Source of the DNA: Erythrobacter sp. BLCC-B19
GTDB lineage: Bacteria > Pseudomonadota > Alphaproteobacteria > Sphingomonadales > Sphingomonadaceae
Direction: 5' to 3'
Length of the DNA: 64,000 nucleotides
Assembly (NCBI RefSeq): GCF_028621955.1
Contig: NZ_CP117516.1
Coordinates: 2,812,001-2,876,000 of the forward strand
Shown: in pieces, positions 1-64,000 of the stretch
Layout: every line of letters begins with the position of its first letter
Position numbering within the stretch: position 1 is the stretch's first letter
The notes under the pieces: model-generated
Told to the model about the DNA's origin: nothing
The model's database searches: none
What the model saw: only the letters and a program-made list of their open reading frames with translations
Made by a program: the position numbers and the translations under genes

Positions 1-3000
1 GGCTGACGCGGCTGCTGGCGGAGGGGCAGCAGGACGCCGCCGAAAGGCTTGCCGACCGTTTGCAGGCGCTGTTCCCGAGCCGGCTCTATATCGAACTGGC
101 GCGCGCGGGCGATTCCGTCTGCGAGCGGGCTGAGGATGCGCTGATCGACCTCGCCTATGCCCGCGATCTCCCGCTGGTCGCCACCAACCCCGCGAACTTT
201 GCCGAACCCCATATGCACAAGGCGCATGACGCCATGTTGTGCATCGCCAACTCCACCCAGATCGATGCGGATGATCGCCCGCGCTCCAATCCGCAGGCCT
301 TCGTCAAGCAGGCGAGCATGATGGAGGAGGCCTTCGCCGATCTCCCCGAGGCGACCGCCAACACGCTTGTGATCGCCCAGCGCTGCGCCTTCGCGCCGCC
401 GTACCGCAAGCCGATCCTGCCGAGCCTTGCGGGCGATCTGGCAGGCGAGGCGCGGATGCTGGCGGAGGATTCGCGGGCCGGGCTGGAAGCGCGCCTTGCC
501 GCCTATCCCGATCTCACCGAAGACGAGCGCCGCGTCTATTTCGACCGCCTCGAATTCGAGATCGACGTGATCGTGAAGATGGGCTTTCCCGGCTACTTCC
601 TGATCGTTGCCGACTTCATCAAGTGGGCCAAGGACAATGGCATCCCGGTAGGGCCGGGGCGCGGCTCGGGCGCGGGCTCGGCGGTCGCATGGGCACTCAC
701 CATCACCGATCTTGACCCGATCAAACTGGGCCTGCTGTTCGAACGCTTCCTCAACCCGGAACGCGTGTCGATGCCCGACTTCGATATCGACTTCTGCGAA
801 ACCCGCCGCGGCGAGGTCATCCGCTACGTCCAGCGCAAGTACGGCGGCGATCACGTTGCGCAGATCATCACCTTCGGCAAATTGAAGGCCCGCGCGGTGC
901 TGCGCGATTGCGGGCGCATCTTGCAGATGAGCTACGGTCAGGTCGATCGGCTGTGCAAGATGGTGCCCAACCATCCGACCGACCCATGGACCCTGCCGCG
1001 CTCGCTTAACGGTGCGGCCGATTTCAAGCGCGAGTATGACAACGACAAGGAGGTGAAACGCCTCGTCGACCTAGCGATGCAGCTGGAAGGCCTGCCGCGC
1101 AATTCATCGACCCACGCGGCGGGCGTGGTGATCGGTGATAGGCCGCTGGCGCAGCTGGTGCCGCTCTACCGCGACCCGCGTTCCGATATGCCGGTGACGC
1201 AGTTCGACATGAAGTATGTCGAAAGCTCTGGCCTTGTGAAGTTCGACTTCCTCGGCCTCAAGACCCTGTCGGTGCTGCGCAAGGCCACCGACTTGCTTGA
1301 AGCGCGCGGCATTTCCATCGATCTGGGCGCGCTGCCGCTCGATGATGCCGAGGTGTATCATCTCATGCAGGCGGGCAACACCGTGGGGGTGTTCCAGCTC
1401 GAATCCGAAGGGATGCGCCGCACACTCAAGGCGGTGAAGCCGACCAACTTCGGCGACATCATCGCGCTCGTCTCGCTCTATCGCCCCGGCCCGATGGACA
1501 ACATCCCACTGTTCGGCCAGCGCAAGGCGGGGCAGGTGCCGATCGAATATCCGCACCCCAAGCTCGAAGGCATCCTTGCCGAGACCTACGGCATCTTCGT
1601 CTATCAGGAACAGGTCATGCAGGCCGCTCAGGTGCTTGCCGGTTACTCGCTCGGCGACGCAGACTTGCTGCGCCGCGCGATGGGCAAGAAGGTGCAGGCT
1701 GAGATGGACGCCCAGCGCGGGCGCTTTGTCGAAGGCTGCAAGGCGGTTTCCGACATCGAACCCAAGCGCGCCAATGAACTGTTCGACTTGATCGACAAGT
1801 TTGCAGGCTACGGCTTCAACAAGTCGCACGCCGCAGCTTACGCGCTGCTTGCCTACCAGACCGCGTGGATGAAGGCGCATTACCCGGAAGAATTCTACGC
1901 TGCCTCGATGTGCTTCGATATGCACCAGTCGGAAAAGCTGAATGTCTTCGTCGATGATGCTCGCCGCTACCCCAACGGACAGGGCGGCGTGCAGGTGCTT
2001 GCGCCGTGCATCAACGCTTCCGAGGCGGAATTCACGGTCGAGCAGACCGATGAGGGGTACGCCGTGCGCTATGCGCTCGCTGGCATCCGCAATGTCGGCG
2101 AAAAGGCGATGGAGGCCATTGTGGCCGAGCGCAAGGCGGGCGGGCCTTACACCAGTCTCAAGGATCTGTTCGAGCGCCTGCCGCAGGGCACGATGAACCG
2201 CCGCCAGCTCGAAGGGCTGATCTGCGCCGGTGCGTTCGACGGGCTGGAGCCCAACCGCGCGCTGCTGTTCGCCAATGCCGATATGCTGATGGCAGTCGCA
2301 GACGCAGCGATCCGGGAACGCTCCAGCGGGCAGGCCGGGCTGTTCGGCGGTGATGCGGGGCCAGCAGAAGACCTGCGTCTCCAGCCGACCGAACCGTGGA
2401 GCCGCCCTGAGAAGATGGCGAAGGAGCGCGAGAATTTCGGCTTCTACTTCTCCGCCCATCCGGTGCAGCAATATCGCGAGGCGGCGAGTGCCAATGGTGC
2501 GCGCACCTATCAGAGCCTGATGGAAGCGGGCGCGCCAGCGGGCGGGCGCGGCACGGCGGTGATGGCGGTGCTGGTCGAAGGGATCACCAAGGCCCGCACC
2601 CGCAAGGGCGGCACCTTCGTGCGCGCGGATTTCTCCGATGCCTCGGGCCAGTTCTCGGCCGCCTGCTTTGAAGAGGCGCTGGTGCCCGATTTCGAACGCT
2701 GGGCGCAGGCGGGCGAGTGTTTGTTGCTGACGGTGGAACTGGATTCGCCCAACCCCGACGAGCCCCCGCGTCTCACCGTGCGCGGTGCGCGCCCGCTGGC
2801 TGCCGTCAGCGGCGCGACGGCGATGGAGTTGACCGCCGATATCGCCAGTATCGAGGCCTTGCGCGAACTCCAGATCGAACTCGCCGCCGCGCAGGGCGAG
2901 CGGCCGACGGGCTCAGGCGAGGTGGTTGTGCGCCTCACGCTCGCTGGCGGCGGAGACGTGGATATGCGTCTGGGGCGCAACTTCGTGCTGACCGGCGAAT

Positions 3001-3089
3001 TGGCCGAGCGGCTGGCTTCGGTCGCGGGCATTTCGCGCGTTGCGCTGGTGCCGCTCAAGCGACGCAGCAATCTCAGGCTGGTGGCCTGA
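1..3089 (+). CDS. dnaE: DNA polymerase III subunit alpha (5' end outside window)
   Basis: Replicative polymerase catalytic subunit of the Pol III holoenzyme. The reading frame is open from base 3, so the gene enters from the left; about 1028 codons of the usual ~1160 are visible and the missing part is the start of the N-terminal PHP domain. Visible in order: the rest of the PHP region, the GPGRGSGAGS loop near codon 220, the PDFDIDF motif near codon 257 carrying palm-domain catalytic aspartates, the fingers, helix-hairpin-helix and C-terminal OB-fold regions. The gene ends at TGA. A TTG at 60 is not the start because homology continues upstream of it. Assignment to the DnaE1 type is secure from length and motifs. 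Confidence 0.97.
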   Translation, partial: LTRLLAEGQQDAAERLADRLQALFPSRLYIELARAGDSVCERAEDALIDLAYARDLPLVATNPANFAEPHMHKAHDAMLCIANSTQIDADDRPRSNPQAFVKQASMMEEAFADLPEATANTLVIAQRCAFAPPYRKPILPSLAGDLAGEARMLAEDSRAGLEARLAAYPDLTEDERRVYFDRLEFEIDVIVKMGFPGYFLIVADFIKWAKDNGIPVGPGRGSGAGSAVAWALTITDLDPIKLGLLFERFLNPERVSMPDFDIDFCETRRGEVIRYVQRKYGGDHVAQIITFGKLKARAVLRDCGRILQMSYGQVDRLCKMVPNHPTDPWTLPRSLNGAADFKREYDNDKEVKRLVDLAMQLEGLPRNSSTHAAGVVIGDRPLAQLVPLYRDPRSDMPVTQFDMKYVESSGLVKFDFLGLKTLSVLRKATDLLEARGISIDLGALPLDDAEVYHLMQAGNTVGVFQLESEGMRRTLKAVKPTNFGDIIALVSLYRPGPMDNIPLFGQRKAGQVPIEYPHPKLEGILAETYGIFVYQEQVMQAAQVLAGYSLGDADLLRRAMGKKVQAEMDAQRGRFVEGCKAVSDIEPKRANELFDLIDKFAGYGFNKSHAAAYALLAYQTAWMKAHYPEEFYAASMCFDMHQSEKLNVFVDDARRYPNGQGGVQVLAPCINASEAEFTVEQTDEGYAVRYALAGIRNVGEKAMEAIVAERKAGGPYTSLKDLFERLPQGTMNRRQLEGLICAGAFDGLEPNRALLFANADMLMAVADAAIRERSSGQAGLFGGDAGPAEDLRLQPTEPWSRPEKMAKERENFGFYFSAHPVQQYREAASANGARTYQSLMEAGAPAGGRGTAVMAVLVEGITKARTRKGGTFVRADFSDASGQFSAACFEEALVPDFERWAQAGECLLLTVELDSPNPDEPPRLTVRGARPLAAVSGATAMELTADIASIEALRELQIELAAAQGERPTGSGEVVVRLTLAGGGDVDMRLGRNFVLTGELAERLASVAGISRVALVPLKRRSNLRLVA

Positions 3090-3205
3090 TATTTCATCTC
3101 CGATTGTGATGCTGCCCGATTGCCAAGCGTAACGGCTGCGGGCATTCAATCGCGCTGATTCCCACACAATATGCGCAACATGATTGCGCCCGAATGGAGA
3201 GAGTA

Positions 3206-4807
3206 ATGGCACGCCTCGGAGCAATGCAGGACTGGACGATGCGGGTGACCGCGGTGATCGATCACGCCGCGCGCGAGGCGGGCGGGCGCGAGATCGTCAG
3301 TCGCTGGGCCGACGGCAGCGAGACCCGCACCGATTGGGCGGGTATCCGGGCCGATGCGCTCAAGATGGCGCAGGCGCTCCAGCGGCTTGGCCTCAAGCCC
3401 GGCGACAAGGTTGCAAGCCTCGCCATGAACCATTCGCGCCACCTGGTCAGCTGGTATGGCGTTGCAGGGATGGGCGGGGTGCTCCACACGGTGAACCCGC
3501 GCCTGTTCGACGACCAGCTCGAATATATCGTCAACCACGCCGAAGACCGGGTGCTGTGCTATGATGCGGCCTTCCAGCCGATCGTCGACCGGATGAAGAG
3601 CCGCTGGCCTACGGTCGAACACTATATCTGTTACGATAGCGGCGCCCATGCCCCCGCTTTCGAGGACTGGATCGGCGCCGAGGACGGCGATTTCGAGTGG
3701 GTCACCGGTGCCGAGACCGATCCCTGCATGATCTGCTATACCTCGGGCACCACCGGCAATCCCAAGGGCGTGCAATATGAACACCGTTCGACCGTGCTCC
3801 ACGCGATGGCAGGGCTGCAACCGGCTGCGTTCAACTTCTCCAGCGCCTCGGTGATGCTCCCGGTCGTGCCGATGTTCCACGCGGCGAGCTGGGGGCTGCC
3901 CTATGCGGGCGCGATGGCGGGGATCAAGTTCGTGTTCTCGGCGGTCAATGACCCGGCGGTGCTGCACGATTTGATGATCCGCGAGGGTGTGACCGATTCA
4001 GCCGGCGTGCCGACCGTGTGGCTCGCACACTTCCAGTATTGCGATGCCAACGGCCTCGACCTGCCGCCGCTCAAGGCCGCCACCATTGGCGGCTCGGCAG
4101 CGCCCAAGTTCATGATCGAGCGCCTTTTGCGGAACGGCACCCGCGTCCAGCACGCCTGGGGGATGACCGAGACCTCGCCGATCGGCACCGTCGGCGGTCC
4201 GACCTGGGACTGGGACACGTTGACCCTCGAACAGAAGGTCGAGAAGACCGCGATGCAAGGGCGGCCGATCTTCGGGGTGCAGCTGCGCACCGTCGACCTC
4301 TCCGACATGGCGACCGAGCTGCCGCGCGATGGCAAGACCAGCGGCGCACTCCAGATCCGCGGGCCGTGGATCATCAAGCGCTATTTCAAGGCCGAGCAGG
4401 ATGCGGTCGGCAATGATGGCTGGTTCGACACCGGCGATGTCGGGATCATTCACCCCGACGGCACGCTCCAGCTGACCGATCGCACCAAGGACGTGATCAA
4501 GTCGGGCGGGGAGTGGATCAGCTCGGTTGAGCTTGAGAACGCCGCCTGCGGCCATCCGGGCGTGGCTGAGGCCGCCTGCATCGGCATCTACCATCCCAAG
4601 TGGGACGAGCGTCCGGTGCTGTTCGTGGTGAAGAAGGCCGGGGCCGAAGTGACCTCGGACGACATCATCGATCATCTGAAGCCCCAGATCGCCAAGTGGT
4701 GGCTGCCCGATGCAGTCGAATTCGTCGACGACATCCCGCACACCGCCACCGGCAAGATCAGCAAGAAGGATCTGCGCGACCGGTTCGCGGACTACAAGCT
4801 TGCCTGA
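3206..4807 (+). CDS. AMP-forming fatty acyl-CoA synthetase
   Basis: Member of the acyl-CoA synthetase/adenylate-forming family (about 533 aa), expected to activate a medium- or long-chain fatty acid or similar carboxylate with ATP and CoA. Seen: P-loop [11 protein letters not shown], the WGMTETSP acyl-binding motif, GWFDTGDVG, and the C-terminal [10 protein letters not shown] lysine region. I take the ATG at 3206 over the in-frame ATG at 3194 because GGAGAGAG lies directly upstream of 3206. The next gene overlaps its stop, so the two are probably co-transcribed. The overall sequence resembles DmdB/AlkK-like ligases; the exact substrate cannot be read from sequence. Confidence 0.9.
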
Positions 4808-5315
4808 CGCGGTGATCCGGCCTGCGCGCTCCGGGGATGCGCAGGCCATTGCTGCGATTTACGAATGGCACGTCGCCAATGGCACCGCGACGTTCGACAC
4901 CGCCGCCCCAGGCGCTGGAGAATGGGCCGGAAAGATCGCCGATTTTGCCGCGCGCGGGTTTCCCTTCCTCGTTGCCGAGCGGGAGGGCGTGGTGACAGGC
5001 TATGCCTACGCCGCCCGCTTCCGTGACCGGGCGGCCTATGCCCATACCTGCGAGGACAGCATCTATGTGGCGCACACCGCGCGCGGGCAGGGGGTCGGGA
5101 GCGCGCTGCTCCCCGCGCTGATCGCGGCTGCGCGCGCGGCGGGGTTCCAGCAGATGCTTGCCGTCATCGGCGGGGGCGAACCGGCGTCGGTCGCGCTCCA
5201 TGGCAAGTGCGGCTTTGTTCATGCTGGGCGGATGCGCAATGTCGGCAAGAAATTCGGGCGGTTGCTCGATACCGTCTATATGCAATGCGATCTCAGGGAG
5301 GAGGGCAATACATGA
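4800..5315 (+). CDS. GNAT N-acetyltransferase, PAT/MnaT type
   Basis: Acetyl-CoA-dependent N-acetyltransferase of the phosphinothricin acetyltransferase/YncA group, which acetylates free amino groups of amino acids or analogues. The motif-A region HTARGQGVGSALL binds acetyl-CoA; the following GGGEPASVALHGKCGF segment is typical of the subfamily. The reading frame is open well upstream, but homology begins at about AVIRPARSGD. The start is therefore TTG at 4800, overlapping the stop of the ligase, or GTG at 4812. The stop overlaps the next start as ATGA, so translation is probably coupled. Substrate unknown. Confidence 0.85.
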   Translation: MPDAVIRPARSGDAQAIAAIYEWHVANGTATFDTAAPGAGEWAGKIADFAARGFPFLVAEREGVVTGYAYAARFRDRAAYAHTCEDSIYVAHTARGQGVGSALLPALIAAARAAGFQQMLAVIGGGEPASVALHGKCGFVHAGRMRNVGKKFGRLLDTVYMQCDLREEGNT

Positions 5316-5749
5316 CCTGCGAGACCTATATCGACCCGTCGCCGGCGAACTTTCAGGCCTTCAAGGATCTGCCGCGCGATCAGCCGATCAATATGCTCAA
5401 CTTGCTGCTTTACCGCGACTTGGCCGCCTATCCGGAGGGCCACGAGCACGCGGACAAGGGCTGGAGCGGGCGGCGCGCCTATCAGGAATATGGCCTGACC
5501 AGCGGTCCGATCTTCCAGCGGCTGGGCGGGGTGATCCTGTGGCGCGGGCGGTTCGAGACGGTCGTGACCGGCCCCTCGGGGGAGCGCTGGCACGACGGCT
5601 TCATCGCGCAATATCCCAATGCGGGCGCCTTCTTCGCGATGATCAAGGATCCCGATTACCAGAAGGCTGTGGTCAACCGAGGCGCCGCGCTGATCGATAG
5701 CCGGCTGGTGCGGTTTGCACCGGGGGAGGCGGGCGACAGTTTCGGCTGA
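5312..5749 (+). CDS. DUF1330 family protein
   Basis: A 145-aa protein of the DUF1330 family (ferredoxin-like dimeric alpha/beta-barrel fold). Seen: PINMLNLLLYRDLAAYPEGH near the N terminus and the GGVILWRGRFETVV and AFFAMIKDPDYQKAV blocks that mark the family. The start ATG at 5312 is fixed by a strong GGGAGGAGGG ribosome-binding site just upstream and by the ATGA overlap with the preceding acetyltransferase. No signal peptide, so cytosolic. Function not established for the family. Confidence 0.8.
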   Translation: MTCETYIDPSPANFQAFKDLPRDQPINMLNLLLYRDLAAYPEGHEHADKGWSGRRAYQEYGLTSGPIFQRLGGVILWRGRFETVVTGPSGERWHDGFIAQYPNAGAFFAMIKDPDYQKAVVNRGAALIDSRLVRFAPGEAGDSFG

Positions 5750-5781
5750 ACCTGCAACTGCCACGCCCGCCTGCCGCGCTG

Positions 5782-6291
5782 TCACTTCGCGGCTTCTGCC
5801 TCTTCCGGGTAGAGATAGCCGAAGAAGTTGTCGAGCGAAGACGTCCACAGCGCAATCTGCGTCTCGTAGTTCTGGGGCGTGATGCCGCCGTCCGAGATGA
5901 TGTAGATCCGCACGGAAATCACGCCATCGGGATCAATATAGGCGCGTCCGAAATTCTCGTTGTAATTGTAGGTGTTGATCGCTTCGAGCACCTTGGTGCG
6001 ATTGGCGCCCGGCGGGTCTTCGAAGGTTGCCAGGATCGATGTGCCATAGCAGTTTTTCTCGGCTGCTTCGTCCTCGCAGGCGAGCAGCAGGCCATCGGCC
6101 AGGATCTCGCCTTCGAAGGTGATGTCGATGTTGCGTTCTTCGCTGCGGGCTTCGAAGGCGGCATTGATGGCAGTGAGCGCACGTTCGAAATCGTCGCGGG
6201 TGAAGACCTCGATCGGCTTCGATTGCGCCTCGCCTGCAGCGCCGCTGAGCGCCATTGCGCCTGCAGCGAAAATTACCATCCAACGCATCAA
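5782..6291 (-). CDS. YbjN domain-containing periplasmic protein
   Basis: A 169-aa protein with an N-terminal signal peptide (MMRWMVIFAAGAMALSG followed by AAGEAQS) and a YbjN-like domain. The diagnostic parts are CYGTSILATFEDP, NTYNYNENFGRAYIDPDG and the GGITPQNYETQIALW segment. YbjN folds resemble type III secretion chaperones, but the molecular role is not known; export to the periplasm is inferred from the signal peptide. It converges with the DUF1330 gene and is separated from it by about 30 bases. Confidence 0.75.
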   Translation of the reverse strand: MMRWMVIFAAGAMALSGAAGEAQSKPIEVFTRDDFERALTAINAAFEARSEERNIDITFEGEILADGLLLACEDEAAEKNCYGTSILATFEDPPGANRTKVLEAINTYNYNENFGRAYIDPDGVISVRIYIISDGGITPQNYETQIALWTSSLDNFFGYLYPEEAEAAK

Positions 6292-6329
6292 TTTCCCCTT
6301 CCTCGCAATGACCCTGTGCCCGCCTTATC

Positions 6330-7427
6330 TTAAAGAAGTTGCAGTTGACCACCGCTTTGTGGCGGGCGGAACCGGCTGGCATCGAGGGTGAAGCGCGGGC
6401 GATCACCCTCGCGGCCGATCCCGGCCTTGCGGCAGGCCAGCCGGAAGCGCGCGCGGATCAGATCGGCCCATACGCCCTTGGGGTTCATGCGGCTGTGGAA
6501 ATTAGGATCATTGTCGCGCCCGCCCCGCATTTCGCGCACGATCCCCATCACCTTGCCCGCCCGTTCGGGGTAGTGAACCGCGAGCCATTCGCGAAACAGC
6601 GGGGCGACTTCGTGGGGGAGGCGAAGGGGAATCCAGCCGACGCTTTTCACCCCCAATTCCGCCACGCGGGCGATGATGTTCTCCATGAATTCGTCGGTGA
6701 TCGCCGGGATGACGGGGGAGAGCGAGCAATGCACCGGCACCCCCAGCTCCACCAATTTCCCCAGCGCTGCCAACCGCTTGGCGGGCGCGGCGCAGCGCGG
6801 TTCAAGCTTGGCGGAGAGCGCCGGATCAAGCGTAGTCACCGAAATCGCCACGGCCACAAGGTTCTCGCGCGCCATGGCTTCGAGCAGGTCGGCGTCCATC
6901 AGCACCCGGTCGGACTTGGTGGTGATGGTGACGGGGTGACGCGCCTCGAGGCATACTTCGAGCAGCGCGCGGGTGATCCGCCAGTCGCGCTCGATCGGCT
7001 GATAGGGATCGGTGTTGGTGCCAAACGCGATGGGCTTGGGCGAATAACCCTTCTTCGCCAATGTCTTGCGCAGCAAGTCTGCCGCCTCGGGCTTGGCGAA
7101 TAGCTTGGTCTCGAAGTCCAGCCCCGGCGACAGATCATGGTAGGCGTGGGTCGGCCGGGCAAAGCAATAGACGCAGCCATGCTCGCACCCGCGATAGGCG
7201 TTGACCGATCGGTCGAAGGGGACATCGGGCGATTGGTTGAAGGTGAGGATCGACTTGGGCCGTTCCTCGGTCACGGTGGTGCGCAAGCGGACCGGGGGGC
7301 CGTCAAGGCTTGCGACATAGTCGCGCCAATCGCCATCGACCTCCCGCTCCGCCAACCCAAAGCGGGTGGGGACTTGCCCCGATTGCGCACCGCGCCCTTT
7401 GACTGGCGAATGTTCCACGTGGAACAT
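6330..7427 (-). CDS. PA0069-family radical SAM protein
   Basis: Radical SAM enzyme of the PA0069/Rv2578c group, related to spore photoproduct lyase. The [4Fe-4S] motif C-EHG-C-VY-C is at residues 81-88 (CxxxCxxC), preceded by FDRSVNAYRG and followed by FARPTHAYHDLSPGLDFE, all characteristic. The substrate is unknown. The start is notable: the ATG at 7427 has an in-frame TAA directly before it, and there is no other start before the conserved KGRGAQ region. The first codons therefore lie within the 16-bp palindrome at 7411-7426, which encodes FHVEH. Confidence 0.87.
   Translation of the reverse strand: MFHVEHSPVKGRGAQSGQVPTRFGLAEREVDGDWRDYVASLDGPPVRLRTTVTEERPKSILTFNQSPDVPFDRSVNAYRGCEHGCVYCFARPTHAYHDLSPGLDFETKLFAKPEAADLLRKTLAKKGYSPKPIAFGTNTDPYQPIERDWRITRALLEVCLEARHPVTITTKSDRVLMDADLLEAMARENLVAVAISVTTLDPALSAKLEPRCAAPAKRLAALGKLVELGVPVHCSLSPVIPAITDEFMENIIARVAELGVKSVGWIPLRLPHEVAPLFREWLAVHYPERAGKVMGIVREMRGGRDNDPNFHSRMNPKGVWADLIRARFRLACRKAGIGREGDRPRFTLDASRFRPPQSGGQLQLL
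7411..7426. other. parS-like centromere site
   Basis: A perfect 16-bp palindrome, TGTTCCACGTGGAACA. It agrees with the consensus for chromosomal ParB-binding parS sites, whose core is GTTxCACGTGxAAC. It overlaps the start codon and first codons of the radical SAM gene. ParB-CTP clamps load at such sites and spread to recruit SMC and ParA. If functional, this places the window in the origin-proximal part of the chromosome. parA and parB are not in the window. The match is seen directly; function is inferred from the consensus. Confidence 0.78.
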
Positions 7428-7520
7428 TTACGGAACAAATGCCCGTCTGCCAACCCCGCCGCGCTGCAGATTTTGCGCAAACCGCGTTACCAGCGCGCTA
7501 AAACCCGACAGGCTCTGCGA

Positions 7521-8051
7521 TCAGATCTCTCTTAGCCGGGGCATGAGTTCCACAAAGTTGCAGGGCCGGTTGCGGCTGTCCAATTGCTCGGCGAGGATGC
7601 CGTCCCACCCGTCCTTGACCGCCCCGTTCGATCCGGGGAGCGCAAAGATATAGGTGCCGCGCGCGACCACCGCCATGGCGCGGCTCTGGACGGTGCTGGT
7701 GCCGATCGACTTGAAGCTGAGCCAGCGGAACAGCTCGCCAAAGCCGGGGATTTCGCGCGCGCCCGCGATCATCGCCAAGGCCTCGGGTGTGACATCGCGG
7801 CCCGTCAGGCCCGTGCCGCCGGTGCTGACCACGGCATCGACCGCCGGATCCTCGATCCACGCCTCGAACTGTGCGGCGAGCAAGGCGGCATCATCCTTGA
7901 CGATCATCCGCGCGGCGAGATTGTGCCCGGCCCCTGTCACACGGCCTGCCAGAATATCGCCCGAGGTGTCCGTCTCCGGCGTGCGCGTATCGGACACGGT
8001 CAGAACGGCAATGTTGATCGGCTTGAAGGCCCGGCTTGCGTCAATCGCCAC
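7521..8051 (-). CDS. moaB: Molybdenum cofactor biosynthesis protein MoaB
   Basis: MoaB/Mog-type molybdopterin adenylyltransferase fold, 176 aa, acting at a late step of Mo/W cofactor synthesis. Seen: NIAVLTVSDTRTPETDTSG at the N terminus, the STGGTGLTGRDVTPEA loop that binds molybdopterin, and SRAMAVVARGTYIFALPGS. It lies 17 bases downstream of the lytic transglycosylase on the same strand and is probably the last gene of that operon. No other moa/moe genes are in the window. MoaB and Mog are close relatives, and some bacterial MoaB proteins have lost activity, so the biochemical role is less certain than the family. Confidence 0.88.
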   Translation of the reverse strand: MAIDASRAFKPINIAVLTVSDTRTPETDTSGDILAGRVTGAGHNLAARMIVKDDAALLAAQFEAWIEDPAVDAVVSTGGTGLTGRDVTPEALAMIAGAREIPGFGELFRWLSFKSIGTSTVQSRAMAVVARGTYIFALPGSNGAVKDGWDGILAEQLDSRNRPCNFVELMPRLREI

Positions 8052-8068
8052 GCTTGTCTCTCTCCCGC

Positions 8069-9862
8069 TTACGGCTCCAATCGGGCCGAGCGGGTGGTAG
8101 CAGCCTGCGGGAAATCGGGCCAGCGTCCTTGCGCCAGTGCGCGGCGGCTGGGCGAGGTGACCCCCGCGGCGCGTTCATACATCCAGTAATTGCGCATCAC
8201 GATCGCGACATAGCCGCGCGTTTCCCAATAGGGGATGGACTCCATCCACAAAAGCGGATCGTTCTGGTCGTTGATCTCGGAATTCCAGCGCCCGACCGGG
8301 GTGAGCCCGGCATTATAGGCCGCCATCACCTTGGGCAGCGCGCCGCCGGTCGCCGGGCTGTCGCGCAGCATTTCGAGGTGGCGCTGGCCATAGGCGAGGT
8401 TGACCTGCGGGTCGTTCAGATCCTCATACGAAGCGCCAAGGCTGAGACGGCCCGAATGGTCGCGCGCGGTGCCGGGCATGATCTGCATCAGGCCACGCGC
8501 ATTGGCGGGGCTGACCGCGGCGGCGCGGAAGTTCGATTCCTGCAGCGCGTGGGCAAAGGCCAGCGCCGGATCGACCTGCCAGCCGCCCACCGGCTGCCAA
8601 TAGGCGACAGGGAAGCGAAGCGAGGGATCGCTGCTGGTGCCGTAAGGCGCGTTGTGTGCCATGAACAGCTGGGTCGAGGGCAGGCCCAGCTCGCGCGCCA
8701 GCCGGGAAAGCGCGGCATATTGATAGGACGGGCCGATCCGGGCCTCGTGCCGCAGCACTTCATCGGCCAGCGCCGGGCGGCCGATCTCGATCAGCGCGGC
8801 GGCGACCTTGGCATTGCTGCGCGTGGAAAGCTGCGCCCAGTCGTCGCTGCTCAAACGCTGGGGCGGCGCGTGCTGGGGCAGTTCGACACCGAGCTGGTCA
8901 GCCGCGAGCATCCCGTAGAGCGTCTCGTCAAGCTGGGCGGCCGCGCTCAGGTGCTGCTGCGCCTGACCCGGCTCGCGGCAGCGCACCAGCGCGCGGCTGG
9001 CCCAGTAATGCCCGGCAGCGGCGAGTTCGACATTGGCGGCCTGCGATGCGGTGCGGGCAAAGGCATCGCCCGCCAGCTGGCAATAGCCCATGCGCCATGC
9101 GGCGAGCCCCTCGACCCACGCGCCTTCGGCCACCCACGCGCCCGAGCCTTCGGCGGCGGTGCGCGCGAGTTCGAGCGCGGCGTTATCCTGGTTCTCGATG
9201 TAATAGCTCCAGGCCACGCGCTGGCGCCATTCGGCGCGCGCTTCGGCGGAGAGCATGGGATCGGCTTCGGTGAGGAGGCGGTGGGCTTCGGCGGGGTTGT
9301 CGGCCTTAATCGCGGCAAGGATTGCGGTGGCGGTGCTGCCCGGCATGGTGCCGTCGTTCACACCGCGCGGCAGGATGCGCTTGGGGGCGTAGGGCTGGCG
9401 CGCGAAGCCCTGCTCGCTCGGCAGGGCGGGGAGCGCAGCAAGCCCGCGCTTGGCCCCCATGCGCACCAGCTGTTCGGCCTGCGGCAGATCGGTGCCAGCA
9501 TTGAACCATGCCGCGATCTGCTCGGGCGAGACCTTGGGGCTTTTGGCGTGGGTGTAATATTCCGCCCGCGCGGCCTGGGTCAGCACGCCATCGGGGCGCT
9601 GGGCGAGCAGGCTTTCGACCACCGGCCACTGTTCGGCATCGATCGCGGCAAACAGCTGGCGATAGAGCGCCTTGTCCTCGGCCGACAGCACAGGCGCGAC
9701 CGTCCGGTCAGCCGGTGTCGCGCCGTTCCAGCGTGCCACCAGATCGCCCGATTGCGCCGCTGCCGCGCCCGGAAAGCTGACCGCCGCCAGCACGATCGCC
9801 GCAAGGCCTGCGCCGTGTCGCTTCCCCAAACGCCTCAGATTGTGGCCGACCATTCCATCCAT
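8069..9862 (-). CDS. Soluble lytic murein transglycosylase (Slt70-like)
   Basis: Periplasmic enzyme cleaving the MurNAc-GlcNAc bond of peptidoglycan with formation of 1,6-anhydroMurNAc. An N-terminal signal peptide (GAGLAAIVLAAVSFPGAAAAQ) is followed by a long helical superhelix. The C-terminal catalytic domain has ALQESNF, with the likely catalytic Glu, then SPANARGLMQIMPGTA and MAAYNAGLTPVGRW. Length (about 597 aa) fits the Slt70 class. The start is ATG at 9862 or 9853; both overlap the end of the upstream UDG-like gene, suggesting translational coupling. Confidence 0.92.
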   Translation of the reverse strand: MDGMVGHNLRRLGKRHGAGLAAIVLAAVSFPGAAAAQSGDLVARWNGATPADRTVAPVLSAEDKALYRQLFAAIDAEQWPVVESLLAQRPDGVLTQAARAEYYTHAKSPKVSPEQIAAWFNAGTDLPQAEQLVRMGAKRGLAALPALPSEQGFARQPYAPKRILPRGVNDGTMPGSTATAILAAIKADNPAEAHRLLTEADPMLSAEARAEWRQRVAWSYYIENQDNAALELARTAAEGSGAWVAEGAWVEGLAAWRMGYCQLAGDAFARTASQAANVELAAAGHYWASRALVRCREPGQAQQHLSAAAQLDETLYGMLAADQLGVELPQHAPPQRLSSDDWAQLSTRSNAKVAAALIEIGRPALADEVLRHEARIGPSYQYAALSRLARELGLPSTQLFMAHNAPYGTSSDPSLRFPVAYWQPVGGWQVDPALAFAHALQESNFRAAAVSPANARGLMQIMPGTARDHSGRLSLGASYEDLNDPQVNLAYGQRHLEMLRDSPATGGALPKVMAAYNAGLTPVGRWNSEINDQNDPLLWMESIPYWETRGYVAIVMRNYWMYERAAGVTSPSRRALAQGRWPDFPQAATTRSARLEP

Positions 9863-10632
9863 CTCCGCCAGAACCGGGCCTTGAGCCGGGGGCTATCCAT
9901 CAGGGCGTCGAGCGTCTCGCACGACATCACGGGGACATTGCCCCCGATATAGTTGATTTCACGTAAAGGTTGTTCGCCGGTGAGGCCCAGCATCGGGGCA
10001 AGGCCGGTGCCGAATACCAGCAGTCGCGCGGGCGCTACCAGGCCGATGTGATGCGCAGTGACGGCATCCATGCCGCCCGCCGCAAGGCTCGGCAGATCGG
10101 CCATCGGCGTGTGGCAGGGCAGGGCCGAGGCGATATAGGTCGCGCTGTCATCCAGCCCCATCGCCGCAAGGATGTTGCCCAGCAAGCGCCCCTGCGGCCC
10201 GCTCAGCAGCTGATCGCGATCATCGGCTTCGGGGTGGGGCACCAGCACCATCAGCGCGGCGCCTGCGCGCCCGCGCGCAGCGATGCGCGGAAAGGCGCCG
10301 GTGGTGCCCAGTGCCGGTGCGCTCAGCCACCAGTCGTGGAAGGCGGCGCAATCGGACGGGGGCGATTCGCCGAGCAGATCGCGGCGGTGGGTCTGCGGGG
10401 CAGGGGCGGGCGGGGCCAGCCTTGCGCCCTGCCGGAGCCCTGCCACCGGCGGCTCGCCCTGTGCATGGCCTGCGGGCCGAGCAGCCGCTGCACCCTCGCC
10501 TGCGCCGTGAAGGTCAGGGTCAGCCAACCACGCCGTAGCGTCATCGACAAAGTCGCAGTCCACCCCCGCCGCCTGCCACCAGGCAAGCGCCGCATCGAAT
10601 TCACGCGCAAGGGTGAGGTCGGGCCGGGTCAT
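9835..10632 (-). CDS. Uracil-DNA glycosylase superfamily protein, degenerate
   Basis: A 265-aa protein whose C-terminal two thirds align with family 4/5 uracil-DNA glycosylases: the LLGNILAAMGLDDSATYIASA block, VAPARLLVFGTGLAPMLG and a C-terminal SPRLKARFWRRW. The usual GEAPG water-activating motif is replaced by VPHPEADD. The HPS-type motif expected before the last helix is missing (VMSCETLDALMDSP instead), and there is no N-terminal Fe-S cysteine pair. The N-terminal ~90 residues are Ala/Pro rich and look disordered. It probably no longer excises uracil in the standard way. First gene of a minus-strand set with the transglycosylase and moaB. Confidence 0.7.
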   Translation of the reverse strand: MTRPDLTLAREFDAALAWWQAAGVDCDFVDDATAWLADPDLHGAGEGAAAARPAGHAQGEPPVAGLRQGARLAPPAPAPQTHRRDLLGESPPSDCAAFHDWWLSAPALGTTGAFPRIAARGRAGAALMVLVPHPEADDRDQLLSGPQGRLLGNILAAMGLDDSATYIASALPCHTPMADLPSLAAGGMDAVTAHHIGLVAPARLLVFGTGLAPMLGLTGEQPLREINYIGGNVPVMSCETLDALMDSPRLKARFWRRWMEWSATI

Positions 10633-10759
10633 CAGGGGGTCATGCTATCCAACGCGGGTCTTGACTGTCCCCGCGCTGGTTAGCAAGTGGACGGGCAAGC
10701 CATATCGTCAGGCTGTGCGGAGCGCGCGGCCAAACCCAACAAGGATCAGGAAAGCTTCG

Positions 10760-12406
10760 ATGAGCGAACGTGAATCAATGCCCTGCGACGTCGTGATCGT
10801 CGGTGGCGGGCCGGCCGGGCTTTCCGCAGCGATCAAGCTGAAGCAGATCAAGGCCGATCTTGAAGTGATCGTGCTGGAAAAGGGCTCCGAGATCGGGGCG
10901 CATATCCTCTCGGGCGCGGTGGTCGATCCCAAGGCGCTGAGCGAGCTCTTCCCCGAGTGGCGCGAGATGGGCTGCCCCATGGCCGAGACCCCGGTGACCG
11001 ACAACTGGCACTGGGTGCTCTCCAAGACCGGCAAGACCTCGATGCCGCACGCGATCATGCCGCCGCTGATGAGCAACCACGGCTGCTACACCGGCAGCCT
11101 CGGCAACCTCACCCGCTGGCTCGCCGAACAGGCCGAGGGGCTGGGCGTGATGGTGTTCCCCGGCTTCCCGGCCGCCGAAGTGATGATCGATGAAAACGGC
11201 GCGGTCGCGGGCGTGATCACGCAGGACATGGGCGTTGCCGCCGATGGCAGCCACAAGGGCGATTACCAGCCCGGCATGGAGATCCACGCCAAGTACACCC
11301 TGTTTGCCGAAGGCGCGCGCGGGCATCTGACCAAGCGCATGAAGGCGATGTTCGATCTTGAGGCGAACTGTCAGCCGCAGGTCTATGGCCTCGGCATCAA
11401 GGAGCTGTGGGACATCGATCCCAAGAAGCACAAGCCCGGCCGCGTGATCCACACCCAGGGCTGGCCGCTGACCGAAAGCGACAGCTGGGGCGGGGGCTTC
11501 CTCTACCATCAGGCGAACGGGCAGGTCGCGCTCGGCTTCGTAACCGCGCTCGATTACAAGAACCCCTGGGTCTCGCCCTATCAGGAATTCCAGCGCTGGA
11601 AGAACCACCCGGCGATCCGCGAATATCTCGAAGGCGGCAAGCGCGTGTCCTATGGCGCGCGGGCGATCAACGAGGGCGGCTGGCAGTCGGTGCCCAAGCT
11701 CGCCTTCCCGGGCGGCGCGCTGATCGGCTGCGCGGCGGGCTTTGTGAACGTGCCGCGCATCAAGGGCAGCCACACCGCGATGAAGAGCGGGATGCTGGCG
11801 GCCGAAAGCATCGCGGCGGCGATTGCGGCGGGTCACGAGAAGACCGAGCTGGCCGATTACGATGCGGCAGTGCGCTCCAGCTGGATCGCGACCGAACTGA
11901 AGCTCGTTCAGAACGCCCAGCCCGCCGTCGCCAAGTATGGCGGCGACATCGGCACCGCGCTGGCGGGCATCGACATGTGGATGCGCACCCTGAAGATCGG
12001 CCTGCCCATCAGCATGAAGCACAAGCCGGACTACACCTACACCGGCCGCGCTGACCTGTATCCCAAGATCGACTACCCCAAGCCCGACGGCGTCATCACC
12101 TTCGACCGCCTCACCAACGTCGCCTACAGCTACACCAACCATGCCGAGGACCAGCCGGTTCACCTGCAGGTGAGCGACATCGGCTTGCAGAAGGCGAGCG
12201 AGCTGGAAGTGTTCGGCGGCCCCTCGGCGCGTTATTGCCCGGCGGGGGTCTATGAATGGCTTCAGGAGGCCGACGGCAGCCCGAAGTTCCAGATCAACTC
12301 GCAGAACTGCGTCCACTGCAAGACCTGCGACATCAAGGACCCCAACCAGAACATCAACTGGGTGACGCCGGAAGGCGGCGGCGGGCCGAACTATCCGAAT
12401 ATGTGA
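10760..12406 (+). CDS. Electron transfer flavoprotein-ubiquinone oxidoreductase
   Basis: ETF-QO, a 548-aa membrane-associated enzyme that passes electrons from reduced ETF (from acyl-CoA and amino-acid dehydrogenases) to ubiquinone. Seen: FAD-binding GGGPAGLSAAI near residue 15, GAHILSGAVVDPKAL, and the C-terminal [4Fe-4S] cysteines at about residues 493 (CPAGVYEW), 517, 520 and 523 (C-VH-C-KT-C). The reading frame is open from 10613, but homology starts at 10760, where ATG follows an AGGA-like site. Divergent from the UDG-like gene. Usually encoded in bacteria that oxidise fatty acids; etfAB are not in this window. Confidence 0.95.
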   Translation: MSERESMPCDVVIVGGGPAGLSAAIKLKQIKADLEVIVLEKGSEIGAHILSGAVVDPKALSELFPEWREMGCPMAETPVTDNWHWVLSKTGKTSMPHAIMPPLMSNHGCYTGSLGNLTRWLAEQAEGLGVMVFPGFPAAEVMIDENGAVAGVITQDMGVAADGSHKGDYQPGMEIHAKYTLFAEGARGHLTKRMKAMFDLEANCQPQVYGLGIKELWDIDPKKHKPGRVIHTQGWPLTESDSWGGGFLYHQANGQVALGFVTALDYKNPWVSPYQEFQRWKNHPAIREYLEGGKRVSYGARAINEGGWQSVPKLAFPGGALIGCAAGFVNVPRIKGSHTAMKSGMLAAESIAAAIAAGHEKTELADYDAAVRSSWIATELKLVQNAQPAVAKYGGDIGTALAGIDMWMRTLKIGLPISMKHKPDYTYTGRADLYPKIDYPKPDGVITFDRLTNVAYSYTNHAEDQPVHLQVSDIGLQKASELEVFGGPSARYCPAGVYEWLQEADGSPKFQINSQNCVHCKTCDIKDPNQNINWVTPEGGGGPNYPNM

Positions 12407-12420
12407 TGCGCCCTCGTTTT

Positions 12421-12537
12421 CTTCGTCATTGCGACCCCGGACTTGATCCGGGGGAAGCAATCCATGGAACAGCTGCAAATCAGCGGATCGAAGGTCATGG
12501 ATTGCCGCGTCGCCTGCGGCGCCTCGCAATGACGAAG
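12421..12537. repeat. Nested palindromic interspersed repeat
   Basis: A 117-base element with perfect 14-bp terminal inverted repeats (CTTCGTCATTGCGA at 12421-12434, complement at 12524-12537). A second inner 10-bp inverted pair is present (GCAATCCATG at 12457-12466, CATGGATTGC at 12496-12505). The whole can fold into a long hairpin. Sequences of this kind are common between genes in sphingomonads. It sits between the ETF-QO stop and the next gene and may act as a 3' mRNA stem. The next gene's start codon lies in the right arm. Confidence 0.8.
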
Positions 12538-12915
12538 AACGGAAAATTGGTTCTGCCCACGATCACTTACGCAAAGACCATCGTCGCGTTGGTCGCAGCG
12601 ACGGCGCTGGGGGTTTGCGCCCCTGCTAAAGCTCACCAACCGGTGGTCTCCGAAGATCAGGCTTGCGAGCGGGTGATGTCTGTGCTGGCCGCCAATAAGA
12701 CCTACCGTGCAGAGCAGATGGCAGGCTGCGACGGCGGTGTTAGTGACGAGTTTCCCGGCCATTACGTCCTGCGCGTCAATGCCTACTGCCGCGATCCGCA
12801 AGGCTGTGGCAGCGTGTTGCTCGGCTGGTATGCGGTCGAGGCGGCGAGCGGGGCTGTGCACGATTGGGATGTCGGCGAATGGCGGATCGGCGCAAGGATC
12901 GACCGGGATAGATGA
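12529..12915 (+). CDS. Small secreted protein of unknown function
   Basis: About 128 aa. An N-terminal hydrophobic segment (TIVALVAATALGVCAPAKA) looks like a signal peptide, followed by a small domain with four or five cysteines (ACERV, AGCDGG, AYCRDPQGCGS), plausibly disulphide-bonded in the periplasm. I do not recognise a family. The first ATG is at 12529 in the arm of the upstream repeat; a TTG at 12547 is a possible alternative. The frame is open further upstream, but only through the repeat and the shifted end of the ETF-QO gene. It overlaps the ispE start by 4 bases, which supports it being a real gene. Confidence 0.6.
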   Translation: MTKNGKLVLPTITYAKTIVALVAATALGVCAPAKAHQPVVSEDQACERVMSVLAANKTYRAEQMAGCDGGVSDEFPGHYVLRVNAYCRDPQGCGSVLLGWYAVEAASGAVHDWDVGEWRIGARIDRDR

Positions 12916-13724
12916 TGCGCGAAACCGCCTCGGAAATTGGATACGCCAAGATCAACCTCGCGCTGCACGTCCGCAGGCGGCGGGAGGACGGGTATCACGA
13001 GCTTGAGACCCTGTTCGCCTTCGTCGATGCGGGCGATGTGCTGACGGCGACACCCGCCGCGCAGGACAGCGTCACCACGCTGGGCGAGTTTGCTGGGGTG
13101 CTCGATAATCCCTTCGACAACCTCGTCGCCCGCGCGCTCAATGCCCTCCCGCGCCCGCGAGGCCTCGCGATGACGCTGGAGAAGAACCTCCCCGTTGCGG
13201 CTGGTCTTGGCGGTGGGTCGGCGGATGCGGGGGCGGTGTTTCGCATGGTCCAGGCATTGCACGGCCTGCCGGAGGACTGGCAGGCGCGCGCGGCGAAGCT
13301 CGGCGCGGATGTGCCCGCCTGCGTGCTCAGCCGCACCCATATCGGCCTCGGCACCGGCACCGAGCAGGTGGACGTCGAGGATGACCTCGCCGGAACCCCC
13401 GTCCTGCTGGTCAATCCGAGAGTGCCGCTTGCGACAGGCCCGGTGTTCAAGGCGTGGGACAGGGAGGATCGCGGCGCGTTGCCTGAAGGCTGCGCCAGCC
13501 GGATCGCGCGGGAAGGGCGCAACGACCTCGAAGCCCCGGCCATTTCGCTCTGCCCCGTAATCGCCGAGGTGCTGGCGGCCCTCCAGACGACGAACCCGTG
13601 GCTCGCCCGAATGTCCGGCTCGGGCGCGACCTGCTTTGCGCTCTATGACACGCCCGAGGCCCGCGATGCGGCGGCGGCTGCCATGCCGGAGGAGTGGTGG
13701 ACCATGGCGGGGCGGCTGCGGTGA
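12912..13724 (+). CDS. ispE: 4-diphosphocytidyl-2-C-methyl-D-erythritol kinase
   Basis: GHMP kinase of the MEP isoprenoid pathway; phosphorylates the 2-hydroxyl of CDP-methylerythritol. Seen: YAKINLALHVRRRREDGYHEL at the N terminus, the glycine-rich ATP motif PVAAGLGGGSADAGA near residue 95, and the C-terminal MSGSGATCFALY motif 3. Length 270 aa is normal. The start is ATGATG at 12912 or 12915, overlapping the end of the preceding small gene. A later isoprenoid gene, ispA, is in the same window at 59.7 kb but is not linked. Confidence 0.95.
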   Translation: MMRETASEIGYAKINLALHVRRRREDGYHELETLFAFVDAGDVLTATPAAQDSVTTLGEFAGVLDNPFDNLVARALNALPRPRGLAMTLEKNLPVAAGLGGGSADAGAVFRMVQALHGLPEDWQARAAKLGADVPACVLSRTHIGLGTGTEQVDVEDDLAGTPVLLVNPRVPLATGPVFKAWDREDRGALPEGCASRIAREGRNDLEAPAISLCPVIAEVLAALQTTNPWLARMSGSGATCFALYDTPEARDAAAAAMPEEWWTMAGRLR

Positions 13725-13736
13725 TCTCTCCCACAT

Positions 13737-13831
13737 CCGTTCGCCCTGCGCTTGTCGAAGGGCCGTCCTTCCTTGAAAACCAGCGCCTTCGCAAAGGCAG
13801 TGCGGTGCTTCGACAAGCTCAGCACGAACGG
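13737..13831. repeat. Imperfect inverted interspersed repeat
   Basis: Left arm CCGTTCGCCCTGCGCTTGTC (from 13737) and right arm ending AGCTCAGCACGAACGG (13804-13831) are inverted copies with about four mismatches, separated by about 40 bases. The right arm matches a motif widely dispersed in sphingomonad genomes (recalled, not searched). It lies between ispE and the amidohydrolase gene and creates an artificial upstream extension of the latter's reading frame. Confidence 0.7.
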
Positions 13832-13841
13832 GTTCTGGAAA

Positions 13842-14558
13842 ATGAGTGAAGCCTTCCGCCAGCTTGGGGTGCCCGCCCCCGGCGGGATCGTCTGCACCGC
13901 CGACCATGCCTCGAACCATGTGCCCGAGGACATCCCCCTCGGCATCCCCGAACACCTGCTCCACGAGCACATCGCCCTCGACATCGGCACCGAGGCCATA
14001 GCCGAATTGCTGGCGAGGGATCACGCCATCCCCGCCCATATCGCCGCCGTCAGCCGCCTCGTGTGCGACCTCAACCGCGAGGAGAGCGCCCCCGGCCTCA
14101 TACCGCCGGAGAGCGATGGGCACCCCATACCCGGTAATTTCGGCGCCGACAGGGAAGCGCGCCTCGCCCGCTTCCACCGCCCCTACCACACCGCGCTCGA
14201 GCAATGGCTGGGGCAGGCCGCACCGGCGCTGATCCTTTCGCTCCACTCCTTCACCCCGCGCTTGGCGACTTCCGAGGCCGCGCGGCCGTGGCAGGTGGGG
14301 GTGCTCTACAATCAGGATGATCGCGCCGCGCGCATCGCTATACCGCTGCTCGAAGCCGAGGGGCTGAATGTCGGCGACAACCTCCCCTATTCGGGGCGCG
14401 ATCTCAATTACACCATGAACCGCCATGCCGAAGCCGAGGGTCGTCCTTATCTCGGCGTGGAATTGCGGCAAGACCTGACGCAGACCGCCGAAGATCACAC
14501 CCGCTGGGCCGCGCTCTTGGCAAAAATTGCGCAAAGGGTTGCGTCGGAGCTTCGCTAA
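13842..14558 (+). CDS. N-formylglutamate amidohydrolase family protein
   Basis: A 238-aa member of the FGase family, which hydrolyses N-formyl-L-glutamate or related N-acyl compounds with a metal. Seen: [15 protein letters not shown] near the N terminus with likely metal-binding His, [23 protein letters not shown], and [11 protein letters not shown] near the end. The ATG at 13842 is chosen because homology begins at its second block and the frame upstream runs only through the interspersed repeat. No histidine-degradation (hut) genes are nearby, so the physiological substrate is open. Confidence 0.85.
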
Positions 14559-14599
14559 AGGCAAGGGCGTGTCGTAAATTGCCGCCAACGGGAAATCTT

Positions 14600-16321
14600 A
14601 TGTCGCAGAAGTTTGACAAGTCGAAGCTCCCCAGCCGCCACGTCTCGGTCGGCCCGGAGCGCGCGCCGCATCGCTCCTACTACTACGCGATGGGCATGAC
14701 CGAGGAAGAGATCGCCGCGCCCTTCGTCGGCGTGGTCAGTGCAGGCAATGATTCCGCACCCTGCAACACCACCCTCAACGCTCAGGCCGATGTCTGCCGC
14801 GAGGGCGTGATCGCCGGCGGCGGCACCCCGCGGCGGTTCAACACCATCACCGTCACCGACGGCATCGCGATGGGCCACCAGGGGATGAAGTCCTCGCTGA
14901 TCAGCCGCGAGGTGATTGCCGATTCCATCGAGCTTTCGATGCGCGGGCACTGCTATGACGCGCTCGTCGGGTTCGCGGGCTGCGACAAGAGCCTGCCGGG
15001 CATGATGATGGCGATGCTGCGGCTCAACGTGCCGTCGATCTTCGTCTATGGCGGCTCGATCCTGCCGGGGAGCTATGACGGCAAGGATGTGACGGTAAAG
15101 GACGTGTTCGAGGCGGTGGGGCAATATGCCGCGGGGAACTGCCCGCTCAAGGATCTGATCGCGCTCGAAAAGGTGGCCTGTCCGGGGCATGGCGCCTGCG
15201 GTGGCCAGTACACCGCCAACACCATGGCCTGCGTGGGCGAGGCGATCGGGCTGTCCCTGCCCAACAGCAACATGGTGCCCGCGCCCTATCAGAACCGCGC
15301 CGAAATCGCGACGGCGGCAGGCAAGCAGGTGATGGAACTGCTCGCGATGAACTTGAGGCCGCGTGACATTTGTACCCGCGAAGCCTTTGAAAATGCAGCG
15401 CGTGTTGTCGCTGCGACCGGGGGCTCGACCAATGCGGGGCTGCACCTGCCTGCGATGGCGAGCGAGGCGGGTATCGCCTTCGACCTGTTCGATGTCGCGG
15501 AGATCTTCAAGACCACCCCCTACATCGCCGATCTGCAACCCGGCGGGCGTTACGTCGCCAAGGATATGTACGACGCGGGCGGCGTCTATATGCTGATGAA
15601 GACGATGCTCGAAAACGGCCTCCTCCACGGCGATTGCATGACCGTGACGGGCAAGACCTTGGCCGAGAACATCGATCAGGTCACCTGGAACCCCGACCAG
15701 AAGGTGATCTACGACGTAAAGACCCCGCTCAGCCCCACCGGCGGCGTGGTTGGCCTCAAGGGCAGCCTTGCGCCCGACGGGGCCATCGTGAAGGTCGCCG
15801 GGATGGCGCGGCTTCAGTTCACCGGCCCTGCGCAGGTGTTCGATTGCGAGGAGGATTGCTTTGCCGCGGTCGAAGCGCGGCAGATCAAGGAAGGCGCGGT
15901 GATCGTGATCCGCTACGAAGGCCCGAAGGGCGGTCCCGGAATGCGCGAGATGCTCTCGACCACCGCCGCGCTCTACGGGCAAGGCATGGGCGAGAAGGTT
16001 GCGCTGATCACCGACGGGCGTTTCTCGGGCGCGACCCGCGGCTTCTGCATCGGCCATGTCGGCCCGGAAGCCGCAGACGGCGGCCCGATTGCGCTGGTCG
16101 AGGATGGCGACATCATTTCGATCGATGCGGTGGCGGGCACGATCGACCTCGACGTTCCCGAAGACGTGCTGGCCGCCCGCCGCGCCAAGTGGCAGCCGCG
16201 AACCAATGATTACCAGTCAGGCGCGCTGTGGCGTTACAGTCAGGTCGTTGGCAAGGCCCGCTATGGCGCGCTCACCCATCCGGGAGCCAAGGCGGAAACC
16301 CATGTCTTTGCGGATATTTAA
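14600..16321 (+). CDS. ilvD: Dihydroxy-acid dehydratase
   Basis: Fe-S dehydratase making 2-keto acids in valine and isoleucine synthesis; 573 aa. Seen: [20 protein letters not shown] at the N terminus, [15 protein letters not shown] and [15 protein letters not shown] with cluster cysteines, the [16 protein letters not shown] block and a C-terminal [14 protein letters not shown]. The start is ATG at 14600; an in-frame extension to 14579 lacks conservation. It acts after ilvC and ilvB/ilvN, which lie at 48-52 kb. The downstream lipoprotein gene starts inside its last 20 bases. Confidence 0.96.
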
Positions 16322-16655
16322 CGCCCTTGGACTGACGGTTCTGCTGGCGGCCTGCGGGGCCGGGGAGAGCCCGCCGCCTCCCGGCGACGAGGTCGAATGT
16401 GCGCTGGGCGCGGGGGCTGCGTTCTCGCCGGTCTGCACCCTCGAAGTGGTGGCGGGCGGGGGCGAGATCGTCCTCCACCACCCCGATGGCGGGTTTCGTC
16501 GCCTGGCGCGCGATCCTGCTACCGGAACGCTCACCCCGCGTGACGGGGCCGATCCGCTGGTTATCGAAGCGGACGATGAGGGCGCGCTTGCCTTTGCCAT
16601 CGGGGCGGATCGCTATCGCATCCCCCGCAGGCTGCTGGCCCCGCCGCCGCAGTGA
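16302..16655 (+). CDS. Small lipoprotein of unknown function
   Basis: About 117 aa. An N-terminal signal with lipobox LLAACG places the acylated Cys near residue 19. The mature part is Gly/Pro rich at first ([18 protein letters not shown]), then a compact domain with [14 protein letters not shown] and [12 protein letters not shown] do not recognise a family. It overlaps the end of ilvD by 20 bases, and its stop overlaps the GTG start of the next gene (GTGA), so it is likely read from the ilvD transcript. Existence is supported by the clear lipobox and tight packing. Confidence 0.72.
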
Positions 16656-18043
16656 CAAGCGCGCAGGTTCTCACCGCCGCGCAGATGCGCGCTGCCGAAC
16701 AGGCACTGTTCGATGCAGGAGTGAGCGTCAGCGCATTGATGGAGATTGCCGCTGGTGGCGCTGCCGAGTGGGTGCGCCGGGTCGCGGCGGGCCGGGCGGT
16801 GACGGTGCTGTGCGGCCCCGGCAACAATGGCGGCGATGGCTATGTTATCGCACGGCTTTTGCGAGAGGCGGGCAATGCGGTCAGCGTCATCGCACCGCTA
16901 GATTCGACCACCGATGCCGCGCGTGAGGCCCGCGCGCGCTGGAACGGGCCGGTCGCAACGGCAGGCGGTGGCGCTGCGGGTGATGTCTTCGTCGATTGCC
17001 TGTTCGGATCGGGCCTGTCGCGCCCCTTGGTCCCCGAACACGCGCTGATGCTGCGCGATCTGGCCGCGCGGCACCGTTACCGCGTGGCGGTTGATCTGCC
17101 CTCGGGGATCGCCACGGATAGCGGCGCCTTGCTGAATGATCGGCTCCCGGCCTATGATCTGACGCTTGCGCTGGGGGCGTGGAAGCTGGCGCATTGGAGC
17201 CTGCCGGGCCGCGCGCTGATGGGGCAGATGCGGTGTGTGCCGATCGGGATCGGGGCGGTCGAAGGTGCGGCGCAGCTGGTGGAGCGACCCTCCATTCCCG
17301 CCCCAGCGCGCGACAGCCACAAGTATCGCCGCGGGCTGCTCGGGATCGTCGCGGGCGCCATGCCCGGCGCGAGCCTCTTGGCGGCGAGCGCGGCGCAGGG
17401 GGCAGGGGCAGGCTATGTCCGGCTCTTGGCTGAGGCCGCCGACCCGCGCACCCCGCCCGATGTGGTGAGCGATACCGCGCCGCTCGAACAGGCGCTCGCC
17501 GATCCGCGGATGGCGGCGGTGCTGGTCGGGCCGGGGCTGGGGCGCGATGCGGCGGCGGCCATGCGGCTGACGGCTGCGCTTGCGGCCAGCCGGGCGCTGG
17601 TGGTTGATGCCGACGCCCTGATGCTGCTCGGGCCGGCGATGCTGCGGCAGGGTCAGCCACTCCTTGCCACCCCGCATGATGGCGAGCTTGCGGCGCTGTG
17701 CCGCAGCTTTGGCGTGATTGCGGAAGGGCGGCGCGCCCGAGCCCTGGCGCTGGCCCGGACAAGCGGGATGATGGTGCTGGCCAAGGGGCCGGACAGCTGC
17801 GTGGCTTCGCCCGATGGCCGCCTCGCGCTGGCACCGCCTGCATCCAGCTGGCTTTCAGTGGCCGGAACCGGGGACGTGCTGGCGGGGATCGCCGCAAGCC
17901 GCATGGCGACCGGAGACGATCCTTTCACCGCGGCCTGCGCTGCGCTGTGGCTTCATGGAGAGGCCGCAAGGCGCGCAGGGGCGGCGTTCAGCCCGACGCA
18001 GCTTGCCCAAAGGGTGCCAGAGGCGCTAGCGGCCTGCGGGTGA
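16652..18043 (+). CDS. nnrD: Bifunctional NAD(P)H-hydrate epimerase/dehydratase
   Basis: Metabolite-repair enzyme converting damaged NAD(P)HX back to NAD(P)H. The N-terminal YjeF_N domain (epimerase, about residues 1-205) shows GPGNNGGDGYVIARLL near residue 52; the C-terminal ribokinase-like dehydratase domain carries VGPGLGRD, ATPHDGELAAL and the GTGDVLAG motif near the end. Length (463 aa) fits the fused NnrE-NnrD form. The start is GTG at 16652, overlapping the preceding stop. Its own stop overlaps the next GTG, so three genes are translationally chained. Confidence 0.93.
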   Translation: MTSAQVLTAAQMRAAEQALFDAGVSVSALMEIAAGGAAEWVRRVAAGRAVTVLCGPGNNGGDGYVIARLLREAGNAVSVIAPLDSTTDAAREARARWNGPVATAGGGAAGDVFVDCLFGSGLSRPLVPEHALMLRDLAARHRYRVAVDLPSGIATDSGALLNDRLPAYDLTLALGAWKLAHWSLPGRALMGQMRCVPIGIGAVEGAAQLVERPSIPAPARDSHKYRRGLLGIVAGAMPGASLLAASAAQGAGAGYVRLLAEAADPRTPPDVVSDTAPLEQALADPRMAAVLVGPGLGRDAAAAMRLTAALAASRALVVDADALMLLGPAMLRQGQPLLATPHDGELAALCRSFGVIAEGRRARALALARTSGMMVLAKGPDSCVASPDGRLALAPPASSWLSVAGTGDVLAGIAASRMATGDDPFTAACAALWLHGEAARRAGAAFSPTQLAQRVPEALAACG

Positions 18044-19248
18044 GCAATTCCGAAATCATCATTCGCCTCGCCGCCAAGGGCGACGGCGTGACCCCCTCGG
18101 GCCGCCATGTGGCAGGGGCAGTGCCCGGTGATCAGGTGGATGCCGCGGGCGTAATCACGCCCGGCCCGCATCACCAGACGCCGCCGTGTCGTCACTTCGC
18201 AACCTGTGGCGGATGTCAGCTGCAACACGCTGATGATGAGGTGCTTTCTGACTTCGTGCGGGACCGGGTGGTCAATGCCGCGCGCGGGCAGGGGCTTGAA
18301 CCGGACGAGCTGCTCCCCGTCCACCTTTCGCCCCCGCACACCCGTCGCCGCGCCGGGCTGCACGCCCTGCGCACGGCGCGGGGCGCGGTGCTCGGCTACC
18401 GCGAGGGCGGTTCGCACAAGGTGGTCGATCTGGCCGAGTGCCCGGTGCTCCACCCTGATCTTGCCGCGCTGATTGCGCCGCTGCGCCAGTTTGTCGCCGC
18501 CCACGGCCCCAAGGGGATGGTGGGGATCGACCTCACGCGCGCCGATCAGGGGGTTGAGGTGGGGCTGTCGCACTTCCCGCTCGAGGGGCTCGGCCCGACC
18601 GAGGCGGCGCTCGATTTTGCGCGCGACCATCAGCTTGCCCGGCTTGCGATCGATCAGGGCTACGCGCCTGAGACGGTGTGGGAGCCGGAGCCGGTCACGG
18701 TGACGCTGTCGGGCGTGCCGGTCGGCCTGCCGCCGGGCGCTTTCCTTCAGGCAACCGATGATGCGCAGGAACAGATGGTCGCCGATGCGCGGGCCTGGCT
18801 GGGCGAGGCGCGGGTCGTGGCCGATCTGTTTGCGGGCCTTGGCACTTTTGCCTTCGGGTTGAGAGCCAAGGACGATGGTGCTCGCAAGGTGCTCGCGGTC
18901 GAGGCCGAGCGTGCGGCGCATCTCGCCTGCAAGACCGCAGGCGCGCGCGCCGGGGGGCAGGTTCTTGCCTTGCACCGCGATCTGTTTCGCAGCCCTTTGC
19001 AGCCGGACGAGTTGAACCGTTTCGACGCGGTCGTGCTCGATCCGCCGCGGGCCGGAGCGCGGGCGCAAGTCGCGGAAATCGCCCGGAGTACCCTCAGCCG
19101 GGTGGTCTATGTCAGCTGCAACCCCTCAAGCTGGGCCCGCGATGCGGCGGTGCTGGGCGAGGCGGGCTTCCGGCTGACGCGGCTGCGGCCGGTCGGCCAG
19201 TTCCGCTGGTCGACCCATGTCGAGCTGGTGAGCCTGTTCGAGCGCTAG
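18040..19248 (+). CDS. RumA/RlmD-type RNA m5U methyltransferase
   Basis: SAM-dependent uracil-5 methyltransferase of the TrmA/RlmC/RlmD family, acting on rRNA or tRNA. Seen: an Fe-S motif with Cys50, Cys56, Cys59 (C-x5-C-x2-C) and a likely fourth cysteine in LAECPVL; SAM-binding ADLFAGLGTFAFGL; DPPRAGARAQV; and the catalytic cysteine in VVYVSCNPSSWARD. 402 aa, somewhat shorter than E. coli RlmD because the TRAM domain is reduced. The start is GTG at 18040, overlapping the preceding stop. Which uridine it modifies cannot be told from sequence. Confidence 0.88.
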   Translation: MSNSEIIIRLAAKGDGVTPSGRHVAGAVPGDQVDAAGVITPGPHHQTPPCRHFATCGGCQLQHADDEVLSDFVRDRVVNAARGQGLEPDELLPVHLSPPHTRRRAGLHALRTARGAVLGYREGGSHKVVDLAECPVLHPDLAALIAPLRQFVAAHGPKGMVGIDLTRADQGVEVGLSHFPLEGLGPTEAALDFARDHQLARLAIDQGYAPETVWEPEPVTVTLSGVPVGLPPGAFLQATDDAQEQMVADARAWLGEARVVADLFAGLGTFAFGLRAKDDGARKVLAVEAERAAHLACKTAGARAGGQVLALHRDLFRSPLQPDELNRFDAVVLDPPRAGARAQVAEIARSTLSRVVYVSCNPSSWARDAAVLGEAGFRLTRLRPVGQFRWSTHVELVSLFER

Positions 19249-20036
19249 GCGCGCAGCATTTCAAGCAGCTGCGCATCAAGCCACGCGCTGTGCTCGGGCT
19301 CGACATAGGCATGGCCCGCGCCCTCGCAGCGGCGGATGCGGGGATCGGCCTTGTTCCATGCCCCTTCGAACACCTGCGCGGTGCGGTCAGCCGTCGCCAG
19401 CAGGATGGCAACCTCTCCGCCGAAACCCGCGAGGCCTGCGGCCATGTCCTGTGCAAGGCTGGACGGTGGCGGGGGCGGGCTGAGCGCCTGTCTGATCCCA
19501 TGCGCAAGCTTGCGCAGGTTCACACCGCCGCCCAGCAACCGCATGACTTCACGCGGGTTTGTGAGCTTCTCGAGGTAGCGAGCGCGGATCGCTGCGGGGG
19601 GCGGGGTATCGTCGGTCGCACCGCTGGCGCTGTCCTGTTCGATCGTCCACGGATTGGACAGCACCAGCGTATCCATCCCCGCGCCGCCTGCCAGCATCAG
19701 CGCCGAGGCCGCATCGCAATTGCCGAAAGCCACCACCCGCGACATTTGCGGCACCATCGCCCGAAAGGCATCGAGCGCGGCGGCGATGTCCTTGGCCGAA
19801 TGACGAAAACCGCGATTTTCGCCTTCGCTGTCGCCGATTCCGCGGCGATCGAAGCGGAACACCGGGAAGCCCGCCTGCGCAATCCGCGCGGCCATCGCCG
19901 CCTGCCCGCCAAAGGCACCGCTGCGGATCTCGTTGCCGCCGGTCACGATCAGCAGGCCGCTGCTGCCCGGCGCGGTGTCGAGCGTCCCGGCAAGCGTCTG
20001 ATTGCCGCAAGCGAAGGTCAGCGACAGACGGCTCAT
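19245..20036 (-). CDS. XrtA-associated alpha/beta hydrolase 1
   Basis: Alpha/beta hydrolase matching the exosortase-A-associated hydrolase 1 group (TIGR03100 type), 263 aa. Seen: VTGGNEIRSGAFGGQ, the FRFDRRGIGDSEGE strand-loop, and an elbow at AFGNCDAAS where the nucleophile position (about residue 107) is cysteine rather than serine. A possible Asp is in TADRTAQVF and a His in GAGHAYVEP. The substrate is unknown; position in the locus suggests it acts on a product of the ACP/ligase/decarboxylase set. It overlaps hydrolase 2 by 4 bases upstream and shares CTAG with the converging methyltransferase stop. Confidence 0.85.
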   Translation of the reverse strand: MSRLSLTFACGNQTLAGTLDTAPGSSGLLIVTGGNEIRSGAFGGQAAMAARIAQAGFPVFRFDRRGIGDSEGENRGFRHSAKDIAAALDAFRAMVPQMSRVVAFGNCDAASALMLAGGAGMDTLVLSNPWTIEQDSASGATDDTPPPAAIRARYLEKLTNPREVMRLLGGGVNLRKLAHGIRQALSPPPPPSSLAQDMAAGLAGFGGEVAILLATADRTAQVFEGAWNKADPRIRRCEGAGHAYVEPEHSAWLDAQLLEMLRA

Positions 20037-20719
20037 CCCGCTGATCCTGCGATGGAATCGGCAATCAGGGCGGCGAGACGATCGGCCTGCGCGGAATCGT
20101 CATCGGGTTCTGCGCGCAGCCACAGGCCCGGGCCGCCGATGGCGGATTGGGCGATCTCGGTCTGACCATCGGAAAGCCGCGGCTCGGCATCGGCAAGGCT
20201 CTGGATGAGCCCGGCGCCAAGCGACCAGCCGCCCAGCGTCAGCCCCTCGGTCCGGCCCAGCGCCAGCAGCGCTTCGGCGCGTTCCTCGCGGCCTGCCTCA
20301 CGCGCGGCGATGGTGCGCGCACGGATCATGCCGCGCAGCAGCTTGGGGCCGGATTGCGGGGCATAGTGCCAACCGGGCAGGTGGTCGGGGGTAACCAGCG
20401 CGCCCGCGCGGATCGCCAGAACATGGGTGGCCGCGAACTGCTGCGCTGCGGTTGCCATGCCCGCCTGCCATCCGGCGAGCGTCTGCACCGCCAGTGGGGT
20501 GAGGCTGTCATTGCAGCCGGGCAAGTCGGGCAAAAAACTGTCGATCCCGGCGCGGTCGAGCCGCCGCATCACCTCGACCGTGAAGCGACGCAGCTTGTTC
20601 GCCTCGTCGAACCACGCCGGACACACCAGCACCCGCCGCTGGCGCCCCTGATCGAAGGCGACCAGCAGTTCCTCCCGGCCCGCGCCATCCGCGCCGGTGG
20701 GCGTCCAGGTCGAGATCAT
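20033..20719 (-). CDS. XrtA-associated alpha/beta hydrolase 2
   Basis: About 228 aa, related to the exosortase-A-associated hydrolase 2 group (TIGR03101 type). The family block is visible as FDEANKLRRFTVEVMRRLDR followed by FLPDLPGCNDS. At the expected nucleophile elbow the sequence is AIRAGALV, without the GxSxG serine; a GWSLG occurs later (around residue 170) but not at the usual place. It may be a non-catalytic or divergent enzyme. The start is ATG at 20719 or GTG at 20725. It begins only a few bases after the ACP stop and overlaps hydrolase 1, so the minus-strand genes form one operon. Confidence 0.78.
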   Translation of the reverse strand: MISTWTPTGADGAGREELLVAFDQGRQRRVLVCPAWFDEANKLRRFTVEVMRRLDRAGIDSFLPDLPGCNDSLTPLAVQTLAGWQAGMATAAQQFAATHVLAIRAGALVTPDHLPGWHYAPQSGPKLLRGMIRARTIAAREAGREERAEALLALGRTEGLTLGGWSLGAGLIQSLADAEPRLSDGQTEIAQSAIGGPGLWLRAEPDDDSAQADRLAALIADSIAGSAG

Positions 20720-20733
20720 GCCCACGCGGGGAC

Positions 20734-21030
20734 TTAACTGTCGGCGAGCTTGGCCTTGGCGAAGGCCAGCAGCCCGCCATAGGTCTCGAGCATCTCGCCA
20801 TCGACATCATCGTCTTCGATCACGATGCCGAGCCGGTCTTCCATTTCGGTCAGAAGGCCTGCGACCGCCATCGAATCCAGTTCGGGCAGGTGGCCGAACA
20901 GGCCCGATTCAGGGCCGAAGGCGGCCGCCTGCGCCGGGTCAAGCCCGAGGACATCGGCGATCAAGCCCTTGAGTTCCTGATCAAGCGCAGCCTCGGCGGC
21001 TTCGCCTGGCATGGTCGGAAGTGAAGTCAT
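20734..21030 (-). CDS. Acyl carrier protein of the XrtA locus
   Basis: About 98 aa, acidic, with a phosphopantetheine-attachment motif ELDSMA whose Ser53 would carry the 4'-phosphopantetheine arm. Typical four-helix ACP pattern: LIADVLGLDP in helix 1, GLLTEMEDRLGI in helix 2-3, and a C-terminal LLAFAKAKL helix. The ATG at 21030 is preferred over TTG at 21042, whose Shine-Dalgarno-like AGGG would be only about 2 bases away. Likely partner of the AMP-forming ligase and the GNAT protein on either side. It is separate from the fatty-acid acpP, which is not in the window. Confidence 0.88.
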   Translation of the reverse strand: MTSLPTMPGEAAEAALDQELKGLIADVLGLDPAQAAAFGPESGLFGHLPELDSMAVAGLLTEMEDRLGIVIEDDDVDGEMLETYGGLLAFAKAKLADS

Positions 21031-21111
21031 CGGATCGCCCAAATCCCTGTCAACGGCGGATGGCCGCGGGGCTTAGCCATGCCGGTGCCCCGGTGCAAGC
21101 GTCGCACAGCG

Positions 21112-22086
21112 TCACGCGCGCGCCCCAGCGAGCAGACGCTTGGCCAGCGGCGCCCATGCTTTGGGCTGTCCACGATCGAGACAGTCGATCCGGAACCGGG
21201 GGCGCACCTCCTCCATCCAGTCGGCCTTGTAGCTTTGGTCGCCCGTGCCGAAGTCGACGAGGGCGACTGTGTCGACGTCGATCACATGGGCAAACAGCGC
21301 GGCGGTCAGCGTGGTTCCGGCCGACAGCGGCTTGTGGCTTTCGAGATGGGCGAGCTTGTGGATGTAGGCGATGCCGTTCTCGACCGTCCAGCATTGCGCG
21401 GCGACCGCCAGCCCTTCTGCCCGCGCGACACCCAGACGCAAGCGACCGGCCTCGCCCTCGCTTTGCGCAAAAGCGCGCAGCATGGCGGGCTGATCTTCGG
21501 CGGGTTTCCAGCTGGCGGCGTAGATCGCCTCGTAATCAGCCCAGACGTCTGCATCGAAGCGGGTGAGCACCTCGACCTCGACCTTCTTCGCCTTGCGCTT
21601 CAGCGTGGTGCGCAAGGGGCCGGGGCGGGTCTCCCAATATTCGGCAAAGCTGCGCCCGCGCACGGGGAGGATGTGGTTGATATCGCAAGGCTCGACTGCG
21701 ACCTGCCAGCCTGCCGCCCGGAAGGCGCGGGCGAGCCGGTCAGCCGAGCCATCCTCGCCCGGCACCGGTTCGAGCGTCACGCGCCAGCCGCGGCTTTTCA
21801 ATTGCCGCGCGATCGCTTCGAGCAGCCGGTCGCCCGCTGGGCCGGGCGGGGCGAGCTCGCGCCAGGTGAAGCTGTACCAGTTGCGTAAGGGGGTGATCCG
21901 CCCACGATCGCTGGTCAGCGCAAGCGCTGCGGTCGCCTCGCCATCGCCCGCCATCGCGACCAGCGGGACAAGCCCCGTCTCGGCGAGCAGCGCAAACCAC
22001 TCGGCCCGGTCAAAGGGCGCGGTCGCTTGCGGCGCAGTCAGCGCTTGCAAGACGTTAACGCTATCGTGATACCGCGCTTCGATCAC
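21112..22086 (-). CDS. GNAT/FemAB-like acyltransferase of the XrtA locus
   Basis: About 324 aa with a C-terminal GNAT fold of the BioF2-like/FemAB-related type: KPLSAGTTLTAALFAHVID and VDFGTGDQSYKADWMEEVRP are the acyl-CoA/ACP-binding and family-specific blocks, preceded by a basic LRTTLKRKAKKVEVEV segment. Expected to move an acyl or aminoacyl group to an amine. The open frame reaches 22224, but that part overlaps the divergent ligase; GTG at 22086 is the probable start, leaving only about 9 bases to the opposing ATG. First gene of the minus-strand set ahead of the ACP and hydrolases. Confidence 0.78.
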   Translation of the reverse strand: MIEARYHDSVNVLQALTAPQATAPFDRAEWFALLAETGLVPLVAMAGDGEATAALALTSDRGRITPLRNWYSFTWRELAPPGPAGDRLLEAIARQLKSRGWRVTLEPVPGEDGSADRLARAFRAAGWQVAVEPCDINHILPVRGRSFAEYWETRPGPLRTTLKRKAKKVEVEVLTRFDADVWADYEAIYAASWKPAEDQPAMLRAFAQSEGEAGRLRLGVARAEGLAVAAQCWTVENGIAYIHKLAHLESHKPLSAGTTLTAALFAHVIDVDTVALVDFGTGDQSYKADWMEEVRPRFRIDCLDRGQPKAWAPLAKRLLAGARA

Positions 22087-22095
22087 TGGAAAAGA

Positions 22096-23649
22096 ATGCT
22101 CCTGACTATGCCGCAACTGCCCGATCCGCTCCCCTTTCCGCTCGATCACCTGGCCGAACTGGCCGGGGCGGCGGGGCGTGGGGAGAGCCCGGCGCTGGTG
22201 CTGCGCGAGGGCACGCTTAACCACAATCAGTTAAGGTTGCGTGTTGCTCGGTTGGCCGGATGGCTGGCGCAGATGGTGCCCGACAAGGGTGCGCGGGTCG
22301 CAACCTGGGCCGCGAAGGGCGAGCTGACCTGCCTGCTGCCGCTGGCGGCGGCGCGGGCCGGGCTGGTTCATGTGCCGGTGAATCCGCTGCTGAAACGCGC
22401 GCAGGTGGCGCATATTCTGGCTGACAGCGGCACGCGGCTGCTGATCGGCACCGGCTCGCGGCTTGCCTCGCTCGAACCCGGCGATCTGCCCCCCGGCTGC
22501 GCCGCGCTGGGCGAGGGCGAGGCGCTGGCGGCGGCAGAAGCGGCGGGGCGCGAGCTTGGCCCGTCTGCGGCTGATCCGGCGGACCTTGCCGCGATCCTCT
22601 ACACCTCGGGTTCGACCGGCCGCCCCAAGGGGGTGATGCTGAGCCATGCCAATATGTGGCTCGGCGCGGTGAGCGTGGCGCATTACCTTGGACTTGCCGA
22701 GGACGACGTGACGCTCGCCGTGCTGCCGCTGTCCTTCGATTACGGGCAGAACCAGCTTCTGAGCACCTGGTATGCGGGCGGCTGCGTGGTGCCGCTTGAT
22801 TTCCTGTTCCCCAAGGATGTCGCCAAGGCCTGCGCCAGGCATGGAGTGACGACGCTCGCCGCCGTGCCGCCCTTGTGGGTGCAGCTGACCGAGATCGACT
22901 GGCCGCCCGAGGCCAGCGCGCCGCTACGGCGGCTGACCAATAGCGGCGGGGCGCTCACGGTCGATCTGGTGCGATCCCTGCGCGGCCTGTTCCCGCAGGC
23001 GCGGCTGTTCCCGATGTATGGCCTGACCGAAGCGTTCCGTTCGACCTATCTCGATCCCGCGCTGGTCGATACCCACCCGACCTCGATGGGCAAGGCGATC
23101 CCCTTTGCCGAGATCCTCGTGGTGAACGACGCGGGCGAAGTCGCCGCCGATAGCGAGGAGGGCGAGCTGGTGCATTGCGGCCCGCTGGTGGCGCAAGGCT
23201 ATTGGCAAGACCCGGAACGCTCGGCGGAGCGCTTCAAGCCCGCACCCGCTGCGTCCACCTATGGCGGGATGGCGGTGTACTCGGGCGACCGGGTCAAGCG
23301 CGAGGCGGGTGGATTGCTCTATTTCGCCGGGCGGCGCGATGCGATGATCAAGAGCGCGGGCAACCGCATCAGCCCGCAGGAGATCGAGGAAGCCGCACTC
23401 GCCACCGGGCTTGCTGCCGAGGCGGTGGCGCTGGGCGTGCCCCATCCGCGTCTCGGGCAGGCGGTGCATCTGGTGGTGCGCGGCGATCCGGCGGGGGCGG
23501 AGGAACTGCCGAAACGGCTCCAGCGCGATCTTCCCAATTTCATGCAGCCTCAGCACATTCACTGGCGCGAAGCGATGCCGCTGAACCCCAACGGCAAGAT
23601 CGACCGCACCGCGCTGCAGGCGCAGCTCAACAAGGAATATGGCGAATGA
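22096..23649 (+). CDS. XrtA-associated acyl-CoA ligase (AMP-forming)
   Basis: Adenylate-forming ligase of the exosortase-A-associated type (TIGR03098), about 517 aa. Seen: P-loop YTSGSTGRPKGV, MYGLTEAFRSTYLDP, YSGDRVKREAGGLLYFAGRRD and the C-terminal catalytic lysine region LNPNGKIDRTAL. It probably loads a carboxylic acid or amino acid onto the locus ACP or CoA. The start ATG at 22096 follows GGAAAAG; ATG at 22108 is possible. It overlaps the decarboxylase as ATGA, so the two are coupled. Divergent from the GNAT gene with almost no spacer. Confidence 0.9.
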   Translation: MLLTMPQLPDPLPFPLDHLAELAGAAGRGESPALVLREGTLNHNQLRLRVARLAGWLAQMVPDKGARVATWAAKGELTCLLPLAAARAGLVHVPVNPLLKRAQVAHILADSGTRLLIGTGSRLASLEPGDLPPGCAALGEGEALAAAEAAGRELGPSAADPADLAAILYTSGSTGRPKGVMLSHANMWLGAVSVAHYLGLAEDDVTLAVLPLSFDYGQNQLLSTWYAGGCVVPLDFLFPKDVAKACARHGVTTLAAVPPLWVQLTEIDWPPEASAPLRRLTNSGGALTVDLVRSLRGLFPQARLFPMYGLTEAFRSTYLDPALVDTHPTSMGKAIPFAEILVVNDAGEVAADSEEGELVHCGPLVAQGYWQDPERSAERFKPAPAASTYGGMAVYSGDRVKREAGGLLYFAGRRDAMIKSAGNRISPQEIEEAALATGLAAEAVALGVPHPRLGQAVHLVVRGDPAGAEELPKRLQRDLPNFMQPQHIHWREAMPLNPNGKIDRTALQAQLNKEYGE

Positions 23650-24872
23650 AGCCCGTCGGCCCGATCCCTGCCGGTTACGAGACGCTGGACGGCGAGCTTG
23701 CCATCGGCGGCAAGACCGCAAGCGCGCTGGTGGCCGAGGCGGGGCGCACGCCGCTGTTCGTCTATTCGCGCGCGCTGCTCGATGCGCGGGTGGCGCAATT
23801 GCGCGCGGCACTGCCAGCGCGGGTGGGGGTGAATTATGCCGTAAAGGCCAACCCGCACCCGCTGGTGATCGCGCACATGGCGCCACTGGTCGACGGGTTC
23901 GACATTGCCTCGTCAGGCGAATTGGCGCTCTGCATTGCGGCGGGGATCGACCCCCGGCGGATCAGCTTTGCCGGGCCGGGCAAGCGTGACGACGAGCTTG
24001 AGGCCGCGATTGCCGCTGGCGTGACGCTCAATTGCGAGAGCGAGGGCGAGGGGGTGCGCGCGCTTGCCATCGGGCAACGTCTGGGCACGCCCCCGCGCAT
24101 CGCGATCCGGGTGAACCCCAGCTTTGTCATGACCGGATCGGGCATGAAGATGGGCGGCGGGGCCAAGCAGTTCGGGGTCGATGCCGACAAGGTGCCCGCT
24201 CTCGCGCGGCGGCTGATCGGCGAGGGGGCCGAATGGCGCGGCCTGCACATCTTCACCGGCAGCCAGACCCTCAGCGCCGATGCGATCATCGAGGCGCAGG
24301 CCAATGTCCTCGCTCTGGCGGCGGAGCTGACCGAGGCAATCGGCCACGGCTGCCCCAAGCTCAACATGGGCGGGGGGCTGGGCATACCCTATTTCCCCGG
24401 CGACACGCCAGTCGATCTCCCCAAGGTCGGCGCGGCGCTGGCCGAGCGGGTCGCAGACCTGCCGCCCACGCTGGCGGAGACCGAATTGTGCATGGAAATG
24501 GGCCGCTATCTCGTCGGCGAGGCGGGGGTGTACCTGTGCCGCGTGATCGACCGCAAGGACAGCCACGGCACCACCTTCCTCGTCACCGATGGCGGGCTGC
24601 ATCACCAGCTGGCCGCATCGGGCAATTTCGGCACGGTCGTGCGTCGCAACTATCCGTCAGCGATTGCAACACGTTACGGGGCGGAGCCGACGGAAGAAGT
24701 CAACATCGTCGGCTGCCTGTGCACCCCGCTCGATCGGCTCGCCGACAATGCCATGATGCCGCACGCCGAGGTGGGCGATCTGGTCGCGGTGTTCTGTGCC
24801 GGCGCCTATGGTGCGAGCGCCAGCCCGAGCGCCTTTCTCGGCCATGGGCCAGCGGCTGAAATGCTGGTCTGA
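23646..24872 (+). CDS. XrtA-associated PLP-dependent decarboxylase
   Basis: Fold-type III (alanine racemase/ornithine decarboxylase-like) PLP enzyme of the exosortase-A-associated group (TIGR03099), 408 aa. Lys68 in NYAVKANPHP is the PLP lysine; GFDIASSGEL, the HIFTGSQTLSADAI strand and NMGGGLGIPY bind cofactor; the second-subunit active-site region is GCLCTPLDRL. Resembles diaminopimelate decarboxylase, but the locus indicates a specialised amino acid substrate. ATG at 23646 overlaps the ligase stop. Followed by a 200-base leader before the export operon. Confidence 0.9.
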   Translation: MKPVGPIPAGYETLDGELAIGGKTASALVAEAGRTPLFVYSRALLDARVAQLRAALPARVGVNYAVKANPHPLVIAHMAPLVDGFDIASSGELALCIAAGIDPRRISFAGPGKRDDELEAAIAAGVTLNCESEGEGVRALAIGQRLGTPPRIAIRVNPSFVMTGSGMKMGGGAKQFGVDADKVPALARRLIGEGAEWRGLHIFTGSQTLSADAIIEAQANVLALAAELTEAIGHGCPKLNMGGGLGIPYFPGDTPVDLPKVGAALAERVADLPPTLAETELCMEMGRYLVGEAGVYLCRVIDRKDSHGTTFLVTDGGLHHQLAASGNFGTVVRRNYPSAIATRYGAEPTEEVNIVGCLCTPLDRLADNAMMPHAEVGDLVAVFCAGAYGASASPSAFLGHGPAAEMLV

Positions 24873-24974
24873 CACGCGGCTCGCTCGGCTGCGTTAACCC
24901 CTGCCAGGCCGCTGTCCCGATCCGGGATAGGGCGGGATTTGGCGCTGTATAACTAACCAGATGTTCACCAAATC

Positions 24975-25016
24975 CTGCGACACAAGCCCCGATATCCGGG
25001 CGCTCCCGTGTCGCAG
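24975..25016 (+). promoter_or_regulatory. Leader hairpin ahead of the exopolysaccharide operon
   Basis: The 24873-25072 gap holds a perfect 9-bp inverted repeat, CTGCGACAC (24975-24983) and GTGTCGCAG (25008-25016), with a 24-base loop that can pair further inside. It ends 56 bases before the export-protein ATG. A shorter dyad TCCCG-ATC-CGGGA is at 24915-24927, and a TATAAC hexamer at 24948-24953 could be a -10 element, without a clear -35. Possible operator or leader RNA structure; function is not shown. Confidence 0.45.
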
Positions 25017-25072
25017 GTCGCTCCTGCGCGTTAACGCGGCGCCCGCAAGAACTGGCCAAGGATCGACCACCA

Positions 25073-25714
25073 ATGACCCATCATCTGCCCTTCAAGCATC
25101 TCGCAAGCCTGGCGATCGGCGCTGCCTTGCTCGGCGCCTGTGCAGGGGGCGGCAAGGAGCTTCCTGCGGCAAGCTATGGCGATGGTTCGGTCGCACCGTC
25201 CGAGGAATACACCATCGGGCCATTGGACGAGATCACCATTCACGTCTGGCGCAACCCCGAACTCAGCGCCGACAAGGTGCGGGTGCGCCCCGATGGCCGC
25301 CTGACGATCCCGCTGGTGCAGGACATCCCGGCCGTGGGCAAGACCGCGACCGAACTCCAGACCTACATCGCCGGCGAGCTGTCCAAGTATATCGAACAGC
25401 CGATCGTCTCGGTCATCGTCAACACGCCGGAAGGCAACTTCACCCAGCAGGTGCGCATCATCGGCGCGACGCCGCAGCCCGCCTCGCTGCCGTTCCGCGC
25501 CAACATGACGGCATTGGACGCGATGATCGCGGTGGGCGGCCTTGGCGAATTTGCCGCTGGCAATCGCGCCAAGCTGATCCGGCTCAACCGCGAGACCGGC
25601 ACGCAGACCGAATACCGCCTGCGTCTGGCTGACCTCATCCGCAAGGGCGATGCCTCGGCCAATGTCATGCTCAAGCCCGGCGATACCATCATCATCCCCG
25701 AGAGCCGGTTCTAA
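25073..25714 (+). CDS. XrtA-system polysaccharide export lipoprotein
   Basis: Wza-like outer-membrane auxiliary export protein, 213 aa, of the exosortase-A type (TIGR03027-like). Signal peptide with lipobox LLGACAG (acylated Cys near residue 23). The Poly_export domain is YTIGPLDEITIHVWRNPELS, then VRVRPDGRLTIPLVQDI; the SLBB repeat follows with VRIIGATPQPASLPFRANM and LKPGDTIIIPESRF. It should form the secretion channel with the Wzz-like protein directly downstream. First gene of a plus-strand operon running to 37267. Confidence 0.93.
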   Translation: MTHHLPFKHLASLAIGAALLGACAGGGKELPAASYGDGSVAPSEEYTIGPLDEITIHVWRNPELSADKVRVRPDGRLTIPLVQDIPAVGKTATELQTYIAGELSKYIEQPIVSVIVNTPEGNFTQQVRIIGATPQPASLPFRANMTALDAMIAVGGLGEFAAGNRAKLIRLNRETGTQTEYRLRLADLIRKGDASANVMLKPGDTIIIPESRF

Positions 25715-25729
25715 GGGGCGCGCGGGGGC

Positions 25730-27253
25730 ATGAGCGATATCTTCGACGAATTGCGCGCGGCGCTCTGGTCGGTCTGGCACCGGCGCTGGATCGCGATTGC
25801 GGTCGCGTGGGGTGTGTGCGTGCTGGGGTGGCTGGTCGTCAGCATGATCCCCAACACCTTCGAAAGCAAGGCGCGCGTCTATGTCGACGTGCAGGATGTG
25901 CTCTCCAAGCAGCTCGGCATTGCCGGGGACGGCAAGGAAGAGATCATGCGCGTGCGCCAGACGCTGTCGAGCGCGAAGAATCTCGAAAAGGTCATCACCT
26001 CCACGCGCCTTGGCGAAGGCATCACCGAGCGCGGCGCGCTGGATGCGGCGATCAGCGAGCTGGAAAAGAAGGTCAAGGTGACGAGCGAGCAGGACAACCT
26101 GTTCGAAATCACCGCCGAGATCGGCAAGGGCGATCTGGGCGATGCCGAGAACGCCGTGCTGGCGCGCGATGTGGTGCAGAAGCTGCTCGACATCCTGCGC
26201 GAGGAGCACGTGATCGGCAACCGCACCGGGATCAGCACCGCGATTGGCGATCTCGACCGCCAGCTGGACGAGCGCAAGCTTGAGCTGGAACAGGCCGAAC
26301 AGCGCCGTCTGGCGTTCGAGGCGCAATATCCCGATCTTGTCGGCGGCTCGGAAACGCTGTCGGCCAAGGTGCAGCAGGCGCGCACCGAACTGCGCAATGT
26401 CGATGCTGATCTGGCGGCGGCGGAAAGCGGGCTGGCGGCGATCGGTTCGCAGCTGGCGAGCACCCCGCGCACGCTGCCCGGTGGCGGCGGCCCGGCGATG
26501 GGCCCGCGCGCGGCGCTGCTCCAGGCGCAGACTCAGCTCGCCGAACTGCGCGCCCGCGGCCTCACCGACAGCCACCCCGATGTCGTCTCCACCACCAAGC
26601 AGGTCGCGATCCTGACCCGTCAGGCCGCAGGCGCGGGCGATGATGTGGGCGGCACGCCCAACCCCGCCTATGCCTCGCTGATCGCGATCAGGAGCGAGCG
26701 TCAGGCGAGTGTCGAAGCCTTGCAAGCCCGCCGCGCCGCGCTCCAGAGCAACTTCGCCGCGCTGATGGCGAGCCAGGCGAGCGAGCCGACCGTCGCCGCC
26801 GAAGCCAACCGCATCAGCCGCGATTACGACGTGCTGCGCCAGAACTACGAAAAGCTGCTGCAGGACCGCGAGGCGCTGAAGACACGCGGCAAGGTCGAGG
26901 ACAAGGCGAGCCAGTTCCGCTTCGACGTGATCCAGCAGCCGAGCGTCCCGCAAAAGCCCGCCGCACCCAACCGCCCGTTGCTGCTGCTGGGCGTGCTGAT
27001 CGTCGGCCTCGGGGCAGGCGTGGCGGGAGCCTATGCGATGGGGCAATTGAAGTCGAGCTTTGCCACCCCGCAGAAGCTGGAGCGCAGCTTCGATCTGCCG
27101 GTGATCGGTTCGATCTCGCTGACCATTTCCGAAGCGGCGCGCGCGGCCGAGAAAAAGCGGCTGAAGCAGTTTGCCGGAGCCTGCGCAGGGCTTGGCGCGA
27201 TGTTCGTGATCCTGCTCGCGATCGAGGTCGTCTCGGTCGGATCGATTGCGTGA
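25730..27253 (+). CDS. XrtA-system polysaccharide chain-length determinant
   Basis: Wzz/GumC-like inner-membrane polysaccharide co-polymerase, 507 aa (TIGR03007-like). An N-terminal transmembrane helix (RWIAIAVAWGVCVLGWLVV) is followed by the Wzz domain and a long periplasmic coiled coil (LDERKLELEQAEQRRLAFEA). The GNVR-type region ends in PAAPNRPLLLLGVLIVG, the second transmembrane helix, and a third hydrophobic segment is at the C terminus. It should span the envelope and regulate chain length together with the tyrosine kinase, whose frame begins at its end. Confidence 0.93.
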   Translation: MSDIFDELRAALWSVWHRRWIAIAVAWGVCVLGWLVVSMIPNTFESKARVYVDVQDVLSKQLGIAGDGKEEIMRVRQTLSSAKNLEKVITSTRLGEGITERGALDAAISELEKKVKVTSEQDNLFEITAEIGKGDLGDAENAVLARDVVQKLLDILREEHVIGNRTGISTAIGDLDRQLDERKLELEQAEQRRLAFEAQYPDLVGGSETLSAKVQQARTELRNVDADLAAAESGLAAIGSQLASTPRTLPGGGGPAMGPRAALLQAQTQLAELRARGLTDSHPDVVSTTKQVAILTRQAAGAGDDVGGTPNPAYASLIAIRSERQASVEALQARRAALQSNFAALMASQASEPTVAAEANRISRDYDVLRQNYEKLLQDREALKTRGKVEDKASQFRFDVIQQPSVPQKPAAPNRPLLLLGVLIVGLGAGVAGAYAMGQLKSSFATPQKLERSFDLPVIGSISLTISEAARAAEKKRLKQFAGACAGLGAMFVILLAIEVVSVGSIA

Positions 27254-27266
27254 GGGGGGACACACG

Positions 27267-28283
27267 ATGACCGACAACAGCAAGATCAACCGGGATGGCG
27301 CAAGGCCCGCCTCGCTGTTCGAGCGGGCGGACGCGGCCTTCGGGCTCGATCCGCGCCGCGAAGGGCTGAAGCTGCCCCCCGTGCCGATTGACGTGCCGCC
27401 GGTGCCACAGGCGCTGCGCCGTCCGGCCCCCCAGCCGCAAGCCGCGCCGCAAGCCGCGCCCCAGCCTGCCGCGCCGTCTTTCGCCAAGGCGCCTGCGCCG
27501 CAGCCCGTCGCCGAACCGGCCAAGCCTGCCGCAGAGGCACCGCGCGCGGTGGCCTTTGCGGGGCCGTTTGCGCGGATCGACCGCGAACATCTGCGCGATG
27601 GCGGGTTGATCGTGCCCGAAGACCCGGTGACCGGGCTTCTCGAAGAGTTCCGCATCGTCAAGCGCGAGCTTCTGGCCGATGCCCGCGCCGGTGCCAGCGC
27701 GCTGGCCCGCCGCATCCTGGTCTGCTCGCCGCATCCGGGCGAGGGCAAGACCTATTGCGCCACCAACCTCGCGATCGCGCTCGCTGCCGAGCGCGGGCTT
27801 GAGGTGCTGCTGGTCGATGCCGATGTGGTCAAGCCGAGCGTCACCCAGCGCTTCGGGATCGAGGCCGAGCAAGGCCTGATGGACGCGCTCGCCGATCCGT
27901 CGATTGCGCCGGAAAACCTCGTGATCCGCACCGATATCGAAGGGCTGTTCGTGCTGCCGGCGGGCACCGCAACCTCGCGCGATGCCGAATATCTGGCGAG
28001 CGCCCGCACCGGCGCGGTGCTCGACCGCCTCACCGTGGGCGCGCCTGACCGGATCGTGATTTTCGACACGCCCCCCGCGCTCGCCGCATCGCCCGCCGCA
28101 GAACTCGCCCAGCATGTCGGGCAGGCCTTGCTGGTGGTGCGTGCCGACGAGACGAGCCGCGCTGCGCTGGAAGACGCACAGCAGCTGCTCTCGGCCTGCG
28201 CGGATATCAAATTGCTGCTGAATGCCGCGCGCTACAGCCCCTCGGGGCGGCGCTTCGGCACTTATGGCACGAAGGGAAGGTAA
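27267..28283 (+). CDS. XrtA-associated tyrosine autokinase
   Basis: Bacterial tyrosine kinase (BY-kinase) of the exosortase A type, 338 aa. An Ala/Pro/Gln-rich linker at about residues 45-90 precedes the kinase. Walker A is PHPGEGKT near residue 155-162, Walker A' VLLVDADVVKPS, Walker B IVIFDTPPALA. The C terminus has only two tyrosines (RYSPSGRRFGTYG), fewer than in many BY-kinases. It is expected to bind the Wzz-like partner and control assembly by phosphorylation cycling. The ATG at 27267 follows GAGGGGGGA; TTG at 27246 is rejected. Confidence 0.92.
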   Translation: MTDNSKINRDGARPASLFERADAAFGLDPRREGLKLPPVPIDVPPVPQALRRPAPQPQAAPQAAPQPAAPSFAKAPAPQPVAEPAKPAAEAPRAVAFAGPFARIDREHLRDGGLIVPEDPVTGLLEEFRIVKRELLADARAGASALARRILVCSPHPGEGKTYCATNLAIALAAERGLEVLLVDADVVKPSVTQRFGIEAEQGLMDALADPSIAPENLVIRTDIEGLFVLPAGTATSRDAEYLASARTGAVLDRLTVGAPDRIVIFDTPPALAASPAAELAQHVGQALLVVRADETSRAALEDAQQLLSACADIKLLLNAARYSPSGRRFGTYGTKGR

Positions 28284-28286
28284 GCG

Positions 28287-29945
28287 ATGCTCCCCCGCAT
28301 TCTCACATCGGCACTGACGCTGGCGGCGCTGGCTGCGGCGGGCCATGCCGCGCCCGCTTTCGCACAGGCGCAAGGCGGCGCCGGAGCCGGGCAGGGCGGC
28401 GACGTCCCCGGCCAGCGCGCCAACCGCGTGGTGCAGCCCTATATCGAAGTCGGGCAGGTGGTCTCCGCCGAGATCAGCCCGGGCAACGACGTCGTCACCT
28501 TCACGCAGGTGGCCGCAGGCGTCGACATCAACGTGCAGGGCCGCAATTCGGGCGCTGCCGTCTCGGTGCGCTATGAACGCAATATCGGCTATGGCGACGA
28601 CAGCGTCGACAGCAACACCATCAGCGGGGTCGCGCGCGGCACGCTGGGCGTGGTGCCGGGCAAGCTCAGCCTTGAGGCTGGCGCGCTCGCCTCGCGCAGC
28701 CGGATTGACGCAGGCGGCGGCACCACCGCCAACCCGCTGGTGCGCGAGGATGCCGAAAGCCGGATCTATTCCGCCTATGCCGGACCGAGCCTCAACACCC
28801 GCGTCGGCGATGTCGCCGTGCAGGGTGTGGCCCGCGTCGGCTACAACCGCTTCGAGGCCGATGATGCGCTGGTGACCCAGCAGGGGCAGGCGGTCGACGT
28901 GTTCGATGACAGCGTGACCTATATGGGTCAGCTGCGCGCCGCCACCCGCCCGGGCGAGCCGCTGCCGGTGGGCCTTGCGGTCACCGCAGGCGGCTTTCAG
29001 GAAGACATCGGCAATCTCGATCAGCGCGTGCGTGACCTTTACGTGCGCGGCGATGTGACCGTGCCGGTCAGCCAGAGCCTCGCGCTGGTGGCGGGCGCGG
29101 GTTACGAGGATGTCGAGATTTCCAGCCGCGATGCGGTGCGCGATGCCAATGGCGTGCCGGTGATCGGGGCCGATGGCCGCTTTGTCACCGATCCCAATGC
29201 GCCGCGCCGGATCGCCTTCGATGTCGACGGGCTGCTGTGGGATGTGGGCGTGCTGTGGCGCCCATCGTCGCGCACCAATCTTCAGGCGGCGGTCGGGCGG
29301 CGGTACGATTCGACCACCTATTACGGCACCTTCACCTATGTCCCCAACCAGCGCAGCGCCTTTGCGGTGTCGGCCTATGACGGGGTCAGCGGCTTTGGCG
29401 GGGTGCTCAACAATGCGCTCGCCGGGCTCGACAGTGATTTCCAGGCGATCCGCAATCCGGTGACCGGCGACTTTGCCGGGATCGTCACCGGCACCGAGGG
29501 GCAGGCGCTGATCGGCGGGCTCGGCTCGACCCGGTCGGCGGCGTTCCGCGGGCGCGGGGTGCGCGCTTCGTACCAGCGCACCATGGGCCGCACCGTCGCG
29601 GCGCTGGGCGCGGGCTATGACCGGCGCACCTTCATTGCGGCAGCGGGCACCGTGCTCGCCCCGGTCAACGGCCTCACCGACGAAAGCTATTACGTGGTCG
29701 GCGGCCTCACCCGCCAGATCGGGCAGGACGCGAGCCTGACCACCAACGCCTACGTCAACTGGTTCGACGCCGCCGGCAACACCAACGACGTCACCGCCGT
29801 GGGTGCCTCTGCTGCTTACAACCAGGCCATCACCCAGCGCCTCGTCGGCCGGGCGGCGATCGCGGTCGACTGGTTCGACAGCGAATTCACCGCCGAAGAC
29901 TTCGCCTTCGCCACCGCGCTGGTCGGCCTGCGCTACAACTTCTGA
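28287..29945 (+). CDS. TIGR03016-type outer-membrane protein of the XrtA system
   Basis: 552-aa predicted outer-membrane beta-barrel. Signal peptide ends in AAPAFAQ; a Gly/Gln-rich stretch follows (QGGAGAGQGGDVPGQ), then many alternating amphipathic strands, and the protein ends ALVGLRYNF with the C-terminal aromatic residue expected for BAM-dependent insertion. Matches the PEP-CTERM-system-associated outer-membrane family by length and position between kinase and ATPase. Likely the export pore or an accessory barrel for the exopolysaccharide. Confidence 0.88.
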   Translation: MLPRILTSALTLAALAAAGHAAPAFAQAQGGAGAGQGGDVPGQRANRVVQPYIEVGQVVSAEISPGNDVVTFTQVAAGVDINVQGRNSGAAVSVRYERNIGYGDDSVDSNTISGVARGTLGVVPGKLSLEAGALASRSRIDAGGGTTANPLVREDAESRIYSAYAGPSLNTRVGDVAVQGVARVGYNRFEADDALVTQQGQAVDVFDDSVTYMGQLRAATRPGEPLPVGLAVTAGGFQEDIGNLDQRVRDLYVRGDVTVPVSQSLALVAGAGYEDVEISSRDAVRDANGVPVIGADGRFVTDPNAPRRIAFDVDGLLWDVGVLWRPSSRTNLQAAVGRRYDSTTYYGTFTYVPNQRSAFAVSAYDGVSGFGGVLNNALAGLDSDFQAIRNPVTGDFAGIVTGTEGQALIGGLGSTRSAAFRGRGVRASYQRTMGRTVAALGAGYDRRTFIAAAGTVLAPVNGLTDESYYVVGGLTRQIGQDASLTTNAYVNWFDAAGNTNDVTAVGASAAYNQAITQRLVGRAAIAVDWFDSEFTAEDFAFATALVGLRYNF

Positions 29946-29961
29946 TCGGGACACGCGGCTC

Positions 29962-31134
29962 ATGTACGAACAATTCTACGGCTTCACCGGGCGCCCCTTC
30001 CAGCTGACCCCTGATCCGCAGTTCTATTTCGAGAGCACCAGCCACAAGAAGGCGATGAGCTATCTGGGCTATGGCCTGGTGCAGGGTGAGGGCTTCATCG
30101 TCATCACCGGCGAGGTCGGTGCAGGCAAGTCGACCCTGGTCGCGCATCTGATGGAGCGGATCGACCCCAATGCCCTGAGCGTCGCGCAGGTCGTCACTTC
30201 GGCGCTCGACGGGGCCGAGATCGTCCACGTCGTTGCACAGGCCTTCGGGCTTCATGTCGAAGGGCATGACAAGGCCGGAGCGCTGGGCGCCATCGAACGC
30301 TTCCTGCAGGACGAGGCCCGCGCCGGTCGCCGCTGCCTGCTGGTGGTGGACGAATGCCAGAACCTCGATCTGACCGCGCTGGAAGAGCTGCGGATGCTCT
30401 CCAACTTCCAGCTGGGCGCGCATCCGCTGCTGCAATCGCTGCTGCTGGGCCAGCCCGAATTCCGCCGCACCGTGGCACATCATCCCGATCTCGAGCAGCT
30501 GCGCCAGCGCATCATCGCCTCGCACCATCTTGAAGCGCTCGATGAGAGCGAGGTCGAGGCCTATGTCCGCCACCGCCTTCAGCACGTGGGTTGGAATGGA
30601 CGGCCGGCCTTTGCCGCAGGGCTGCTGGAAGGGCTCTACCGCCATACCGACGGCATCCCGCGCCGGGTCAACCAGGTGATGAACCGCCTGCTGCTGCTCG
30701 GCGTGATCGAGGAGCGCGAGGAACTGACGCTTGCCATGCTGGGCGATGTGATTGCCGAGATGGCCGCCGATCAGAACCGCGGCGCGCGCGGTGGCAGCGA
30801 TCTGCGCGCGGCACCCGAAGCCGCGCCTGCGGCCGTGCCGCCGCCGCAGGGCAGCCTGCCCGCGACCGAAGTCGCCGCGCTGCTCGCCGAGCGCGATGCG
30901 CGCACGGCCGAGCTTGAAGCGGCGATCGGCGAATTGCAGGCCGCAGGTCTCGCCCGTCGGACCGGCGAGGGCGAGGCCCTCAATCCCGAGGAGGCGCAGG
31001 TGGCCGAGGCTCGCCTTGCCTCGGCGCTCGAACGGATCGAGGCGCGGCTTGAGGAACAGGAGCAATCCTTCCGCCACGTGCTCACCATGCTGATCGAGTG
31101 GCTTGAGGAAGACCCGTCGCGCAGGGCCGCCTGA
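29962..31134 (+). CDS. XrtA-system-associated secretion ATPase
   Basis: 390-aa AAA+ ATPase related to GspA/ExeA (TIGR03015 type). It starts MYEQFYGFTGRPFQLTPDP. Walker A GEVGAGKST is at residues 50-58 and Walker B LLVVDECQN around 126-133. The lid/sensor region is HTDGIPRRVNQVMNRLLLLG. A C-terminal Ala/Glu-rich tail (QVAEARLASALERIEARLEEQ) is a likely coiled coil. It probably energises assembly of the envelope machinery. Start ATG at 29962; the deacetylase starts 2 bases after its stop. Confidence 0.93.
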   Translation: MYEQFYGFTGRPFQLTPDPQFYFESTSHKKAMSYLGYGLVQGEGFIVITGEVGAGKSTLVAHLMERIDPNALSVAQVVTSALDGAEIVHVVAQAFGLHVEGHDKAGALGAIERFLQDEARAGRRCLLVVDECQNLDLTALEELRMLSNFQLGAHPLLQSLLLGQPEFRRTVAHHPDLEQLRQRIIASHHLEALDESEVEAYVRHRLQHVGWNGRPAFAAGLLEGLYRHTDGIPRRVNQVMNRLLLLGVIEEREELTLAMLGDVIAEMAADQNRGARGGSDLRAAPEAAPAAVPPPQGSLPATEVAALLAERDARTAELEAAIGELQAAGLARRTGEGEALNPEEAQVAEARLASALERIEARLEEQEQSFRHVLTMLIEWLEEDPSRRAA

Positions 31135-31136
31135 GC

Positions 31137-32072
31137 ATGAACGCGCCCTTTCCCGAGTTTCCCGGCTCTGACCTCCACAATGGCATCGTCAACGGCCTGT
31201 CGGTCGATGTCGAGGACTGGTTTCAGGTCGGCGCCTTCGAGAACGTCATTGCCCGCGGAGAGTGGGACAGCATCAAGACCCGCGTGGAAGACAATGTCTA
31301 CCGCGTGATCGATCTGTTCGCCGAAGCCGATGTCAGCGCGACCTTCTTCACGCTGGGCTGGGTGGCGCAGCGCCATCCCAACATGATCCGCCGGATCGTC
31401 GATGCCGGGCACGAGATTGCCAGCCACGGCTATGACCATGCGCGGGTGTTCACCTTCACGCGCAAGGAGTTCGGCGAGGATATTCGCAGGGCGCGCGAGG
31501 TGATCGAGGATTGCTGCGGGGTCGCGGTCAAGGGCTACCGGGCACCGAGCTTCTCGATCGATCACCGCACGCCCTGGGCCTTCGCCGAACTGGCCGAGCA
31601 GGGCTACGTCTATTCGAGCAGCGTCGCGCCGGTGGTGCACGATCACTATGGCTGGCCCGAAGCGCCGCGCTTTGCCTTCCGGCCTCTGCCGTGGTCGTCG
31701 ATGATCGAAATTCCGGTGACGACCGCGATCCTCGGCGGGCGGCGTGTGGCGGCGGGCGGGGGCGGGTTCTTCCGCGTGCTGCCCTATGCCTTTTCGCGCT
31801 GGGCGATCCGTCAGGTCAACCGCAGCGATGGCCGTCCGGCGGTGTTCTATTTCCACCCGTGGGAGGTCGATCCGCAGCAGCCGCGCGTCGGCCATGCGCC
31901 GCTGCGTTCGCGCTTCCGGCACTATACGGGCCTTGCCAAGATGGCGGGCAAGCTGCGCGAGCTGGTGCATGATTTTCGCTGGGGCCGGATGGATCTGGTC
32001 GCCCACCGTGAAGCTGCGCGGGCAGAGCCGCTGGTGCTGCCCGAACCGGCCGAGGCCGAGGCGGCGGAATGA
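31137..32072 (+). CDS. XrtA-system polysaccharide deacetylase
   Basis: Carbohydrate esterase family 4 type deacetylase (TIGR03006 type), 311 aa, expected to remove acetyl groups from amino sugars in the exopolysaccharide. The NodB motifs are SVDVEDWF with the catalytic base Asp, HEIASHGYDHARV with metal-binding His residues, KGYRAPSFSID, and a C-terminal YFHPWEVDP. No signal peptide is visible. Its stop overlaps the FemAB start (ATGA). Confidence 0.93.
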   Translation: MNAPFPEFPGSDLHNGIVNGLSVDVEDWFQVGAFENVIARGEWDSIKTRVEDNVYRVIDLFAEADVSATFFTLGWVAQRHPNMIRRIVDAGHEIASHGYDHARVFTFTRKEFGEDIRRAREVIEDCCGVAVKGYRAPSFSIDHRTPWAFAELAEQGYVYSSSVAPVVHDHYGWPEAPRFAFRPLPWSSMIEIPVTTAILGGRRVAAGGGGFFRVLPYAFSRWAIRQVNRSDGRPAVFYFHPWEVDPQQPRVGHAPLRSRFRHYTGLAKMAGKLRELVHDFRWGRMDLVAHREAARAEPLVLPEPAEAEAAE

Positions 32073-33130
32073 ATGCGCCGGTGAAATCCGGCGAAGTGGT
32101 GCGCGTCGCCGACTGGCGTGATCCGGGCGAAGCGCGCCGGATCGCGGGCTTTGTCGCCGAAGCGGGCGCGAGCCTGTTCCACAGTCCCGCCTGGCTCAAG
32201 GCGGTCGAAGCCGGCACCGGCCAGCGCGCTGGCGGGCTGGTGGCCGAACGCATGGGCGTGCTGACAGGCTGGCTGCCGCTCACCGAAGTGCGCTCGGCCC
32301 TGTTCGGCAAGGCGCTGGTTTCCAGCGGATTTGGCGTGGCAGGCGGGATCATCGCCGCGAGCGACAGCGCCATGCAGGCGCTCGCCGAGGGCGCGCAGGA
32401 TTACGCGCGCCGCGCCGGATTTGGCGGCATCGAACTGCGCGGCGGGCCTGTTCCCGCAGGCTGGGAGGCGTGGTCGGACAAGCATTGCGGCTTCGAACGT
32501 GCGCTTGCCAGCGACGATGAAGCAGAGCTGCTCGCGATTCCGCGCAAGGCCCGTGCCGAAGTGCGCAAGGGGCTGGGTTTTGGCCACCGTGTCACGGTGG
32601 GGCGAGCCAAGGAAGACCTCGCCGCGCATTATGCCTGTTACAGCGCCAGCGTGCGCAATCTCGGCACGCCGGTGTTCCCGCGTTCGCTGTTTGCCGCGAT
32701 GCTGGAGGCCTTTCCCGACAAGAGCGACATTCTTACCGTCTGGCAGGACGATACCCCGCTGGCGAGCGTGCTGAGCTTCTATCACGATGGCGCGGTGATG
32801 CCCTTCTGGGGCGGGGGCGTGTTTGCAGCGCGGGGCGCGCGGGCGAACGAGGTAATGTATTATGCACTGATGCTGCACGCCCGGCAGCAGGGCATGAGCC
32901 GTTTCGACTTCGGTCGCTCCAAGACCGGGAGCGGGCCTTTCGCCTTCAAGAAGAACTGGGGCTTCGAGCCGCAGCCGCTGACCTATTGTGCCTGGACCGC
33001 CCCGGGCGCGCCGCCGCGCAACATCGATCCCACCGACGCGAGCTACAGCCGCAAGATCGAATTGTGGAAACGGCTGCCGCTTCCGGTCGCCAATCTTGTG
33101 GGGCCGTGGATCGCGCGCGGGCTGGCGTGA
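32069..33130 (+). CDS. FemAB-like protein of the XrtA system
   Basis: 353-aa FemAB/GNAT-fold protein (TIGR03019 type). FemAB enzymes transfer aminoacyl groups from tRNA to peptidoglycan amines; this branch is tied to exosortase loci, with an unknown acceptor. Seen: SPAWLKAVEAGTGQRAGGLV at the N terminus, EAELLAIPRKARAEVRKGL, YASVRNLGTPVFPRSLF-like region, FDFGRSKTGSGPFAFKKNWG and the C-terminal IELWKRLPLPVANLVGPW. It may decorate the polysaccharide or its carrier with an amino acid. Overlaps both neighbours by a few bases. Confidence 0.9.
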   Translation: MNAPVKSGEVVRVADWRDPGEARRIAGFVAEAGASLFHSPAWLKAVEAGTGQRAGGLVAERMGVLTGWLPLTEVRSALFGKALVSSGFGVAGGIIAASDSAMQALAEGAQDYARRAGFGGIELRGGPVPAGWEAWSDKHCGFERALASDDEAELLAIPRKARAEVRKGLGFGHRVTVGRAKEDLAAHYACYSASVRNLGTPVFPRSLFAAMLEAFPDKSDILTVWQDDTPLASVLSFYHDGAVMPFWGGGVFAARGARANEVMYYALMLHARQQGMSRFDFGRSKTGSGPFAFKKNWGFEPQPLTYCAWTAPGAPPRNIDPTDASYSRKIELWKRLPLPVANLVGPWIARGLA

Positions 33131-34362
33131 TGGCAGGGATCCTGTTCCTCGCCCACCGCGTGCCGTTTCCGCCCGACCGGGGCGACCGCATCCGCTCACA
33201 CCACCTGCTCGCTGCGCTCGCCCGGCTTGGCCCTGTCCATGTGGGCTGCTTTGCCAATGAGGATGGCGGCGGGGACGACGCGCTCGATGCGCTTGCGGCC
33301 TCCTCTTGCATCGTGCCGCGCGCCAAGCCCCTGCCGCTGGCGGGGGTCGAGGCGATGGTGACAGGCAAGCCGGTCAGCCTCACCGCGTTCCACAGCCGCA
33401 GGCTTGCCGCCTGGGTGCGCGAGACAATCGCCCGCGAGGGGATCGAGGCCATCGTCGTCTTTTCCGGGCAGATGGGGCAGTATGTGCCGGCGGACTTCAC
33501 CGGCCGCGTCGTCATCGACCTGTGCGATGTGGATAGTGCGAAGTTCGAATCTTACGCCGCCGCGGGCGAGCGCGTGTGGCTCAACGCCCGCGAGGCGCGG
33601 CTGCTGGCGGCGGAAGAGGAACGGCTTGGCCGGCGGGCCGATGCGACGATCCTGATCTCCAAGGCCGAGGCTGCACTCTATCGCAGCCGCCTGACCTCAC
33701 CGGACGCAGCCCATGTGCAGGTGATCGGCAATGGCATTGATGCCGGGTTTTTCGACCCCGCCGCATCCGCGCCGCATCCCGCGCTCACAAGCGGGGCGGG
33801 GCCGCACTTCACCTTCACCGGCCAGATGGATTACCGCCCCAACGAGCAGGCGGCGCTGTGGGTGATCGAGGCGCTTATGCCGCTCCTGCGAGCCAAGCAC
33901 CCGAATGCGACCTTCCATGTCGTGGGGCGCAACCCGACCCGTGCGCTGATGGCGCATCATGGCACGCCGGGTGTCCATGTCTGGGGTGCGGTGCCCGACG
34001 TGCGTCCCTTCATCGCCGCAGCCGACGCCGTGCTCGCCCCGCTGCTGATTGCGCGCGGGGTGCAGAACAAGGTGCTGGAGGCCATGGCGATGGCGAAGCC
34101 CGTGGTGCTCACCCCTGATGCGGCCACCGGGATTGCAGCCGAGGACGGCGCGCATTGGCTGCTGAGCCCGCCTGCACCTGAGGCCATGGCCGCGCGGATC
34201 GCGGGCCTGCTTGAAGACGCCGAAGCGCCCGTCCGGATCGGCGCGGCGGCGCGGCGCTTTGTGCTCGAGCATCATGGCTGGGAGGCGATGATGGCCCCGC
34301 TTGCCGGATTGATCGGCCAGCCCTCGCAATCGCGCAGCGAGAAAGCGCGCCATGCCGCCTGA
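33130..34362 (+). CDS. XrtA-system glycosyltransferase
   Basis: GT-B glycosyltransferase of the exosortase-A type (TIGR03087-like), 410 aa. It starts AGILFLAHRVPFPPDRGDR, a family signature. The C-terminal nucleotide-sugar domain has FTGQMDYRPNEQAALWVIE, FHVVGRNPTRAL, HVWGAVPDVRPFIAAADAVLAP and VQNKVLEAMAMAKPVV. It probably adds one sugar of the repeat unit on the cytoplasmic face. The start ATG at 33130 overlaps the FemAB stop as TGATG. It is the only glycosyltransferase in the locus, so others must be encoded elsewhere. Confidence 0.92.
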   Translation: MAGILFLAHRVPFPPDRGDRIRSHHLLAALARLGPVHVGCFANEDGGGDDALDALAASSCIVPRAKPLPLAGVEAMVTGKPVSLTAFHSRRLAAWVRETIAREGIEAIVVFSGQMGQYVPADFTGRVVIDLCDVDSAKFESYAAAGERVWLNAREARLLAAEEERLGRRADATILISKAEAALYRSRLTSPDAAHVQVIGNGIDAGFFDPAASAPHPALTSGAGPHFTFTGQMDYRPNEQAALWVIEALMPLLRAKHPNATFHVVGRNPTRALMAHHGTPGVHVWGAVPDVRPFIAAADAVLAPLLIARGVQNKVLEAMAMAKPVVLTPDAATGIAAEDGAHWLLSPPAPEAMAARIAGLLEDAEAPVRIGAAARRFVLEHHGWEAMMAPLAGLIGQPSQSRSEKARHAA

Positions 34363-35359
34363 AGCTGCCGCTCTCAATGGCGGACCGATGCCCGGCACAA
34401 GGCTTCCCGCAGCCTGGAAGGCACCGCTTGGCGCCCTGGCGCTGGCGGCCGCCGCCTTGCTGGCGATTACCGCGCCAGCGTGGGGCGCGATGTGGCACCA
34501 GTGGTGGAACATCGACACTTACAGCCATCTCTTGCTTGTCCCTTTCATCATCGCCTGGCTGGTGGCGCTGAAGGAAGAGGAACTGGCCGCAATGGTGCCG
34601 CAACCGTTCTGGCCGGGGCTTGGCCTGGTGGCGGCAGGGCTCGCGCTATGGACCGCGGGAACGCGCCTCGGCATCAACCTTGTTGCCGAGGCGGGGGCCG
34701 TCGCGGCGCTACAGGCCGCGGTGGTTGCACTTCTCGGTGTGCGGGTGAGTGTGCTGCTCGCTCTGCCACTCGCCTGCATGGCCTCCCTCGTGCCCTTTGG
34801 CGACGAGATCATCCCGCCCTTGCAGATGATAACCGCCGACATCGCCATCGCGCTGACCCATGCAAGCGGCGTGGCGGCTCGGATCGACGGGATCTACATT
34901 CACACCCCCGCCGGGCTGTTCATCGTGGCCGAGGCGTGTTCCGGGGTGAAGTTCCTGATCGCGATGGTCACGCTTGGCGTGCTGGTCGCCTTCACCCGGT
35001 TCCAGCACAGGCGCGCGCGGATCGCCTTCCTTGCCGCCTGCGTGATCGTCCCGATCCTTGCCAACGGCGTGCGGGCATGGGCGACGATCTACGTCGCGCA
35101 ATTCGTCGGAGCCGAGCGGGCGAGCGGTTTCGATCACATCGTCTATGGCTGGATCTTCTTTGCTATCGTGGTCATGGCAATGCTTGGCGCGGCTTGGCGC
35201 TTTTTCGACCGGCAGCCGGACGATTATGGCTGGCCGCCCGAGACCATCGCTCGCTGGAACTGGCTCACGCGCACCGAGGCGCTGACAACCGCGCCGAGCC
35301 GGGCCGTGATCGCGATCGTCACCATGGCCGCGATTGCCGCCGTGGCCACGCTGCTCTAG
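34352..35359 (+). CDS. xrtA: Exosortase A without EpsI domain
   Basis: Integral-membrane transpeptidase-like enzyme that processes PEP-CTERM proteins. About eight hydrophobic helices. The catalytic triad positions are Cys196 (VAEACSGVKF), Arg241 (PILANGVRAW) and His262 (FDHIVYGWIFF). Length is 335 aa. Many XrtA proteins continue past the last exosortase helix into an EpsI (DUF3485) domain of about 200 residues; here the protein ends after one further hydrophobic stretch (AVIAIVTMAAIAAVATLL), 12 bases before the next gene. The start is 34352 (11-base overlap with the glycosyltransferase) or 34388. Confidence 0.9.
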   Translation: MPPEAAALNGGPMPGTRLPAAWKAPLGALALAAAALLAITAPAWGAMWHQWWNIDTYSHLLLVPFIIAWLVALKEEELAAMVPQPFWPGLGLVAAGLALWTAGTRLGINLVAEAGAVAALQAAVVALLGVRVSVLLALPLACMASLVPFGDEIIPPLQMITADIAIALTHASGVAARIDGIYIHTPAGLFIVAEACSGVKFLIAMVTLGVLVAFTRFQHRRARIAFLAACVIVPILANGVRAWATIYVAQFVGAERASGFDHIVYGWIFFAIVVMAMLGAAWRFFDRQPDDYGWPPETIARWNWLTRTEALTTAPSRAVIAIVTMAAIAAVATLL

Positions 35360-35371
35360 GCCGCTTGGACG

Positions 35372-37267
35372 ATGTGCGGAATTGCCGGGATCTTCCATGC
35401 CGAGAACCCCAAGCCGGTTGATCCGGCGCGGGTCGTGCGAATGTGTGATGCGCTGGCGCATCGCGGGCCGGATGGGGCAGGGGTGTGGACCGATCACGGC
35501 GTCGGCCTTGGCCACCGCCGTCTGTCGATCATCGACCTTGCCGGTTCGCCGCAGCCGATGCACAGCCCCGATGGCCGCGCGGTGATCGTCTTCAACGGCG
35601 AGATCTACAACTTCCGCGCCTTGCGCGCCGAGCTGGAGCAGGCTGGCTTCACCTTCCGCACGAGCGGCGACACCGAGGTGATCCTTGCGGCTTGGCAGAA
35701 ATGGGGGCCGGATTGCCTGTCGCGGCTCGACGGGATGTTCGCCTTCGCAATCTTCGATCTGGCCACCCGGCGGCTGTTTCTGGCCCGCGACCGCTTCGGA
35801 GTGAAGCCGCTGTTCCTTGCCCATCTGTCGGATGGCAGCATCGCCTTTGCGTCGGAACTGAAGGGCTTGCTTGCCCACCCGCTGCTGCGCCGCCGGGTCA
35901 ACCCCCAGGCGATCGAGGCCTATATGGCCTGGGGCTATGTGCCTGACAGTCATTCGATCCTTGCCGGGGTCGAAAAACTGCCCGCCGGGCACTTCTTGCT
36001 GCTGGAACAGGGCAAGCCGCCAGCCCGCCCGCAGCGCTGGTGGGACATATCCTTCACCGAGCGCGAACGCGGGAGCGAGGCCGATCTGTCGGCCCAGCTC
36101 GTCCACCTGCTGCGTGAAGGCGTGCGTTCGCGGATGGTGGCTGACGTTCCCTTGGGGGCGTTCCTGTCGGGCGGGGTCGATTCCTCGGGCGTGGTCGCGC
36201 TGATGGCCGAGGCGAGCGCGTCTCCGGTGCAAACCTGCTCGATCGGCTTCGATGTCGCAGCCTATGACGAGACCTCCTACGCCCGTCAGGTCGCGGCCAA
36301 GTTCGGCGCGGACCATGCCGAACGCATCGTTGCGACCGACGATTTTTCCGCCATCGACCAGCTCGCCGAGATGTTCGACGAGCCCTTCGCCGACGCGTCG
36401 GCGCTGCCGACATGGCGCGTGTGCCAATTGGCGCGCGAGCGGGTGACGGTGGCGCTGTCAGGGGACGGGGCGGACGAGGCTTTTGCCGGATACCGCCGAC
36501 AGGTATTCCACCACCACGAGGAACGCGCACGCTCAGTCCTGCCCGCTGGCCTGCGCGCCCCCCTGTTCGGCGCATTAGGCCGGGCGTGGCCCAAGGCCGA
36601 TTGGGCGCCGCGCCCCTTGCGCGCCAAGGCGACCCTGCTGGCATTGGCCGAGAGCGGGGAGGAGGGCTATGCGCGCGGGCTTTCGGTCACGCTGCCGGGC
36701 GCGCGGGCGGCGCTTTATTCCGACAGCTTCGCCGCCAGCCTTGCAGGCTTCCGCGCCGAGGACGAGCTGATCGCGCTGATGCGCGGCGCGCCGGGGCGTT
36801 CGGGCCTCGACCGGGCGCAATATGCTGATCTCACCTTCTGGATGCCCGGCGATATCCTCACCAAGGTCGACCGCACCAGCATGGCGGTGAGCCTCGAAGC
36901 GCGCGAGCCGCTCCTCGATCACCGCCTCGTGGAGTTCGCGGCACGGCTGCCCGAACGGATGCGGGTCAAGGGCAGCGTGGGCAAGCACCTGCTCAAGAAA
37001 AGCCTCGAACGCTATCTGCCCCACGACATTCTCTACCGGCCCAAGCAGGGCTTCGTCACTCCCATCGCCGAATGGCTGAGGGGGCCGCTGGCGGGCGCTG
37101 CGCGGAGCATTGCGAGCGGCAGTCTGGCGCAGACGGGGTTCTTCAATCCCAAGGCCATCGCAGGGCTGGCCGAGGCCCATATCGCGGGCCGCGCGGATCA
37201 TTCGCGTACCCTGTGGCAGCTCTTGATGCTGGAGAAGTCGTTGGGGCAGCTGGGCGTGAGTGCCTAG
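35372..37267 (+). CDS. XrtA-system asparagine-synthase-like amidotransferase
   Basis: 631-aa class II glutamine amidotransferase fused to an Asn-synthase ATP-pyrophosphatase domain (TIGR03108 type). Cys2 (MCGIAGIF) is the glutaminase nucleophile; RLSIIDLAG and FNGEIYNFRALR shape the Gln pocket; SGGVDSS near residue 266 is the pyrophosphate loop; RPKQGFVTPIAEWL is near the end. In exosortase loci it probably amidates a sugar acid or similar group of the polysaccharide rather than aspartate; this is inference. Last gene of the operon. Its TAG overlaps the zapE stop on the other strand. Confidence 0.93.
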   Translation: MCGIAGIFHAENPKPVDPARVVRMCDALAHRGPDGAGVWTDHGVGLGHRRLSIIDLAGSPQPMHSPDGRAVIVFNGEIYNFRALRAELEQAGFTFRTSGDTEVILAAWQKWGPDCLSRLDGMFAFAIFDLATRRLFLARDRFGVKPLFLAHLSDGSIAFASELKGLLAHPLLRRRVNPQAIEAYMAWGYVPDSHSILAGVEKLPAGHFLLLEQGKPPARPQRWWDISFTERERGSEADLSAQLVHLLREGVRSRMVADVPLGAFLSGGVDSSGVVALMAEASASPVQTCSIGFDVAAYDETSYARQVAAKFGADHAERIVATDDFSAIDQLAEMFDEPFADASALPTWRVCQLARERVTVALSGDGADEAFAGYRRQVFHHHEERARSVLPAGLRAPLFGALGRAWPKADWAPRPLRAKATLLALAESGEEGYARGLSVTLPGARAALYSDSFAASLAGFRAEDELIALMRGAPGRSGLDRAQYADLTFWMPGDILTKVDRTSMAVSLEAREPLLDHRLVEFAARLPERMRVKGSVGKHLLKKSLERYLPHDILYRPKQGFVTPIAEWLRGPLAGAARSIASGSLAQTGFFNPKAIAGLAEAHIAGRADHSRTLWQLLMLEKSLGQLGVSA

Positions 37268-38385
37268 CCCTCAGCACCGTGCCCGAGCGCCATATAGGCG
37301 TCGCTCTGCATTTCGTTCAAGCGGCTCACCGTGCGTTCGAACTCGAAGGCGCCGTCACCCGTCTGGTAGAGCTCCTCCGGCAGTGCGGCGGCGGTCACGA
37401 ACAGCTTGACCCGGTGTTCGTAGAGCGCGTCGATCAGCTTGGTGAAGCGGATCGCCTCGTTGCGGTTCTCCGGCCCCATCTTCGGGATGCCGACGAGGAT
37501 CACGGTATGGAACGCGCGGGCAATGGCGAGGTAATCGGCTGCCCCGCGGTTCTCGGCGCACAGCTTCTTGAAGCTGAAGACACCCACGCCCTTGAGGCTC
37601 TTGGGGACATGGAGACTGCGCCCGCCACCCAGATCGAGTTCGCCCGAGGGCACGTGGGCGGCGTCTTCGGGCTCGAAGTCGGTGAGGCGGAAAAACGCCT
37701 CGCGCACCTTGGCCGTTGCCGCGTCGCCAAACGGAGCGTGCCACATTGCCAGACCGCCAATGCGATCAAGGCGGTAATCGACCGGGCCGTTCAAACTCAG
37801 CACATCCATGCGCGCCTCGACCAGATCGATGAAGGGCAGGAACAGCGAGCGGTTGAGCCCATCCTTGTAAAGATCGCGCGGTGGGCGGTTGGAGGTGGTG
37901 ACGATCACCGTGCCAGCCTCCATCAGCGACTTGAAGAAACGGCCCATGATTGCGGCATCGGCGGTGTTGGTGACGACCATCTCGTCGAAGGCGAGACAGC
38001 GCACCTCCTGCGCCATCGCCAGCGCAACACTCGCCAGGGGGTCTTGCCGCTCCGCCTTGCGCGCCGCGGTGATGCGGCGGTCGAGTTCGAGCATGAAGGC
38101 GTGGAAGTGGACGCGCCGCTTCCTTGGGATGCCGAGGGTGTCGACGAACAGATCCATCAGCATCGACTTGCCGCGCCCCACGCCGCCCCACAGGTAAACC
38201 CCGCGCGGGTCGGGTAGGGTCGGGCCGCTGCCGAGGATCGCGGCATACCAGCGTTTGGGGGGCGGCGGTGCTTCGAGCTCGTCCTGAAGCCGGGCGAGGC
38301 GCTCGGCCGCGGCGCGCTGGTCGGGATCGGCGCGCAGTTCGCCGCGGGCGATCAGGGCGTCATAGCGGGCAAGCAGACCGGTCAC
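37264..38385 (-). CDS. zapE: Cell division protein ZapE (AFG1-like ATPase)
   Basis: 373-aa P-loop ATPase of the ZapE/AFG1/LACE1 family, associated with the Z-ring in bacteria and with protein quality control in mitochondria. Walker A GGVGRGKS is at residues 67-74; Walker B is LAFDEMVVTNTADA; GTVIVTTSNRPPRDLYKDGL is the sensor region, and FVTAAALPEELY is near the C terminus. The start is GTG at 38385, one base after the thioesterase stop. In the sdhB-thioesterase-zapE set, all minus strand. Confidence 0.93.
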   Translation of the reverse strand: MTGLLARYDALIARGELRADPDQRAAAERLARLQDELEAPPPPKRWYAAILGSGPTLPDPRGVYLWGGVGRGKSMLMDLFVDTLGIPRKRRVHFHAFMLELDRRITAARKAERQDPLASVALAMAQEVRCLAFDEMVVTNTADAAIMGRFFKSLMEAGTVIVTTSNRPPRDLYKDGLNRSLFLPFIDLVEARMDVLSLNGPVDYRLDRIGGLAMWHAPFGDAATAKVREAFFRLTDFEPEDAAHVPSGELDLGGGRSLHVPKSLKGVGVFSFKKLCAENRGAADYLAIARAFHTVILVGIPKMGPENRNEAIRFTKLIDALYEHRVKLFVTAAALPEELYQTGDGAFEFERTVSRLNEMQSDAYMALGHGAEG

Positions 38386-38386
38386 G

Positions 38387-38848
38387 CTAGCCGCGTGGCA
38401 GCATCTTGCGCACGATGCCCGAGAAGCTGGCGACCACGTCCTCGTCCTGCACCACCAGCCCGCGAATGAAGACCAGCTTGCCCGTCTCGCGCACGATTTC
38501 GGTCACGGCATCAAGCGGCCGGTTCGGATCGCCGCCGCCCACGAACTGGCTCGACAGCTCGAGCGTCACCGAAGGGCCGGCATTGCCGGTGCCGATCCGG
38601 TGCATGGTGACGAACAGGGCAATGTCGATCAGCGCGAGCGTAACCGCGCCGTGGATGATGCCCTGAAGGTTGAGGTGGCGCCGCTCGGGGAACATCCGGA
38701 GCCGGGCTTTCCCGTCCGGATCGACGCGGGTGATGAGCTTGCCCATCACCGCGCCGTTGAACAGCGTTTCGTCCTTGAGGTTCCAATGGTGCCAGCCGGG
38801 ATTGTCCGGATCAGGCCCGTGTTCGAACACGTCGTCCTTGAAGCTCAC
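38387..38848 (-). CDS. PaaI-family hot-dog thioesterase
   Basis: 153-aa hot-dog fold protein. Seen: the central helix motif NLQGIIHGAVTLALIDIALF with the Asp/His residues of the PaaI type, ELSSQFVGGGDPNRPL and FIRGLVVQDEDVVASFSG. Expected to hydrolyse an acyl-CoA thioester; substrate unknown. It starts 4 bases after sdhB and ends one base before zapE, so it belongs to the same transcript. Confidence 0.85.
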   Translation of the reverse strand: MSFKDDVFEHGPDPDNPGWHHWNLKDETLFNGAVMGKLITRVDPDGKARLRMFPERRHLNLQGIIHGAVTLALIDIALFVTMHRIGTGNAGPSVTLELSSQFVGGGDPNRPLDAVTEIVRETGKLVFIRGLVVQDEDVVASFSGIVRKMLPRG

Positions 38849-38852
38849 CGGA

Positions 38853-39632
38853 TCAGATAGCCCGCTCGGCCATCATCTTCTTGGTTTCGGCGATCGCCTT
38901 GGCCGGGCTGAGACCCTTGGGGCAGACGTTCGCGCAGTTCATGATGGTGTGGCAGCGGTAGAGGCGGAACGGGTCTTCGAGATCGTCGAGGCGCTCGCCG
39001 GTCATCTCGTCACGGCTGTCGGCGAGCCAGCGATAGGCCTGCAGCAGGATCGCCGGGCCGAGGAACTTGTCGGAATTCCACCAATAGGACGGGCACGAGG
39101 TCGAGCAGCAGGCGCACAGGATGCACTCGTAAAGCCCGTCGAGCTTTTCGCGCTGCTCGGGCGACTGGAGCCGCTCCTTGCCGCTCGGCGTGGGCGAGAC
39201 GGTCTGGAGCCAGGGGCGGATGCTCGCATACTGGGCGTAGAAATGGGTGAAGTCCGGCACCAGGTCCTTGATCACGTCCATGTGCGGCAGCGGGGTGATG
39301 CGAATCTCGCCCTTGAGGTCCTCGATCGCGGTGGTGCAGGCAAGGCCGTTCTTGCCGTTCATGTTCATCGAGCAAGACCCGCAGATGCCTTCGCGGCACG
39401 AGCGGCGGAAGGTCAGGGTGGGGTCGATCTCGTTCTTGATCTTGAACAGCGCGTCGAGAACCATCGGCCCGCATTCGTCGAGATTGATCTCGAACTTGTC
39501 ATAGCGCGGGTTCTGCCCGGAATCGGGATCGTAGCGGTAGATCTTGAACGACTTGACCCGGCCCCCACTGGCCTTGTGCACCTTGCCGGCGTTGTTGATC
39601 TTGGAGTTCTTGGGCAGAGTGAAGGTCGCCAT
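38853..39632 (-). CDS. sdhB: Succinate dehydrogenase iron-sulfur subunit
   Basis: 259-aa Fe-S subunit of complex II. The [2Fe-2S] ligands are in [13 protein letters not shown]; the [4Fe-4S] and [3Fe-4S] ligands are in [12 protein letters not shown] and [14 protein letters not shown]. It carries electrons from the SdhA flavin to ubiquinone. The start ATG at 39632 begins MATFTLPKN; the frame is open upstream but not conserved. sdhC, sdhD and sdhA, which usually precede sdhB, are not here; the gene upstream is an unrelated divergent SDR. Confidence 0.96.
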
Positions 39633-39661
39633 TACGTGATCCCGCGTTGCAATTTGCACCC

Positions 39662-39689
39662 TATCTAGCGGCTCTGCCGGGTGAGGCAA
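39662..39689 (-). promoter_or_regulatory. Candidate sdhB promoter
   Basis: Read on the minus strand, TTGCCT (39684-39689) and TAGATA (39662-39667) are 16 bases apart, about 30 bases upstream of the sdhB ATG, in the divergent sdhB/SDR spacer. The match to sigma-70 elements is partial. Confidence 0.3.
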
Positions 39690-39776
39690 GCGGGCGCTGG
39701 TTGCGCGGATTCGCACAGGGGTTGAATGCGCCACACTTGCCGGAACCGAGCCGGGGCCTGAGCGCTTGGGTAAGCG

Positions 39777-40532
39777 ATGACTAAACTGGCACAAGTAGCG
39801 AAAATGGCGAAAGACGGCCCGCAGGTAGCGGCGGTGTTCGGGGCGAGCGGCGGGATCGGGCGGGCGCTGTGCGACGCCTTGGCAGACGGAGGCACGCGCA
39901 AAATCTACGCCGGGTCACGCAGCGGCGAAGGGCCGGCGGGTGCGGCCATCTGCCCCTTTGCCTTCGATCTTGCCGAGGAAGCCAGCATCGCTACTGCCGC
40001 CACGCTGATGCACGACGATCCGCCGGAGTGGGTGATCATCGCGACCGGCGTTCTGACACTGGCCGACGGCACCGGGCCAGAGCGGAGCTACAAGCGGCTT
40101 GAAGCGCGCAGCATGGCCGAGGTTTTCGCGCTCAACACCATCGGCCCGGCGCTGATCGCCAAGCATATCCTGCCCCTGATGCCGCGCGGGCGGGCGTTCA
40201 CCTTCGCGGCGCTTTCGGCCCGCGTCGGCTCGATCAGCGACAACCGCCTCGGCGGGTGGCATTCCTACCGGGCGAGCAAGGCGTCGCTCAATATGCTGAT
40301 CCGCAACTTCGCGCTGGAGATGGCGCGCACCCATCCGGACAGCGTGATCGTGGGCCTGCATCCGGGGACGGTCGACAGCGCCTTGTCGCAGCCGTTCCAG
40401 TCAGGTCTCCCGCAAGGGCAGCTGACCACGCCCGATCAGGCGGCAGCGAACCTGCTGGCGGTCTTGTCCGGGCTCGGGGCGGAACATTCGGGCCGCGTGT
40501 TCGACTTCAAGGGCGAGGAGATCCCGGCCTAG
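39777..40532 (+). CDS. Short-chain dehydrogenase/reductase (C-factor-like)
   Basis: NAD(P)-dependent SDR, about 251 aa. Seen: the glycine-rich nucleotide motif [10 protein letters not shown] near residue 20, [25 protein letters not shown], and the catalytic YRASK. The overall pattern resembles the C-factor/CsgA-like cell-cell signalling SDR branch. The start is ATG at 39777 or 39804 (MAKDGP). Substrate unknown. Converges with the DUF2189 gene, sharing a CTAG at the stops. Confidence 0.85.
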
Positions 40533-41314
40533 ACGACGGCTCTCACATAGAGATGCCAGGTCGCATGGCCGAGCACCGGCAGAGCGACCAGCAGTCCGAG
40601 AAACGCCGGCAGCAATGCGGCAAACAGCACAACTGCGATAACCGCTGCCCAGCCGATCATCACCGCCGGGTTGCGGCGCACGACGGCAAGGCTGGTGATG
40701 ATCGCTGTCAAAAAATCGACCTTGCGTTCCAGCAGCAAGGGCAGGCTGATGACCGTCATCGCGTAAAAGGCAAAGGCCATGACGCCGCCGACCGCGCTCC
40801 CGACGCCCAGCATCGCCAGCCCCGGCGCGGTGATCAGCGCGGCGAGCGGATCGCGGCCCATCCCGCTTTCGCCGACGAAGATCGCGAAAATGGCGTGAGC
40901 GACGATCATCCAGAAGGCAAAGGCGACAAAGACGATCACGCCCATCGACAGGATCTGGTCGTCCCCGTGCCCTTTCAGTGCCGTCAGCACCGCACGCCAT
41001 GACAGCGCCTCACCCGCCGCCCGGCGACGGCTCGCCTCATAGAGCCCGACTGCGACAAAGGGCGCGACCAGCGGGAAGCCGGCAATCGCGGGGATCAGCC
41101 AGGTAAGGCTCCCGCCGGTGATCGTGGCCCAGCCAATCGCGAGGCCCGCCACAACATACACCCCGCCGAAAAACAGCCCGAAACCCGGCATGGCGAGAAA
41201 ATCAGCCCAACCGGCCGCGAGCGCCCCGCGCAGGTCGGCCCAGCCGAGGTCTTCCCTGACCTGCGGGCTGCGCCTGGGCTCGGCAATCGCGGTGGTCGGA
41301 TCGAGGCCGATCAT
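40529..41314 (-). CDS. DUF2189 membrane protein
   Basis: 261-aa inner-membrane protein with about six transmembrane helices. It matches the DUF2189 family: ADLRGALAAGWADFLAMPGFG near the N terminus, GLYEASRRRAAGEALSW and the C-terminal LPVLGHATWHLY. Often found near respiratory or cytochrome genes; no function is established. Separated from the S9 peptidase upstream by a short gap on the same strand. Confidence 0.85.
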   Translation of the reverse strand: MIGLDPTTAIAEPRRSPQVREDLGWADLRGALAAGWADFLAMPGFGLFFGGVYVVAGLAIGWATITGGSLTWLIPAIAGFPLVAPFVAVGLYEASRRRAAGEALSWRAVLTALKGHGDDQILSMGVIVFVAFAFWMIVAHAIFAIFVGESGMGRDPLAALITAPGLAMLGVGSAVGGVMAFAFYAMTVISLPLLLERKVDFLTAIITSLAVVRRNPAVMIGWAAVIAVVLFAALLPAFLGLLVALPVLGHATWHLYVRAVV

Positions 41315-41341
41315 CTGCTGCGCGTCCTTCCCGGAAATGCT

Positions 41342-43282
41342 CTACTTCGCAGGCGCCGGCTTGAGATGACGGTCGAACCACTCAACCGTGCGGCGCAGCG
41401 AATCCAGCTGGTTCTCGCGCTTTCTGAACCCGTGCCCTTCGAGCGGATAGAAAACGGTTTCGACGGTGCGTCCCTTGGCCTTGAGAATGTCCTCCACCTC
41501 CTGCGCCTGACCGCGCGGCACGCGAATGTCGTTTTCGCCCTGAAGCGTCAGCAGCGGGGCTTTGGCATTGGCGATATAGGTGAGGGGGGAGGCACGATCA
41601 TAGCCTTCGGGGTTTTCCTCGGGCGTGCCCATGAGGCTGCGCAGATAGGCCTTCAGCACCTCGTCCATGTCGCGGTACATGGTGCGCCAGTTGATGATGC
41701 CGAACCATTGCACGCCCGCCGCGAATTCGTCGGGCGCCTTGCCGATGGCCATGAGCGTCATGAACCCGCCGTAAGACCCGCCGAAAATGCCGACGCGGCT
41801 TTTGTCGACATAGCCGGTTTCCACCAGGAAATGCTTGGCCGCGATCACATCCTTGAGGTCGCCGCCACCCAGGTCGTTGGTATTGGCGGTCTGGAACGCC
41901 TTGCCGTAGCCGGTCGAGCCGCGGAAGTTCGGGGCGATCACCACATAGCCGCGGCTTGCGAGGGCTGCGGCGACATCGTCGAAATAGTCGTCGGATTTGC
42001 CAGTGGGGCCGCCGTGGGGAATGACGATCGCAGGGTTGCTGCCATCGCGCTTGAGGTTGGCAGGCATGGTGACAAGCGCGCTGATCAGGGTTCCGTCAAA
42101 GCTTGTGTAGGTCACCATCTGCGAGGCGGCGAGCGCTTCGGGCCGGACGCTTGCCAGCGCCAGCCGGGTGATCGGGGTCACGCTGTCGGTGGCCAGGTCG
42201 TAGCGATTGAGTTCGCCCGTCACATTGGCCGCCATGTTGACCACCAGCAGGGCCTTGCCATCGGGCGAACGCGGGTCGGCGCCCGAGGTGAAGTTGATGC
42301 CCTGCGGCAGCTTGAGCGCGGTCTCGGTGCCACTGGCAAGATCGACCTTCACGAGCTTGGAACGCAGGTCGTCGCTGCTTTCGACCAGCAGCGACTTGCC
42401 ATCGCGCGTGAAGCGCAGTGCCGATTGATCCCACACAATCGGCTTCAGCCAACGCCACTGCTTGCTGGCGAGATTATAGAGCCCGGCGTGCAAGCGGCCG
42501 GTTTCCATATCGGTGGTGACCGCGATCCATTCGCCATCAGGGCTGACATCGGCGACCGCGAAGATTGTCCCCTCCTGCCCCAGCACGCGGGTTGCCGCAC
42601 CGGTGGCGACATCGACGCGCCAGACTTCACTCATGGTCGAGTCGATCTTTTCGCGGTTGGCAAATATCGTCGTGCCGCCATTGGCCCAGACCCGCGGCGA
42701 CCAGCCGAAATCGGGATCGGCTTCGGCGGTCAGAACATTGACCGAGCCGTCGGGTGCCAGCACCGCAAGATTGGACTGCGCCTCGCTCTTGGCCTTGGTT
42801 GACAGCGCAATCAGCCCGTCCGCGTCGCCGGGCACCAGCGCTGCCTCGCTGATGTCTGGCGTGCGGGTGACCTGCTCGACCGCGCCGCCTGTGGCGGGGA
42901 CGCGGAAGATGTCATAGTATTCGTCGCCGCCTGCATCCTGCCGGAAATAGAGCCACTTGCCATCGCGCGATGCCGCCAGACCGGTTTGCGTCTCGTCCGA
43001 CTGGGTCATCTGCAACGGCCAGCTTCCGTCCGCATCGGTGCGCCAGATGTTATAGCGTCCGGTGAGGTTGGTGGAGAGGAAGATGTGGCGGCCATCCGCA
43101 CTCCATGTCACCCCGGCGATGCCGCGCGAATTGCCGATGTCTTCCAGCGGCACGGCGCGCGCTTCGGGATTTGCGGGGGAGACGACGCTGGCCGGATCGG
43201 TCACCGGCCGCTCCGGCGTGGCAATCTGCGCTGCAAGCGGCGCGGCGCTTGCCAGCAAAAGCGTGACGATCATCGAACGCAT
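41342..43282 (-). CDS. S9-family serine peptidase (prolyl oligopeptidase type)
   Basis: About 646 aa with a signal peptide (IVTLLLASAAPLAAQ), so periplasmic. An N-terminal beta-propeller (repeated WSADGRHIFLS, ASRDGKWLYF and DVSPDGEWIAV blades) is followed by the alpha/beta-hydrolase domain. The nucleophile is in GIFGGSYGGFMTL; the Asp is in ENDIRVPRGQAQ and the His in LEGHGFRKREN. It cleaves short peptides. The start ATG at 43282 follows GGGGGAG; the frame's upstream extension to 43312 is rejected. Confidence 0.92.
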   Translation of the reverse strand: MRSMIVTLLLASAAPLAAQIATPERPVTDPASVVSPANPEARAVPLEDIGNSRGIAGVTWSADGRHIFLSTNLTGRYNIWRTDADGSWPLQMTQSDETQTGLAASRDGKWLYFRQDAGGDEYYDIFRVPATGGAVEQVTRTPDISEAALVPGDADGLIALSTKAKSEAQSNLAVLAPDGSVNVLTAEADPDFGWSPRVWANGGTTIFANREKIDSTMSEVWRVDVATGAATRVLGQEGTIFAVADVSPDGEWIAVTTDMETGRLHAGLYNLASKQWRWLKPIVWDQSALRFTRDGKSLLVESSDDLRSKLVKVDLASGTETALKLPQGINFTSGADPRSPDGKALLVVNMAANVTGELNRYDLATDSVTPITRLALASVRPEALAASQMVTYTSFDGTLISALVTMPANLKRDGSNPAIVIPHGGPTGKSDDYFDDVAAALASRGYVVIAPNFRGSTGYGKAFQTANTNDLGGGDLKDVIAAKHFLVETGYVDKSRVGIFGGSYGGFMTLMAIGKAPDEFAAGVQWFGIINWRTMYRDMDEVLKAYLRSLMGTPEENPEGYDRASPLTYIANAKAPLLTLQGENDIRVPRGQAQEVEDILKAKGRTVETVFYPLEGHGFRKRENQLDSLRRTVEWFDRHLKPAPAK

Positions 43283-43378
43283 GGCATCTCCCCCCAGAGT
43301 CGCGCGCACCAACCGGAGCGCGACCCTGTGATACCATTACATCCCGCGCGTGCCAGCGCGGAAAATGGGGGCGGGCAA

Positions 43379-45064
43379 TCAGGCCTTTCGAGCGACCGCT
43401 GAATTGGCCGCGCTGAGAACCGCGCGCACAGAGGCCGTGGCGATGTCCTCGTCGATCCCGCAGCCCCAGATGGTGCCGCCATCGGGCGAGCGACATTCGA
43501 GATAGGCCGCCGCACGCGCATCGGTGCCGGCACCCAGCGCGTGTTCGGTGTAGTCGACCACTTCCAGCTCGACCCCGAAGGCCTCGCGCAAGGTTCCCAT
43601 CACGCTGGAGATGAGGCCGTTGCCCCGGCCCGAGACGCTCTGCTCGGCGCCATCGACCGCGATGGTGCCGGCAAAGATGCGCGTGCCATCGGCAGCACGG
43701 CTTTCCTCGTAGCGCACCAGCTGGAAGTGCTTGGGATGGATCTTGACGTGGTAGGCCTTGCGGAAGGCGTCCCAGATGTCGGCGGCATTGAGTTCGCGGC
43801 CCAATTCGTCCGCCATATGCTGGACGTGCTTCGAGAAATCGGCCTGCATCTTCTTGGGCAGCTTGAGGCCCTGATCCTTCTCCAGCACCCAGGCAAAGCC
43901 GCCCTTGCCGGACTGCGAATTGACCCGGATCACCGCCTCGTAGCTGCGCCCGAGATCGGCAGGGTCAATCGGCAGATAGGGCACACGCCACAGCTCGTCA
44001 TTCTGCGTCTCGCGCGCCTCGAAGCCCTTCTTGATCGCGTCCTGATGGCTGCCGGAAAAGGCGGTGTAGACCAGTTCGCCGCCATAGGGGTGGCGCTGGT
44101 GGACGGGGAGGTCGTTGCAATAGGTGACGGTCTCGATCACCCGGTCGATATCCGAGAAGTCCAGCTTCGGATCGATCCCCTGCGTGTAGAGATTGAGCGC
44201 CATCGTCACCAGACAGCAATTGCCGGTGCGCTCGCCGTTGCCGAACAGGCAGCCCTCGACGCGGTCCGCGCCCGCCATCAGCCCCAGTTCCGCCGCCGCA
44301 ACACCCGTGCCGCGGTCGTTGTGGGTGTGCAGGGACAGAACAGCGCTCTCGCGGTTCGGCAGGTGGCGGGCGAAGTATTCGATCTGGTCTGCGTAGATAT
44401 TGGGCGTCGCCGCTTCGACCGTCGCGGGCAGGTTGAGGATGATGGGATGATCGGGGGTGGGGGCGAGCACCTCCATCACCGCGGCGCAGACCTCGATCGA
44501 GAAATCGACCTCGGCGGTGGAGAAGGTCTCCGGCGAATACTGGAAGTGCCAGTCGGTGCCGGGATACCTCGCCGCCTCGTCGCGCATCACTTTCGCGCCA
44601 GCGACGGCGATGGCCTTCACCTCGTCCTTGCTCATCCGGAACACGATGTCGCGCCATGCGGGGCTGACCGCGTTGTACAGGTGCACGATCGCCGCCCGCG
44701 CGCCTTCGAGGCTGGCGAAGGAGGTGCGGATCAGATCCTCGCGGCTTTGCGTCAAGACCTGCACGATCACGTCATCAGGGATCGCGTCGGATTTGACGAG
44801 GCCGGAGATGAAGTCGAACTCGGTGCTGCCTGCACTGGGGAAGCCGACTTCGATTTCCTTGAGGCCGACTTCAACCAGCAGGTCGAAGAAACGGCGCTTC
44901 TTCACCGCGTCCATCGGGTCGATGATCGACTGGTTGCCGTCGCGCAGATCGGTCGAGAGCCAACGCGGGGCTTTCTCGATCAGCTTCGAGGGCCACTGAC
45001 GATCGGGCAGGTTGATCTGGCCGAAGGGGCGATACTTGACGGAAGGGTCACGGAGCATGGGCAT
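43379..45064 (-). CDS. leuA: 2-isopropylmalate synthase (type 2)
   Basis: First committed enzyme of leucine synthesis: condenses acetyl-CoA and 2-ketoisovalerate. 561 aa, the longer LeuA type. Seen: PRWLSTDLRDGNQSIIDPMD with the metal-binding Asp, SVLSLHTHNDRGTG with the metal His pair, and a C-terminal regulatory domain (GRGNGLISSVMGTL) that senses leucine. The start is ATG at 45064 or 45058. A leucine-rich leader peptide and alternative hairpins precede it (45098-45211), so expression is probably controlled by attenuation as well as feedback. Confidence 0.95.
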   Translation of the reverse strand: MPMLRDPSVKYRPFGQINLPDRQWPSKLIEKAPRWLSTDLRDGNQSIIDPMDAVKKRRFFDLLVEVGLKEIEVGFPSAGSTEFDFISGLVKSDAIPDDVIVQVLTQSREDLIRTSFASLEGARAAIVHLYNAVSPAWRDIVFRMSKDEVKAIAVAGAKVMRDEAARYPGTDWHFQYSPETFSTAEVDFSIEVCAAVMEVLAPTPDHPIILNLPATVEAATPNIYADQIEYFARHLPNRESAVLSLHTHNDRGTGVAAAELGLMAGADRVEGCLFGNGERTGNCCLVTMALNLYTQGIDPKLDFSDIDRVIETVTYCNDLPVHQRHPYGGELVYTAFSGSHQDAIKKGFEARETQNDELWRVPYLPIDPADLGRSYEAVIRVNSQSGKGGFAWVLEKDQGLKLPKKMQADFSKHVQHMADELGRELNAADIWDAFRKAYHVKIHPKHFQLVRYEESRAADGTRIFAGTIAVDGAEQSVSGRGNGLISSVMGTLREAFGVELEVVDYTEHALGAGTDARAAAYLECRSPDGGTIWGCGIDEDIATASVRAVLSAANSAVARKA

Positions 45065-45097
45065 GGGAAAGGCTCGTCAAAACGGGATGGTAAGGCT

Positions 45098-45161
45098 TGC
45101 GGCGGTTACCCTTGGGAGCGGTGCCGCAGGCGTCTGACGCGCGGCTACCTACGCCCAAGGG
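45098..45161 (-). promoter_or_regulatory. leuA attenuator: mutually exclusive leader hairpins
   Basis: On the minus strand, GCCGCGCGTC (45136-45145) pairs with GACGCCTGCGGC (45123-45134) in a strong hairpin. The TGCGGC at the end of that second arm can pair instead with GCCGCA (45098-45103). CCCTTGGG at the end of the leader ORF (45154-45161) is complementary to CCCAAGGG (45109-45116). The three-way competition is the layout of a translation-coupled attenuator. The U-run after the last stem is weak (CGTTTTG), so the terminator, or block of leuA translation, is not certain. Confidence 0.65.
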
Positions 45162-45211
45162 CGCATAAGTCGAAGCAGCGCAAGTCCGTTTCCGATCATG
45201 GCCAGCGTCAT
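45149..45211 (-). CDS. Leucine-rich leader peptide of leuA
   Basis: A 20-codon ORF on the leuA strand, 84 bases upstream of leuA. It begins MTLAMIGNG and ends LRLMRPWA, with five Leu codons, four of them in the LALLRL cluster. Its last codons lie in the leader pairing region. Stalling of ribosomes here when charged tRNA-Leu is scarce would expose alternative structures. No strong Shine-Dalgarno is visible. Composition and position are seen directly; regulation is inferred. Confidence 0.72.
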   Translation of the reverse strand: MTLAMIGNGLALLRLMRPWA

Positions 45212-45269
45212 TGCCGATTCTTGCGCGCGGTGCAAGCTGCGAATGGCCGCAATGTCGCGGCCCTCCGTC

Positions 45270-45725
45270 TTATCCGCAGCGCGCGTCGCGGATGATGTTC
45301 TGCGCATCGAGCATGATCGACAGGCGCGGATTGGTGGGATCGGGGTTGACGTTGGCGGTGCTGCCAAAGGTGACAAAGCGCAGGTTGTCGGTGCGCCCCA
45401 GCATCTTGGCGATCTCGGCGCGGGTGGCCTGATCGGCGAGCTTGCCGATGAACGGCCCCATCAGGGGCGCGCCGCAGGTCTTGGAGGCGGGATCGGTGAG
45501 CGTGCCCCGCGCAAAGGCACCCGGCGCGGCGCCGGGCAGGGGCTGGGCGATCTGCGGCGTGGCGGTTGCGCCCGGCGCGGGTGCGCCGCCCGGTGCAGGG
45601 GTCGCGCCCGCGCCGATGCGCGCGGCGAAGTCCTCGGCATCATTGCCCGGCTGCGTGGGCTCCGACCCGCACGCGGCAAGCGCAAGAGCGGCACAGGTAA
45701 GCGAGAGGACGGCGCGGCGGATCAT
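45270..45725 (-). CDS. Lipoprotein with peptidase-inhibitor I78-like domain
   Basis: 151-aa lipoprotein: signal with lipobox LAACGS (Cys near residue 19), then an Ala/Pro/Gly-rich linker (PAPGGAPAPGATATPQ), then a domain with GPFIGKLADQATRAEIAKML, LRFVTFGST and RLSIMLDAQNIIRDARCG. The latter pattern matches inhibitor family I78 (elastase/protease inhibitors), so it may guard the envelope against proteases. A GGCCGC-GCGGCC hairpin follows its stop (45245-45262). leuA's leader lies just downstream on the same strand. Confidence 0.72.
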   Translation of the reverse strand: MIRRAVLSLTCAALALAACGSEPTQPGNDAEDFAARIGAGATPAPGGAPAPGATATPQIAQPLPGAAPGAFARGTLTDPASKTCGAPLMGPFIGKLADQATRAEIAKMLGRTDNLRFVTFGSTANVNPDPTNPRLSIMLDAQNIIRDARCG

Positions 45726-45804
45726 CGGCAGGGTTCCCGGACTGGCATGGTTGCCAGATGCAAAGCCTGCCTTTCATTACCCGATTATGACAAGCCTGGC
45801 GATG

Positions 45805-46953
45805 TCAGCGCATGCGGATGCGGTCGGCGGTCAGTTGGTTCACGCTTGTCACGCCCATCAGCCGCATCCCGCGCTCGATCTCGTCCTTGAGGATGCCGAG
45901 CGCGCGCTCCACGCCCGCCTGCCCGGCTGACGCGAGCGCATAGAGATAGAGCCGCCCGCCCGAGGCCGCGGTGGCCCCGCTGCACAGCGCCTTTAGGACA
46001 TGGGTGCCGCGCCGCACGCCGCCATCGCAGATGATCTCGATCCGGCCGCCGACCGCATCGACGATCTCGAGCAGCTGGTCGAAAGGCGCGCGGCTGCCAT
46101 CCAATTGCCTGCCGCCATGGTTGGAAATCATGATCGCATCCGCGCCCATTTCCACCGCCCGGCGCGCATCGCCCGCGCTCATAACGCCCTTAAGCACGAA
46201 GGTGCCGCCCCAGTCCTGCCGGATGCGCGCGGCGGTGTCCCAGTCCATCGCGGTGTCGAGCATGGTGTTGAAATACTGGGCGATACTCACCGCCTTGCCT
46301 GAGCCTTCGCTGACATGGGTGTCGAGATTGGGGAGGCGGAACTTCTCCCGCAGCACGTAATCGAGCGTCCACCTGGGCCGCGTGGCATAGCTCCACACAC
46401 TCGCCGGGGTGAAGCGGGGCGGGGTGGTGAAGCCCGAACGCAGGCACCGCTCGCGCTTGCCCGACACGATGGTGTCGACCGTCAGCGCCAGCGCATCGAA
46501 CTTCGCCGCCTGACACCGCTCGATCATGTGAGCGTTCAGCCCCTTGTCCTTGTGGACATAGAGCTGGAACAGCTTTGGCCCGCTGGTCAGCGCGGCGATC
46601 TCCTCGATGCTGCGCGTGGCAAGGCTGGAGATGCCGAACCACAGGCCGTATTTCTCCGCCGCCCGCGCCACCGCGCGCTCACCCTCCCAGTGGAAGGCGC
46701 GCTGCACTGCTGTGGGCGAGAGCATCAAGGGGAGGGCGGATTTGCGCCCGAGGATCATGCAGGATGTGTCGATCGTCTCGACCCCGGCAAGCACATCGGG
46801 CACCAGATCAACGCCAGCAAAGGCAGCCGTGTTGCGCGCCTTGGTCAATTCGTCATCGGCCGCGCCGTCGATGTAATCGAACACGGGGAAGGGCAGGCGC
46901 GCCCTCGCCAGTCGGCGGAAATCGTCGATATTGTGGCAATCGGCAAGGCGCAT
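45805..46953 (-). CDS. FMN-dependent alpha-hydroxy-acid oxidase/dehydrogenase
   Basis: 382-aa member of the L-lactate dehydrogenase/glycolate oxidase family, oxidising an L-2-hydroxy acid with FMN. Seen: FPVFDYIDGAADDELT at the N terminus, LMLSPTAVQRAFHWEGE, LALTVDTIVSGKRERCLRSG, the catalytic His in SNHGGRQLDGSRAP, and the FMN phosphate region ICDGGVRRGTHVLKAL. Close to LldD, but lactate specificity is not proven. Divergent from the YHS gene. Confidence 0.9.
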   Translation of the reverse strand: MRLADCHNIDDFRRLARARLPFPVFDYIDGAADDELTKARNTAAFAGVDLVPDVLAGVETIDTSCMILGRKSALPLMLSPTAVQRAFHWEGERAVARAAEKYGLWFGISSLATRSIEEIAALTSGPKLFQLYVHKDKGLNAHMIERCQAAKFDALALTVDTIVSGKRERCLRSGFTTPPRFTPASVWSYATRPRWTLDYVLREKFRLPNLDTHVSEGSGKAVSIAQYFNTMLDTAMDWDTAARIRQDWGGTFVLKGVMSAGDARRAVEMGADAIMISNHGGRQLDGSRAPFDQLLEIVDAVGGRIEIICDGGVRRGTHVLKALCSGATAASGGRLYLYALASAGQAGVERALGILKDEIERGMRLMGVTSVNQLTADRIRMR

Positions 46954-47109
46954 CGTGCCGCCGGTCTTGAAACAGCCTGTGCATCAAGTCGAACAATTTT
47001 TTGCCGCCTGCGCCCGCCTGCTGTCACCTTTGCCAGCAGCCGCGCGAAGAAGGGGCATCACGGTGCGACAAAACCCCGACGCGCCTTCCGCAAGACAGGA
47101 CGCACTCCC

Positions 47110-47607
47110 ATGACCCGCAATCACCTCGCAATCGCGCTCGCCGCCCTTACTGTGCCACTTGCCATCACCGCGCCGGTGCTGGCCGAGGGCGGGATCTATG
47201 TCGGCACCGAAGGCGCGAAGCTGGCCGTTGGCGGCTATGACACGGTCAGTTATTTCCGCGGCAAGGGCCAGCCCGTGAAGGGCAGCGCGGCCCACAAGCT
47301 GACCTGGAAGGGGGCAACCTGGCATTTCGCCAGCGCCGAGAACGCCGCGGCCTTCAAGGCCAATCCGGCCGCCTATGCCCCGCAATATGGCGGGCATTGC
47401 GCCTGGGCGATGGCGCGGGGCTATCTCGCGCCGGGCGATCCGACCGCCTATGATGTGGTTGGCGGCAAGCTTTACCTCAATTATGATCAGGACATCCGCG
47501 CCAAGTGGCGGGCGAGCATGGCAAGCCACATCGCCAAGGCCGCGCCCAATTGGGCCAAGATCCCGGCGGGCAAGACCTACACCGGTTCGTCCTGGTTCGG
47601 CCTTTAA
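47110..47607 (+). CDS. YHS-domain periplasmic protein
   Basis: 165-aa protein with a signal peptide (IALAALTVPLAITAPVLA) and a YHS-like domain: GGYDTVSYFRGKGQPVKGS, WKGATWHFASAENAAAFKANP and APQYGGHCAWAM, the last with a metal-compatible Cys/His. YHS domains occur in metal-handling proteins; the exact role is unknown. The reading frame is open far upstream, but only the part from 47110 has the signal peptide and homology. Converges with the YceI gene through a hairpin. Confidence 0.83.
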   Translation: MTRNHLAIALAALTVPLAITAPVLAEGGIYVGTEGAKLAVGGYDTVSYFRGKGQPVKGSAAHKLTWKGATWHFASAENAAAFKANPAAYAPQYGGHCAWAMARGYLAPGDPTAYDVVGGKLYLNYDQDIRAKWRASMASHIAKAAPNWAKIPAGKTYTGSSWFGL

Positions 47608-47627
47608 CAGTCTGGCCTGCAACAGTT

Positions 47628-47669
47628 GGTGACGGGCGGATGCGGCGACCCACGCGCCCGCTCGTCACC
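47628..47669. terminator. Hairpin between convergent YHS and YceI genes
   Basis: GGTGACGGGCG (47628-47638) pairs with CGCCC (47655-47659) and CGTCACC (47663-47669), with a 3-base bulge and a 16-base loop. It lies between two convergent stops, 20 and 10 bases away. No U-run follows on either strand, so it may be a Rho-assisted or 3'-stabilising stem. Confidence 0.45.
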
Positions 47670-47679
47670 TTGATGGGGC

Positions 47680-48342
47680 CTACTGCTTCTCGAACGCCGC
47701 GCTGATCGTCAGGGTTACGTCCTTGCTCACGAACGGCACCCCATAATTGACACCCCACTGGGTGCGGTCGATGGTGGTGCGAGCATGGAAGCCCACCGTG
47801 TCCTTCTTGTTGAACGGGTTGACCCCTGCGCCGATGAACTCGGTCTTGAGGGTCACGGGCGCGCTCTTGCCGTTCATGGTGAGGGTGCCGGTGATGTCAG
47901 CCGTGGTCGCGCCGGTCTTGACCACCTTGGTTGAGGTGAAGGTCGCCATGCCCTGCGTCGGCCCGAAGAAATCGGGCGCGCCGCCATCCTTCCCGGCGCG
48001 CAGCAGGTGATCCTTGAGCCCGGCGCTGGCAACGGTGACGTCGGCGATGGGCACGTTCACGGTGAGGCTGGCGGCCTCGATATTGGCCGGATCCATCGTC
48101 AACGTGCCGGTGATATTGCCGAACAGGCCGATGTAGTCGTTGAAGCCGAAATGGCTCACCTGCCAGTCTACGAGTGTATGCCCGGCATCGAGCGCATAGG
48201 TGCCAGCGGTGACGCGCGATGCGTCCTGAGCGCCGGGGACTTGCGGCGCACCTTGCGCAAACAGCGCGGGGGCGGCGGCGATCCCGCCGGTCACGATGGC
48301 AAGCATGGCAGCGGCGGCCACAGCGAGGGTGGTGCGGTTCAT
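47680..48342 (-). CDS. YceI-family periplasmic lipid-binding protein
   Basis: 220 aa; signal peptide (MLAIVTGGIAAAPALFAQ) then a YceI lipocalin-like barrel: YALDAGHTLVDWQVSHFGFNDY at the N terminus, ASLTVNVPIADVTVAS in the middle, and the VGFHARTTIDRTQWGVNYG end strand. YceI proteins bind polyprenoid or ubiquinone-like lipids in the periplasm and are induced by base or stress in E. coli; this member's ligand is not known. Downstream of ilvC on the same strand, separated by a strong hairpin. Confidence 0.9.
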   Translation of the reverse strand: MNRTTLAVAAAAMLAIVTGGIAAAPALFAQGAPQVPGAQDASRVTAGTYALDAGHTLVDWQVSHFGFNDYIGLFGNITGTLTMDPANIEAASLTVNVPIADVTVASAGLKDHLLRAGKDGGAPDFFGPTQGMATFTSTKVVKTGATTADITGTLTMNGKSAPVTLKTEFIGAGVNPFNKKDTVGFHARTTIDRTQWGVNYGVPFVSKDVTLTISAAFEKQ

Positions 48343-48397
48343 CAGGTTGGTCTCCTCTTGGGTTGAAAGACCAATACCCGACGCCCCGCGAAGGTTC

Positions 48398-48425
48398 CAC
48401 CGCCCGCCGCATCGGGCGGGCGGTG
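48398..48425 (-). terminator. Strong hairpin after ilvC
   Basis: A perfect 11-bp stem (CACCGCCCGCC and GGCGGGCGGTG, 6-base loop) begins 14 bases past the ilvC stop. No U-run follows on the minus strand. It probably ends or protects the ilv transcript and separates it from the YceI gene. Confidence 0.55.
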
Positions 48426-48439
48426 AAAATCTTTCAGGC

Positions 48440-50078
<1,639 letters not shown>

Positions 50079-50088
50079 GGGAGTGTCC

Positions 50089-51906
50089 TTAGACCAGCGC
50101 CTTGGCTTCGTCGTCCATCGTGCCGTCGACCTTGTCGCCATAGAGCAGCATCTCGGTGTGCGCGGCTCCGCTCGGGATCATCGGCAGGCAGTTCGCATCC
50201 TGCGCGACAAGGCAATCGACGATCACCGGGCCGGGATGATCGAGCATCCGCATGATGCCATCATCCAGATCGCGCTCCTCGGTGATGCGAATGCCCTTCC
50301 AGCCATAGGCTTCGGCGAGCTTCACGAAGTCGGGCAGGCTGTCCGAATAGGAGTTCGAATAGCGGCTTTCATAGGTCAGTTCCTGCCACTGGCGGACCAT
50401 GCCCATGTATTCGTTGTTCAAGATGAAGATCTTGACCGGCAGGCGGTATTGCGACGCGGTGCCGAGTTCCTGGATGTTCATCTGGATCGAAGCCTCGCCC
50501 GCGATGTCGATCACCAGCGCGTCCGGGTGGCCCAATTGCGCGCCGATGGCGGCGGGCAGGCCATAGCCCATCGTTCCGAGCCCGCCCGAGGTGAGCCACT
50601 TGTTGGGATCCTCGAACCCGAAATACTGCGCCGCCCACATCTGGTGCTGGCCGACTTCGGTGGTGATGATCGGCTTTCTCGCATGGGTGAGAGCGTGCAG
50701 CCGCTCGACCGCCTTTTGCGGCATGATCATGCCGGGGTTCTTGGTCGAACGCTCGGGATAGGCGAGACATTCGCGCGCGCGCCAGCCTGCAATCCGGGCC
50801 TTCCATTCGCCGAGGTTCTGCGCCTGACGGCTGCCCCACGCCTCGATCAGCTGCGACAGCACCGTCCCGCAATCGCCGAGGATGCCGAGATCGACGGGCA
50901 CGGTCTTGTTGATCGAGGAGCGGTCGATATCGATGTGGATCTTTTTCGACCCCGGCGAGAACGCGTCGAGCCGCCCCGTCACGCGGTCGTCAAAACGCGC
51001 GCCGATGCAGACCATCACGTCGCACTTGTTCATCGCCATGTTGGCTTCGTAGGTGCCGTGCATCCCCAGCATCCCGAGCCAGTCGGGATGGGTCGAGGGG
51101 AACGCGCCGAGGCCCATCAGGGTCGAGGTCACGGGCGCGCCGGTGAGGTCCTGAAACCGGCGCAGCAATGCGCTCGCCTCAGGGCCGGAATTGATAACGC
51201 CGCCGCCGGTGTAGAAGATCGGCGCCTTGGCCTGCGCGATCATTTCGACCGCTTCGATGATCTGTTCCGCCGGAGCGACCGTTTGCGGCGCATAGCGGTG
51301 CGCACCCGCGCGCACCACGGCGCGGCGCTCGGAGGGAACGGCGATCTGCACGTTTTTGGGAATGTCGATCACGACCGGGCCGGGGCGGCCGGTGGTGGCG
51401 ATCAGGAAAGCTTCCCTGATCGTCGCGGCGAGATCGGCCGGGTCTTTGACCAGGTAATTGTGCTTGGTGCAGTGGCGGGTGATGCCAATAGTGTCGGCTT
51501 CCTGAAACGCGTCCGTCCCGATCAGCGCGGTCGGCACCTGCCCGGTGATCACCACCATCGGGATCGAGTCCATCCACGCGTCGGCAATCCCGGTGATCGC
51601 GTTGGTCGCACCGGGGCCGCTGGTGACCAGCACTACGCCCGGCTTGCCCGTGGCGCGGGCATAGCCTTCGGCCGCATGGGCCGCACCGGCTTCGTGGCGG
51701 ACAAGGATGTGGCGGATGCGTTCGTCACCGAACAGCTCGTCATAGATGGGGAGCACCGCGCCGCCGGGATAGCCGAACACGAATTCCACGCCCTGTTCGA
51801 TCAGCCCTTCAACGAGGATCGCCGCACCGCTCATGGCGGGGGTATTGTCCGAGGGGGGCTTGCCCGAAGGGTTGGGGGCCGGCTGACCGGTCACGGGGAA
51901 CTCCAT
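50089..51906 (-). CDS. ilvB: Acetolactate synthase large (catalytic) subunit
   Basis: TPP enzyme condensing two pyruvates, or pyruvate and 2-ketobutyrate; about 605 aa. Seen: [17 protein letters not shown] with the catalytic Glu region, [28 protein letters not shown], and the TPP motif [15 protein letters not shown] with [13 protein letters not shown]. The start ATG at 51906 gives an N-terminal ~25-residue extension; GTG at 51972 would put the leader hairpin inside the coding region and is rejected. Upstream attenuator-like hairpin at 51922-51963. Confidence 0.95.
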
Positions 51907-51921
51907 CTGATTGCGCGCTTC

Positions 51922-51963
51922 AATAAGAAAACCGGCCCGACGCAGGGGGGTGCGCATCGGGCC
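51922..51963 (-). terminator. Attenuator-like hairpin in the ilvB leader
   Basis: On the minus strand GGCCCGA-TG-CGCA (51951-51963), loop CCCCCC, then TGCG-TCGGGCC (51934-51944): 11 bp with a 2-base bulge, followed by GGTTTTCTTATT (51922-51933). This is the form of an intrinsic terminator, located 16 bases before the ilvB start and after a CTTGAC-like -35 element at 51998-52003. Likely transcription attenuation of ilvBNC. No branched-chain-rich leader peptide is evident. Confidence 0.7.
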
Positions 51964-52006
51964 GAGTGACACCGCCGCTAAAGGTCATAATCTGATAAGT
52001 CAAGCC

Positions 52007-52963
52007 CTATTTGCGCAATAATGATGCAAATTGACTGTCTATGTCGATATTTTCGGATTCCCAATCCGGATGGACGCGGGGCCATTCGGGCGGGGGTTGC
52101 CGCCGAAACCAGGTGAACTGGCGCTTGGCGTAGTTGCGGGTCGCCTGTGCGCCGCTTGCGATCACCTCGTCCGCCTCGATTTCGCCCGCCAGCCAGGCGG
52201 CGATCTCGGGCACGCCGATCGCCCGCATCACCGGCAGTTCGGGATCGAGACCGCGCGCCAGCAAGGTCTCGACCTCGGCAATTGCGCCGGCATCGAGCAT
52301 GGCCTCGAACCGCACATCGCAGCGATCATAGAGCCACTGGCGCTCGGGCTCGATGATCAGCGGGTGGAGCGTCACCTCCTCCGCGATCCCGCCCGCCTTG
52401 GCCAACTGCCAATCACCCAGCGTCACCCCGGTCGCGCGTTTAACCTCAAGCGCACGGGCGATGCGCTGACTGTCACCGGGATCGAGCATGGCCGCGCGTT
52501 CCGGGTCTTCGATCTGGAGCAGCTTGTAGGCGTCGGCCTCCTCCAGCGCGCGCACGGCAGCCCGCACAGCCGGGTCGATTTCGGGGATGGGGGCGATCCC
52601 TTCGAGCAGCACCTTGAGATACAGCCCCGTCCCCCCGACAAGGATCGGAACCGCGCCCTGTTCGTGGCAATCGGCAATCTCGGCCTTGGCGCGGGCGGCC
52701 CATGCAGCGGCTGAGCAGGCCTCGGCCCCGTCCCATGCGCCGAACAGGCGGTGTTCGATCCCCTCCATCTCCTCCTCGGTGGGCCGCGCGGAGAGGATTT
52801 GCAGATCGGCATAGACCTGCGCGCTATCGGCGTTGATGATGACGGCGCGCCGGCCATCGGCCTCTATGCGCTGCGCGAGCGCAATCGCCACGGCGCTCTT
52901 GCCGCTGGCGGTCGGCCCTGCAATGAGCGCGAGCGGATTTTCAGGAGTGACAGGTATGCTCAT
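52007..52963 (-). CDS. miaA: tRNA dimethylallyltransferase
   Basis: 318-aa enzyme adding dimethylallyl to N6 of A37 in tRNAs reading UNN codons. P-loop [15 protein letters not shown] is near residue 16; [37 protein letters not shown] and RQFTWFRRQ near the end are family marks. The start is ATG at 52963, within 8 bases of the divergent serB start; no other start is available nearer. Prenyl donor would come from the isoprenoid pathway (ispE in this window). Confidence 0.95.
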
Positions 52964-53840
52964 TGCGCGGCTGATAGCAGAGACTGAGGCACATGAAACG
53001 CGTCTCGATGCGCTGTCCGGCGCTTTGGTTGCAGCGGGCGCGGAGCTGGCATCTGCCGGTGTGCCGAAGAGCGATGACGGCGTTCTCGAACTGCGCTTTT
53101 CCAAGGGTGATCCTGTGGCGGTGCTCGGCGCGATCGACGCCGTCTATGCCCCCGCCGACATGCTGGTGGCGCGCGGGGCGATCACGGTGCCGCGTCTGTT
53201 CGTCTCGGACATGGATTCGACCATGATCGGGCAGGAATGCATCGACGAGCTGGCCGACTATGCCGGGATCAAGGCGCAGATCGCCGACATCACCGAACGC
53301 GCGATGCAGGGCGAGCTCGATTTCGAGGCGGCCCTGCGCGAGCGTGTGGCGCTGCTGGCGGGGCTGGGTGAGAGCGCGATTGCCGATTGTCTTGCCGAAC
53401 GCATCACCGCCACGCCGGGTGCCAAGACGCTGGTGGCAACGCTCAATGCTCTGGGGGCACGCTCGGTGCTGGTGACGGGGGGCTTCCATCACTTTGCCGA
53501 TCCGGTGGCCGAAATGCTCGGGTTTCACCGGGTGGTGGGCAACCGTCTGGCGGTCGAGGGCGGGCAGCTGACTGGCGGGCTGGTGGGGCCGATCACCGAT
53601 TCAGCAGTCAAGGCTGCGGTGTTGCACGAGGAACTGGCGGGGCTGGGCGAGGGCACGCGCAGCCTTGCGACCGGCGATGGGGCGAACGACATTCCGATGA
53701 TCCAGGCCGCGACCTACGGCTTTGCCTATCGCGCCAAGCCCAAGGCACGCGATGCGGCCAACGGGCGGGTGGATGCGGGCGATCTGACGGCGGTGCTGCG
53801 CCTGCTGGGCATCCCGCGCGAGGACTGGCGCGAGGGCTGA
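52956..53840 (+). CDS. serB: Phosphoserine phosphatase
   Basis: HAD-superfamily phosphatase, last step of serine synthesis; 294 aa with an N-terminal ACT-like region. Asp85 (nucleophile) and Asp87 are in [28 protein letters not shown] holds the Thr motif [14 protein letters not shown] holds motif III Asp residues. The start ATG at 52956 has AGGAG about 9 bases upstream and overlaps the miaA start region head to head. Confidence 0.95.
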
Positions 53841-53847
53841 TCGCTGG

Positions 53848-53866
53848 TGCGGCACGGCCTGCCGCA
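53848..53866 (+). other. Hairpin after serB
   Basis: Perfect 7-bp stem TGCGGCA-CGGCC-TGCCGCA, 8 bases after the serB stop, followed by AAAAAGGG. Not a canonical terminator because no U-run follows on the plus strand. Confidence 0.35.
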
Positions 53867-53954
53867 AAAAGGGTTTCATTTGGCGAACCGAATCGGCTAT
53901 TAACATTGGTGTAAGCAAGCCGCGTTAAAGCACGTTCCCAAGGAGCGCCTTCGC

Positions 53955-54797
53955 ATGACCCGAACTGTCCGTAACGCCTATACCGAAATGTTCGCACCTG
54001 ACGGGACTGTGCTGCTGCACCCCGATCGCCCGGCTGCGAAATATCGGCCGATGCGGGCGGTGCGCAACTTCCAGAAGCTGATGAAGGACAAGGAAGACAC
54101 CGCAGCGGTCTTCAAGATCTTCGAATCGCTGCCCTCGAAGGATTTCCTGCCCCGCATCGCGGCCTTTGCCCTGTCGGAGCGCGGCGAGCAGCTGCGGGCA
54201 AGCGAGGCCTGGCTTCCCGATATCCTCGATGATCACGCGACCTTGCGCAAGACCCCGAAGGGCAGCCTCGCGCACGCCTATTGCGATTTCATGGAAGCCG
54301 AAGGCCTGAGCGCAGCCGGCCTTGTGGCTGAAAGCGACCGCGCCGGACGCCCGCGCTTTCCCGATCTCGTCGAATGGTACATTAACCGTTCGCGCGACAC
54401 GCATGACCTGTTTCACGTCCTCACCGGCTATGGCCGCGATGCGCTGGGCGAGGCTTCGGTGCTGCTGTTCACTCACGGCCAGTCGCCCAGTCAGGGACAC
54501 CTGCTGATCGGCTATGCAGGTGCGGCCAACATCAAGAAGATGGTCAAGGGCAGCAAGGCTCCGGTGATGAGCGCGGTGCGCGAGGCGCACCGGATCGGCA
54601 AGGGCGCGCCGCCGCTGATCGAACAGCCGATCCGCCAGCTGCTCGAACGCCCGATCGACGAGGTGCGCGCGGCTCTGCGCATCCCGCAGCCGCACCAGTA
54701 TCGCGAATGTCACCGCATCTGGCAGGCCGAGGGCATCGACCCCTATGACCTGCTCGCCAGCAGCAAGCCGGCCGAGCCCGAACTGCTTGCGGCCTGA
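53955..54797 (+). CDS. COQ4-like ubiquinone biosynthesis protein (copy A)
   Basis: 280-aa COQ4-family protein. The metal motif HDxxH-x11-E is present: His150, Asp151, His154 and Glu166 in HDLFHVLTGYGRDALGE. LPDILDDHATLRKTPKGSL precedes it; FTHGQSPSQGHLLIGYAGA follows. COQ4 proteins are linked to ubiquinone synthesis, with a recent assignment to C1 decarboxylation/oxidation of the ring. The start ATG at 53955 follows AAGGAG. A second copy follows 13 bases downstream. Confidence 0.87.
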   Translation: MTRTVRNAYTEMFAPDGTVLLHPDRPAAKYRPMRAVRNFQKLMKDKEDTAAVFKIFESLPSKDFLPRIAAFALSERGEQLRASEAWLPDILDDHATLRKTPKGSLAHAYCDFMEAEGLSAAGLVAESDRAGRPRFPDLVEWYINRSRDTHDLFHVLTGYGRDALGEASVLLFTHGQSPSQGHLLIGYAGAANIKKMVKGSKAPVMSAVREAHRIGKGAPPLIEQPIRQLLERPIDEVRAALRIPQPHQYRECHRIWQAEGIDPYDLLASSKPAEPELLAA

Positions 54798-54810
54798 GGA
54801 GCGCCCCTTC

Positions 54811-55602
54811 GTGCCTGTCACCGATCTTCCGCTTGTCGCCCCGACCCGCAAGGTGTCGGGCTTCCGCCCGCTCAAGGTGCTCCACCACTTCGGCAAGCTG
54901 GTCGAGGACAAGGAGGACACCGAGCAGGTGTTCCATATCATTGAGGCGACCAAGGGCAGGAAGAGCCACCGTCAGGCATGGAACTTCATCCAGTCGCCTG
55001 AAGGTCGGCGCTTCCTCGAAGAGGGCACCAGCATCCCCGCGATGCTCGATGATCACGCCCGCTGGGCCGATTGCGGGCCGAACACGGTCGCGGCGCACTA
55101 TATCGCCTTCATGAAGCGCGAGGGGCTTTCGGCGGCAGGGCTGGTGGCGGAAAGCCACAAGTGGGCGCCGCCCGAAAGCCTGCCGCGCGATCTGACCCAG
55201 TGGTATTTCGACCGGCTGCGCGACACGCATGACCTGTTTCACGTGCTGACCGGCTATGGCCGCGACGCGCTGGGTGAGGCGAGCCTCCTGGGCTTCACTT
55301 ACGAGCAGAACCACAACACGGGCATCCTGTTCATCGCCTATGCCGGCGCGCGGCAGATCAAGAAGGTCAGCGGCACCAAAGCGCCGCTGTTCGCCGCGAT
55401 CAAGGAAGGGCGCAAGTTGGGCCGGGCGGCCGCGAAAATCAGTCATCAGGATATTGCTGCACTGATGCGCGAAGATATCGATGCGGCGCGCACCCGGCTC
55501 GGCATCGGCAAGCCCGAGGTCTATCGCCAGTGTCTTGCGATCCTCCAAAGCGAAGGCACCGCGCGAGAGCAGCTGACGCTGGGCGGCGCCCAGGCAGCCT
55601 GA
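54811..55602 (+). CDS. COQ4-like ubiquinone biosynthesis protein (copy B)
   Basis: 263-aa paralogue of the preceding gene: the same RDTHDLFHVLTGYGRDALGE block with His140, Asp141, His144 and Glu156, and the same AMLDDHARWADCGPNTVA region. The N-terminal VSGFRPLKVLHHFGKLVEDK is parallel to copy A. The start is GTG at 54811, with GAGGAG 9 bases upstream; the open frame extending to 54745 overlaps copy A and is rejected. Both copies keep the metal ligands, so neither looks dead; they may form a heteromer. Confidence 0.87.
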   Translation: MPVTDLPLVAPTRKVSGFRPLKVLHHFGKLVEDKEDTEQVFHIIEATKGRKSHRQAWNFIQSPEGRRFLEEGTSIPAMLDDHARWADCGPNTVAAHYIAFMKREGLSAAGLVAESHKWAPPESLPRDLTQWYFDRLRDTHDLFHVLTGYGRDALGEASLLGFTYEQNHNTGILFIAYAGARQIKKVSGTKAPLFAAIKEGRKLGRAAAKISHQDIAALMREDIDAARTRLGIGKPEVYRQCLAILQSEGTAREQLTLGGAQAA

Positions 55603-55606
55603 GGGC

Positions 55607-56016
55607 TCAGCGCAATTCCTTGCGGATCACCAGCTTGAGGCCCGACCAGGTCTCGTCGATGGCGCAGACCTTGGTGTCAACGAGCCCGAGCGGCAGACAG
55701 AGCGCGCGGATCGTATCCTCGGTGATGTCGGTCGGGACTTTGGAGGCCTTCTTGGGCCAACTCACCCAGATCTGACCATCGGGCGCGATCTGGTGCCGCA
55801 GGGCAGTGAGGTGCGCGTCCAGCGCGGCCTTCTCGGTCACGAAGACATGCGCCGCGTCGATCCCCTCGGCGGGGTCGGCGACGAAGGTGAGCTCGAGCGC
55901 GTATTCGTCGATCTCGTCGATCACGGGTTCGGGCATGGCATCAAACCAAACCCGCATCCCGTCCCGCAAGGTGAGCTTCTTCGCGAGCGGCGTGCCCGAA
56001 TAGCCGGAAGAGGCCA

Positions 56017-56017
<1 letters not shown>
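55607..56017 (-). CDS. DUF3052 family protein
   Basis: 136-aa protein matching DUF3052: GYSGTPLAKKLTLRDGMRV, FVTEKAALDAHLTALRHQIA, the WVSWPKKASKVPTDITED core and DETWSGLKLVIRKEL at the end. Function unknown. ATG at 56017 overlaps the purL stop (TGATG) and follows GGAGGG, fixing the start and indicating coupling to purL. It converges with COQ4 copy B. Confidence 0.85.
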
Positions 56018-58254
<2,237 letters not shown>

Positions 58255-58283
58255 CGTGGGGACTCCTTGCGCCGCCCCCTAGA

Positions 58284-58958
58284 TCACCGCGCCGACAAGG
58301 CCAAGCCGCCGCGTTTCCTGAACCAGCGATTCTCCCCGACCCATGCCGCCAACACCGTCAGCACCGCAAAGGCGATGAGGGCTTGCAGATAGACGAACAG
58401 CCCGGCGCTGTCCGGATGGGGGGCGAGCCAGTTGACCAGCTGGAACGCCAGCAACACCCCTCCCAGCACCAGTGGCGGCCCGGCAGGCCCGCGCGTGCGG
58501 CGCAGGTAGAAGGCAAAGGCGGCTGCCGTCAGCCCCAGTTCCAGCGGCACCGCGATCCAGGGGAAGTTCCACAGGCCCAGCCCCAGCTTGGGCGGGGTGC
58601 CGTCGATCGTGAGGTCGGGTACGTGCACCAGCCAGTCGAGCAGCCAGTGCGACAGCACCACCACGCCCGCCAGCGCGCCGGTGATCAGGCTGCGCTCGCG
58701 CACAGCAATGATCCCGAGCATCGCCGCGGCCCAGATCGCTGTTCCCAGCAGGCTGTGGGTGTAGGGCATATCATAGAGGTCGAACGGCACCATCACGCTC
58801 GCCTTGGGGTCGATCCGCATATGTTCGATGCCAAAGGCGGCAAGAGCAAAGAACCCCCAGTCGACCAGCTGCGCCGCCACGAACATCGTCGCGAGCCGCG
58901 GCCGTTCAGGGCTGACGGCGGCGGCGACGAAGGCGGGGGCGAAGTGGCCGATGAACAT
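58284..58958 (-). CDS. Membrane protein related to metal-dependent hydrolase family
   Basis: 224-aa integral membrane protein, five or six helices. Histidine/aspartate pattern FIGHFAPAFVAAA, MPYTHSLLGTA and VVLSHWLLDWLVHVPD resembles the YdjM/LexA-binding membrane hydrolase family. Catalysis is not shown. It starts one base after the DUF2177 stop, so the two genes are co-transcribed. Confidence 0.62.
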   Translation of the reverse strand: MFIGHFAPAFVAAAVSPERPRLATMFVAAQLVDWGFFALAAFGIEHMRIDPKASVMVPFDLYDMPYTHSLLGTAIWAAAMLGIIAVRERSLITGALAGVVVLSHWLLDWLVHVPDLTIDGTPPKLGLGLWNFPWIAVPLELGLTAAAFAFYLRRTRGPAGPPLVLGGVLLAFQLVNWLAPHPDSAGLFVYLQALIAFAVLTVLAAWVGENRWFRKRGGLALSAR

Positions 58959-58959
58959 A

Positions 58960-59382
58960 TCAGGACACAGGCGTTGCAGGCGCGAAGCGCAAGGTCGCCC
59001 ACGTCGCGGCCGATGCCGCCGCGCCGGTGACGAAAGCGCCCCACAGTATGTCGAGCACGCTGATATGGGTCGCCCAAACCTTCATCACGGCCTGCGAGGT
59101 GAGGTCGAAGGTCGCATAGCACAGCGCGCCCAGCAGAATGCCGTTCAGCATCGCTGCCTGCACACCGCCGCCTTCAAGGCCGGGCTTGATCGCAAACCAG
59201 CACATCCCGGCAATGTAGATGAGATAGAACGCCGCCGCCGCCGGCAGGTTGAAGTCCTTGGCCATGATCTCGCCGATCACCGGCTTGTAGAGATTGACCG
59301 AGGCCCAGCGCAGCCACACCGCATCCAGCGCGAGAAACGAGATAGCCGCAACGCCATAGGCGATGATCCACTTGAGCAGCAT
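58960..59382 (-). CDS. DUF2177 membrane protein
   Basis: 140-aa protein with four hydrophobic helices matching DUF2177: IAYGVAAISFLALDAVWLRW at the N terminus, LPAAAAFYLIYIAGMCWFAI, LLGALCYATFDLTSQAVMK and DILWGAFVTGAAA. Function unknown. The ATG at 59382 gives the conserved N terminus; the frame upstream (to 59439) is not conserved. Confidence 0.83.
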   Translation of the reverse strand: MLLKWIIAYGVAAISFLALDAVWLRWASVNLYKPVIGEIMAKDFNLPAAAAFYLIYIAGMCWFAIKPGLEGGGVQAAMLNGILLGALCYATFDLTSQAVMKVWATHISVLDILWGAFVTGAAASAATWATLRFAPATPVS

Positions 59383-59454
59383 GAAAGCGATAATCCTGTG
59401 TTGGTGTGTCCCGCCCGTCACCGGCAGCCTTGACCGCACCGCCGCGCCCCGTCA

Positions 59455-59739
59455 ATGCTCGCAGCCATGGACGAGGGCACTTCATCACCGGCAGCTTCCG
59501 GGCAGGACATCGCGCAACTGAGCTTTGAACAGGCGCTCGCACAGCTCGAACAGATCGTGCAGCAGCTCGAACGCGGCGATGTGCCGCTCGATCAGTCTAT
59601 CAGCCTCTACGAACGCGGTGAGGCGCTGCGGGCTGCGTGCCAGCAGCGGCTCGATGCGGCACAGGCGCGGATCGAGCGGATCGTGACCGCCGCCGATGGC
59701 CGTGGGGCCGGCACCCGCCCCTTCGACGCGGAGGCTTGA
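59455..59739 (+). CDS. xseB: Exodeoxyribonuclease VII small subunit
   Basis: 94-aa XseB, partner of XseA in exonuclease VII. Seen: LSFEQALAQLEQIVQQLERG and PLDQSISLYERGEALRAACQ, the two-helix core of the family, then LDAAQARIERIV. The start is ATG at 59455 or 59467. The ispA start is 5 bases after its stop, so they form an operon; xseA is not in the window. Confidence 0.93.
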   Translation: MLAAMDEGTSSPAASGQDIAQLSFEQALAQLEQIVQQLERGDVPLDQSISLYERGEALRAACQQRLDAAQARIERIVTAADGRGAGTRPFDAEA

Positions 59740-59743
59740 GACG

Positions 59744-60655
59744 ATGCTGGTGGAGGCACACGGGAACGTGCTCAGCGACGCAATCAAGCGCGTTCAGTCC
59801 GAGATCGATTCGCTGTTCGACGCGCTGCTGCCCGTCCCCGACGACACCAGCGCCCGTTTGGTCGAAGCGATGCGCTATGCCGCGATCGGCGGGGGTAAGC
59901 GGGTGCGCCCGCTGCTGGTGTGCAGCACCGCCGCGCTGTTCGGCGTCTCGCGCGACGCAGCATTGCGCGCCGGGGCGGCAATCGAGGCGATCCATGTCTA
60001 TTCGCTGATCCACGATGATCTGCCCTGCATGGACAATGACGATTTGAGGCATGGCAAGCCGACGCTGCACAAGGCCTTCGACGAGGCGACCGCGGTGCTT
60101 GCCGGCGATGCGCTCCACGCGCTGGCCTTCGAAATCCTCGCCGACGATGCCACCAGCGAGGATCCCTTTACCCGAGTCGAACTGATCGCCACACTCGGCA
60201 CGGCCTCCGGCATGAGCGGGATGGCCGGGGGGCAGATGATGGACATGGTCGCAGACGAGGAGGGCGTGATCTATGACCTCCCGGCGATTACCCGGCTGCA
60301 ACAGCTGAAAACCGGCGCCTTGCTCGCCGCGAGCGTCGAGATGGGCGCGATTCTCGGCAAGCTGCCGCCGCAGGGCCGGGCGCATTTGCGTGCCTATGCC
60401 CGCGACATCGGCCTTGCCTTCCAGATCGCCGACGATCTGCTCGATGTCGAAGGCGACACGGACAAGGCCGGCAAGGCGCTGCGCAAGGACAGCGAGCAGG
60501 GCAAGCAGACCTTCGTCACGCTGCTCGGGGTCGAGCGCGCGCGCGAACAGGCCCGCGCCCTGACCGATCAGGCGATCGGACACCTGGCCTCCTATGGCGC
60601 GGAAGCCGAAATCCTGCGCGCGCTGGCCCGCTTTATCGTCGAACGCGATCGCTGA
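59744..60655 (+). CDS. ispA: Polyprenyl diphosphate synthase (farnesyl/geranylgeranyl)
   Basis: 303-aa trans-prenyltransferase, elongating IPP and DMAPP. The first Asp-rich motif is LIHDDLPCMDNDDLRHGKP near residues 89-107 and the second is FQIADDLLDVEGD near 226; GGGKRVRPLLV near residue 50 binds diphosphate. It follows xseB with the common xseB-ispA gene order; chain-length specificity (C15 or C20) cannot be read with certainty. Confidence 0.93.
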   Translation: MLVEAHGNVLSDAIKRVQSEIDSLFDALLPVPDDTSARLVEAMRYAAIGGGKRVRPLLVCSTAALFGVSRDAALRAGAAIEAIHVYSLIHDDLPCMDNDDLRHGKPTLHKAFDEATAVLAGDALHALAFEILADDATSEDPFTRVELIATLGTASGMSGMAGGQMMDMVADEEGVIYDLPAITRLQQLKTGALLAASVEMGAILGKLPPQGRAHLRAYARDIGLAFQIADDLLDVEGDTDKAGKALRKDSEQGKQTFVTLLGVERAREQARALTDQAIGHLASYGAEAEILRALARFIVERDR

Positions 60656-60685
60656 GCCTCACGGCGGCGAACAGGGAGAGACTTC

Positions 60686-61450
60686 ATGGCATTCCGACAA
60701 GTGATTCAGGAAGAAAGCCGGGGCGGCGTGACGATGCGGGTGCATCGCTATGTCGAAAAGAAGATGGTCGCGCGCGGCCTTCCCACCGGGGTTGAAGGCC
60801 AGCTCCATTACATCGCCGAGCCGACCGAAGTGCATCAGCTCGAAATCGAGTTGAACAATGGTGCGGTGCTGATCCAGCCGGGGGCGCTGCAATATTCCTA
60901 TGGCAATCTCACGGTCGATGTGATCCAGCACGAGGCGAACAAGGGCTTCTTCGCCCGCGCCGCCGCTGCCGCCGCGACTGGCGAGAGCGCCCATGCCACG
61001 CGCTACTCCGGCTCGGGAACGATCTGGTGCGAGCCGGTGCGCCGCCACTTCATCCTCGCCACGATGGACGGCCCGCAGGATGCGTTGTTGCTCGACGACA
61101 AGGCCTTCTATGCCTGTGCCGCGGAAATCTCGCTCTCGACCCATATGCACAGCTCGATCCAGGGGCTGTTTTCAGGCAATGGCCTCGCCCAGCCCAAGAT
61201 CACCGGAGCGGGGGTCTTCGCCGTCGAAAGCCCGGTGCCGGTCGACGAAATCGACGAGGTTGCCGTCAAGCAAGGGCAGGAAGTCGTGGTCGATGGCGAT
61301 TTCATGCTGATGTATTCGGCCAGCCTCGATGTGAGTATCGGACCGCTGGTGTCGGGCCTGCGCAGTGCGATGCGTTCGGGCGAGGGGTTTGTCTACAAGC
61401 TGCGGGGGCAGGGCAGCGTGTGGGTTACGCCATCGGCGCGGATCGCCTGA
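60686..61450 (+). CDS. AIM24 family protein (TIGR00266-like)
   Basis: 254-aa AIM24/TIGR00266 protein: VHQLEIELNNGAVLIQPGAL, ATRYSGSGTIWCEP, LSTHMHSSIQGLFSGNGLAQ, FAVESPVPVDEIDEV and the C-terminal GEGFVYKLRGQGSVWVTP. The fold is a double-stranded beta-helix like tryptophan RNA-binding attenuator protein. Function in bacteria unknown. The start ATG at 60686 follows GGGAGAG. Confidence 0.88.
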   Translation: MAFRQVIQEESRGGVTMRVHRYVEKKMVARGLPTGVEGQLHYIAEPTEVHQLEIELNNGAVLIQPGALQYSYGNLTVDVIQHEANKGFFARAAAAAATGESAHATRYSGSGTIWCEPVRRHFILATMDGPQDALLLDDKAFYACAAEISLSTHMHSSIQGLFSGNGLAQPKITGAGVFAVESPVPVDEIDEVAVKQGQEVVVDGDFMLMYSASLDVSIGPLVSGLRSAMRSGEGFVYKLRGQGSVWVTPSARIA

Positions 61451-61483
61451 CACGGCGAGCGGGACCAAGGGAGAGAATACAAG

Positions 61484-61996
61484 ATGACACGTCGCATCGG
61501 GATCTATCCCGGCACCTTCGATCCCATCACGCTGGGCCATGCCGACATCATCCGGCGCGGATCGAAGCTGGTCGATCACCTCATAATCGGGGTGACCACC
61601 AACCCTTCCAAGAACCCGATGTTCTCGACAGAGGAACGCTTCCGCATGGTCGAGCGCGAGGTTGCTGGCATGGGCCTCACCAATGTCGAAGTGGTTGGCT
61701 TCAACGCCCTTCTGGTGAAGTTCGCGCAGAAACAGGGCGCCAGCGTCATCATCCGCGGCCTGCGCGCGGTGGCCGACTTCGAATACGAGTATCAGATGGC
61801 CGGCATGAACCAGCAGCTCGACGACAATATCGAGACCGTGTTCCTGATGGCTGACGTCTCGCTCCAGCCGATTGCCTCGAAGCTGGTCAAGGAAATTGCC
61901 GTCTATGGCGGTGACATTGCCCGCTTTGTGAGCCCGCCCGTGCGTGAAGAGGTGGTCGCGCGGGTGCGCGAGCAGGGGCTGAAGGGCGATTACTGA
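61484..61996 (+). CDS. coaD: Phosphopantetheine adenylyltransferase
   Basis: 170-aa nucleotidyltransferase making dephospho-CoA. The GTFDPITLGHADI motif (residues 10-22) includes the T/HxGH signature; IIRGLRAVADFEYEYQMAGMN and the ISS-like KLVKEIAVYGGDI region complete the family pattern. Start ATG at 61484, preceded by GGGAGA. CoA would supply the ligases and ACP of this window in general, without specific linkage. Confidence 0.96.
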   Translation: MTRRIGIYPGTFDPITLGHADIIRRGSKLVDHLIIGVTTNPSKNPMFSTEERFRMVEREVAGMGLTNVEVVGFNALLVKFAQKQGASVIIRGLRAVADFEYEYQMAGMNQQLDDNIETVFLMADVSLQPIASKLVKEIAVYGGDIARFVSPPVREEVVARVREQGLKGDY

Positions 61997-62086
61997 CGCC
62001 CGCGCGTCCCCAGCCGTGCGCGGTTCATTCATTGCAGTGTCAGACCGGCAGGGCTAAACGCGCGCTGCAATCCGGAAATTGGAACG

Positions 62087-62830
62087 ATGATCAAAGTCAA
62101 GCTTGCCACTGCTCTTGTCGCCCCCCTTGCCGCGCTCGCCCTGCTGGGCGCGCCGCAGGCTGCCTTTGCGCAGAAGCAGAAGGACGATACGCCGCCGGTC
62201 GCGTTCGGCGACAATGCCGACAAGCCGGACGAGGATGAAGCCGCCCCGGTGGCGGCGCGCACCTATCCGCCGATCAACTTCGATCCCGCGGTCGATCCGG
62301 ACAATGTCTGGGTGCTCGACCTGTCGAACGGTCAGCGCGTGAAGATCCGGCTGGCCGCAGACTGGGCGCCCGCCCATGTCGAGCGGATCAAGACCCTGAC
62401 CCGCGCCGGCTTTTATAACGGGGTGGTGTTCCACCGCGTGATCGAGGGCTTCATGGCGCAGGGCGGCGATCCGACCGGCACCGGGCAAGGTGGCAGCGAG
62501 CTTCCCGACCTCAAGGCTGAATTCAACCCCATGCCTCACGTCCGCGGCACGTTGTCGATGGCGCGCGCGGCGAGCGAGGACAGCGCCAACAGCCAGTTTT
62601 TCATCGTCTTCTACCCGCGTTTCAGCCTCGACAAGAAATACACCAATTTCGGCCGGGTGATCGAGAACATGGATGCGGTCGATGCGATCAACCGGGGCGA
62701 GCCGCCGGCCGAGCCGACTTTCATCGTTCAGGCTTCGCTGGGGAGCGACAATCTGCCGCCTCCGCCGCCTCCCGCGCCCAAGCAGGATGCGCCGATCTCT
62801 GCCGATATGCTGAGCGCGCCGCAGTCCTAA
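62087..62830 (+). CDS. Periplasmic cyclophilin-type peptidyl-prolyl isomerase
   Basis: 247-aa PPIase with a signal peptide (AALALLGAPQAAFAQ). Cyclophilin blocks: FYNGVVFHRVIEGFMAQGGD with the catalytic Arg, GTLSMARAASEDSANSQFFI and TNFGRVIENMDAVDAI. A charged linker (DNADKPDEDEAAP) precedes the domain and a proline-rich tail (LPPPPPPAPKQDAP) ends it. Likely assists folding of exported proteins. Confidence 0.92.
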   Translation: MIKVKLATALVAPLAALALLGAPQAAFAQKQKDDTPPVAFGDNADKPDEDEAAPVAARTYPPINFDPAVDPDNVWVLDLSNGQRVKIRLAADWAPAHVERIKTLTRAGFYNGVVFHRVIEGFMAQGGDPTGTGQGGSELPDLKAEFNPMPHVRGTLSMARAASEDSANSQFFIVFYPRFSLDKKYTNFGRVIENMDAVDAINRGEPPAEPTFIVQASLGSDNLPPPPPPAPKQDAPISADMLSAPQS

Positions 62831-62872
62831 GCCTCTTTCGCTGGCCGCGCCAAGCCGCTAGGGGCGCGCGCC

Positions 62873-63910
62873 ATGAAGGTTGACCTGTTCGATTTCGAGC
62901 TTCCGCCCGAGCGGATTGCCCTGCGCCCGGTGCGCCCGCGCGATGCGGCGCGGATGCTGGTTGTGCGCGGGACTGATGCGCCTTTCGAAGACAGGGGCGT
63001 GCGCGATCTGCCCCAGTTGCTCAATCCGGGCGATGTGCTGGTGTTCAACGACACCCGCGTGATCCCCGCTCAGCTCGAAGGCCGCCGCGCCGACGGTGAG
63101 GCAAGGATCGGCGCGACGCTGCACAAGCGCATCGATCTGCGCCGCTGGCAGGCGTTCATCCGCAACGCCAAACGGGTCAAAGAGGGCGATCAGATCGTAT
63201 TCGGCGGCGGCGTTACCGCCATTGCCGAAGAACGCCTTGCCGATGGATCGCTGATTCTCTTCTTCGAGGGCGAGGAGCCGGTTGAAGTCCTGCTCGACCG
63301 CGCGGGCACCATGCCCCTGCCGCCCTATATTGCCTCGAAGCGCGGGGTCGATGCTCAGGATCTTGAAGACTACCAGACCATGTTCGCCCGCGAGGAAGGT
63401 GCGGTCGCCGCGCCCACCGCTTCGCTGCATTTCACGCCAAGGCTGGTCGACGCCCTGGATGCTGCGGGGATCGGGCGTGCGATGCTGACGCTCCACGTGG
63501 GCGCGGGCACCTTCCTGCCGGTCAAGGCGGACGACACCGACGACCACCAGATGCACGCCGAATTCGGGCGCATCTCACAAGAGACCGCCGATCAGCTCAA
63601 CGCCGCGCGCGCGGCCGGCGGCCGGATCATCGCGGTCGGCACCACCTCGCTGCGGCTGCTCGAAAGCGCGGTGGACGAGAAGGGCATCATCCAGCCCTTC
63701 GCCGGGGACACCGCGATCTTCATCACGCCGGGCTACCGGCTCAAGGCGGTCGATGGCCTTATGACCAATTTCCACCTGCCCAAATCGACCCTGATGATGC
63801 TGGTCAGCGCGCTGATGGGCCGCGAGCGGATGATGGCGGCCTATTCCCATGCCATCGCGCAGGAATATCGCTTCTATTCCTATGGTGACTCCTCGCTGCT
63901 GCTCCCGTAA
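62873..63910 (+). CDS. queA: S-adenosylmethionine:tRNA ribosyltransferase-isomerase
   Basis: 345-aa enzyme moving ribose from SAM to preQ1 in tRNA to make epoxyqueuosine. Seen: [75 protein letters not shown] and [16 protein letters not shown]. Start ATG at 62873 ([11 protein letters not shown]). Followed by an ABC transporter gene; tgt is not in the window. Confidence 0.96.
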
Positions 63911-63919
63911 TCGGTAGCG

Positions 63920-64000
63920 ATGCATGAACCCATTTTGTCGATCCGCGGCCTGACCAAGACCTACAGGAACGGCCCGCGCGCGCTCGATCATGTCGATCTC
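63920..64000 (+). CDS. ABC transporter ATP-binding protein (3' end outside window)
   Basis: 27 codons at the right edge: MHEPILSIRGLTKTY, then RNGPRALDHVDL. The SIRGLTKTY and ALDHVDL segments are the start of an ABC nucleotide-binding domain, before Walker A. The transported substrate cannot be told from this fragment. Start ATG at 63920, 9 bases after queA. Confidence 0.8.
   Translation, partial: MHEPILSIRGLTKTYRNGPRALDHVDL

Follow-up and report, generated by a model that had tools for sequence, protein, structure and literature searches.

A six-gene module beside the XrtA polysaccharide operon of Erythrobacter sp. BLCC-B19 as a probable generator of beta-aminoacyl-ACP

Background

According to a review covering vicenistatin biosynthesis (PMC11284099), VinN loads 3-methylaspartate on the carrier VinL and VinO decarboxylates the loaded VinL. 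Two further papers (PMC12186527, PMC7756342) describe conversion of L-aspartate on a free carrier into beta-alanine, which is shown for AfcQ-AfcK-AfcP of AFC-BC11 and proposed for BolO-BolC-BolN of bolagladin; AfcQ activates L-aspartate, through its side chain according to the conclusion of the authors, and AfcP decarboxylates it on the carrier. BtrK of butirosin biosynthesis is a fold-III PLP decarboxylase that acts on an ACP-bound amino acid, its substrate being glutamate (PMC7857480; PDB 2j66, 7ru7).

A module with comparable components was analysed in a window of 64,000 nucleotides from the genome of Erythrobacter sp. BLCC-B19. Like VinN-VinL-VinO, the module encodes a stand-alone adenylation enzyme, a stand-alone ACP and a PLP decarboxylase that would act on the loaded ACP, but a polysaccharide operon and no polyketide synthase lies beside it; the decarboxylase is likened to VinO from the description of the latter, its sequence comparison having been made with BtrK and LysA. 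The Afc and Bol products enter lipopeptides, whereas the window module adjoins a polysaccharide operon. A fold-III PLP decarboxylase is common to the window and to BtrI-BtrK, but the loader of the window is an adenylation enzyme and that of the butirosin system an ATP-grasp enzyme. PanD would have the same net chemistry as the ACP-ligase-decarboxylase triad of the module if the substrate is aspartate, but is a pyruvoyl enzyme acting on free aspartate and is unrelated to the window decarboxylase.

Within one open-licence library no paper proposing a beta-alanyl-ACP reaction for these enzymes was found, nor any that mentions more than one of the terms exosortase A, acyl-CoA ligase and pyridoxal-dependent decarboxylase, and beta-alanyl was absent from the matches listed (the best 15 of 219 and 12 of 291). 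Exosortase and beta-alanine coincide in a single transcriptome paper, and exosortase, PEP-CTERM, acyl carrier protein and decarboxylase likewise in a single paper. Six terms for these enzymes are all absent from the 2006 PEP-CTERM paper, and the Aquincola floc paper mentions neither a decarboxylase nor a hydrolase.

Results and discussion

Gene content and layout of the locus

The original prediction of a six-gene module at positions 19245-24872 was borne out by the open reading frames and the family profile matches (Table 1). The genes form two divergent arms separated by about 10 bases at the chosen starts, and promoter and terminator scans of the locus gave no signal above shuffled sequence. 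Window proteins exceed the curated cut-offs of all three exosortase A-associated models TIGR03098, TIGR03099 and TIGR03100, which name a genomic context and not a reaction. The adjoining XrtA operon is a possible user of the product of the module.

Table 1. Genes and key codons of the module and its neighbouring operon (window positions)
Feature	Position	Strand	Remarks
Hydrolase 1, exosortase A system-associated	19245-20036	-	TIGR03100, 215.8 bits (cut-off 168.45)
Divergent hydrolase-2-like protein	20033-20725	-	TIGR03101, 33.5 bits (cut-off 202.75)
Stand-alone ACP	20734-21030	-	PF00550
ACP attachment-type Ser	20872-20874	-	ELDSMA motif
GNAT-fold protein	21112-22086	-	PF13480; GTG chosen as start
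AMP-forming ligase, stand-alone adenylation enzyme	22096-23649	+	TIGR03098, 627.1 bits (cut-off 592.35)
Ligase pocket Asp	22738-22740	+	codon
Ligase pocket Ser	22942-22944	+	codon
Ligase pocket Met	23014-23016	+	codon
Ligase pocket Arg	23038-23040	+	codon
Ligase catalytic-type Lys	23596-23598	+	codon
PLP decarboxylase, fold-III	23646-24872	+	TIGR03099, 577.8 bits (cut-off 478.45)
Decarboxylase PLP-type Lys	23844-23846	+	codon
Decarboxylase Cys	24720-24722	+	codon; CTPxD motif
XrtA/PEP-CTERM polysaccharide operon	25073-37267	+	first gene export protein (TIGR03027), last gene amidotransferase
Operon deacetylase	31137-32072	+	
Operon FemAB protein	32069-33130	+	
Operon exosortase A	34352-35359	+	
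Chain length, kinase, ATPase and glycosyltransferase genes	within 25073-37267	+	other operon members

The phosphopantetheine-attachment Ser of the ACP is conserved in all 26 rows of one alignment and in 69/69 of a larger set, and the ACP gene itself lies inside the fetched stretch at 24 of 26 loci and at 55 of 57 Sphingomonadales loci. Hydrolase 1, the fold of which was assigned, as was that of the GNAT protein, from family matches and motifs, carries Cys107, Asp217 and His242 at the places of an alpha/beta-hydrolase triad and is possibly a thioesterase or acyltransferase, while the GNAT-fold protein is a candidate transferase of an aminoacyl group. The hydrolase-2-like protein, which falls far below the TIGR03101 cut-off for hydrolase 2, is probably not a hydrolase, because Arg occupies the presumed nucleophile position in 16/16 rows (the alignment register being the reading of the analyst).

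Substrate pocket of the ligase

The top matches of the pocket segment of the window ligase are two VinN sequences (46 bits, the next match scoring 36), and VinN Asp230, Ser299, Met323 and Arg331 all have matching residues in the window enzyme. Published descriptions of VinN assign Asp230, Ser299 and Arg331 to recognition of the amino and alpha-carboxyl groups. Among 36 aligned ligases, rows under 190 bits having been left out, the Asp and the Arg are invariant and the Ser299 position, Ser in the window, holds Ser or Thr in 35; in a larger alignment of 79 rows the Asp is present in 76 (three gaps) and the Arg in 77 (two gaps). Both residues also occur in 8/8 named loci, and in none of seven other ligases aligned from the window's genome. 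The window ligase has Phe at the position of VinN Lys330 and Tyr at that of Phe231. On account of these VinN-like pocket residues the substrate is read as an acidic amino acid held via its side-chain carboxylate, most likely L-aspartate, with glutamate and 3-methylaspartate as the remaining candidates. A Burkholderia arboris locus with afc-like gene order encodes a ligase 46.5% identical to that of the window.

Relationship of the decarboxylase to BtrK and LysA

The best matches of the decarboxylase among solved structures are two BtrK sequences at 225 bits, against 147 for the best LysA; the protein search gave close kin throughout the best 120 of 8000 matches listed. CT replaces the CE of LysA in 41/41 decarboxylase rows, while CE is present in all 11 LysA sequences (of the twelve stretches sampled for LysA, L111 contained a relative of the window decarboxylase); three decarboxylases outside the 41 rows have CS (L111, L099) or CA (L115) in place of CT. 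In a tree from which the divergent L099 row was left out, VinO was absent and BtrK formed a long branch, the LysA of Aquifex and 11 LysA sequences from relatives were split from BtrK and the triad decarboxylases by a branch with SH-aLRT support of 100. LysA (diaminopimelate decarboxylase) was rejected as the identity of the window enzyme, which does not have the CE[TS]xD motif, falls outside the LysA clade and has BtrK as its best match. Judging by its family, the enzyme would act on an ACP-bound amino acid. The afc-like decarboxylase of L099 is very divergent from that of the window (75 bits), and the measured AfcP is thus a distant witness for the window decarboxylase.

Conservation and association with the XrtA operon

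The locus survey comprised the best 80 loci from a scan of named genomes, mostly or all of Sphingomonadales, of which 57 are at least 21 kb. A fifteen-gene order that includes the six-gene module is identical in 33 of these 57, and the arrangement is thus more than chance. Of the 46 loci that carry the operon export gene, 44 also have hydrolase 1, as against 3 of 11 without that gene nearby; GNAT is absent from 15 of the 57 loci, seven of them operon-bearing. In 398 genomes, the decarboxylase and XrtA were found together over the cut-offs in 27, the decarboxylase alone in three and XrtA alone in eight; 26 stretches were fetched for the 30 decarboxylase-positive genomes, all but those of G000, G019, G535 and G547. 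The decarboxylase is therefore missing from eight of 35 XrtA-positive genomes. The module had been regarded as a self-contained set, a description that is not supported as the full account, given these absences of GNAT and decarboxylase.

Module and XrtA are separated by hundreds of kb in G645 and G618, and XrtA operons exist without the module. Seven polysaccharide clusters contain the triad and no exosortase within the fetched sequence, and four of the seven have a polysaccharide deacetylase. In Aureimonas, Sinorhizobium, Shinella and Paracoccus the triad has glycosyltransferases for neighbours and no exosortase is annotated nearby in the fetched sequence; relatives are also found in NRPS-like contexts. 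The triad is retained where no XrtA exceeds the cut-off (9/9 genomes). The decarboxylase tree contains five operon changes in separate lineages, read as losses, with L148, L151 and L158 scored as operon-positive since XrtA lies elsewhere in those genomes. Between operon-free Croceicoccus, dN/dS values of 0.15-0.22 for ligase and decarboxylase indicate purifying selection, with higher values for the ACP (0.15-0.44), in a set in which dS exceeds 1 in many pairs and three gene comparisons were not computable; the ligase value for L127/L126 was 0.07, at a dS of 3.

Since the hydrolases and GNAT are found mostly with the XrtA operon, and since the triad also occurs in polysaccharide clusters in which no exosortase is annotated, a polysaccharide substituent is a plausible product of the module. 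The proposed link to the exopolysaccharide is supported to this extent, and by the distribution of hydrolase 1, but it is not supported as a complete account, given that the core is retained where no XrtA exceeds the cut-off. The triad would have a role independent of the operon, perhaps the supply of beta-alanine for CoA.

Proposed pathway and alternative explanations

It appears likely that the core of the module generates a beta-aminoacyl-ACP, with aspartate as the probable substrate, for transfer at XrtA loci and for a further job independent of the XrtA operon. As suggested by its pocket residues, the ligase would adenylate the side-chain carboxylate of, most likely, L-aspartate and load it on the ACP phosphopantetheine; the PLP decarboxylase would then remove the free alpha-carboxylate on the ACP to give beta-alanyl-ACP, or GABA-ACP if glutamate were the substrate. 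In the weakest step, the beta-alanyl group would be passed on at XrtA loci by hydrolase 1, GNAT or the FemAB protein, the acceptor being most likely a polysaccharide amine exposed by the operon deacetylase. Family and residue evidence thus favours the earlier proposal that adenylation, ACP loading and decarboxylation belong to one pathway, and the original interpretation as a whole is partly supported.

The module might serve a polysaccharide substituent and nothing else, attaching beta-alanyl or GABA to an amino sugar in the exported polysaccharide, as would fit the conserved fifteen-gene order, the joint occurrence of decarboxylase and XrtA and the seven polysaccharide clusters with no exosortase in the fetched sequence; this is nonetheless rather unlikely in view of the purifying selection on bare triads where no XrtA exceeds the cut-off, the XrtA operons that do without the module and the NRPS-like contexts of relatives. 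Far less probable still, to the point of being nearly dismissible, is the view of the six genes as unrelated neighbours, with a decarboxylase of the ordinary diaminopimelate or diamine type and a ligase that serves fatty acyl-CoA formation. The label 'diaminopimelate decarboxylase' that JGI gives to many close relatives of the window decarboxylase (among the matches listed) and the NCBIfam name 'acyl-CoA ligase' speak for it, but it is contradicted by the decarboxylase motif and tree, the ligase pocket residues and the co-conservation of the module, and a second, lower-scoring decarboxylase relative in the genome (C1:2294583, 185 bits) has a score similar to those of LysA from related genomes.

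A tentative possibility is that the triad replaces PanD, the beta-alanine made on the ACP being set free as a substrate of PanC for the synthesis of pantothenate and CoA, and the polysaccharide link being a second use of the beta-alanyl unit or an accident of neighbourhood. No panD was found in the genome of the window or in any of 51 triad genomes (0/21, 0/30 over the cut-off with seven shared, and seven more), as against 197 of 398 genomes overall, whereas 12 of the 13 triad genomes examined for panC do have that gene. Retention of the triad where no XrtA exceeds the cut-off (9/9), the five changes read as operon losses and the low dN/dS of ligase and decarboxylase agree with such a replacement. 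Erythrobacter sp. SD-21 (L143) is a triad genome without XrtA over the cut-off for which a published table gives PanB and PanC but none of ADC, PYD3, AAM, GabT and GAD, evidence that is weak because some Bartonella likewise have no beta-alanine route in that table. Within f186 the triad-positive G342 and G636 are without panD and the triad-negative G397, G503 and G673 possess it, as is also the pattern in f214 (G598 without; G478 and G617 with panD). However, the triad-negative G552 of f186 is without panD as well, and most alphaproteobacteria do without it regardless (ADC in 37 of 204 genomes); among the eight genomes with XrtA but no decarboxylase, seven are also without panD. The six triad-negative Sphingomonadales comprise two with panD (G028 and G040) and four that have neither triad nor panD, namely G034, which is complete, and G008, G032 and G038, which are 94-95% complete. 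The remaining triad genome tested for panC, G636, is without it, no release enzyme was recognised beside the bare triads, and the counts are inflated by species relatedness.

Conclusions

The beta-aminoacyl-ACP reading of the core would give a concrete candidate reaction to enzyme families named only after the adjoining exosortase, and would extend carrier-bound decarboxylation of the macrolactam and lipopeptide type to polysaccharide clusters. For sphingomonads and certain other Pseudomonadota that have no PanD, the triad could conceivably be the missing source of beta-alanine for CoA and also feed the polysaccharide of the XrtA locus, in which case aspartate would be decarboxylated on a carrier whose phosphopantetheine arm itself contains beta-alanine. 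The beta-alanine source of many PanD-less bacteria becomes a question that can be tested directly, and in laboratory strains of the ordinary kind.

Organisation and conservation of the module

The six genes were found at the position claimed in the original prediction, and a complete XrtA (exosortase A)/PEP-CTERM polysaccharide operon lies downstream of them (see Table). The host genome is a single contig of 3.6 Mb, and the closest named decarboxylases, among the best 120 of 8000 protein matches listed, belong to Porphyrobacter and Erythrobacter. The gene content, protein families and key residues of the module are established, as is the conservation of its genes together. Three of its proteins exceed curated family cut-offs (TIGR03100, TIGR03098 and TIGR03099), 'hydrolase 2' falls below its own (33.5 vs 202.75 bits) and the sole family match of the GNAT is PF13480.

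The serine of the ACP is kept in 26/26 rows of one alignment and in 69/69 rows of the Sphingomonadales set. Hydrolase 1 carries Cys, Asp and His at the catalytic triad positions in all 25 rows, one being a related Shinella hydrolase, and in a larger alignment of 58 rows these were present in 56, 57 and 57, respectively; a Cys at this place would suit an enzyme that cleaves thioesters or transfers acyl groups. In the hydrolase-2-like proteins, Arg occupies the presumed nucleophile position (16/16 rows, in a register of our own placement); judging from sequence, they may act as non-catalytic partners of hydrolase 1.

Table. Coordinates of the features discussed
Feature	Locus	Position
Six-gene module	window	19245-24872
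Hydrolase-2-like protein	window	20033-20725
XrtA/PEP-CTERM operon	window	25073-37267
~290-residue family member	L101	11047-11916
~290-residue family member	L114	12499-13386
~290-residue family member	L116	8811-9656
~290-residue family member	L063	6967-7857
Ligase cluster, Burkholderia cenocepacia	L098	11296-22551
Ligase cluster, Kitasatospora plasmid	L119	7988-14175
Decarboxylase relative, Azoarcus sp. KH32C plasmid	L115	9935-11248

Ligase and decarboxylase

Searches with the full-length ligase returned NRPS proteins as the best matches, each with two matched stretches, while the pocket-bearing segment ranked both VinN sequences first (46 bits; next 36). In VinN, Asp230 contacts the amino group and Ser299 and Arg331 the alpha-carboxylate, Lys330 and Phe231 also being described as pocket residues (PMC11253843, PMC7756342) and Met323 in PMC9484153. 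The window ligase, in an alignment gap-free in the loop, shares the equivalents of Asp230, Ser299, Arg331 and Met323 but has Phe for Lys330 and Tyr for Phe231. Both the pocket Asp and Arg occur in 36/36 aligned ligases; in a larger set of 79 rows, Asp is present in 76 and Arg in 77, the remainder being gaps; neither was found in any of seven other AMP-ligases aligned from the window genome, drawn from its 25 matches, fragments included. The VinN-type enzyme AfcQ activates L-Asp, with Arg accounting for side-chain activation, and AfcP decarboxylates the loaded carrier (PMC12186527). At locus L099 of Burkholderia arboris, a ligase with 46.5% identity to that of the window is accompanied by genes for AurF-like, KAS III, decarboxylase, acyl-CoA dehydrogenase, citrate synthase and methyltransferase proteins. 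Their arrangement is consistent with that of afcN to afcT, and we infer that this is an afc cluster. The substrate of the window ligase is probably Asp.

Related ligases were also observed in two other settings. In B. cenocepacia, a ligase and a decarboxylase that resemble those of XrtA loci closely (44.6% and 50.7% identical, respectively) lie in a natural-product cluster, which also contains a LuxR gene, three genes for KAS III and two for acyl-CoA dehydrogenases. On the Kitasatospora plasmid, a ligase with identical pocket Asp and Arg is accompanied by an ACP, a deacetylase and a protein resembling asparagine synthase, an aminotransferase replacing the decarboxylase.

BtrK, which decarboxylates glutamate on its carrier BtrI (PMC7857480), provides the best two solved-structure matches of the decarboxylase (225 bits), followed by LysA of Aquifex (147). 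The catalytic-cysteine motif is CT in 41/41 rows (the window and 40 loci), in contrast to CE in 11/11 LysA sequences from related genomes; outside this set it departs to CS (L099, L111) or CA (L115). In a 62-row tree, from which VinO is absent and in which BtrK and L097 form long branches, a branch with SH-aLRT 100 separates 12 LysA rows from BtrK and all others. Decarboxylation probably takes place on the carrier, and the product would be beta-alanyl-ACP.

The Azoarcus relative, annotated as alanine racemase, adjoins a HAD hydrolase and folE near formylmethanofuran and RuBisCO genes; no ligase or ACP is annotated in that stretch.

Association with XrtA and polysaccharide genes

Among 398 Pseudomonadota genomes, the decarboxylase exceeded the cut-off in 30, spread over nine family codes, XrtA in 35 and both in 27 (Fisher p 1.5e-31, relatedness disregarded), leaving three genomes with the decarboxylase only (G419, G464, G689) and eight with XrtA only. 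The latter have the operon genes and, in the stretches searched, no module gene save a weak 74-bit ligase match in one (L202). Adjacency is not constant: 420 kb separate module and XrtA in G645, and 1.9 Mb separate ligase and decarboxylase in G414. Lower-scoring decarboxylases occur in 16 further genomes, some adjoining NRPS-like genes and some in polysaccharide clusters.

The triad of ACP, ligase and decarboxylase is also part of seven polysaccharide clusters whose fetched stretches contain no exosortase, namely those of Aureimonas, S. meliloti, Shinella, Paracoccus, L063, L093 and L096; at L085 a decarboxylase lies in such a cluster and the ligase was not found there. A polysaccharide deacetylase is present in four of the seven stretches (Aureimonas, S. 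meliloti, Shinella and L063). Since XrtA operons, too, carry a deacetylase, it might conceivably free an amine that would then be acylated; both acceptor and transferase are guesses. The GNAT is patchy (9/26 sampled and 42/57 Sphingomonadales loci) and is therefore not a general transferase. Another family of ~290 residues adjoins the ligase in polysaccharide clusters of Aureimonas, Sinorhizobium, Shinella and G419, in stretches lacking an exosortase; the three of these four members that were searched gave no Pfam match, and the family, a candidate transferase, may be GNAT-like.

Persistence of the triad without the operon

The export gene is present in 46 of 57 Sphingomonadales loci (each at least 21 kb, out of the best 80 fetched), 44 of these having hydrolase 1 and 39 the GNAT. 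Of the 11 without it nearby, three retain the full module, with XrtA elsewhere in the genome, and in eight the module is reduced to the triad, two of these retaining one or two operon genes. XrtA exceeded the cut-off in none of nine genomes (these eight and G689), three having weaker exosortase matches. At L138 and L143, where one or two operon genes (ATPase, deacetylase) are left beside the triad, the operon seems caught in decay. Operon presence changes five times on the midpoint-rooted decarboxylase gene tree, which we read as losses.

No panD was found in any of the 51 triad genomes (sets of 21 and 30 sharing 7, plus 7 more), as compared with 197/398 overall (Fisher p 6e-10, inflated by kinship), nor in G029, whose decarboxylase is below the cut-off; genomes with lower-scoring decarboxylases differ, 6/16 having panD. 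The triad could replace PanD as the source of beta-alanine for CoA, the more so as panC is retained in 18 of 19 genomes tested, including the window genome and all nine with a bare triad, the exception being triad-positive G636. Erythrobacter sp. SD-21 (L143, bare triad) has PanB and PanC but no ADC, PYD3, AAM, GabT or GAD in the published table (PMC7142369). However, panD is present in just 2/6 triad-negative Sphingomonadales, is missing from 7/8 XrtA-only genomes and occurs in only 37/204 alphaproteobacteria (PMC7142369). Because of this wide absence, replacement of PanD is considered possible but rather doubtful, and use of beta-alanyl-ACP for CoA is a guess. G028, a member of the Sphingomonadales with XrtA and panD and no triad, shows the opposite of the common pattern.

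The dN/dS values of ligase and decarboxylase are 0.15-0.22 between operon-free Croceicoccus and 0.14-0.18 in two operon-bearing pairs. The core is kept without the operon at such values, and the triad therefore seems to have a selected role independent of XrtA and the neighbouring hydrolases.
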